Below are positions 1 through 34,244 of a stretch of 34,244 nt of DNA, piece after piece. Positions within the stretch are counted from its first letter, which is position 1. Every line of letters starts with the position of its first letter. Position numbers and translations under genes: made by a program. The notes under the pieces were generated by a model. The model did not search any database, was not told the origin of the DNA, and saw only the letters and a list, made by a program, of their open reading frames with translations. Origin of the DNA: Pontimonas sp. (GTDB taxonomy: Bacteria; Actinomycetota; Actinomycetes; Actinomycetales; Microbacteriaceae); the NCBI GenBank assembly GCA_028096805.1, contig JAOHDU010000010.1, positions 1-34,244 of the forward strand. Direction: 5' to 3'.

Positions 1-44
1 TGCGCCGTTTTGTTGCGCTATTTTTCCCGGTTTCACGGCGTTTT

Positions 45-62
45 CTCGGCTACGCTGACCTG
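45..62 (+). promoter_or_regulatory. Candidate leaderless promoter of the DMT gene
   Basis: A -10-like hexamer TACGCT at 51-56 lies exactly 6 bases before the ATG at 63, and no Shine-Dalgarno sequence precedes that ATG. This is the geometry of a leaderless actinobacterial transcript that starts on the A of ATG. The -35 region is not convincing. The same element recurs at 34183-34200 on the minus strand. Confidence 0.4.
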
Positions 63-989
63 ATGCCCAGAAAATCCCTGCTGCTCTTTCTTATTGTTGG
101 CATCATCTGGGGAACCCCCTATTTCTTCATCGAAATTGCCCTCGAACACTTCGACACCACCAGTTTGGTGTTCGCCCGCGTCTTTTTAGGTGCGCTCATT
201 CTTTTGCCGATTGCCATGGCCAAAGGGATGCTCAAAGCAACGCTTAGAGCGTGGCCTGCGGTGGTGGCGTTTGCAGCCCTAGAAATGATCGGGCCCTGGT
301 TCCTCATCCCCGAGGCCCAGAAGGATATTTCGTCGTCCTTGGCGAGCTTGCTCGTCACAACTGTGCCCTTTATTGCGGCGTTTTTTGTGGGTCTGTTAGG
401 GGATAAATCAGCCTGGCACCCACTCACGGTTCTCGGGTTGGTCGTCGGGTTGGCCGGAGTGATCGCATTGGTCGGGATTGACGCTTTCTCCGGAGTGACG
501 CCGTTAGCCCCGATCCTGATGATGCTCGGTGCCGCCCTCGGTTACGCGGTTGCGCCAATTGTGGTCAATCGCATGCCTCAGGAGGTGCCGACCCTCGGGG
601 TGATCGCTGTGTCTCTTGCCATCGTCAGCATTGTTTACGCGCCGTTTGCTGCGGTTTCTTTGCCTCAGAACATCGCGGCCGGGCCCTCCTGGCAGGCGTG
701 GACGGCCCTTTTGGTGCTCGGCGCTGTCTGCTCGGCGCTGGCGTTTGTCCTCTTCTTTGCCCTCATTCGACAGATTGGGCCGGCTCGCGCGAGCCTGATT
801 ACCTATGTCAATCTGGCAGTGGCGGCCATTTTGGGTGTCGTCTTCTTGGCAGAGCCCATCACGATCGGCATTGTGGTGGGATTCCCGCTCGTTGTGGCGG
901 GGAGTTATCTCGCCAGTAGGCAGCGGCAAGCCCTGGTGCGAAAAGGCCGGCGGATTCCTAAAGGGGAAGAAATACCCGAGACCCTCTAG
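63..989 (+). CDS. DMT superfamily (EamA-type) permease
   Basis: A 308-residue, strongly hydrophobic protein with about ten membrane segments arranged as two EamA-like halves. It opens with a helix containing the G-I-I-W-G-T-P-Y-F pattern near residues 13-21, typical of EamA/RhaT proteins, and ends in a basic cytoplasmic tail (residues about 285-308). Family members export amino acids or other small metabolites; the substrate cannot be told from sequence. The ATG at 63 is supported by a -10-like element 6 bases upstream and by the typical N-terminus. The stop interlocks with the stop of the convergent downstream gene in a shared CTAG. An identical copy lies at 33256-34182. Confidence 0.88.
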   Translation: MPRKSLLLFLIVGIIWGTPYFFIEIALEHFDTTSLVFARVFLGALILLPIAMAKGMLKATLRAWPAVVAFAALEMIGPWFLIPEAQKDISSSLASLLVTTVPFIAAFFVGLLGDKSAWHPLTVLGLVVGLAGVIALVGIDAFSGVTPLAPILMMLGAALGYAVAPIVVNRMPQEVPTLGVIAVSLAIVSIVYAPFAAVSLPQNIAAGPSWQAWTALLVLGAVCSALAFVLFFALIRQIGPARASLITYVNLAVAAILGVVFLAEPITIGIVVGFPLVVAGSYLASRQRQALVRKGRRIPKGEEIPETL

Positions 990-1975
990 ACGCTGTCAGC
1001 TCGGTGGCGCTCGGTGATCGTGGCGTAGAGCCCGACGACAACCAGAACGATGAGCACCAGAGCCGGGGAAAATTCGCCTAGAAGCCAGGCGAGGCTGAAG
1101 GGTTCTATTTCCCAACCTTCATAGTCAAAGTTATAGTTCCGCAGCTGGTCAAACGCTTCCGCGCCAAACACAAACGCCATGATGGAAACAACAGCCCCAA
1201 AGACAATGGACAGAACAAAGTTGAGATTCCATGCCCCACTTGCCCAGGCGGTGCGGGGTCGGGGCTCCGGCGGCTTCTCCGCCCGCGCCCGTCGGGCGTA
1301 CCGGGTTCCCAAAATGATGCCTGAGGCAATAATTACTTGGATTATTACCCACACCCAACCCTCGAGCGACGTTCCGGTGATGTCGTAGACAATTAGCCCA
1401 AAAATGATGGCGATGGCTGCCGCGAGGATGGGCAGGGCGTAACCCCACCCCAAAGCTTTTTGTCGGAGTGTGCGGCTGTCATCCTCGGCCGCCGGGTCAT
1501 CAGGTTCGGGACTTCGGCGCACGAACGAGACCAGCAGGAGGGTGACCACGAGGGCCGCGGCTAACACAATCGGGAGGTACACCCCGCCGATTCGGGCGGC
1601 CAAGGATTCCTCCGCACGACTCCCCAGCGCGGTAAGAAAGTTGCCGATGGCAAAAACGGCTCCCCCTGCCAGGGCGATGATGACGGAGAGTGTGCCCAAC
1701 CGGTAGGCAGCGAGGGTTAGCGGGTCCTCTGACTCTGATCGTGCTCGCTCAGTTCGAGCAAGCGAGAGGCCGATAAACGCCCCCAGGGAGAACAACGCAA
1801 TACCCAGCAAGTAAAGGTAGGTGGAGGGACGGATGGACGGGCCGTCGCTCACGAATCCGGAAGCATCGAAGACGGGTTGAATGAAAAGGTTTGACCACGC
1901 CGCGAACATGAAGAGCGACCAGCCGAGCGCTAGCCCCAGAAGAGGAGCAAGGATGGCACGCTGTGAAACCGTCAC
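986..1975 (-). CDS. Unrecognised polytopic membrane protein (329 aa)
   Basis: I do not recognise the family. Hydrophobicity suggests about eight membrane segments, near residues 8-28, 53-73, 94-116, 132-152, 178-198, 206-225, 250-270 and 301-320. Charged linkers at about 74-86, 153-172 and 226-245 divide the protein into two roughly four-helix halves. There is no signal peptide and no catalytic motif I can point to. The GTG start at 1975 lies 9 bases after the IclR gene's stop, so the two are probably co-transcribed. Its stop overlaps the convergent DMT gene's stop by 4 bases. It could be a transporter subunit or a membrane sensor, but nothing in the sequence decides this. Identical copy at 32270-33259. 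Confidence 0.8.
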   Translation of the reverse strand: MTVSQRAILAPLLGLALGWSLFMFAAWSNLFIQPVFDASGFVSDGPSIRPSTYLYLLGIALFSLGAFIGLSLARTERARSESEDPLTLAAYRLGTLSVIIALAGGAVFAIGNFLTALGSRAEESLAARIGGVYLPIVLAAALVVTLLLVSFVRRSPEPDDPAAEDDSRTLRQKALGWGYALPILAAAIAIIFGLIVYDITGTSLEGWVWVIIQVIIASGIILGTRYARRARAEKPPEPRPRTAWASGAWNLNFVLSIVFGAVVSIMAFVFGAEAFDQLRNYNFDYEGWEIEPFSLAWLLGEFSPALVLIVLVVVGLYATITERHRADSV

Positions 1976-1984
1976 CTTATTAGC

Positions 1985-2818
1985 CTACGACCCACTCCAC
2001 CCCAGGCGGGCTGAGAGCGCGCGGGCAGATTCGAATACCAGCTGACCTAAGGCGATGTTGCCGTCCCTAATTCGGTTTTTGCGTGCTCCCACGGAAATTG
2101 CGCCGACCACAATGCCAAAGGCATTTCTCACGGGGGCGGCAGCATCGATGATGTTTTCGGTGAGATCACCATCGGAGATCGCAAATCCGGCTTTCTGCGC
2201 GGTTTTGAGCGCCTTCTGCAGTGCGGCAAGCGAGTTGAGCGAGTTGGGCTTTTTACGCAGACGCCGAACCTCCGTGAGCTGAATGGGCGAAGTTTCAGGG
2301 TGCGCGGGGTAGTCCATTCTCAACTCACCGTGTTCCTCCCACCATGCGGCGATCTCGTCTGGAGTAAACGTGGCCAAGATCGCCCGCCCGGAGGCCGTCT
2401 TCAGCGCGGGCAAGGAGATTCCGTCGAACCTGTCATCCCGCTCGGGATCCTGTGCGAGTTCGGTGTGAACGGTCATGATTTCGCCGCCCCGAAGCACCGT
2501 GAGGTGGGCCGACTCCTCGGCACTGGCCATGAGTTCGAGCAGCGCCGGCCGCGCGAGGGTGGCGAGATGTGCTTCTTGAGTCCGCATGGCCAAGGCGTAT
2601 AAGTGGTGGCCGAGGCGATACTTCCGGGTTAGCCGATCGCGGTTGATGAGGCCTGTCGAGGCCAGCGTGTGGCATACGCGTGAAACCTGGCCTTTATCGC
2701 GGGCTAATCGCGACGCAATTTCTTGGACTCCCATGCCCCCGCCTTGCCAGGCAGCATCCGTCCCCAGAAGCTCGAGGACCTCGAGATCTCGGACCAAACC
2801 GGAGCTGTGACGAGCCAT
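1985..2818 (-). CDS. IclR-family transcriptional regulator
   Basis: A 277-residue protein. Residues about 8-75 form a winged helix-turn-helix (IASRLARDKGQVSRVCHTL, with the wing around RKYRLG), followed by the IclR effector-binding domain (about 85-270), with the usual L-P-A-L-K-T-A-S-G-R-A segment before the middle of that domain. The gene is divergent from the osmoprotectant transporter operon, with 104 bases between them, so it probably controls that operon and itself; this is inference from position. ATG at 2818 fits the domain start, and a TAGAGT hexamer ends 6 bases upstream, suggesting a leaderless transcript. IclR proteins more often govern catabolic genes, so the imported compound may also be a nutrient. 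Identical copy at 31427-32260. Confidence 0.9.
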   Translation of the reverse strand: MARHSSGLVRDLEVLELLGTDAAWQGGGMGVQEIASRLARDKGQVSRVCHTLASTGLINRDRLTRKYRLGHHLYALAMRTQEAHLATLARPALLELMASAEESAHLTVLRGGEIMTVHTELAQDPERDDRFDGISLPALKTASGRAILATFTPDEIAAWWEEHGELRMDYPAHPETSPIQLTEVRRLRKKPNSLNSLAALQKALKTAQKAGFAISDGDLTENIIDAAAPVRNAFGIVVGAISVGARKNRIRDGNIALGQLVFESARALSARLGWSGS

Positions 2819-2922
2819 TGCCCCACTCTACCGGAGTTGATATATCGACAACCGTATTCGCTATCGCGGGGCAGGTTGCCTAACTTGGAGGAATCGAAAC
2901 TAGATGGAGGAATACCGAACCA
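2819..2922. promoter_or_regulatory. Divergent iclR/opu promoter region with candidate operator
   Basis: An imperfect dyad GTTGATATATCGACAAC at 2836-2852 has GTTG/CAAC arms and contains an exact 8-base palindrome GATATATC (2839-2846). It lies just upstream of a minus-strand -10 candidate TAGAGT (2830-2825) for the regulator gene, so bound protein could block that promoter. For the transporter operon a GGAGG ribosome site at 2906-2910 precedes the ATG at 2923 by 12 bases, but no strong -35/-10 pair stands out. The operator role is inference. The mirror copy is at 31323-31426. Confidence 0.4.
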
Positions 2923-3888
2923 ATGAAGAAATCGATGAAAAACATCGTTGCCCTCACCGGGGCAACCGCACTACTGGCTCTCGCAGGTTGCGCGGCCGAT
3001 GGCGCTGGCAACAGCGGCGGATCGGGCTCGCTTTCCGACTACGACCTTTCTGGCATTAATGTTGCAGTGGGTTCGAAAGATTTTGACGAGCAGTTGATTC
3101 TCGGCGAAATGATGGTGCTGGCGTTTGAAGAGGCCGGCGCGACCGTAGACAACAAGGTGAACCTGGGTGGAACAAATATCGCCCGCGCTGCTTTGGAGTC
3201 TGGCGAGATTGACATTTACATGGAGTACAACGGCACCGGGTGGACTGTTCACCTTGGTCAGGAGCAGCCCAGCTTCGACCCTGAAGAACTGACCTCTGGC
3301 GTTCGTGAAATGGACCTGGAAAAGAACGGCATTGTGTGGGTTTCCCGCTCGCCCTTCAACAACACCTACGGTTTCACCTCGTCACCTGAGGTCACCGAAG
3401 CCAACGGTGGTGCTTTCAGCCTCCAGACCATGATGGAGTACGTCCGCGACAACCCAGATGCCGTGGTGTGCATGGAGTCTGAGTTCCCGTCGCGTCCCGA
3501 CGGTCTGATTCTGACCGAAGAAGCAACAGGAATTACCTTGCCTGTTGACCAACAGCTGATCCTCGACACGGGAATCATCTACACCGAGACTGCAGCAAAC
3601 AACTGCGACTTCGGTGAGGTATTCACCACGGATGGTCGTATCCCTGCTCTCAACCTCACGTTGGTTGAAGATCCAGGCGTAAACATCCTTTACAACGTGT
3701 CCGGGACAATCCGTGAGGACAAGTACAACGAGGCTCCTGAAGCCTTCGATGGAATCATCGGAGACGTTCTTGCACCGTTGGACGAAATCCGCATGGCGGG
3801 CCTGAACGCAAAGGTTTCTGCCGAGGGTGAAGAACCTGTGGCAGTGGCCAGCGAATACCTCGTTGAGGAAGGCCTTATTTCCGGCTAG
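2923..3888 (+). CDS. Osmoprotectant (glycine betaine/choline-type) ABC substrate-binding lipoprotein
   Basis: A 321-residue exported lipoprotein. Residues 1-23 form a type II signal peptide with K-K at positions 2-3, a hydrophobic core and lipobox L-A-G-C (Cys23). A Gly/Ser-rich linker follows, then the OpuAC-type solute-binding domain (about 46-320). It begins with V-A-V-G-S-K-D-F-D-E-Q and contains the Y-M-E-Y-N-G-T-G-W segment typical of ProX/OsmF/OpuCC proteins that bind quaternary amines in an aromatic box. It is the first gene of a four-gene importer operon and is separated from the first permease by a strong hairpin. The exact ligand (betaine, choline, carnitine or proline betaine) cannot be assigned. 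Identical copy at 30357-31322. Confidence 0.9.
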   Translation: MKKSMKNIVALTGATALLALAGCAADGAGNSGGSGSLSDYDLSGINVAVGSKDFDEQLILGEMMVLAFEEAGATVDNKVNLGGTNIARAALESGEIDIYMEYNGTGWTVHLGQEQPSFDPEELTSGVREMDLEKNGIVWVSRSPFNNTYGFTSSPEVTEANGGAFSLQTMMEYVRDNPDAVVCMESEFPSRPDGLILTEEATGITLPVDQQLILDTGIIYTETAANNCDFGEVFTTDGRIPALNLTLVEDPGVNILYNVSGTIREDKYNEAPEAFDGIIGDVLAPLDEIRMAGLNAKVSAEGEEPVAVASEYLVEEGLISG

Positions 3889-3897
3889 TTCGATAGG

Positions 3898-3930
3898 AAA
3901 TGCTGGGGACCTTCGGGTCCCCAGCATTTT
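3898..3930 (+). terminator. UUCG-loop hairpin between binding-protein and permease genes
   Basis: A perfect 14-bp stem (3898-3911 with 3916-3929) closes a TTCG tetraloop (3912-3915) and ends in a short T run. It starts 10 bases after the binding-protein stop and finishes 19 bases before the permease ATG. It is either a partial Rho-independent terminator or a 3'-end stabiliser; both would make more binding protein than membrane subunits, which is common in ABC importer operons. The short T run suggests incomplete termination. Confidence 0.75.
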
Positions 3931-3948
3931 CGTACCGAGGTAAAAACT

Positions 3949-4605
3949 ATGGAATTTCTGGGAACCTGGTGGGCCTTTGTCTCCACCCGGTGGGATCAGG
4001 TTCAAACCGGTCTCGCCGAGCACACCGTCTATGTGGTGACGGTGTTGGGCTTTGCCAGCCTGATCGCCATCGTTCTGGGAGTGGTCACACGTCGGCACCC
4101 TCTCGCCAAAGAGCTCTCACTCGCGATCACGTCGGTCTTCTTGACGATCCCGTCACTCGCGCTATTCACAATCTTCATCCCCCTCGTGGGATTGGGCTTC
4201 GCCCCCTCGTTTATTGCTCTTTTGATGTACTCGCTGTTGCCGATTCTGCGGAACACCATCACTGGGCTCGATGGCATTGATCACAGCGTTCTCGAAGCGG
4301 CAAAAGGAATGGGGTTAACTCCCAGCCAAGTCTTGCTGCGGGTGCAGCTGCCCCTCGCCTGGCCGGTCATCATCACCGGAATCAGAATTTCCGCGATGCT
4401 GATTGTGGGCGTCGCGGCACTGGCCACACTGGTGGCGGGAGGGGGCCTGGGTGACTTCATCAAGAGCGGCCTCGCTCGAATCCCACTCCCCAACTCCCTG
4501 GAAGCTATCTGGACGGGAACCATCCTGTGCCTAATTCTCGCGTTAGTGATTGACATCGTTCTCCAGTTGGTCAAGCGCGCCACCATTTCGAAAGGAATCC
4601 GATGA
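3949..4605 (+). CDS. Osmoprotectant ABC transporter permease (OpuCB/OpuCD-like)
   Basis: A 218-residue BPD_transp_1-type permease with about five to six membrane helices. The EAA loop, starting E-A-A-K-G-M-G-L at about residue 116 and followed by the usual L-P-L-A-W-P-V segment, is the contact site for the ATPase. The short length and absence of a fused binding domain are typical of OpuCB/YehW-type subunits. The ATG at 3949 has a GAGG ribosome site at 3937-3940 (8-base spacing). The gene ends in ATGA shared with the next start, implying translational coupling to the ATPase gene. It presumably pairs with the second permease at 5735-6496. Identical copy at 29640-30296. Confidence 0.9.
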   Translation: MEFLGTWWAFVSTRWDQVQTGLAEHTVYVVTVLGFASLIAIVLGVVTRRHPLAKELSLAITSVFLTIPSLALFTIFIPLVGLGFAPSFIALLMYSLLPILRNTITGLDGIDHSVLEAAKGMGLTPSQVLLRVQLPLAWPVIITGIRISAMLIVGVAALATLVAGGGLGDFIKSGLARIPLPNSLEAIWTGTILCLILALVIDIVLQLVKRATISKGIR

Positions 4606-5726
4606 GTGAAACGCTAATTCGACTAGAAAACGTGTCCAAGGCATACCCGGGGACAGAGGCACCCGCAGTGGGTAACCTCACCATGGATGTGCAGGAGGGA
4701 GAAGTCCTCGTCCTTGTTGGCCCATCGGGTTGTGGGAAGAGCACCACCCTGCGGCTGATCAACCGTTTGATTGAGCCGACGGCAGGCCGCATTTACCTCA
4801 AGGGTGAAGACGTTACCGACATTGACCCCAGCGTCCTCCGACGCAAGATCGGCTACGTGATCCAGCAGGTTGGACTTTTCCCACACCGCACCATTGCGGA
4901 GAATATCGCTACCGTGCCCAAGCTTTTGGGCTGGGATAAAGCCGAAACCTCTCGTCGCGTAGACGAGATGCTCGAGCTGGTATCGATGGATCCTGCGGTT
5001 TATCGCGACCGCTACCCGAAAGAGCTCTCGGGTGGACAGGCCCAGCGCGTGGGTGTGGCTCGCGCGTTGGCAGCGGACCCGGATGTGCTCCTGATGGACG
5101 AGCCTTTCGGCGCCATCGACCCGATTACGCGAGACCGCTTACAGAACGAGTTCCTGCGCTTGCAGCAAGACCTCAAAAAGACCATTGTCTTTGTGACGCA
5201 CGATATTGATGAGGCCATCAAGATGGGTAACCGCATCGCGATCCTTCGCGAGGGCTCGGAGATTGCTCAGATCGACACGCCTGAGGCGATTCTGTCGGAT
5301 CCAGCAGATGAGTTCGTCGAGAACTTCCTCGGTTCAGGTGCCATTTTGAAGGGGTTGACTCTCAAGAAGGTCCGGGACATTGAGCTCCACGACATTCCTG
5401 CCTTGGAGATGCCCGTCATGCGTGATGAGGCCCTCAAAGCGCTCGAAAGTTCGCCAGAGAAGACCGCGGTGCTGCTGGATAAAGACCACCGACCCCTTCG
5501 CTGGATCAGCGAGGCATCCCTCAACCGGACAACGCAGCCCATCGAAAAGAGTGGCAAGCCCATCACCATCGACTTGCAGCCGGAAGATACTCTCCAAGAC
5601 GCGCTGGGAGTGATGCTGCAGTCGTCCGTGGGTATGGCCGTGGTCGTTGACCGCGGCGGTAAATATCTCGGGTGTTGCAGCATCGAGAGCTTGGCGTCGA
5701 TGATCATTAGTGGTTCCGGGAGCTAG
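4602..5726 (+). CDS. Osmoprotectant ABC transporter ATP-binding protein (OpuCA-like, with CBS-type tail)
   Basis: A 374-residue cytoplasmic ATPase of the glycine betaine/carnitine/choline importer. Walker A is G-P-S-G-C-G-K-S-T (residues 40-48), the Q-loop is Q88/Q89, the ABC signature L-S-G-G-Q is at 142-146, Walker B is V-L-L-M-D-E (162-167) and the H-loop is His200. After the nucleotide-binding domain (about 1-240) a tail (about 275-374) resembles a tandem CBS module. In OpuA/OpuC systems such modules sense ionic strength or cyclic dinucleotides and gate transport; whether this copy does is unknown. The gene overlaps the upstream permease by 4 bases and is followed 8 bases later by the second permease. 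Identical copy at 28519-29643. Confidence 0.93.
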   Translation: MSETLIRLENVSKAYPGTEAPAVGNLTMDVQEGEVLVLVGPSGCGKSTTLRLINRLIEPTAGRIYLKGEDVTDIDPSVLRRKIGYVIQQVGLFPHRTIAENIATVPKLLGWDKAETSRRVDEMLELVSMDPAVYRDRYPKELSGGQAQRVGVARALAADPDVLLMDEPFGAIDPITRDRLQNEFLRLQQDLKKTIVFVTHDIDEAIKMGNRIAILREGSEIAQIDTPEAILSDPADEFVENFLGSGAILKGLTLKKVRDIELHDIPALEMPVMRDEALKALESSPEKTAVLLDKDHRPLRWISEASLNRTTQPIEKSGKPITIDLQPEDTLQDALGVMLQSSVGMAVVVDRGGKYLGCCSIESLASMIISGSGS

Positions 5727-5734
5727 AGCGCATC

Positions 5735-6496
5735 ATGACTCTTGCAACACCCTCGCGGATTCAAAAAAGCCCCCTGGCGGAGCGGCTTGACGTTATCGTC
5801 ACGCCTGTTTTTGCCGGTTTGTTGGCCATTATTGGAATTGCGGTGTGGCTGTATTCCGACATCGACGACACCACTGCGGCTATTTTGGCGCCAGAGAAGC
5901 TGCAGGGTCAGCTCATCGACACGATTGTGTTGGGTTTTGCCTCGTCAGCACTGGTGATTGTTGTGGCTATTCCGATCGGCATCGCGGTCACCCGGCGCGG
6001 GCTGCCGCGGCTAAAAAACATTTTGGTCGACACTTTAGGTCTCGCTCAGGCGCTTCCGGCCTACGGGTTGATCGTGATTTTCTTCTCGTTCCTCGGCGCC
6101 GGAATCAACACCGTGATCCTCGCTCTGGCCACGTTTTCGCTGCTTCCCGTCTTGAGGAACACGATTGTGGGATTGGAGCAGGTTGACCAAGCGGTGATTG
6201 AAGCGGGTCGCGGTATGGGCTACACGAAGCGTCAGGTGCTCTTTGAGATTGAGCTTCCCTTGGCTGTCCCGGTCATCATCGCGGGAATTCGAACCGCCAT
6301 CGTCATCAATATCGGTATGGCCGCGCTGGCCTTCCTGGTGGGCGGTGGCGGACTTGGCGAGACCATTAACTCAGGCCTCAAGCTCGATAGGAACCCAGCC
6401 ATTCTGATTGGAGCGGTTCTGGTTGCGATTCTCGCGCTGCTGTTCGACTTCCTGAGCGCGATAGCGCAGCGCTACCTCAAGCCCAAAGGAATGTAG
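5735..6496 (+). CDS. Second osmoprotectant ABC transporter permease
   Basis: A 253-residue BPD_transp_1-type permease with about six membrane helices (the first at about 19-43). The EAA loop region is E-A-G-R-G-M-G-Y followed by the L-P-L-A-V-P-V segment. It differs enough from the first permease to suggest a heteromeric OpuCB/OpuCD-type channel. It is the last gene of the operon and starts 8 bases after the ATPase stop. Only 3 bases separate its stop from that of the convergent small membrane protein gene, and no terminator is visible between them, so transcripts may overlap. Identical copy at 27749-28510. Confidence 0.9.
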   Translation: MTLATPSRIQKSPLAERLDVIVTPVFAGLLAIIGIAVWLYSDIDDTTAAILAPEKLQGQLIDTIVLGFASSALVIVVAIPIGIAVTRRGLPRLKNILVDTLGLAQALPAYGLIVIFFSFLGAGINTVILALATFSLLPVLRNTIVGLEQVDQAVIEAGRGMGYTKRQVLFEIELPLAVPVIIAGIRTAIVINIGMAALAFLVGGGGLGETINSGLKLDRNPAILIGAVLVAILALLFDFLSAIAQRYLKPKGM

Positions 6497-6499
6497 GGG

Positions 6500-6868
6500 C
6501 TACTCGCCCTCTTCGACCCACAAGTCATCGTCGGCGCGCAGCGTCTGCCATGCTGCGTAGCCCACGACCGCTAACGCCAGCGTGCCAACGGCCATCAAGA
6601 CGAACACAAACGGGTTGCGGGATTTCTTCATGGGGACCTTTGCTGCAGTAGCCCACGGCAGCCTGCCGAGTGCGGGTTGGATGGTGTCGCGGTAGGTGTC
6701 ATGCGCCAGAGGCAACACCTCGCGTTTGGCAGCATCGCTGGCACTTTTGGACGCGTGACGAGCAACATCTTTGGCGTGAGAAAGGACGTCACGCTGCTCC
6801 GACCAGAGGCCTTGTGCCTCACGAGCCAGCCGAGCGAGCTCTTTACGGGTCTTGCGATCGAGTTCCAT
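6500..6868 (-). CDS. Small single-pass membrane protein of unknown function (122 aa)
   Basis: I do not recognise a named family. The N-terminal 75 residues are very polar and helical (rich in Lys, Arg, Ala and Glu), likely a coiled or amphipathic region. A single membrane segment follows at about residues 86-108, then a short acidic tail ending in E-E-G-E. A longer frame reaches back to 6925, but the ATG at 6868 is preferred: AGGAGG (6878-6873 on the minus strand) sits 4 bases upstream and the extension would run through the promoter. It is divergent from ppiA. It could be a small division- or envelope-associated protein, but there is no evidence beyond its position. Identical copy at 27377-27745. 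Confidence 0.75.
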   Translation of the reverse strand: MELDRKTRKELARLAREAQGLWSEQRDVLSHAKDVARHASKSASDAAKREVLPLAHDTYRDTIQPALGRLPWATAAKVPMKKSRNPFVFVLMAVGTLALAVVGYAAWQTLRADDDLWVEEGE

Positions 6869-6969
6869 GGATCCTCCTGGTGAAGGCTCTATTCTCCCAG
6901 ACTTTGGCAAATAATTCCTGGACACCTGTGGTGAGGGTGCCTCTCAGTGGTGCCTGGCAGAATAGAGGC
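6869..6969. promoter_or_regulatory. Symmetric divergent promoter region upstream of ppiA
   Basis: GGCTCTATTCTCCCAG at 6885-6900 and CTGGCAGAATAGAGGC at 6954-6969 are inverted copies of one another at 14 of 16 positions. Each therefore presents AGAATAGAG to its own downstream gene. On the plus strand CAGAAT (6958-6963) lies 6 bases before the ppiA ATG, consistent with a leaderless start. On the minus strand the matching element leaves a short leader with an AGGAGG site. The pair may be two similar promoters, or the half sites of a shared regulator. Confidence 0.45.
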
Positions 6970-7512
6970 ATGAGCATTCATACACACACCGCCACCTTGC
7001 ACACCAACCACGGAGACATCGTTGTGGGCCTTTATGGCAACCACGCGCCGAAAACTGTAGAAAACTTCGTCGGTCTCGCTACAGGCGAGCTCGAATGGGT
7101 CAACCCCACGACGGGGGCCGCAGGCGAGGGGCCGCTGTATAGTGACGTCATCTTTCACCGCATCATTCCGGGTTTCATGATTCAGGGTGGAGACCCGACC
7201 GGCACGGGTATGGGGGGACCGGGGTACCAGTTCAACGACGAGATTCACCCTGAGCTCGATTTCACTAAGCCCTTCGTTTTGGCAATGGCTAACGCCGGAA
7301 CCCGCGGTGGACAGGGAACAAATGGAAGCCAGTTCTTCATCACCACGGGGGCAACCACCTGGCTGCAGGGAGCTCACACGATTTTTGGTGCCGTTCTGGA
7401 CGAAGCCTCAGAAGCGGTAGTCCGCGCCATTGAGGGCGTGAGTACTGATGGTTCCGACAAGCCTCACGAGGATGTCGTTCTCAAGAGTGTGAGCGTCGCT
7501 GCTGCCTCGTGA
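6970..7512 (+). CDS. ppiA: Cyclophilin-type peptidyl-prolyl cis-trans isomerase
   Basis: A 180-residue cytoplasmic cyclophilin, the usual length. The catalytic and binding motif [14 protein letters not shown] is at residues 62-75 (Arg64, Phe69, Gln72), and G-T-N-G-S-Q-F-F-I-T at about 116-125 completes the active site, with the Trp and His region after it. An open frame extends upstream to 6670, but it runs through the divergent promoter. The ATG at 6970 matches the family N-terminus and has a -10 element 6 bases upstream. The stop overlaps the rhomboid gene's GTG by 4 bases. This is the complete copy; codons 1-107 recur in the right arm, where the gene is broken. Confidence 0.95.
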   Translation: MSIHTHTATLHTNHGDIVVGLYGNHAPKTVENFVGLATGELEWVNPTTGAAGEGPLYSDVIFHRIIPGFMIQGGDPTGTGMGGPGYQFNDEIHPELDFTKPFVLAMANAGTRGGQGTNGSQFFITTGATTWLQGAHTIFGAVLDEASEAVVRAIEGVSTDGSDKPHEDVVLKSVSVAAAS

Positions 7513-8315
7513 GTTCTGCCCCCAGCAGTGACACGTGCTACCGGCATCCCTCCAGGGAAAGCTTTGCGCTGTGTCAACGATGCGGCAACACCATTTGTGG
7601 TGAATGTCAGGTCCCTGCCGCGGTGGGCGCTCACTGTCCGGACTGTGCCGGTGTTCGCCAGGCCCGTCCCGCGAGGCTCGTTCGACCGCGTCGGGCCTCG
7701 GGTAGCCCGCGCGCAACCTATGCATTCTTAGGGATTCTGGGAGTTGTCTTTGCCGCACAGTGGCTGACCGGCGGTGCCGTGACAGAGTGGCTGCTGTACT
7801 GGCCACCCTTGACTGCGATCGAGCCGTGGCGGATGGTGACCACGGTATTCGTTCACTCCACCGCGTCGCTTTTTCACATCTTGTTCAACGGTTTTTCTCT
7901 CTACGTTCTGGGGACCCTCGTGGAGCGCTTGGTGGGCCACGGCCGGTTCGTAGCACTATTCCTGTTGGCGGGGTTTGGCGGCTCAGTAGCAGTGTTGTGG
8001 CTCGCGCCCGCGGTCGCTGTTGTCGGGGCATCCGGCGCAATATTTGGTCTCTTCGGGGCGTTGTTTGTTATTCAGCGCTCTTTTGGCGGAGCCAATGTTC
8101 AGCTGTTGATTGTTCTGGCCCTGAACCTGGTGATGGGGTTTGTGGTGCCGGGAATCTCGTGGCAAGCCCACATCGGCGGGCTGATTACGGGTGCAGCGGT
8201 TGCCGGAATCATGGTCGCAACCAGGCGAGCCGAACAGAAAGCGCTGCAAGTCGGACTGGTCACGGCGCTAGGAGCCGGGTTGGTGGCCCTCACCGCTCTG
8301 CGATTCCTCTTCTAG
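7509..8315 (+). CDS. Rhomboid-family intramembrane serine protease with N-terminal zinc finger
   Basis: A 268-residue protein. The N-terminus is a B-box-like zinc finger with Cys10, His13, Cys22, Cys25, Cys30, Cys33, His42, Cys43 and Cys46. A basic linker (about 50-68) follows, then six or more membrane helices. The rhomboid signature is present: H-I-L-F-N (His123, Asn127), catalytic Ser175 in G-A-S-G, and His221 as the partner base. Rhomboids cleave membrane-protein helices inside the bilayer; the substrate here is unknown. The GTG start shares GTGA with the ppiA stop. The gene sits in the conserved order ppiA - rhomboid - crgA seen in Microbacteriaceae and relatives. Confidence 0.93.
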   Translation: MSSAPSSDTCYRHPSRESFALCQRCGNTICGECQVPAAVGAHCPDCAGVRQARPARLVRPRRASGSPRATYAFLGILGVVFAAQWLTGGAVTEWLLYWPPLTAIEPWRMVTTVFVHSTASLFHILFNGFSLYVLGTLVERLVGHGRFVALFLLAGFGGSVAVLWLAPAVAVVGASGAIFGLFGALFVIQRSFGGANVQLLIVLALNLVMGFVVPGISWQAHIGGLITGAAVAGIMVATRRAEQKALQVGLVTALGAGLVALTALRFLF

Positions 8316-8320
8316 CGCAG

Positions 8321-8329
8321 TTATCCACA
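8321..8329 (+). promoter_or_regulatory. DnaA box (TTATCCACA)
   Basis: An exact match to the 9-base consensus DnaA-binding site TTATNCACA, in the 63-base gap between the convergent rhomboid and crgA genes. It is fused to a hairpin whose other half resembles a degenerate reverse box. This gene block normally lies near oriC, so the box may be a DnaA titration or regulatory site. I see no box cluster, so it is not proposed as an origin. Confidence 0.45.
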
Positions 8330-8365
8330 GGTTTTCCCCTGTGGGGAGAATTACAGCGGTGTAAT
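8325..8365. terminator. Two small hairpins between convergent rhomboid and crgA genes
   Basis: CCACAGG (8325-8331) pairs with CCTGTGG (8338-8344) around a 6-base loop, and ATTACA (8350-8355) pairs with TGTAAT (8360-8365) around GCGG. Neither has a T tract, so termination is only suggested by their position between two converging stop codons. Confidence 0.35.
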
Positions 8366-8378
8366 CACCAGAAAGTGC

Positions 8379-8615
8379 TTATTTCCACCGGGTGGTCATC
8401 AGGAAACCCAGAAACATGATGCCAAAACCGACGGTGATGTTCCACGCACCAATGGAGGCAATCGGCAACTGGGTGCTGGAAACGTAGTAGGTCAGAATCC
8501 AGGCGAGACCCACCAGCATCAGACCAAACATGACGGGTTTGAACCACGCCGGGTTGTCGTTGCCCTCGGGGAGGGCGTTGGTCGTGGAGGCGGGGTCTTT
8601 AGGTCGCTTAGCCAT
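8379..8615 (-). CDS. crgA: Cell division protein CrgA
   Basis: A 78-residue protein with a polar N-terminus (about 1-25, with the N-P-A-W-F-K-P-V-M motif leading into the first helix) and two membrane helices (about 28-46 and 59-74), ending in T-R-W-K. This matches actinobacterial CrgA, which sits at the septum and interacts with FtsZ and the septal wall-synthesis proteins. A TTG at 8621 would add two residues, but the ATG at 8615 is better. A TAGACT -10 element (8628-8623) lies 7 bases upstream, placing the transcript start on that ATG, and no Shine-Dalgarno sequence is visible. It lies beside the kinase and wall-synthesis operon, as in relatives. Confidence 0.93.
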   Translation of the reverse strand: MAKRPKDPASTTNALPEGNDNPAWFKPVMFGLMLVGLAWILTYYVSSTQLPIASIGAWNITVGFGIMFLGFLMTTRWK

Positions 8616-8714
8616 GGGCAACAGTCTAACCCGCGATCAGAAGGGCCCGCCCGGTGTCCCTCGGGAACCGATTGGTAGGCTGTGATTTCTTGTGCTGCGA
8701 AGGGTGGCGAATAT
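8616..8714. promoter_or_regulatory. Divergent crgA/trpG promoter region
   Basis: On the minus strand TAGACT at 8628-8623 is placed for a leaderless crgA transcript. On the plus strand TAGGCT at 8676-8681 could be the -10 of trpG, giving a leader of roughly 27 bases with a purine-rich GAAGGGTGG ribosome site before the ATG at 8715. The -35 elements are unclear on both strands. Confidence 0.4.
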
Positions 8715-9353
8715 ATGACGCATATTCTTGTCGTCGACAACTACGACAGCTTTGTGTACACCCTAAATGGGTATCTTCAGCAGCTCGGCGCGACCACAGA
8801 CGTCATTCGTAACGACGAATGGGAAGTGCACGATCTGGCAGAAAAAATAGCCGACTATGACGGCATTCTGGTCTCGCCAGGACCCGGAAATCCCGGGGAT
8901 GCTGGCATCTCCGTACCCATCGTGAAAGCTGCTATCGCAGCGGACATCCCGCTCTTGGGGGTCTGTCTGGGCCATCAGGCGATCGCGGAGGCGTTTGGCG
9001 CAACGGTGACCCACGCTGAAGAGCTCATGCACGGCAAGGCGTCCTTGGTCCACCACGATGACAGCGCTTTGTTTACCGGAGTCACACCGACTTTCCAGGC
9101 CACGAGATATCACAGCCTGGCGGTCGTCGACGAGACGGTCCCCGAAGAACTCGTGGTTACCGCGCGCACCGACGGCGGGGTCATCATGGGGCTTAACCAC
9201 GCGAGCGCCGCGGTGTATGGCGTGCAATTTCACCCGGAATCGGTGTTGACCGAGGGTGGTTACACCATGATCGCGAACTGGTTGGAGATCACTGGAATCG
9301 CCGGTGCGGCAGAGGCAGCCCGCGGGCTCAGCCCCCGAATTACCCAGGGCTAG
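8715..9353 (+). CDS. trpG: Anthranilate/aminodeoxychorismate synthase glutamine amidotransferase
   Basis: A 212-residue class I glutamine amidotransferase. It begins I-L-V-V-D-N-Y-D-S-F, has the oxyanion motif S-P-G-P-G-N-P (54-60), nucleophile Cys84 in G-V-C-L-G-H, and His173/Glu175 in F-H-P-E-S. It releases ammonia from glutamine for a chorismate-using synthase making anthranilate (tryptophan) or aminodeoxychorismate (folate). Which partner it serves cannot be told, so trpG and pabA are both possible names. An upstream GTG at 8682 is rejected because it abuts the -10 and lacks family similarity. The stop is interlocked with that of pknB in a shared CTAG. Confidence 0.93.
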   Translation: MTHILVVDNYDSFVYTLNGYLQQLGATTDVIRNDEWEVHDLAEKIADYDGILVSPGPGNPGDAGISVPIVKAAIAADIPLLGVCLGHQAIAEAFGATVTHAEELMHGKASLVHHDDSALFTGVTPTFQATRYHSLAVVDETVPEELVVTARTDGGVIMGLNHASAAVYGVQFHPESVLTEGGYTMIANWLEITGIAGAAEAARGLSPRITQG

Positions 9354-11107
9354 CCGACAGGCGCCGGCTCCTGGTTTTGAACGAGGCCGCAGTAGACCAG
9401 GGTAATTTCTGAGCGTTGCGGGTGGTCGCCCGGTGCCAGTGACTGGGACTTAACGGTCTGGCCAAAGCAGTCGGTCGCAATCTCCAGTTTCACGGCGAGC
9501 TGCATCGAGGGCCCGGTGAGGAAGGGGTTAGCTTCACCGACGGTCAGGCCGACAACGTTGGGCACTAAGACAAGACCGTTGGACACCGTCAGGGTCACCG
9601 TGTCACCAGGCCGCAGCGGGGAGTCCGGTTCGGGAGTTGAGGCCATGACAGTTCCTTCTGCCAGGCTCGGGGAATACGTTTCGACCACGGATTCGACCAC
9701 CAGCCCCAGTTCCTCGAGGCTTGTGCGAGCGTCGGCAATATCAACATTGCGAATGTCCGGCATTTTGAAAGTTGCGATCCCGCTCGAGACGATGACCCGC
9801 ACCGGCTCTCCCTTGGCTGTCCGGATTCCCCCGGAGGGGACCGTGCGAATCACGGTTCCCTCGGGAACAGTGTCGCTGGTTTCATACTCGATGACCGGGT
9901 TGAGCTCGAGAGCGGTGATTGTCGCTGCGGCAACCGCCTCGGTCTGGCTGGTGAGGTCTGGGACTTGCGGGGCTGCCGCTGTCGTTGTCGTCGCTGGGTT
10001 GAGGGTGAACACCCACAGCACGATTCCCACGACCAACAGAACGGCCAGCACGCTGAATGCTGAGACTGCCAGAGTGGGAATGGTCTGCGATTTGATTCCT
10101 CGTGACTCGAAGATCTCAAAACCTTCGACGGGAGCACGGTGTTCTGGTTCTATGTTCGCGACCGGCACGCTCCCGGTGAACGCTGGGGCGACTTGCGCAT
10201 GTTCCTTCGTTGTGGGGAGCCTTAATTCCCGGCCCTGGGCGATGTCTTCGATGGCGCCGCGGAATGATTGGGCAGTGGGGAAACGGTCCGCGAGGTCTTT
10301 GCGCATTGCGGTTTCCACGACCCTGGCCACATCTTCAGATACCGCAGGGTTGACGTCTCGCAGTGGGCGAAGCTCTTCGCTGATGTGCTTGTAGGCGACA
10401 GCCACCGGCGAGTCTGCGCTAAAGGGCGGAGCGCCCGCCAACAGTTCATACATGACCACACCGAGCGAGTAGAGGTCCGTCCGGGTATCTGGTTCGTCTC
10501 CCCGGGCCTGTTCGGGAGAGATATAGAGCGCGGTCCCCAAGATTGAGGTCGTCTGCGCGAGATTGGCTGTGGTGTCGGTAACCGCGCGCGCGATACCAAA
10601 ATCCATCACCTTGATGCTGCCGTCCTCGGTCACCATGACATTGGCCGGTTTGATATCCCGGTGGACGATCCCGGCGCGGTGCGAAACCTCGAGGGCGGTG
10701 AGAACGCCGTCGGCGACTTTCAGCACGTGACGCTCCTCAAGCCTCCCCTTCTTCATGAGTTCGCTGAGCAGGTGACCCTCCACATGCTCCATCACGATGT
10801 AGGGGGTGGTACTGCCTGCCGGACCACCATCGTTCGGACCGTTCATTTCGTCACCGGCGTCGAAGACGCGGACGATGGACGGGTGAGACATTTTGGAGGC
10901 GGCCATCGCTTCCAAGCGGAAACGGTTTCGGAAGGTTGGGTCGGAGGCAAGGCTCGATTTCAAGACTTTGATGGCGACCTGGCGCCCGAGCCGGGCATCA
11001 ACGCCCAGGTAGACGTCGGCCATGCCGCCACGCCCAATGAGTTCCCGGACCTCGTACCGGCCTCCGAGGAGGCGGGAAGTCCAGGGACCTGGGGCTTTAT
11101 CAGTCAC
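9350..11107 (-). CDS. pknB: Serine/threonine protein kinase with PASTA domains (PknB)
   Basis: A 585-residue membrane kinase. Cytoplasmic kinase domain about 17-290: G-R-G-G-M-A glycine loop, Lys47, H-R-D (149-151), D-F-G (169-171) and S-P-E-Q at 197-200. A juxtamembrane stretch leads to one membrane helix (about 344-368), then three extracellular PASTA repeats (about 381-443, 448-511, 514-575) that by family bind muropeptides or lipid II. The third repeat contains Cys547 and Cys573, a possible disulfide; mycobacterial PknB has four PASTA repeats, so this is a shorter form. GTG start at 11107 with an AAGGAA-like ribosome site. It is the last gene of the wall-synthesis operon, 36 bases after pknA. 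Confidence 0.95.
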   Translation of the reverse strand: MTDKAPGPWTSRLLGGRYEVRELIGRGGMADVYLGVDARLGRQVAIKVLKSSLASDPTFRNRFRLEAMAASKMSHPSIVRVFDAGDEMNGPNDGGPAGSTTPYIVMEHVEGHLLSELMKKGRLEERHVLKVADGVLTALEVSHRAGIVHRDIKPANVMVTEDGSIKVMDFGIARAVTDTTANLAQTTSILGTALYISPEQARGDEPDTRTDLYSLGVVMYELLAGAPPFSADSPVAVAYKHISEELRPLRDVNPAVSEDVARVVETAMRKDLADRFPTAQSFRGAIEDIAQGRELRLPTTKEHAQVAPAFTGSVPVANIEPEHRAPVEGFEIFESRGIKSQTIPTLAVSAFSVLAVLLVVGIVLWVFTLNPATTTTAAAPQVPDLTSQTEAVAAATITALELNPVIEYETSDTVPEGTVIRTVPSGGIRTAKGEPVRVIVSSGIATFKMPDIRNVDIADARTSLEELGLVVESVVETYSPSLAEGTVMASTPEPDSPLRPGDTVTLTVSNGLVLVPNVVGLTVGEANPFLTGPSMQLAVKLEIATDCFGQTVKSQSLAPGDHPQRSEITLVYCGLVQNQEPAPVG

Positions 11108-11143
11108 ACAATTCCTTCAACGAGGGAGACGCACGCGCTCTCG

Positions 11144-12844
11144 CTATTCTACGGGCGGGTCGTCGTCAATTTCGGGCTCGGCGGTGGTGATGGGGACGAC
11201 GGTGTCGGTAGCCAGAGGGGAGGGAAGACCCCCGCAATCCACCAGATAAGTCGCGGTTAAGGACTCCCCCTCACCGAGGCGAACATTTACGCCGGTTTGT
11301 TCTGGCTCCAACACGGTCGCCCCGTCAGCGTCAAGGATTTCGCCGCCCACAATTTGCAGGGTGTAGCTTCGCAAATCAAAACCCGACGGGCACTGGGCGT
11401 AACCCGGCCATTCCAACAGAAGTTCATCGCCCGGCGCGTAAGGACCCGTGGCGGGAATCACCGTCATCGACCGCGGTTTGGGCGGTTGCGGAATAGCTGC
11501 ATAAAAATAGACCGCAATGAGGGTGTCACTTGCGACGACGCCCTGTGGATTCACGCGATAGGCCGTTCCGACTCGGTCTTGTGCCGGGGCAATGTTTCCC
11601 GTGATGGCGTCTAGGCGCAGGCCCTTAGCCAGCAGCGCCTCCTCCACCTGGGTGCGAGTCTTTCCCACAATCTCAGCCTCTGTGACCTCCACGGTGACCA
11701 CTTCCACAGGGTCGTCCAGCGGTGCGGGCTCCGCTGGGGCGGGCGTGGCGGGAGGGGTTTCCGGCGAGGGTTCGGCAATGACCGGGAGGATGGGGTCCTC
11801 CACAATGTCGTCTCCGGCGGGTTGAAGTAACACCGTGAGCGAGGTGGCGATCAGGGCCACGGCGACGGCCGCCCCAACACCGCCGAATACCCAAAACTTT
11901 TTTCCCAGCTTCGCGCGAGGTTCGGTCAACCCGCGGACTCGGGGGGTCTCGGCCGCAGACTTTTTCTTCTCTAGGGGTTCTTCCGAGGCAGGAGGCGCGG
12001 GAATAAGGGCGAGACCTGCGTCAATGTCACCCTTCGCCAGCGCAGTGGCGGCCTGTGACAACGCGTCAGCAGAGGCCGGCCTGCCCTCAGGTTTCTTCGC
12101 CATGCAGGACATGACGAGCTTGCGCACTTCCTCGGGGATTGACGAGGGAAGCGCTGGGGGCGCTTCCTTGATTTGTGCCATAGCGATAGCGACTTGTGAT
12201 TCGCCTCGGAAGGGGCGCTTGCCGGCAAGCGCTTCGTAGGCGACAATCCCGAGGGAGTACACATCGGTCAGCGGCGAGGCTGGTTTCCCCCCGGCTTGTT
12301 CGGGAGCAAGGTACTGAACAGTTCCCATCACCTGTCCGGTGGCGGTCAAGGGAACCTGGTCCGCGAGTCGCGCAATGCCGAAGTCGGTGATTTTGACCGT
12401 GCCATCGGGCGTAATCAGGAGGTTGCCGGGCTTGATGTCGCGGTGGACGAGGCCCGCCTGATGGGCGGCGTGAAGAGCCGCCGCGGTTTGTGCGACATAT
12501 TTGAGGACTTTGGTCGCCGGCAGGATTTTTTCGCGCTCCAAAACGCTGCTCAAGGCTTCCCCGGGAACCAGTTCCATCACCAGGTAGGCGCTACCGTCTT
12601 CCTCGCCGTAGTCGAAGACGTTGGCGATGCCCTCATGATTGACCAGTGCGGCGTGCCGAGCTTCGGCGCGAAACCTTTCCCGGAATCCCGGGTCACCCAT
12701 GTATTCGTCTTTGAGGATTTTGATGGCGACGGTGCGACCAATGACAGCGTCATTGGCTTTCCAAACCTCGCCCATTCCACCAATGGCGATGCGAGAAACG
12801 AGCTCGTAACGAGAGCCAAACACCTGCCCTGCTGTGGGTCTCAT
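11144..12844 (-). CDS. pknA: Serine/threonine protein kinase PknA-type, with one PASTA domain and an extra extracellular domain
   Basis: A 566-residue membrane kinase. Kinase domain about 13-270: I-G-G-M-G-E loop, Lys42, H-R-D (134-136), D-F-G (154-156), A-P-E (180-182). One membrane helix at about 317-340 is followed by a Pro/Glu-rich stalk (about 345-382), one PASTA-like repeat (about 384-449) and a further domain of about 105 residues with Cys485 and Cys537 before an acidic end. Mycobacterial PknA has no PASTA region, so this ectodomain is notable. The start overlaps the pbpA stop (ATGA), coupling the two. In the family it phosphorylates division and wall-synthesis proteins. Confidence 0.92.
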   Translation of the reverse strand: MRPTAGQVFGSRYELVSRIAIGGMGEVWKANDAVIGRTVAIKILKDEYMGDPGFRERFRAEARHAALVNHEGIANVFDYGEEDGSAYLVMELVPGEALSSVLEREKILPATKVLKYVAQTAAALHAAHQAGLVHRDIKPGNLLITPDGTVKITDFGIARLADQVPLTATGQVMGTVQYLAPEQAGGKPASPLTDVYSLGIVAYEALAGKRPFRGESQVAIAMAQIKEAPPALPSSIPEEVRKLVMSCMAKKPEGRPASADALSQAATALAKGDIDAGLALIPAPPASEEPLEKKKSAAETPRVRGLTEPRAKLGKKFWVFGGVGAAVAVALIATSLTVLLQPAGDDIVEDPILPVIAEPSPETPPATPAPAEPAPLDDPVEVVTVEVTEAEIVGKTRTQVEEALLAKGLRLDAITGNIAPAQDRVGTAYRVNPQGVVASDTLIAVYFYAAIPQPPKPRSMTVIPATGPYAPGDELLLEWPGYAQCPSGFDLRSYTLQIVGGEILDADGATVLEPEQTGVNVRLGEGESLTATYLVDCGGLPSPLATDTVVPITTAEPEIDDDPPVE

Positions 12845-14286
12845 CGCGACATCACCCCCGCAAAAATAGTATTCGCGATGGGGGCTGCGACAGCGTTACC
12901 GGTTCCCTCGGACCGGTCTCCCTCCACGGCGATGGCCAGTGCGATGGTGGGGTTTTCTGCGGGAGCAAAACCGCTGAACCAAAACGTTCGACCCTCGCCA
13001 ATTCCAGTTTCTGCGGTTCCTGTCTTCCCGGCCACACTCAAACCCGCCACACCGGCATTCCCCGCAACCCCGCGTTGAACATTGTCGACCATCATGCGGT
13101 TGAGCTCGCGCGCGGTCGCCGCACTCAGCGGCCGGGAATAAATCTGTGGCTCGAATTCATCGACAACCCGAAGATTTGGCGCAATCACCTGGTCGACCAG
13201 GCTTGGTTTCATCAACGTGCCGCCATTGGCAACAGCGCTGCTGACCATGGCGATTTGCAGAGGGGTCACCCGAACATCAAATTGCCCAAAGGAGCTCAGC
13301 ATCAGTTGTGCTTGGTCGAGTCCGCGCGGGAAAACGCTGGGGGTGACGGTCAGGGGTATTTCCAAAGTGGCCCCGAAGCCAAAACCTTCCGCCATGGAGC
13401 CAATTGCTGCTTCGCCCAATTCGAGGCTCAGTTCGGCAAAGGGAATATTGCAGCTCAGACGGAAAGCATCTTCTAAAGTGACCAGCTCATCGCCACCGCA
13501 AAGCCTCGAACCCGAGTTTTTTATGACGGCGGTGCTGAGCGGTAAAGCTAGCTCGCGAGGGTTTTCGAATTCGCTTTGCGCCGTGAAGTCACCTGATTCC
13601 AGCGCCGCCGCCATCATGATGGTTTTGAAGACGCTGCCGGGGAAATAGAGGTCGCCGGCGATCGCCCGGTTAGCTAGCGGGTTGTCGGGATTATCGGCCA
13701 GCTCGAGATACGACTCCAGCACCGCGGAGGAAGAGTGCGCTGCGAGGAGGTTGGGGTCATAGGAGGGTTTGGACACCATCGCCAGGATCCGACCGGTTTG
13801 CGGTTCCATGACGACGACCGAGCCTTTGTTGTCTCCGAGGGCATCCCAGGCCAACTGTTGAATTTCGGGGTCGAGGCTCAACATGACGCTGGCACCCTGT
13901 GGAGTGCTGCCGGTTACGAGTGCTCGCAACTGCTCGATCACTTGCGAATCCGCGCGGCCGGTGAGCAGAGGATTGAGCGCACTTTCAATTCCCGCATTGC
14001 CCTGGGTCAGCGTGTAATAGCCGACTACCGGTGCGTAGAGCTCTGCGTAGGGGTAGGTGCGAAGAAAAGAGAACTGATTATCGACGGGCAAGGATTCCGC
14101 AATCGGAATCCCCCCGGCGAGAATCTGGCCTCGTTCGGCGGAGAAGCTTTCGTAGAGTTTGCGCATATTGCGGTCATCGTCGGCGATGTCCTCTGCGGCA
14201 ATGACTTGAAGGTAGCTGCTGGAGGCAAACAGTAGGCCAAACAGTAGGGCGATCGCGATGCCGACTTTGCGAAGGGGGGTGATCAT
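12841..14286 (-). CDS. pbpA: Penicillin-binding protein 2 family transpeptidase (PbpA)
   Basis: A 481-residue class B penicillin-binding protein. An N-terminal membrane anchor (about 7-30) is followed by a short dimerisation region (E-R-G-Q-I-L-A at 51-57) and the transpeptidase domain from about 130. The three active-site motifs are intact: S-V-F-K (Ser218 to Lys221), S-C-N (278-280) and K-T-G-T (421-424). It crosslinks peptidoglycan outside the membrane and is expected to work with the SEDS protein encoded immediately upstream, with which it shares an ATGA overlap. Cys263 and Cys279 lie near the active site and could pair. Length is normal for actinobacterial PbpA. Confidence 0.95.
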   Translation of the reverse strand: MITPLRKVGIAIALLFGLLFASSSYLQVIAAEDIADDDRNMRKLYESFSAERGQILAGGIPIAESLPVDNQFSFLRTYPYAELYAPVVGYYTLTQGNAGIESALNPLLTGRADSQVIEQLRALVTGSTPQGASVMLSLDPEIQQLAWDALGDNKGSVVVMEPQTGRILAMVSKPSYDPNLLAAHSSSAVLESYLELADNPDNPLANRAIAGDLYFPGSVFKTIMMAAALESGDFTAQSEFENPRELALPLSTAVIKNSGSRLCGGDELVTLEDAFRLSCNIPFAELSLELGEAAIGSMAEGFGFGATLEIPLTVTPSVFPRGLDQAQLMLSSFGQFDVRVTPLQIAMVSSAVANGGTLMKPSLVDQVIAPNLRVVDEFEPQIYSRPLSAATARELNRMMVDNVQRGVAGNAGVAGLSVAGKTGTAETGIGEGRTFWFSGFAPAENPTIALAIAVEGDRSEGTGNAVAAPIANTIFAGVMSR

Positions 14287-15686
14287 GCATTCACCCCCGC
14301 GTCTTGACGCACGGACGCCCGGGCATCATCGCTCAGCCTCAAAATCAGGGCGACAATGATCCAGTTGGCGACCAAGGACGAGCCACCGGCCGCCAGGAAG
14401 GGCGTCGTGAGACCGGTAACGGGAATGAGCCGGGTAATCCCGCCGATCACCACGAATACCTGCAGGGCCAGCACAAAACCGAGGCCTGCGGATAAGAGGC
14501 GTCCGAAATCATCGGTGCCCATGAACCCCACCCGCAGTCCTCGCGAGACCAACAGAAGGTACAGGGCAAGAACGGCAAAAATACCGATGATGCCAAGCTC
14601 TTCGCCCAGGGCTGCGACGATGTAGTCAGAGTTCGCCAGCGGAACAAAAGAGGGTTGGCCCTGCCCGAGGCCTTTTCCAATGAACCCGCCTTCAGCAAAA
14701 CCAAACATGCCTTGGACGAGTTGATAGGAACCCCCGACGGCGTTGTAAATCTCCGGGTTGAACGAGTCAAGCCACCCCATCAGCCTGCCTTGCACGTAAC
14801 TGATCTGGCTTCCAGCGAGGGCTGCTCCCACGATGAAAAGCCCGCCACCAAGACCAATCCAGAGAACTCTGTTGGTGGCGATGTAGAGCATCGCCAGGAA
14901 GAGCCCGAAATACAGTAGCGAGGTGCCGAGGTCACGCTGGAAGACCAACACCGCCATGGCGATGACCCAGATCACCAGGAGGGGGCCTAAATCCCTGACC
15001 CGAGGCCAGCGGATACCCAGGAAAGTGTTGCCCAGATGACTCAGGCTTTCGCGGGCGGTCATGAGGTAGCCGGCAAAAAAGATAGCTAATGCGATTTTGG
15101 CAATTTCTCCGGGTTGGAAGGCTGTGCCACCAAAATTCACCCACAGTGTGGCGCCGTTCACGGTTCGCCCGACCCCTGGCCATAGAGGCATCGTTAACAA
15201 AACGATGCCCGCCAGCATGGCCAAGTAGCGATAGCGCAGCAGTACCCGATAGTTGCGCACCAGCAAAAGAACGCCAATGGCGATGACGAGAGCAACCGCG
15301 GTCCACGCCATTTGTCGCACACCGGCTGCCTGCCACCCGGTTGCCCCGGCTGCCAAATCCAACCGGTGAATCATGGTGATACCCAGGCCGTTCAGCATGG
15401 TCGCAATCGGGACAATAAAAGGGTCAGCATCGCGGGCAACCAGCCGAAGGGCCAAGTGCACCCCCAGGGTCAACCCCGCTAGACCCGCGGCATAGGTCAG
15501 CAAACTCCAGTCCAACTCCCCTAGCGCTCCCCACTGAACCAAAGCCAAGGCCAGGGCGCTCAAACCGAGGGCCACCAACAGAAGCGCCAACTCGATGTTC
15601 CGAAGCCTTTGTGGCATCCGGACGCGCAACACCACACGCCCGGTCACCGGGGACACCGGGGGGAGAGTTGGATCAGCGCTAGCCAC
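14283..15686 (-). CDS. rodA: SEDS-family peptidoglycan glycosyltransferase (RodA/FtsW)
   Basis: A 467-residue polytopic protein with about ten to twelve membrane helices after a basic N-terminal tail (about 1-30). Family marks include F-Q-P-G-E-I-A-K (190-197), F-Q-R-D-L-G-T (249-255) and the N-S-D-Y-I-V-A-A segment whose Asp354 lies where SEDS enzymes carry their conserved functional aspartate. It polymerises lipid II into glycan strands and pairs with PbpA, whose start overlaps this stop. RodA and FtsW cannot be separated firmly here; position beside pbpA and pstP matches the gene called rodA in mycobacteria. GTG start at 15686, 2 bases after the pstP stop. Confidence 0.93.
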   Translation of the reverse strand: MASADPTLPPVSPVTGRVVLRVRMPQRLRNIELALLLVALGLSALALALVQWGALGELDWSLLTYAAGLAGLTLGVHLALRLVARDADPFIVPIATMLNGLGITMIHRLDLAAGATGWQAAGVRQMAWTAVALVIAIGVLLLVRNYRVLLRYRYLAMLAGIVLLTMPLWPGVGRTVNGATLWVNFGGTAFQPGEIAKIALAIFFAGYLMTARESLSHLGNTFLGIRWPRVRDLGPLLVIWVIAMAVLVFQRDLGTSLLYFGLFLAMLYIATNRVLWIGLGGGLFIVGAALAGSQISYVQGRLMGWLDSFNPEIYNAVGGSYQLVQGMFGFAEGGFIGKGLGQGQPSFVPLANSDYIVAALGEELGIIGIFAVLALYLLLVSRGLRVGFMGTDDFGRLLSAGLGFVLALQVFVVIGGITRLIPVTGLTTPFLAAGGSSLVANWIIVALILRLSDDARASVRQDAGVNA

Positions 15687-15688
15687 GA

Positions 15689-16933
15689 CTATTTCCTCAA
15701 CCGATCCAGGATGTCCCTGGCGTCCTCGAGTGACTCTGCGGGAATCGCTGCTTCGAGGCGCTCCTGCTCAAACACCAGGAGGTCGTCAATCTTGATGCTG
15801 CTTTCCTCATAGAGGGAGGACAGCTCAAAGGGGCCCACGTTTTCGGGAACCCCGCGGAAGATCGCCACTACACCGTCGTTTTCCCCGACGAAGTAGCGCG
15901 TTTGCGTCCATTGATAAGCCCCAAAACCTGCGCCAACAATCGCACCGGCAATGACCAGTACCGACAGGGACCAGGTGATTCGACGTCGAATCAGACGCCT
16001 GCGGTCCTCACGGATCAGCTCCTCGAGGTAGTCGGCCTCGGGCTCGAAGTGTTCGTCGGCGGGAGGTAACGCCCGAAGCGGATGCAGCAACATGGCCGGT
16101 AGTGCGGGTTTGCGAGCGATCGGTCCGGACTCATACGTCATCGGGCCAGCCGCCGACCCCACCATGCGCGGTTCCGAGGGTGGGGAGGTGTCGCGTTCCT
16201 CGTCGACCCGGACAATAACGACGGTGACGTTATCGGGAGCCCCCTCGGAGAGGCTCTGCGTGATCAGCTTGTGACAGGCCAGCTCGGGGTCATCGACCGT
16301 GAGCAGGGTCTCGGCGATGTCCCGTTCTGAGACATAGCCGCTGAGCCCATCGGAGCACAGCAACCATTTGTCACCAGGTTGGGTATCAATCACGTGGGTG
16401 TCAACGTCGGGGTCGGCGTCAACATCACCCAGTACCCTCATGAGCACGGAGCGGCGGGGGTGCACGGCGGCCTCCTCGGCCGTAATGCGCCCGCTGTCGA
16501 CGAGACGCTGAACAAACGTGTGATCCGCCGTGATCTGCTCCAGCACTCCCTCTCGAAGCCGGTAAATGCGGGAGTCACCGATGTGGCCAATCACCATGGA
16601 GGATTTCACGCGGATCATTGCGCTCACCGTGGTGCCCATGCCGGTCAACTCCGGGTGTTCCACCACGGCTTGCGTGAGTTCCTCACCGGCGCTGAGGATG
16701 CTGCGGAAGAGTTCCTCGCGAGCAGCCTCGACGGAGTCATACGGGTGATCAAGCCCGTAGAGGTGCTGTACGGCGATGGCACTGGCCACATCGCCGCCGG
16801 CGTGGCCACCCATGCCATCGGCGACAACGTAGAGATGGCGCCCAACCGAACCAGAATCCTGGTTGCTTGCTCGGACCTTCCCAATATGGGAGGAGGCCGC
16901 GCTCAGGATCGTGTCAGTGGCCACAAGCCTCAC
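15689..16933 (-). CDS. pstP: PP2C-family serine/threonine phosphatase (PstP)
   Basis: A 414-residue membrane phosphatase. The cytoplasmic PP2C domain (about 10-245) shows the metal ligands: N-Q-D (24-26), D-G-M-G-G-H (39-44), S-D-G with Asp195, and D-N-V with Asp234. A linker leads to one membrane helix (about 320-341) and an extracellular tail of about 70 residues, as in mycobacterial PstP. It removes phosphate from PknA/PknB substrates and from the kinases themselves. GTG start at 16933 overlaps the fhaB stop by 4 bases (GTGA), supporting the start and operon membership. Confidence 0.95.
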   Translation of the reverse strand: MRLVATDTILSAASSHIGKVRASNQDSGSVGRHLYVVADGMGGHAGGDVASAIAVQHLYGLDHPYDSVEAAREELFRSILSAGEELTQAVVEHPELTGMGTTVSAMIRVKSSMVIGHIGDSRIYRLREGVLEQITADHTFVQRLVDSGRITAEEAAVHPRRSVLMRVLGDVDADPDVDTHVIDTQPGDKWLLCSDGLSGYVSERDIAETLLTVDDPELACHKLITQSLSEGAPDNVTVVIVRVDEERDTSPPSEPRMVGSAAGPMTYESGPIARKPALPAMLLHPLRALPPADEHFEPEADYLEELIREDRRRLIRRRITWSLSVLVIAGAIVGAGFGAYQWTQTRYFVGENDGVVAIFRGVPENVGPFELSSLYEESSIKIDDLLVFEQERLEAAIPAESLEDARDILDRLRK

Positions 16934-17409
16934 CGACGCAGTTCAAAAGAGCTGGTGCCAATGGTCACCGGGGTGTTCAGCGGCACCGGAGTGGGGATGC
17001 TGACGCGCTTGCCGTCAACAAACGTGCCATTGGTGGAATCCAAGTCTTGGACCATCCATTGGTCATTCCACAGCATGAGACGGGCGTGATGCGTGGAGGT
17101 GTTGTCATCTCGAATGACCAGGGTGGAGTCGCTGGAGCGGCCAATGGTGAACTGTTCTTCTGGCAAAAGCTCCAGCGCCAAGCCCTCCTTCGGGCCGGAA
17201 GTGACCAACAGGGTCGAGGCGATACCGCTGGGAACAGTAGGTGACGGGGAGACAGGGTTAGGAGCTGGTTCTGGGGAGCTTACTTCCTCCGAGCGCATCC
17301 GCGCAGGACCGAAAAGGTCGGTTCGTAAGGCATAAACGATGGAAAAAACGAACGCCCACAGGAGGCCGAGAAAGCCCAGTTGCAGCACAAAGAGGGTGAG
17401 TTCACTCAT
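16930..17409 (-). CDS. fhaB: FHA domain protein FhaB/FipA-like
   Basis: A 159-residue protein with an N-terminal membrane helix (about 5-28), a Pro/Ser-rich linker (about 36-64) and a C-terminal FHA domain (about 80-158). The phosphothreonine pocket is visible as G-R-S-S (90-93), S-T-H-H-A-R (105-110) and S-T-N-G-T (125-129). FHA modules bind phosphothreonine; this one probably reads PknA/PknB marks during division, by analogy to mycobacterial FhaB (FipA). The start shares ATGA with the fhaA stop, and its own stop overlaps the pstP start. Confidence 0.93.
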   Translation of the reverse strand: MSELTLFVLQLGFLGLLWAFVFSIVYALRTDLFGPARMRSEEVSSPEPAPNPVSPSPTVPSGIASTLLVTSGPKEGLALELLPEEQFTIGRSSDSTLVIRDDNTSTHHARLMLWNDQWMVQDLDSTNGTFVDGKRVSIPTPVPLNTPVTIGTSSFELRR

Positions 17410-18125
17410 GGCGTCTCCTGTGCAGGTGGGGGGTGGGGTGTAGTGAGGGCGTGGTAGGCCTCTGCGGACTGGGGCACCACCTCAAACAGGATACGCGCCT
17501 GGCCCAAGCCGAGGGTGCAGGCATCCGGCAGGGCAGCCCGGGAGACGGGTTTCCCATCCAGGGTGGTTCCATTGGTTGCGCCGAGGTCGACGACCTCTGC
17601 GCGCTTGCCGTTCCATCGGATTTCACAGTGATGGCGAGATACCCCGGGAGCAACAACATGGATATGCGCGCTGGTACCCCGCCCCAGAACCGTTGATCGC
17701 GCCACAACGGGGTAGCGGGTGCCATCCCAGCTGAGTGTGGGAACCCAGACGACAGGCCCGGGTTTTTCGCTCCGAATGTCAAAAATTCCTTCGGAAAGAT
17801 CTGCCGAAGTATGAAAATCGATGGCCACGGTCTCGGAGAAGGAATATCCACGCAGGGACGCGTATTCGCTCAACGCTTGGCGGATTTCCTCGACGAGGCC
17901 AGGCCCTAAGCGGGTGAGGAGCTCGTGATCAGCGGGAGACAAGCCGATGTCGTAATGGTGGGGGGAAAGTGCACGGGTTCGCGAAAATACTTTTGTGCTG
18001 GCATCAATTTCGCGCTTGAGCGAGGCAACGATTTCGGTGGGGTGGACACCGCTGGCAAACGCTTTGGCAAAGCTGCCACCGACGATGCGCTCAACACTTC
18101 GTTCGAAGTTGTCCAGAAAACCCAT
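17406..18125 (-). CDS. fhaA: FhaA-like protein (DUF3662 plus FHA domain)
   Basis: A 239-residue soluble protein. The N-terminal DUF3662 domain (about 1-115) begins M-G-F-L-D-N-F-E-R and includes H-P-T-E-I-V. A C-terminal FHA domain (about 138-215) has G-R-G-T (148-151), S-R-H-H-C (163-167) and A-T-N-G-T (183-187). Mycobacterial FhaA regulates wall synthesis by binding phosphorylated MviN; here the linker between domains is much shorter than in mycobacteria, where it is long and disordered. First gene of the leftward operon. A GAGGGG ribosome site lies 3 bases before the ATG, and a possible -10 TACCAT is at 18164-18159. Confidence 0.93.
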   Translation of the reverse strand: MGFLDNFERSVERIVGGSFAKAFASGVHPTEIVASLKREIDASTKVFSRTRALSPHHYDIGLSPADHELLTRLGPGLVEEIRQALSEYASLRGYSFSETVAIDFHTSADLSEGIFDIRSEKPGPVVWVPTLSWDGTRYPVVARSTVLGRGTSAHIHVVAPGVSRHHCEIRWNGKRAEVVDLGATNGTTLDGKPVSRAALPDACTLGLGQARILFEVVPQSAEAYHALTTPHPPPAQETP

Positions 18126-18253
18126 GTGCCCCTCTTTGGGGAATCCTCCCCTCCCGCGATGGTATCCGGGATGGCGCCAGCCCTGTCTGAACCGGGCCCC
18201 GGGTGGGGGATGGGCCTGTGGTAACCTCGGCAGGTTGATGGGAAACCATCATT

Positions 18254-18337
<84 letters not shown>

Positions 18338-18365
18338 CAGGACAAGAACATTATTCGGAGAGTCT

Positions 18366-18397
18366 CCGGTCGGTTAGCCCCGACCGGGAAGTTTTTT
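18366..18397 (+). terminator. Rho-independent terminator of tRNA-Leu, inside the 3' end of the dehydrogenase gene
   Basis: CCGGTCGG (18366-18373) pairs perfectly with CCGACCGG (18380-18387) around a 6-base loop, followed 4 bases later by six T residues (18392-18397). The loop contains the stop codon of the antisense dehydrogenase gene, and the right half of the stem and the T tract encode its last residues (K-K-L-P-G-R-G). Confidence 0.8.
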
Positions 18398-19945
18398 CAT
18401 TAGCCGAAGCCCTCGGATGAGGGTTTGCGCGAATTTCTCTGGGCTCATGCCCTTGGGGGCGGCAACCTTCATTCCGCGTTGCGTCGCTACTGTTTGGACA
18501 TTCGTGTATTTCACAATTCCTTCGCGACCGTGACGTCGACCCACCCCGGATTCTTTGAACCCGCCCATGGGTGCGTCCGTGGAGGCCCACGACGCCGTGA
18601 AACCCTCGTTGACGTTAACGCTGCCCGCTTCAATCGCGCGGGCGATCTTTTCTGCTCGGCGGGGGCTTCCCCAGACGCTCGCATTGAGGCCATATCGTGT
18701 GTCATTGGCGAGAGCGATGGCTTCGTCGTCACTGTGAAAGCGATAAATCGCGACCACGGGACCAAAGGTTTCCCCTCGACAGAGCTCCATGTCTTCACTG
18801 ACGTTCTCGAGCAGGGTGGGCTCAAAGGCGAACGGTGCAATGTCGGGTCGTGCGGATCCACCGGTGAGGACTGTCGCACCGCGAGCAACCGCATCGTTGA
18901 CGTGGCTGGTCACTTTGTTGAGCTGCTCCTGGGAAATCAGTGAACCAATGTCCGAAGAGTAATCAAGATCGCTGCCAAGACGCAGTCCGGAAACCAGCTC
19001 GGTCAACGCGGGAACAAACCGATCGTAAATCGCGTCGTGAACATACAGGCGCTCAATAGCCATGCAGAGCTGGCCCGAGTTCGAGAAGCTCGCCGGGATT
19101 GTCCCCTGCAGTGCGCGGTCAAAGGGCGCGTCATCGAGGACGATCATCGGGTTTTTCCCACCGAGCTCCGCCGAGAAACCAATGAGGCGCTCGCCACACG
19201 CCTGGGCGACTTTTTTGCCGGTAGCGGTGGACCCGGTGAACATCACGAAGTCAGCGTTGTCGATGATGGCCCCACCCACGGTGGGCCCATCTCCAAGCAC
19301 CACCTGGAAGAGCCCACGGGGGAGTCCTGCCTGGTACAGCAAGTCGATGGCAGCGAGAGAGCTTAACGGGGTTTGTGCATCGGGTTTCAGCACGATGGCA
19401 TTCCCGGCCAGCAGAGCGGGCAGTGCGTCAGTGATGGGAAGTGTCAGCGGGTAGTTCCAGGGCGTGATCATGCCGACCACGCCTTTGGGCCAGTAGTACT
19501 CCCGGGTGCGAGTGAGCAGCGGGAAAGCTCCCTGGCGCTTGGCAGGTTTCAAGTGGCGCCGGGCGCTTTTGGCGTAGTACTGCGCTGTGAGGCCAATATC
19601 GGCGACTTCATCAAAGGCACTCGATCGGGATTTGCCCGTTTCGTGCTGAACCACATCGAGCAGTAGTTCGTGGTGAGCCAGCACGGCGTCGTGAAAACGA
19701 GACACGATGGCAGCGCGCTCTTTCAGCGGAGTTTTGCTCCACGCATGCTGGGCTGTGCGCGCCTGCTCGAAAGCAGCGCCGACGTCCTCTGGGGTGCAGG
19801 CCGGCAGGGTGGCGATGGTCTCGTGGTTCCTTGGCGAGAAATGCTCCTGGCTAAGCGATCCCGGAGAGACCAGGCCCCTCCACCGCGGAAGGTTGGTTGT
19901 GAGCTCGGGTGTGCGGGCCGCGGAGCGAGGGGCAGTGAGCGTCAT
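18374..19945 (-). CDS. gabD: Succinate-semialdehyde dehydrogenase (NAD(P)-dependent aldehyde dehydrogenase family)
   Basis: A 523-residue aldehyde dehydrogenase that by family oxidises succinate semialdehyde to succinate (GABA shunt or TCA bypass). Catalytic residues are in place: Asn164 in P-W-N-Y-P, Lys187 in L-K-P-D, Glu260 in A-E-L-G-G-K-N, and nucleophile Cys294 in N-S-G-Q-L-C. The N-terminal L-P-R-W-R-G-L-V-S-P stretch is typical of the actinobacterial GabD2 group; exact substrate remains an inference. The frame opens at 20011, but the ATG at 19945 is preferred because the upstream part runs into the copper-gene promoter region. It converges on the tRNA-Leu terminator and is divergent from copZ. 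Confidence 0.88.
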   Translation of the reverse strand: MTLTAPRSAARTPELTTNLPRWRGLVSPGSLSQEHFSPRNHETIATLPACTPEDVGAAFEQARTAQHAWSKTPLKERAAIVSRFHDAVLAHHELLLDVVQHETGKSRSSAFDEVADIGLTAQYYAKSARRHLKPAKRQGAFPLLTRTREYYWPKGVVGMITPWNYPLTLPITDALPALLAGNAIVLKPDAQTPLSSLAAIDLLYQAGLPRGLFQVVLGDGPTVGGAIIDNADFVMFTGSTATGKKVAQACGERLIGFSAELGGKNPMIVLDDAPFDRALQGTIPASFSNSGQLCMAIERLYVHDAIYDRFVPALTELVSGLRLGSDLDYSSDIGSLISQEQLNKVTSHVNDAVARGATVLTGGSARPDIAPFAFEPTLLENVSEDMELCRGETFGPVVAIYRFHSDDEAIALANDTRYGLNASVWGSPRRAEKIARAIEAGSVNVNEGFTASWASTDAPMGGFKESGVGRRHGREGIVKYTNVQTVATQRGMKVAAPKGMSPEKFAQTLIRGLRLMKKLPGRG

Positions 19946-20028
19946 GACCCTATGGTGGCAAAGATTCCTGGATTCAGCGGATACCTGTCCACTATCGATA
20001 CCGTGGGGCACAGAGATAAGGAGGCGAT
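19946..20028. promoter_or_regulatory. Divergent dehydrogenase/copper operon promoter region
   Basis: Contains two copies of GATACC (19980-19985 and 19997-20002, 17 bases apart) and a strong AAGGAGG ribosome site at 20018-20024, 4 bases before the GTG start of copZ. I looked for a CsoR- or CueR-type copper operator and found no convincing palindrome; the direct repeat is the only candidate signal. Confidence 0.3.
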
Positions 20029-20259
20029 GTGACGGATTATTTCGTTCAGGTCGAGGGCATGACCTGTAACCACTGTGTTAACGCTGTCGTGAAAGAAGTC
20101 TCCCTCCTCGATAACGTTGCCGATGTGAGCGTCTCGCTGGAGCCGGAGGGGACCTCCGCAGTGTCATTTACTGCCCCTGCGGCGCCGAGCGCGGAATCAC
20201 TGCGGGCGGCTATTGACGAGGCTGGATACGAGATGGTCGGCGAGGTCCAGACGGCGTGA
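20029..20259 (+). CDS. copZ: Copper chaperone, CopZ-like heavy-metal-associated domain protein
   Basis: A 76-residue single HMA domain with metal-binding M-T-C-N-H-C (Cys13, Cys16) near the N-terminus, the usual length for CopZ. It carries Cu(I) in the cytoplasm and hands it to the exporter encoded directly downstream. GTG start at 20029 has a consensus AAGGAGG 4 bases upstream. The stop shares GTGA with the copA start, so the two are translationally coupled. Confidence 0.92.
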   Translation: MTDYFVQVEGMTCNHCVNAVVKEVSLLDNVADVSVSLEPEGTSAVSFTAPAAPSAESLRAAIDEAGYEMVGEVQTA

Positions 20260-22466
20260 GCCAGGTCATCCAGCTCGATATTGAGGGTATGACGTGTGCG
20301 TCCTGCGCGAATCGCATTGAGAAGGCTCTCAACAAAGTAGAGGGCGCCGAAGCGACCGTGAATTACGCGACTGAGCGTGCCACGATCATGGCGGACGCCG
20401 TTGATGAACAGGCCTTCATTCAGGTCGTGGAAAGCGCGGGCTACCACGCTCACCCGCATACAGACGGCGAGGTGGCGGCAGAGGGCCGATCCCCCTTGAT
20501 GACTCGACTGATCGTCTCCGCGGTGGTGAGCTTGCCCCTCATGGTGCTGTCGATGATTCCTGCACTCCAGTTCATTGGGTGGCAGTGGGTGGTCAGTGCA
20601 CTGGCCCTGCCTATTGCTACCTGGGGCGCCTGGCCCTTCCATCGAGCGGCTGCGGTCAATCTGCGCCACGGCGTCGTCACGATGGACACCCTGATTTCGT
20701 TGGGTGTTCTGGCGGCTGCCGGATGGTCTCTCTATGCATTGTTTTTCGGCGGTGCGGGGCGACTGGGTATGACCATGAGCCTGACGCTTTTTGGGTCACC
20801 CGACCAGGCCGGCCACGAGATCTATATGGAAGTGGCGGCTGCCGTCACCACCTTCATGTTGATGGGCCGCTATCTCGAGCACCGGGCAAAGCGCGATGCG
20901 GGAGCAGCGTTGAGGGCTCTGTTGGAGTCCGGTGCGGTGGAGGCCACCGTGGTTCGCGATGGTGTTGAGAAAGTCGTGCCCATCGCACTGGTGCGAGTGG
21001 GCGACATTTTGGTGGTCCGACCGGGCGAGCGAATCCCCACTGACGGACGCATCCAGGAGGGCGATGGCTCGATAGACACGTCGATGATGACGGGAGAGTC
21101 CGTTCCGCGCGACGTTGGTCCCGGCGATGGCGTGTGGGGAGGAACCATCAACCTCCAGGGGCTCCTGCGCATGGAAGCCACACGAGTCGGAGCAGACACG
21201 GAGCTTGCTCGCATGGCTTCTCTGGTCGAGTCAGCACAGGCCGGTAAATCAGCAAGCCAGCGATTGGCCGACCGCGTATCTGCCGTCTTTGTGCCGATCG
21301 TCATCGTGATTGCTGTCCTCACGCTTCTTGGCTGGTTGTTCGGGGGCGCGACGCCAGACTTTGCCTTCCAGGCGGCTGTTGCGACGCTGATCATCGCGTG
21401 CCCGTGTGCGTTGGGACTCGCGACCCCCACCGCTTTGTTAGTGGGAACGGGGCGCGGGGCACAGCTAGGACTGCTGATCCGCGGACCAGAAGTGCTGGAG
21501 ACAAGCCGCAATCTTGACACCATCGTTCTCGACAAGACGGGCACTCTCACCACAGGCGTGATGCAGGTAAGTTCGCTGGCGCTTGCCCGAGGTGTCGAGG
21601 AAGCCGCTCTCTGGGATGTGGCGCTCTCGTTGGAGTACGGATCAGAGCACCCAATTGGCCGCGCCATCGTTACTCACGCGAGAGCGCAGGGAGCAGACAT
21701 CCAGACGGTGACAGATTTCACCGCTGTCGTGGGCCGTGGTGTCGAGGCAAAGCTCGCGGGTGATTCGGTGATGGCGGGGACGCTGGAGTGGCTCACCAGC
21801 CGCGATGTTGTGTGTGACGAGGACCTCCACGACGCTGTTTCTACTCTGCGAGACACCGGGGCGAGCGTCATCGTCATTGCCCGCGAGGGCTTGGCGCTGG
21901 GCGCGATTGCCTTGGCAGACTCTGTTCGCGAGACCAGCGCCCAGGCTGTCACGGACTTGAGAGCGCTCGGCCTTGAGCCGGTCATGGCCAGTGGTGATCA
22001 CGAGGTGGTTGCTCGCGCTGTAGCGGAGGCGGTCGGTATCACCCGTGTCTACAGCTCGATGACGCCCGAGGGCAAAGCAACTCTCATTACGGAGCTTCAG
22101 AGCGAAGGTAGGAACGTAGCGATGGTGGGCGATGGCATCAACGATGCGCCGGGTCTCGCCAGCGCAAACCTGGGTATTGCGATGGGAAGCGGCAGCGACG
22201 CCGCCATGACCGCTGGAGACATCACGATCGTGAGGGGCGATGTCCTGGCGATTGCCGATGGGGTTCGTCTGGCAAAGCGAACACTGCGCACGATCCAAGC
22301 CAACTTGTTTTGGGCTTTCGCCTACAACGTGGCAGCGATTCCGCTGGCCGTCGCTGGGGTTCTAAACCCGTTGATTGCAGGGCTCGCTATGGCCCTGTCG
22401 TCGGTCTTTGTGGTGACTAATTCGTTGAGGTTGAAGAGCTTCCGTCCCACCACGCAGCATACGTAG
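20256..22466 (+). CDS. copA: Copper-translocating P1B-type ATPase (CopA)
   Basis: A 736-residue heavy-metal exporter. One N-terminal HMA domain (G-M-T-C-A-S-C, Cys14 and Cys17) precedes eight expected membrane helices. Actuator loop motif T-G-E-S is present, the membrane metal site is Cys382-Pro383-Cys384, the phosphorylated Asp426 lies in D-K-T-G-T, and the hinge G-D-G-I-N-D has Asp626. The CPC and downstream N-rich motifs indicate Cu(I)/Ag(I) specificity, pumping metal out of the cell. GTG start overlaps the copZ stop. The last 50 bases overlap the 3' end of the convergent gene at 22417-22989. Confidence 0.95.
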   Translation: MSQVIQLDIEGMTCASCANRIEKALNKVEGAEATVNYATERATIMADAVDEQAFIQVVESAGYHAHPHTDGEVAAEGRSPLMTRLIVSAVVSLPLMVLSMIPALQFIGWQWVVSALALPIATWGAWPFHRAAAVNLRHGVVTMDTLISLGVLAAAGWSLYALFFGGAGRLGMTMSLTLFGSPDQAGHEIYMEVAAAVTTFMLMGRYLEHRAKRDAGAALRALLESGAVEATVVRDGVEKVVPIALVRVGDILVVRPGERIPTDGRIQEGDGSIDTSMMTGESVPRDVGPGDGVWGGTINLQGLLRMEATRVGADTELARMASLVESAQAGKSASQRLADRVSAVFVPIVIVIAVLTLLGWLFGGATPDFAFQAAVATLIIACPCALGLATPTALLVGTGRGAQLGLLIRGPEVLETSRNLDTIVLDKTGTLTTGVMQVSSLALARGVEEAALWDVALSLEYGSEHPIGRAIVTHARAQGADIQTVTDFTAVVGRGVEAKLAGDSVMAGTLEWLTSRDVVCDEDLHDAVSTLRDTGASVIVIAREGLALGAIALADSVRETSAQAVTDLRALGLEPVMASGDHEVVARAVAEAVGITRVYSSMTPEGKATLITELQSEGRNVAMVGDGINDAPGLASANLGIAMGSGSDAAMTAGDITIVRGDVLAIADGVRLAKRTLRTIQANLFWAFAYNVAAIPLAVAGVLNPLIAGLAMALSSVFVVTNSLRLKSFRPTTQHT

Positions 22467-22989
22467 ACGCCACCAACTGCTCACGTTCTTTATCCCCTGC
22501 GTCGTTGCCGAGCAGGCTGAGCTCTCGATCAAAAAAAGCTTCTCGGCGCCCCGCCGCCCACTCACGCACAATGTCGTAGGGGTCTGAGGGACCTGACGCC
22601 GCACGCCGGTAGGTACGCACGACTCCCCGAATACCGGTGATCAGCAGGAGGGCGCCCACCGTGCCGCCGGCGAAAATCCATGCGCCCACGAGGGCAAACG
22701 GGGAGACGATAATCGAAAAGAGCCCGAGGGCTGCGAGAGAAAACCAGTTGCCCATTGCCCGGGTGGGGGCAGGAGCACGGTCCCGAAAGAACGTGTGCCA
22801 CGCTGTGCCGTTTTCTTCCCACCAGGTCCAGCCGGCAGGAAAACTCGGCGCTCCGTCATAGGGCCGCCAGTCTGTGGGCGGTTGAAACCCTTGGTGCAAA
22901 ATCACCCACTGCGCGGAGGGTGTTCGCCAACCCTCGGGCGGGAGAAACCGCAGCGGTGCGTCCTGGAGCTTTCGCTCGAGTGAGTTCAT
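22417..22989 (-). CDS. Unrecognised two-helix membrane protein with P-x-G-W motifs (190 aa)
   Basis: I do not recognise the family. Residues 1-70 are Trp- and Pro-rich with a loose repeat (L-P-P-E-G-W, P-P-T-D-W, F-P-A-G-W), reminiscent of short DUF2510-like modules. Two membrane helices at about 82-104 and 107-125 are followed by a charged helical tail ending Ser/Thr-rich. It starts ATG at 22989, sharing ATGA with the upstream MFS gene's stop, so it is the last gene of the leftward run. Its 3' end overlaps copA by 50 bases tail to tail, which is unusual but consistent with good coding frames on both strands. Confidence 0.7.
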   Translation of the reverse strand: MNSLERKLQDAPLRFLPPEGWRTPSAQWVILHQGFQPPTDWRPYDGAPSFPAGWTWWEENGTAWHTFFRDRAPAPTRAMGNWFSLAALGLFSIIVSPFALVGAWIFAGGTVGALLLITGIRGVVRTYRRAASGPSDPYDIVREWAAGRREAFFDRELSLLGNDAGDKEREQLVASTYAAWWDGSSSTSTN

Positions 22990-24281
22990 GACCGTGCTGG
23001 CCCGGGGGGCTTCACAAAAATGGCGGAGAGGGCCACCAGCGTGGGAAGAGCAGCAGCAAGAATGCTCGCTGGCACGTAGGACCCGTTGAGTGTGTAGCCA
23101 AGGGCAAAGTAGAGAGGCCCTAGTGCTGTCGAGGCCAACGTCACAGATGTCGCAATGCCTCGAATACTGCCGATGTGACCGCGGCCGTAGTACCGAACAA
23201 AGGCAGCTGCCTCCACGCCGCGCAGTGCGCCCATAGCCGTGCCCAAGGCGAGACCAAAAAGAATCGACGAGATCCCGGGCCCCACCAATGGCAGTAGGAG
23301 CAGGGTGGTCGCCATGGTGATCATCGATGCAGCAACACCCCAGCGCGGGTCGATGCGGTCAATAATGGCGCCAAGTCCGAGGGTGGCTAGAAGAGCGGTC
23401 ACTGTTTGGGGAATGAAGTTGGCGGCTGCTTCCAGCGGGGTCAGGCCCTGCTCACCCAATATCGAGATCAGATGGAAAGACAGTCCGGTGCTGAGCATCC
23501 CGATGGTGAAACCCGCACCCGAAATGACCCAAAACATTCCTGTGCGCAACGCCTGAGACACCGTGTGGCCAGATTCCGGCACCACCACAATGTGGGTGCC
23601 GGTATCAGTGGTCAACTGGGGCGCATCTTTCGGTAGCGCGAGCGCAATGGGAATCACGATCAACGCGACTAGCGCCGATTCGATCCGCCATGCTGTAGCG
23701 ATGTCTGTCCAGGCAATCAGGCGCTCCACGCCGACGGGGGCAAGAGAAATGCCGGCAGACCCGACCGCCCCAACAATCCCCAGCGCGAGACCGGGTCGGT
23801 GGGTAACGGCGCGAGCAATCAAGGTGGTGGCGGCCAGCGAGAGGGCCCCCTGGCCGGTCATTCGAAGACCGACGTAGGAAACGGTCAGCCCCAGGATTTC
23901 GGTGATGAAGCTCGCACCGAGCAGCACCAGAGAGAGCAGCACACCAATCCACAGAATTGCGCGCTTGCTCCCATAGCGGTCCATCAGACGACCCAGAAGC
24001 GGCATCGTTGCGGCACCGGCGAGCGTCGCGATCAGGTAGCTCAACGAGATCGCCGTGCGGTCGATGTCGAGCGACCCCAGCAGTGGATCGGTGAAGGGCG
24101 ACAGCCCTGCCGTTTGTCCGGGGAACGTCATCGCCGTGAGAACACCACCCGCGGAGACCATCAAGATCCACCACAGGCGTGACCGTCGAGTTCTGTTCGG
24201 CGTTGCCGGTGCCTCCACGGGAACAGAGACCGCTCCCGTCACCGGGAGCGGTATTTCTTGGGTGGGGTGCTGTTCTTTCAT
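22986..24281 (-). CDS. Major facilitator superfamily transporter
   Basis: A 431-residue protein with about twelve membrane helices after a polar N-terminal tail (about 1-33). Motif A is recognisable as G-R-L-M-D-R-Y-G-S-K-R between helices 2 and 3. Overall form resembles the monocarboxylate/OFA-type MFS branch, but the substrate is unknown. The start shares ATGA with the stop of the phosphatase gene and its stop overlaps the next start, so it is embedded in a coupled operon. Confidence 0.88.
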   Translation of the reverse strand: MKEQHPTQEIPLPVTGAVSVPVEAPATPNRTRRSRLWWILMVSAGGVLTAMTFPGQTAGLSPFTDPLLGSLDIDRTAISLSYLIATLAGAATMPLLGRLMDRYGSKRAILWIGVLLSLVLLGASFITEILGLTVSYVGLRMTGQGALSLAATTLIARAVTHRPGLALGIVGAVGSAGISLAPVGVERLIAWTDIATAWRIESALVALIVIPIALALPKDAPQLTTDTGTHIVVVPESGHTVSQALRTGMFWVISGAGFTIGMLSTGLSFHLISILGEQGLTPLEAAANFIPQTVTALLATLGLGAIIDRIDPRWGVAASMITMATTLLLLPLVGPGISSILFGLALGTAMGALRGVEAAAFVRYYGRGHIGSIRGIATSVTLASTALGPLYFALGYTLNGSYVPASILAAALPTLVALSAIFVKPPGPARS

Positions 24282-24952
24282 CGGTGACCGCCGGGAACAC
24301 CGAGGGCTTCATGAAGTTGCCGGGGGGTGTCCACGACGCGGTGAGCCTTGTCCCATTCTTCGGCAGACCCGTAGCCCCACCGCACGAGCACTGTGTTGAT
24401 GCCGTGGTGAGCGGCACCCTCAACGTCGTGAATGCGATCGCCGACCATAATCACGTTGTCCGTGGGGAGGCCTTTGTTACGCAGGCCCGTGAGAGCATCT
24501 TCGACAACTTCGTGTTTCTTGCCACGACTTTCATCATCCGCCGCGCAACAAATGACATCGAAGTAGCGAGAAAGCAAAAAGTGTCGAAGCATGATGGTGG
24601 CGGAGCGAGTGGGTTTCGATGTGGCGACAGCCAGGTGGGCACCCGCGTTCTTGGCATGCAGAAGAAACTCCCCCATGCCATCGAAAACCCGAGAGTCAAA
24701 GACGCCTGCGTCAATGTAGTGGGAGCGAAAAATCTCGATCGCTTTTTGCGTGGTCACTTCATCAAACCCAGCTTGGGTCCGAAACGACTCGGGAAGCGGT
24801 GGACCGACCCACCCGCGAAGCTCTTCGATGCTGGGGACCTTCTCGCCCATTTCTTTCAGCGTCAGGGCGAGAGTGGAGACAACCCCGGGTGCAGAATCGA
24901 CCATCGTGCCATCAAGATCAAGAAGGATCGTCGAGTATTTGAGCACTGGCAA
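24278..24952 (-). CDS. HAD-superfamily phosphatase (phosphoglycolate phosphatase-like)
   Basis: A 224-residue haloacid dehalogenase-type hydrolase. Motif I is L-D-L-D-G-T (Asp12 nucleophile, Asp14 acid), a helical cap occupies about 20-90, a conserved T-S-K-P carries the motif II/III function, and motif IV is G-D-R-I-H-D. Such enzymes remove phosphate from phosphoglycolate, nucleotides or sugar phosphates; the substrate is not determinable. The TTG at 24952 is the longest start; a GTG at 24946 is an attractive alternative because TAAACT (24958-24953) lies 6 bases before it, as in a leaderless transcript. Lies 17 bases downstream of nucS. Confidence 0.85.
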   Translation of the reverse strand: MPVLKYSTILLDLDGTMVDSAPGVVSTLALTLKEMGEKVPSIEELRGWVGPPLPESFRTQAGFDEVTTQKAIEIFRSHYIDAGVFDSRVFDGMGEFLLHAKNAGAHLAVATSKPTRSATIMLRHFLLSRYFDVICCAADDESRGKKHEVVEDALTGLRNKGLPTDNVIMVGDRIHDVEGAAHHGINTVLVRWGYGSAEEWDKAHRVVDTPRQLHEALGVPGGHR

Positions 24953-24969
24953 AGTTTAGGGGAGCACCT

Positions 24970-25665
24970 CTAAAAAAGACGCTCTGCAGAGTCGTCGAGA
25001 CCCCGCATGTTGTCGTAGTCCAACACCACACACTCGATCCCCCGATCCTCCGCGAGGGTGCGGGCCTGCGGCTTGATTTCTTGGGCGGCATAAACGCCGC
25101 GCACGGGGGCGAGGTGCGGATCACGATTCATGAGTTCGAGGTAGCGGGTGAGCTGCTCCACCCCGTCGATATCACCCCGCCGTTTGATCTCCACGGCCAC
25201 AGACGCACCCTTTTCGTCGGTCGCAAGAATGTCGACCGGCCCGATGGCTGTCATGTATTCACGTTTCACGAGAGTTGTTCCCTCACCGAGCAGTTCGATG
25301 TGTTCGGCAAGAAGTTTCTGGAGGTCGGCTTCCACACCATCCTTAATCAAGCCCGGGTCGACACCAAGCTCTCGAGTGAGGTCCTCATGGATTTCGTGAA
25401 TATTGACGACCAAAATATCGGAGGTCTTGTGGTGAATGACTTTCCATACTTCGATTACGCCGGTGTCAGCCACATCGCTATCGGGGGTGAGGACCTCGAG
25501 AGAACACGGTGGCGGCATCCAGTTGAGAGGTTTGTAGCTACCGCCGTCCGAGTGAACCAGCACACTTCCGTCGCTCTTGAGCATGATCACTCGCATGGCC
25601 AAGGGCAAATGAGCGCTCAGCCTTCCGGCGTAGTCGACCGAGCATGTGGCGATGACGAGGCGCAT
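24970..25665 (-). CDS. nucS: Mismatch-specific endonuclease NucS/EndoMS
   Basis: A 231-residue nuclease starting M-R-L-V-I-A. The N-terminal DNA-binding and dimerisation part (about 1-110) is followed by a RecB-like nuclease domain with Asp145 in G-P-V-D-I-L-A-T-D, Glu159 and Lys161 in V-E-I-K-R-R and Gln171 in the E-Q-L-T-R-Y motif. It ends E-R-L-F, resembling the C-terminal clamp-binding tail described for NucS. Actinobacteria lacking MutS/MutL use it for mismatch repair by double-strand cutting at mismatches. The frame is open back to 25809, but ATG 25665 is the family start and the extension overlaps the upstream gene. Confidence 0.95.
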
Positions 25666-25675
25666 GAGAGAGAGC

Positions 25676-26869
25676 CTAGGGAGAAGCTGTTTTGGTCGGT
25701 GAGGCTGCGGGCGAGGCAAAGAATGCGACGAGAATGAGAAGCACAACAGCCCAGAGCGCGGCGAGAAGTCCAATAGCCTCACCGACGCCACCAATGAGGG
25801 GCGGCCCAATCAAGAAGGCGCCGTAGGCGAGCGTGGCTACCGCGCTTACTCGAGCGGCACTTCCGCGCACGTCATCCGCTGCGGCTGACATCGCCACGGG
25901 GAACCCGAGAGAACTGCCGATTCCCCACAAAAGCGCCCCCACACCGCTCACCACAGGCTGGGAAACCATGATGACCAGCGCCAAACCCAAGATGGCCAGG
26001 CCCGCTGAGGCCTGCAACACAGGCACTCGGCCAAAACGGTCAAGAACCCAGACCCCGCCGATTCGACCGGCCATCATGCCAGCAGTGAAGAAACCAAACC
26101 ATAGGGCTCCGATCGCGTTACTTGCGTCTCGGCCATCGACGATGGCCAGGGCCAACCAGTCGTTTGCGGAGCCCTCTGCAAAGGCCATGCCCAGTGCGAT
26201 CAGCCCGATGGCGACAGTACGCGGCTCGCGCCAAACGCCAAGCCGCTCCCCCAGCGTCATGGGCTTTTCTGACGTACTTGCGGTTCTCTCCGCGTCGCCC
26301 AGAAGGAAGCGAGGCAGGGTCAGCAGGGTGGCGCCAGCGACGAAGGCGATCACGAGTGCGTGGGGAGCCAGCCCAATACCGAGAAAGCTCACAAGGGCGG
26401 CAAGACCTGCCCCGGATACCGTCCCCAGCGACCACAACGCGTGAAACCACGGCATGATCATGCGTCCGATGGCACGCTCCACTTGAGCACCCTCGACGTT
26501 CATGGCCACATCGGCAATACCGTTTCCCGCTCCGGCAGCAACAATGGAGACGGCTGTCAGGGCGTAGCTTGACAGGATTTCGCTGCTGAGTCCGATGCCG
26601 GCAAGTCCGAGAAGCCCGAGCAGGCCGAAGACGACAATCGTGTTGCGCTGGCCGATCCACGCCACGATGTGGCTGGAGAAAATAAGACCGCTGACGGCAC
26701 CGATCGCACCGGTGAAAAGCAGCGTGGCGACTTCCCCCGTGCTGAGCCCTAAACCATCCCGAATCGCGGGAACCCGGGCAAGCCAGGTGGAGAAACTGAG
26801 CCCATTAACGAGGAAAACGATAAAGACGGCGTTGCGCCAGGTCTGAGTGTTATGACGGCGTTTTTCCAA
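25676..26869 (-). CDS. Major facilitator superfamily transporter (YbjJ-like)
   Basis: A 397-residue twelve-helix transporter. The N-terminus runs [14 protein letters not shown], followed by [10 protein letters not shown], characteristic of the YbjJ-type MFS branch; substrate unknown. A TTG at 26869 is the only start that fits, since an in-frame stop lies just upstream. It overlaps by 20 bases the end of the preceding frame (the tail of the chimeric ppiA ORF), suggesting that the tail belongs to a genuine upstream operon gene. Its stop is 10 bases before nucS. Confidence 0.87.
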
Positions 26870-27275
26870 CGACTAACCAGGCCTCTCCTCGGTACCGCAT
26901 CCCCAGGGTCAACGCCCTCGCCCCAATGTAGCCGATTCCAAAGGCCGCTTCGAGAGCCATTGCCAAAACGAAGGGCTTAGTGAAATCGAGCTCAGGGTGA
27001 ATCTCGTCGTTGAACTGGTACCCCGGTCCCCCCATACCCGTGCCGGTCGGGTCTCCACCCTGAATCATGAAACCCGGAATGATGCGGTGAAAGATGACGT
27101 CACTATACAGCGGCCCCTCGCCTGCGGCCCCCGTCGTGGGGTTGACCCATTCGAGCTCGCCTGTAGCGAGACCGACGAAGTTTTCTACAGTTTTCGGCGC
27201 GTGGTTGCCATAAAGGCCCACAACGATGTCTCCGTGGTTGGTGTGCAAGGTGGCGGTGTGTGTATGAATGCTCAT
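26850..27275 (-). pseudogene. Chimeric ORF: 5' part of ppiA joined to the 3' end of an unidentified gene
   Basis: A 141-codon frame. Codons 1-107 are identical to ppiA at 6970-7290, so the active-site half G-S-Q-F-F and all that follows is missing. The remaining 34 codons (26954-26850) encode an unrelated tail ending [12 protein letters not shown]. The join is in frame by chance and falls between codons. The tail has normal codon composition and overlaps the MFS start, as a real upstream gene would; I cannot identify it (the end of a small enzyme such as a methyltransferase is possible). A functional cyclophilin is not expected from this frame. Confidence 0.85.
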
Positions 27276-27376
27276 GCCTCTATTCTGCCAGGCACCACTG
27301 AGAGGCACCCTCACCACAGGTGTCCAGGAATTATTTGCCAAAGTCTGGGAGAATAGAGCCTTCACCAGGAGGATCC
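27276..27376. promoter_or_regulatory. Second copy of the symmetric ppiA divergent promoter region
   Basis: Mirror of 6869-6969, with the inverted 16-base elements at 27276-27291 and 27345-27360. Here the ppiA-side promoter faces the truncated chimeric frame. Confidence 0.4.
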
Positions 27377-27745
27377 ATGGAACTCGATCGCAAGACCCGT
27401 AAAGAGCTCGCTCGGCTGGCTCGTGAGGCACAAGGCCTCTGGTCGGAGCAGCGTGACGTCCTTTCTCACGCCAAAGATGTTGCTCGTCACGCGTCCAAAA
27501 GTGCCAGCGATGCTGCCAAACGCGAGGTGTTGCCTCTGGCGCATGACACCTACCGCGACACCATCCAACCCGCACTCGGCAGGCTGCCGTGGGCTACTGC
27601 AGCAAAGGTCCCCATGAAGAAATCCCGCAACCCGTTTGTGTTCGTCTTGATGGCCGTTGGCACGCTGGCGTTAGCGGTCGTGGGCTACGCAGCATGGCAG
27701 ACGCTGCGCGCCGACGATGACTTGTGGGTCGAAGAGGGCGAGTAG
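27377..27745 (+). CDS. Small single-pass membrane protein, second copy
   Basis: Identical to 6500-6868: 122 residues, polar helical N-terminal 75 residues, membrane helix at about 86-108, acidic end. In this orientation the AGGAGG ribosome site is easily read at 27367-27372, 4 bases before the ATG, which settles the start. It is the last intact gene before the repeat's inner junction. Confidence 0.72.
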
Positions 27746-27748
27746 CCC

Positions 27749-28510
27749 CTACATTCCTTTGGGCTTGAGGTAGCGCTGCGCTATCGCGCTCAGGAAGTCG
27801 AACAGCAGCGCGAGAATCGCAACCAGAACCGCTCCAATCAGAATGGCTGGGTTCCTATCGAGCTTGAGGCCTGAGTTAATGGTCTCGCCAAGTCCGCCAC
27901 CGCCCACCAGGAAGGCCAGCGCGGCCATACCGATATTGATGACGATGGCGGTTCGAATTCCCGCGATGATGACCGGGACAGCCAAGGGAAGCTCAATCTC
28001 AAAGAGCACCTGACGCTTCGTGTAGCCCATACCGCGACCCGCTTCAATCACCGCTTGGTCAACCTGCTCCAATCCCACAATCGTGTTCCTCAAGACGGGA
28101 AGCAGCGAAAACGTGGCCAGAGCGAGGATCACGGTGTTGATTCCGGCGCCGAGGAACGAGAAGAAAATCACGATCAACCCGTAGGCCGGAAGCGCCTGAG
28201 CGAGACCTAAAGTGTCGACCAAAATGTTTTTTAGCCGCGGCAGCCCGCGCCGGGTGACCGCGATGCCGATCGGAATAGCCACAACAATCACCAGTGCTGA
28301 CGAGGCAAAACCCAACACAATCGTGTCGATGAGCTGACCCTGCAGCTTCTCTGGCGCCAAAATAGCCGCAGTGGTGTCGTCGATGTCGGAATACAGCCAC
28401 ACCGCAATTCCAATAATGGCCAACAAACCGGCAAAAACAGGCGTGACGATAACGTCAAGCCGCTCCGCCAGGGGGCTTTTTTGAATCCGCGAGGGTGTTG
28501 CAAGAGTCAT
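27749..28510 (-). CDS. Second osmoprotectant permease, repeat copy
   Basis: Identical to 5735-6496 (253 residues, BPD_transp_1 type, EAA loop present). The whole four-gene operon is present in this arm in the same order and spacing, so if the duplication were real both copies would be complete and expressible. Confidence 0.88.
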   Translation of the reverse strand: MTLATPSRIQKSPLAERLDVIVTPVFAGLLAIIGIAVWLYSDIDDTTAAILAPEKLQGQLIDTIVLGFASSALVIVVAIPIGIAVTRRGLPRLKNILVDTLGLAQALPAYGLIVIFFSFLGAGINTVILALATFSLLPVLRNTIVGLEQVDQAVIEAGRGMGYTKRQVLFEIELPLAVPVIIAGIRTAIVINIGMAALAFLVGGGGLGETINSGLKLDRNPAILIGAVLVAILALLFDFLSAIAQRYLKPKGM

Positions 28511-28518
28511 GATGCGCT

Positions 28519-29643
28519 CTAGCTCCCGGAACCACTAATGATCATCGACGCCAAGCTCTCGATGCTGCAACACCCGAGATATTTACCGCCGCGGTCAACG
28601 ACCACGGCCATACCCACGGACGACTGCAGCATCACTCCCAGCGCGTCTTGGAGAGTATCTTCCGGCTGCAAGTCGATGGTGATGGGCTTGCCACTCTTTT
28701 CGATGGGCTGCGTTGTCCGGTTGAGGGATGCCTCGCTGATCCAGCGAAGGGGTCGGTGGTCTTTATCCAGCAGCACCGCGGTCTTCTCTGGCGAACTTTC
28801 GAGCGCTTTGAGGGCCTCATCACGCATGACGGGCATCTCCAAGGCAGGAATGTCGTGGAGCTCAATGTCCCGGACCTTCTTGAGAGTCAACCCCTTCAAA
28901 ATGGCACCTGAACCGAGGAAGTTCTCGACGAACTCATCTGCTGGATCCGACAGAATCGCCTCAGGCGTGTCGATCTGAGCAATCTCCGAGCCCTCGCGAA
29001 GGATCGCGATGCGGTTACCCATCTTGATGGCCTCATCAATATCGTGCGTCACAAAGACAATGGTCTTTTTGAGGTCTTGCTGCAAGCGCAGGAACTCGTT
29101 CTGTAAGCGGTCTCGCGTAATCGGGTCGATGGCGCCGAAAGGCTCGTCCATCAGGAGCACATCCGGGTCCGCTGCCAACGCGCGAGCCACACCCACGCGC
29201 TGGGCCTGTCCACCCGAGAGCTCTTTCGGGTAGCGGTCGCGATAAACCGCAGGATCCATCGATACCAGCTCGAGCATCTCGTCTACGCGACGAGAGGTTT
29301 CGGCTTTATCCCAGCCCAAAAGCTTGGGCACGGTAGCGATATTCTCCGCAATGGTGCGGTGTGGGAAAAGTCCAACCTGCTGGATCACGTAGCCGATCTT
29401 GCGTCGGAGGACGCTGGGGTCAATGTCGGTAACGTCTTCACCCTTGAGGTAAATGCGGCCTGCCGTCGGCTCAATCAAACGGTTGATCAGCCGCAGGGTG
29501 GTGCTCTTCCCACAACCCGATGGGCCAACAAGGACGAGGACTTCTCCCTCCTGCACATCCATGGTGAGGTTACCCACTGCGGGTGCCTCTGTCCCCGGGT
29601 ATGCCTTGGACACGTTTTCTAGTCGAATTAGCGTTTCACTCAT
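28519..29643 (-). CDS. Osmoprotectant ABC ATPase, repeat copy
   Basis: Identical to 4602-5726 (374 residues; Walker A, signature, Walker B and CBS-like tail intact). It overlaps the first permease by 4 bases, as in the left arm. Confidence 0.9.
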   Translation of the reverse strand: MSETLIRLENVSKAYPGTEAPAVGNLTMDVQEGEVLVLVGPSGCGKSTTLRLINRLIEPTAGRIYLKGEDVTDIDPSVLRRKIGYVIQQVGLFPHRTIAENIATVPKLLGWDKAETSRRVDEMLELVSMDPAVYRDRYPKELSGGQAQRVGVARALAADPDVLLMDEPFGAIDPITRDRLQNEFLRLQQDLKKTIVFVTHDIDEAIKMGNRIAILREGSEIAQIDTPEAILSDPADEFVENFLGSGAILKGLTLKKVRDIELHDIPALEMPVMRDEALKALESSPEKTAVLLDKDHRPLRWISEASLNRTTQPIEKSGKPITIDLQPEDTLQDALGVMLQSSVGMAVVVDRGGKYLGCCSIESLASMIISGSGS

Positions 29644-30296
29644 CGGATTCCTTTCGAAATGGTGGCGCGCTTGACCAACTGGAGAACGATGTCAATCACT
29701 AACGCGAGAATTAGGCACAGGATGGTTCCCGTCCAGATAGCTTCCAGGGAGTTGGGGAGTGGGATTCGAGCGAGGCCGCTCTTGATGAAGTCACCCAGGC
29801 CCCCTCCCGCCACCAGTGTGGCCAGTGCCGCGACGCCCACAATCAGCATCGCGGAAATTCTGATTCCGGTGATGATGACCGGCCAGGCGAGGGGCAGCTG
29901 CACCCGCAGCAAGACTTGGCTGGGAGTTAACCCCATTCCTTTTGCCGCTTCGAGAACGCTGTGATCAATGCCATCGAGCCCAGTGATGGTGTTCCGCAGA
30001 ATCGGCAACAGCGAGTACATCAAAAGAGCAATAAACGAGGGGGCGAAGCCCAATCCCACGAGGGGGATGAAGATTGTGAATAGCGCGAGTGACGGGATCG
30101 TCAAGAAGACCGACGTGATCGCGAGTGAGAGCTCTTTGGCGAGAGGGTGCCGACGTGTGACCACTCCCAGAACGATGGCGATCAGGCTGGCAAAGCCCAA
30201 CACCGTCACCACATAGACGGTGTGCTCGGCGAGACCGGTTTGAACCTGATCCCACCGGGTGGAGACAAAGGCCCACCAGGTTCCCAGAAATTCCAT
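29640..30296 (-). CDS. Osmoprotectant permease, repeat copy
   Basis: Identical to 3949-4605 (218 residues, EAA loop from about residue 116). Preceded by the same GAGG ribosome site and hairpin. Confidence 0.88.
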   Translation of the reverse strand: MEFLGTWWAFVSTRWDQVQTGLAEHTVYVVTVLGFASLIAIVLGVVTRRHPLAKELSLAITSVFLTIPSLALFTIFIPLVGLGFAPSFIALLMYSLLPILRNTITGLDGIDHSVLEAAKGMGLTPSQVLLRVQLPLAWPVIITGIRISAMLIVGVAALATLVAGGGLGDFIKSGLARIPLPNSLEAIWTGTILCLILALVIDIVLQLVKRATISKGIR

Positions 30297-30314
30297 AGTT
30301 TTTACCTCGGTACG

Positions 30315-30347
30315 AAAATGCTGGGGACCCGAAGGTCCCCAGCATTT
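30315..30347 (-). terminator. UUCG-loop hairpin, repeat copy
   Basis: Mirror of 3898-3930: perfect 14-bp stem with a TTCG loop on the minus strand, between binding-protein and permease genes. Confidence 0.72.
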
Positions 30348-30356
30348 CCTATCGAA

Positions 30357-31322
30357 CTAGCCGGAAATAAGGCCTTCCTCAACGAGGTATTCGCTGGCCA
30401 CTGCCACAGGTTCTTCACCCTCGGCAGAAACCTTTGCGTTCAGGCCCGCCATGCGGATTTCGTCCAACGGTGCAAGAACGTCTCCGATGATTCCATCGAA
30501 GGCTTCAGGAGCCTCGTTGTACTTGTCCTCACGGATTGTCCCGGACACGTTGTAAAGGATGTTTACGCCTGGATCTTCAACCAACGTGAGGTTGAGAGCA
30601 GGGATACGACCATCCGTGGTGAATACCTCACCGAAGTCGCAGTTGTTTGCTGCAGTCTCGGTGTAGATGATTCCCGTGTCGAGGATCAGCTGTTGGTCAA
30701 CAGGCAAGGTAATTCCTGTTGCTTCTTCGGTCAGAATCAGACCGTCGGGACGCGACGGGAACTCAGACTCCATGCACACCACGGCATCTGGGTTGTCGCG
30801 GACGTACTCCATCATGGTCTGGAGGCTGAAAGCACCACCGTTGGCTTCGGTGACCTCAGGTGACGAGGTGAAACCGTAGGTGTTGTTGAAGGGCGAGCGG
30901 GAAACCCACACAATGCCGTTCTTTTCCAGGTCCATTTCACGAACGCCAGAGGTCAGTTCTTCAGGGTCGAAGCTGGGCTGCTCCTGACCAAGGTGAACAG
31001 TCCACCCGGTGCCGTTGTACTCCATGTAAATGTCAATCTCGCCAGACTCCAAAGCAGCGCGGGCGATATTTGTTCCACCCAGGTTCACCTTGTTGTCTAC
31101 GGTCGCGCCGGCCTCTTCAAACGCCAGCACCATCATTTCGCCGAGAATCAACTGCTCGTCAAAATCTTTCGAACCCACTGCAACATTAATGCCAGAAAGG
31201 TCGTAGTCGGAAAGCGAGCCCGATCCGCCGCTGTTGCCAGCGCCATCGGCCGCGCAACCTGCGAGAGCCAGTAGTGCGGTTGCCCCGGTGAGGGCAACGA
31301 TGTTTTTCATCGATTTCTTCAT
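30357..31322 (-). CDS. Osmoprotectant substrate-binding lipoprotein, repeat copy
   Basis: Identical to 2923-3888 (321 residues, lipobox Cys23, OpuAC-type domain). Confidence 0.88.
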   Translation of the reverse strand: MKKSMKNIVALTGATALLALAGCAADGAGNSGGSGSLSDYDLSGINVAVGSKDFDEQLILGEMMVLAFEEAGATVDNKVNLGGTNIARAALESGEIDIYMEYNGTGWTVHLGQEQPSFDPEELTSGVREMDLEKNGIVWVSRSPFNNTYGFTSSPEVTEANGGAFSLQTMMEYVRDNPDAVVCMESEFPSRPDGLILTEEATGITLPVDQQLILDTGIIYTETAANNCDFGEVFTTDGRIPALNLTLVEDPGVNILYNVSGTIREDKYNEAPEAFDGIIGDVLAPLDEIRMAGLNAKVSAEGEEPVAVASEYLVEEGLISG

Positions 31323-31426
31323 TGGTTCGGTATTCCTCCATCTAGTTTCGATTCCTCCAAGTTAGGCAACCTGCCCCGCGATAGCGAATACGGTTGTCGA
31401 TATATCAACTCCGGTAGAGTGGGGCA
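31323..31426. promoter_or_regulatory. Divergent iclR/opu promoter region, repeat copy
   Basis: Mirror of 2819-2922, including the GTTG/CAAC dyad (31393-31409) with its GATATATC core, and TAGAGT at 31415-31420 six bases before the regulator's ATG. Confidence 0.38.
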
Positions 31427-32260
31427 ATGGCTCGTCACAGCTCCGGTTTGGTCCGAGATCTCGAGGTCCTCGAGCTTCTGGGGACGGATGCTGCCTGGCA
31501 AGGCGGGGGCATGGGAGTCCAAGAAATTGCGTCGCGATTAGCCCGCGATAAAGGCCAGGTTTCACGCGTATGCCACACGCTGGCCTCGACAGGCCTCATC
31601 AACCGCGATCGGCTAACCCGGAAGTATCGCCTCGGCCACCACTTATACGCCTTGGCCATGCGGACTCAAGAAGCACATCTCGCCACCCTCGCGCGGCCGG
31701 CGCTGCTCGAACTCATGGCCAGTGCCGAGGAGTCGGCCCACCTCACGGTGCTTCGGGGCGGCGAAATCATGACCGTTCACACCGAACTCGCACAGGATCC
31801 CGAGCGGGATGACAGGTTCGACGGAATCTCCTTGCCCGCGCTGAAGACGGCCTCCGGGCGGGCGATCTTGGCCACGTTTACTCCAGACGAGATCGCCGCA
31901 TGGTGGGAGGAACACGGTGAGTTGAGAATGGACTACCCCGCGCACCCTGAAACTTCGCCCATTCAGCTCACGGAGGTTCGGCGTCTGCGTAAAAAGCCCA
32001 ACTCGCTCAACTCGCTTGCCGCACTGCAGAAGGCGCTCAAAACCGCGCAGAAAGCCGGATTTGCGATCTCCGATGGTGATCTCACCGAAAACATCATCGA
32101 TGCTGCCGCCCCCGTGAGAAATGCCTTTGGCATTGTGGTCGGCGCAATTTCCGTGGGAGCACGCAAAAACCGAATTAGGGACGGCAACATCGCCTTAGGT
32201 CAGCTGGTATTCGAATCTGCCCGCGCGCTCTCAGCCCGCCTGGGGTGGAGTGGGTCGTAG
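31427..32260 (+). CDS. IclR-family regulator, repeat copy
   Basis: Identical to 1985-2818 (277 residues, winged helix-turn-helix plus IclR effector domain), divergent from the second opu operon copy. Confidence 0.88.
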   Translation: MARHSSGLVRDLEVLELLGTDAAWQGGGMGVQEIASRLARDKGQVSRVCHTLASTGLINRDRLTRKYRLGHHLYALAMRTQEAHLATLARPALLELMASAEESAHLTVLRGGEIMTVHTELAQDPERDDRFDGISLPALKTASGRAILATFTPDEIAAWWEEHGELRMDYPAHPETSPIQLTEVRRLRKKPNSLNSLAALQKALKTAQKAGFAISDGDLTENIIDAAAPVRNAFGIVVGAISVGARKNRIRDGNIALGQLVFESARALSARLGWSGS

Positions 32261-32269
32261 GCTAATAAG

Positions 32270-33259
32270 GTGACGGTTTCACAGCGTGCCATCCTTGCTC
32301 CTCTTCTGGGGCTAGCGCTCGGCTGGTCGCTCTTCATGTTCGCGGCGTGGTCAAACCTTTTCATTCAACCCGTCTTCGATGCTTCCGGATTCGTGAGCGA
32401 CGGCCCGTCCATCCGTCCCTCCACCTACCTTTACTTGCTGGGTATTGCGTTGTTCTCCCTGGGGGCGTTTATCGGCCTCTCGCTTGCTCGAACTGAGCGA
32501 GCACGATCAGAGTCAGAGGACCCGCTAACCCTCGCTGCCTACCGGTTGGGCACACTCTCCGTCATCATCGCCCTGGCAGGGGGAGCCGTTTTTGCCATCG
32601 GCAACTTTCTTACCGCGCTGGGGAGTCGTGCGGAGGAATCCTTGGCCGCCCGAATCGGCGGGGTGTACCTCCCGATTGTGTTAGCCGCGGCCCTCGTGGT
32701 CACCCTCCTGCTGGTCTCGTTCGTGCGCCGAAGTCCCGAACCTGATGACCCGGCGGCCGAGGATGACAGCCGCACACTCCGACAAAAAGCTTTGGGGTGG
32801 GGTTACGCCCTGCCCATCCTCGCGGCAGCCATCGCCATCATTTTTGGGCTAATTGTCTACGACATCACCGGAACGTCGCTCGAGGGTTGGGTGTGGGTAA
32901 TAATCCAAGTAATTATTGCCTCAGGCATCATTTTGGGAACCCGGTACGCCCGACGGGCGCGGGCGGAGAAGCCGCCGGAGCCCCGACCCCGCACCGCCTG
33001 GGCAAGTGGGGCATGGAATCTCAACTTTGTTCTGTCCATTGTCTTTGGGGCTGTTGTTTCCATCATGGCGTTTGTGTTTGGCGCGGAAGCGTTTGACCAG
33101 CTGCGGAACTATAACTTTGACTATGAAGGTTGGGAAATAGAACCCTTCAGCCTCGCCTGGCTTCTAGGCGAATTTTCCCCGGCTCTGGTGCTCATCGTTC
33201 TGGTTGTCGTCGGGCTCTACGCCACGATCACCGAGCGCCACCGAGCTGACAGCGTCTAG
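32270..33259 (+). CDS. Unrecognised polytopic membrane protein, repeat copy
   Basis: Identical to 986-1975 (329 residues, about eight membrane helices, GTG start with an AAGG-like site just upstream). Its stop interlocks with the DMT gene's stop in CTAG, as in the left arm. Confidence 0.78.
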   Translation: MTVSQRAILAPLLGLALGWSLFMFAAWSNLFIQPVFDASGFVSDGPSIRPSTYLYLLGIALFSLGAFIGLSLARTERARSESEDPLTLAAYRLGTLSVIIALAGGAVFAIGNFLTALGSRAEESLAARIGGVYLPIVLAAALVVTLLLVSFVRRSPEPDDPAAEDDSRTLRQKALGWGYALPILAAAIAIIFGLIVYDITGTSLEGWVWVIIQVIIASGIILGTRYARRARAEKPPEPRPRTAWASGAWNLNFVLSIVFGAVVSIMAFVFGAEAFDQLRNYNFDYEGWEIEPFSLAWLLGEFSPALVLIVLVVVGLYATITERHRADSV

Positions 33260-34182
33260 AGGGTCTCGGGTATTTCTTCCCCTTTAGGAATCCGCCGGCC
33301 TTTTCGCACCAGGGCTTGCCGCTGCCTACTGGCGAGATAACTCCCCGCCACAACGAGCGGGAATCCCACCACAATGCCGATCGTGATGGGCTCTGCCAAG
33401 AAGACGACACCCAAAATGGCCGCCACTGCCAGATTGACATAGGTAATCAGGCTCGCGCGAGCCGGCCCAATCTGTCGAATGAGGGCAAAGAAGAGGACAA
33501 ACGCCAGCGCCGAGCAGACAGCGCCGAGCACCAAAAGGGCCGTCCACGCCTGCCAGGAGGGCCCGGCCGCGATGTTCTGAGGCAAAGAAACCGCAGCAAA
33601 CGGCGCGTAAACAATGCTGACGATGGCAAGAGACACAGCGATCACCCCGAGGGTCGGCACCTCCTGAGGCATGCGATTGACCACAATTGGCGCAACCGCG
33701 TAACCGAGGGCGGCACCGAGCATCATCAGGATCGGGGCTAACGGCGTCACTCCGGAGAAAGCGTCAATCCCGACCAATGCGATCACTCCGGCCAACCCGA
33801 CGACCAACCCGAGAACCGTGAGTGGGTGCCAGGCTGATTTATCCCCTAACAGACCCACAAAAAACGCCGCAATAAAGGGCACAGTTGTGACGAGCAAGCT
33901 CGCCAAGGACGACGAAATATCCTTCTGGGCCTCGGGGATGAGGAACCAGGGCCCGATCATTTCTAGGGCTGCAAACGCCACCACCGCAGGCCACGCTCTA
34001 AGCGTTGCTTTGAGCATCCCTTTGGCCATGGCAATCGGCAAAAGAATGAGCGCACCTAAAAAGACGCGGGCGAACACCAAACTGGTGGTGTCGAAGTGTT
34101 CGAGGGCAATTTCGATGAAGAAATAGGGGGTTCCCCAGATGATGCCAACAATAAGAAAGAGCAGCAGGGATTTTCTGGGCAT
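33256..34182 (-). CDS. DMT superfamily permease, repeat copy
   Basis: Identical to 63-989 (308 residues, EamA-type). Its start lies 62 bases from the right end of the window, with the TACGCT element at 34194-34189. Confidence 0.86.
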   Translation of the reverse strand: MPRKSLLLFLIVGIIWGTPYFFIEIALEHFDTTSLVFARVFLGALILLPIAMAKGMLKATLRAWPAVVAFAALEMIGPWFLIPEAQKDISSSLASLLVTTVPFIAAFFVGLLGDKSAWHPLTVLGLVVGLAGVIALVGIDAFSGVTPLAPILMMLGAALGYAVAPIVVNRMPQEVPTLGVIAVSLAIVSIVYAPFAAVSLPQNIAAGPSWQAWTALLVLGAVCSALAFVLFFALIRQIGPARASLITYVNLAVAAILGVVFLAEPITIGIVVGFPLVVAGSYLASRQRQALVRKGRRIPKGEEIPETL

Positions 34183-34244
34183 CAGGTCAGCGTAGCCGAG
34201 AAAACGCCGTGAAACCGGGAAAAATAGCGCAACAAAACGGCGCA

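What the first reader, a model, noticed from the sequence alone, without database searches (positions are those of the whole stretch)
26850..27275. ppiA broken at codon 107 and fused in frame to an unidentified gene end
The right-arm junction cuts a housekeeping cyclophilin gene before its G-S-Q-F-F active-site half. The next 34 codons look like the genuine 3' end of another gene that overlaps the MFS start by 20 bases. The true neighbour of the MFS/nucS operon is therefore probably this unknown gene, and the join marks the false or recombinational breakpoint. Microhomology cannot be judged because the unbroken parent of the unknown gene is not in the window.
Basis: partly seen in the sequence, partly recalled or inferred. 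Interest (0 to 1): 0.5.

Follow-up and report, generated by a model that had tools for sequence, protein, structure and literature searches.

The report
False join made by DNA amplification
The broken cyclophilin gene is most likely not a real gene fusion but a false inverted join, probably made while very little DNA was copied up for sequencing; the intact gene lies elsewhere in the same contig.

Summary
At 26850-27275 (-), the first 107 codons of a cyclophilin gene run in frame into 34 codons of another gene. The contig is a perfect fold-back: 1-7290 equals the reverse complement of 26955-34244, with no mismatch. An intact copy of the same cyclophilin lies at 6970-7512. The "unidentified gene end" is the C-terminus of a MATE-family efflux transporter. 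The tail equals the last 34 residues of a 448-residue MATE protein in the nearest relative, where that gene sits directly upstream of the MFS gene and nucS. 0 of 18 other genomes of the genus hold the fusion. In the two nearest relatives the MATE codon at the break is GCT, as in ppiA, so about 3 nt were shared. The rest of the MATE gene was not found in this 74%-complete assembly. A second contig, C24, has another inverted join with 6 shared nt. This matches inverted chimeras made by phi29 amplification of single cells (PMC1855051). It is most likely a technical artefact, not biology.

The parts
1..7290 (+). Left arm of the perfect inverted repeat; the genuine copy, continuous with 7291 onwards
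   Evidence: Exact identity to the reverse complement of 26955-34244 over 7290 bases; collinear with relatives across 7290/7291
6970..7512 (+). Intact cyclophilin (ppiA) gene, 180 aa, with GSQFF
   Evidence: Translation; Pfam PF00160 over positions 3-159 of 159, E 1.5e-41; 99% and 98% identical in G012 and G002
26955..34244 (-). Right arm: false second copy of 1-7290 in reverse orientation
   Evidence: no inverted repeat (85% identity or more) within the 9 stretches of 8 relatives compared
26955..27275 (-). Truncated copy of ppiA, codons 1-107
   Evidence: Pfam PF00160 only to profile position 95 of 159
26955..26957 (.). Inferred 3-nt microhomology at the junction (AGC on +, GCT on -)
   Evidence: Both nearest relatives have GCT at the MATE codon before LEAAF, and ppiA codon 107 is GCT; blastn with both runs to 26957
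26850..26954 (-). Last 34 codons and stop of a MATE-family efflux gene; its upstream part was not found in the assembly
   Evidence: Tail identical to the last 34 residues of L004:2672-4018, which is PF01554 and TIGR00797; rest not found in G000
25676..26869 (-). MFS transporter gene downstream of the MATE gene, overlapping its end by 20 bases
   Evidence: PF07690; 99% identical in G012
24970..25674 (-). nucS gene (approximate 5' end)
   Evidence: PF01939 and PF21003

Best explanation
The fusion is a technical chimera. [quoted passage not shown] This joined the MATE end to an inverted copy of the segment that begins inside ppiA. The assembler had no (or too few) reads for the real continuation of the MATE gene, so it followed the chimeric join and laid the 7290-base segment down a second time in reverse. 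Shown: the inverted repeat, the intact ppiA, the identity of the second gene, the arrangement in relatives, the missing continuation, and a second inverted join in the same assembly. Inferred: the amplification step, the microhomology (from relatives) and the assembler's path.
For: Arms identical over 7290 bases, ending together at the two contig ends. Intact ppiA in the left arm. Relatives keep ppiA and the MATE/MFS pair about 17-21 kb apart and on opposite strands in 7 of 7 genomes with both on one contig (coordinates). 0 of 18 other genomes of the genus have the join. With the 10 relative loci, of 19, that align through to the break, blastn over the MFS side stops at 26948-26957. About 3 shared nt, far below any assembler overlap, so a physical chimeric molecule is likelier than a repeat-induced misjoin. 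The MATE 5' part was not found in G000, and the next 5.5 kb gave no match (without a positive control). Contig C24 has a second inverted join: its halves lie in opposite orientation in 6 of 6 relatives with both on one contig, with CGCGCG shared. Its normal continuation is missing for 1.2 kb, up to the end of contig C20. In a single E. coli cell amplification 85% of 475 chimeras were inverted and 76.8% had 2 or more complementary bases (PMC1855051; abstract, Results and Discussion read).
Against: The joined points lie 19,664 bases apart. In that study 337 of 406 inverted chimeras were under 10 kb apart, and only 34.8% of inverted ones above 10 kb had complementarity. Three or more shared bases occur by chance in about 5% of random joins (my arithmetic), and the 3 nt are inferred from relatives, not seen. 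Nothing in the tools names the source, so single-cell origin is inferred, not shown; most of the relatives named are MAGs. C24 alone could be a real inversion. Only one long inverted repeat was found in the 785,504 bases of G000 compared, so the fold-back with duplicated arms is a single case here. No read data.
Confidence: 0.9

Rival explanations
1. A real inverted duplication in the sequenced cell: a replication-linked template switch at a 3-nt microhomology joined the MATE gene to an inverted copy of the segment that begins in ppiA, as in tandem-inversion or fold-back duplications.
For: The anatomy (inverted, microhomology, perfect arms) is the same as an amplification chimera would give. 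A second inverted join exists in the assembly, and that one taken alone could be a real inversion.
Against: Not in any of 18 other genomes of the genus. The normal MATE continuation, which a duplication would normally keep, was not found in the assembly. A permanent loss would remove a region that in the nearest relative carries a 6-phosphofructokinase-like frame (name by recall, not scanned). Arms show no divergence.
Confidence: 0.06
2. A pure assembler error: the graph walk turned back on itself at a repeat, with no chimeric molecule.
For: Exactly symmetrical contig ends suggest that one assembled segment was laid down twice.
Against: The two sequences share only about 3 nt at the join, too little for an assembly overlap. 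No repeat of 100 bases or more other than the arms themselves touches the site in the 785,504 bases of G000 compared.
Confidence: 0.04

Closest known systems
Inverted chimeras of multiple displacement amplification (Lasken and Stockwell 2007, PMC1855051)
   Same: Second segment inverted, sequence lost at the join, short complementarity at the junction; two such joins seen in this assembly.
   Different: Joined points are 19.7 kb apart rather than under 10 kb as in most; amplification of this sample is not documented in the tools.
Palindromic artefacts in amplified long reads (Pacasus, PMC6218980, passages seen)
   Same: Artificial inverted duplications that reach assemblies, read there as an artefact of whole-genome amplification.
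   Different: Those are long-read palindromes; here there is a 19.7-kb unpaired middle and the sequencing method is unknown.
MATE-family efflux transporter gene (PF01554, TIGR00797) beside MFS and nucS in relatives of this genome
   Same: The 34-residue tail is the exact C-terminus of this gene in the nearest relative.
   Different: Only the last 34 codons are present here; the rest was not found in the assembly.
Tandem inversion duplication or fold-back duplication in living cells (recalled; a search listing only)
   Same: Inverted duplication with microhomology.
   Different: Would normally keep the original flank; that flank was not found here and no relative examined shows the join.

Membership tests
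MDA inverted chimera | Second segment joined in inverted orientation | tested here: met
   26955-34244 is the reverse complement of 1-7290
MDA inverted chimera | Short complementarity at the junction (2-21 nt in most) | tested here: met
   3 nt, inferred from 2 of 2 nearest relatives; the other relatives aligned there have other codons
MDA inverted chimera | Joined points usually under 10 kb apart | tested here: not met
   19,664 bases apart; a usual, not a necessary, feature: 69 of 406 inverted chimeras were farther apart
MDA inverted chimera | Several independent joins of the kind in one amplified assembly | tested here: met
   Second inverted join in C24 at 4559-4564; 2 of the 13 own contigs that map to G001:C6 turn round. 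C24 alone could also be a real inversion
MDA inverted chimera | Sample was amplified before sequencing | not testable with these tools
Real inverted duplication | Original flank of the duplicated segment is kept | tested here: inconclusive
   MATE 5' part and the next 5.5 kb not found in G000, but the assembly is only 74% complete
Real inverted duplication | Junction present in unamplified DNA | not testable with these tools
   No reads held
MATE efflux gene (for the tail) | Full-length parent has MatE domains | tested here: met
   PF01554 E 9.4e-43, TIGR00797 E 1.9e-80 above cut-off, on the relative's protein; the DinF model is matched below its cut-off
Gene fusion (ppiA-MATE) as a functional protein | Conserved in relatives or keeps the catalytic domain | tested here: not met
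   0 of 18 other genomes of the genus; cyclophilin domain cut at profile position 95 of 159

The most novel reading that the evidence does not exclude
The cell really carried a large inverted duplication made by template switching at a 3-nt microhomology, with a second inversion at C24, which would point to unusual fold-back genome instability in this small-genome actinobacterium.
Probability: 0.05. Interest if true: 0.35.

Novelty: not a real feature. Interest (0 to 1): 0.07.

Why it matters
It warns that this assembly holds at least one, and probably two, inverted chimeric joins. Annotated naively, it yields a spurious truncated cyclophilin, a spurious ppiA-MATE fusion, and about 7 kb of genes counted twice, including a glycine-betaine-type transporter operon. 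It also restores the likely real local order: MATE, MFS, nucS.

Tried and rejected
Gene fusion or ancestral arrangement: rejected, 0 of 18 other genomes of the genus.

Finding the MATE parent elsewhere in the same genome: not found. One search had no positive control of its own; the same kind of search did recover the 80 bases that are present.

Continuation beyond the contig's left end: G012:C52 1-2507 found nothing more in G000. Inconclusive, because G002, G016 and G001 also lack most of it.

Other long inverted repeats: none of 100 bases or more (90% identity) besides C2 in 785,504 fetched bases of G000's 990,271 (the count includes the window itself, 3,301 overlapping bases of C41 and a short overlap in C40).

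Naming the source: genome contigs gave 18 loci of relatives, but not the own record. Papers on Pontimonas with single amplified genomes: 2 listed, not read. Searches (no paper) gave listings only and nothing that was used as evidence.

Full report
What is there. The window is the whole contig C2 of genome G000 (990,271 bases, 41 contigs, 74.4% complete). Bases 1-7290 are the exact reverse complement of 26955-34244, with no mismatch. The cyclophilin is intact in the left arm at 6970-7512, 180 residues, with GSQFF and a full Pfam PF00160 match, while the fused copy's match stops at profile position 95 of 159. So the genome is not missing its ppiA; the broken copy is a second, mirrored one.

The unknown gene. 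In the nearest relative (G012, MFS protein 99% identical) the frame directly upstream of the MFS gene is 448 residues long. Its last 34 residues equal the tail, 34 of 34. It is a MATE family efflux transporter (PF01554; TIGR00797 above cut-off, DinF model below cut-off). Of 19 relative loci (L004-L022), 15 have this MATE gene directly upstream of the MFS gene on the same strand, among them 14 of 14 of the same genus. Of the 4 others, all of other genera, L020 shows a MATE end further off at the edge of the locus, and L019, L021 and L022 show none within the flank held. The MFS gene is followed by nucS (PF01939 and PF21003).

The join is private to this contig as far as searched. The fused protein was searched in the 19 genomes returned for the genus. 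Only G000 matches over the whole length. Of the 18 others, 15 match the cyclophilin part and 14 match the tail, always at separate places; several of these genomes are incomplete. In 7 of 7 genomes with both on one contig (G001, G002, G005, G007, G011, G015, G016) they lie about 17-21 kb apart and on opposite strands, as the left arm and the MFS gene do in this window. The right arm puts ppiA on the same strand as the MFS gene, which none of these 7 does. In blastn with 19 relative loci, 10 align through the MFS gene and stop at 26957 (2 loci), 26954 (7 loci) or 26948 (1 locus); the other 9, more distant, align only in shorter pieces.

Breakpoint. In L004 and L005, the two nearest relatives, the MATE codon before LEAAF is GCT; ppiA codon 107 is also GCT. 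If this genome had the same codon, 3 nt were shared. Other relatives have ATG or other codons, so this is an inference. By my own arithmetic a random join shares 3 or more nt about 5% of the time. Three bases are too few for an assembly overlap, so a chimeric molecule probably existed.

What is missing. The MATE gene beyond the break is not found in G000 (which recovers only the 80 bases present). The next 5.5 kb of the relative's contig gives no match either (without a positive control). An assembler with no reads for the true continuation would take the chimeric path.

A second join. Comparing the fetched stretches of G000 (785,504 of 990,271 bases) with a 365,593-base contig of G001, 13 contigs have matches over 250 bases. 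Of these, 11 keep one orientation throughout; C2 and C24 turn round. C24's halves lie in opposite orientation in 6 of 6 relatives that hold both on one contig: G012, G002, G016, G017 and G005 and G001. In G009 and G011 they are on different contigs and G007 lacks one long half. At C24's break six bases, CGCGCG, are shared with G012 on both sides. Its normal continuation is absent for 1.2 kb, up to the very end of contig C20, and the skipped piece gives no match. C24 taken alone could be a real inversion; with C2 it makes a pattern.

Source. Contig lengths follow the order that names 1, 10, 11 ... 19, 2, 20 ... 41 would give if numbered nearly by length, and the smallest contig is 2354 bases. 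That fits an assembly of one genome, such as a single-cell genome, but a renumbered metagenome bin could look the same. The nearest named relatives are MAGs, several called Pontimonas.

Mechanism. Lasken and Stockwell (PMC1855051; abstract, Results and Discussion read) amplified one E. coli cell: 406 of 475 chimeras (85%) were inverted, 337 of 406 under 10 kb apart, and 76.8% had 2 or more complementary bases at the join. The C2 join is inverted with 3 nt, but 19,664 bases apart, in the minority class, where complementarity was seen in only 34.8%. The C24 join is inverted with 6 nt and about 7.5 kb apart in G012, in the majority class. PMC6218980 (passages) reports artificial inverted duplications that reach assemblies after amplification.

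Verdict. The feature is an artefact of amplification and assembly with confidence 0.9. A real inverted duplication is not excluded (0.06), nor a pure assembler error (0.04). Interest is low; its use is as a correction.

Noticed in passing
L086 (G000:C24) 4559-4564: A second inverted junction in the same assembly: the halves of this 8440-base contig are in opposite orientation in 6 of 6 relatives with both on one contig, with CGCGCG shared at the break.
   Followed up: yes
window 2923-6493 and its mirror 27752-31322: Glycine-betaine-type ABC transporter operon (OpuAC, ABC_tran, two BPD_transp_1 proteins) appears twice only because of the inverted arm.
   Followed up: partly
window 9353-18125: Actinobacterial cell-division and signalling cluster: two Ser/Thr kinases (one with PASTA domains), PBP transpeptidase, FtsW/RodA, PP2C phosphatase and two FHA proteins; ordinary.
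   Followed up: no
L100 (G012:C73) versus L101 (G012:C52): G012 (10% contamination) is 93% identical to the window over one contig and 91% over the other, and 97% over the MFS stretch; mixed strains in that bin are possible.
   Followed up: no
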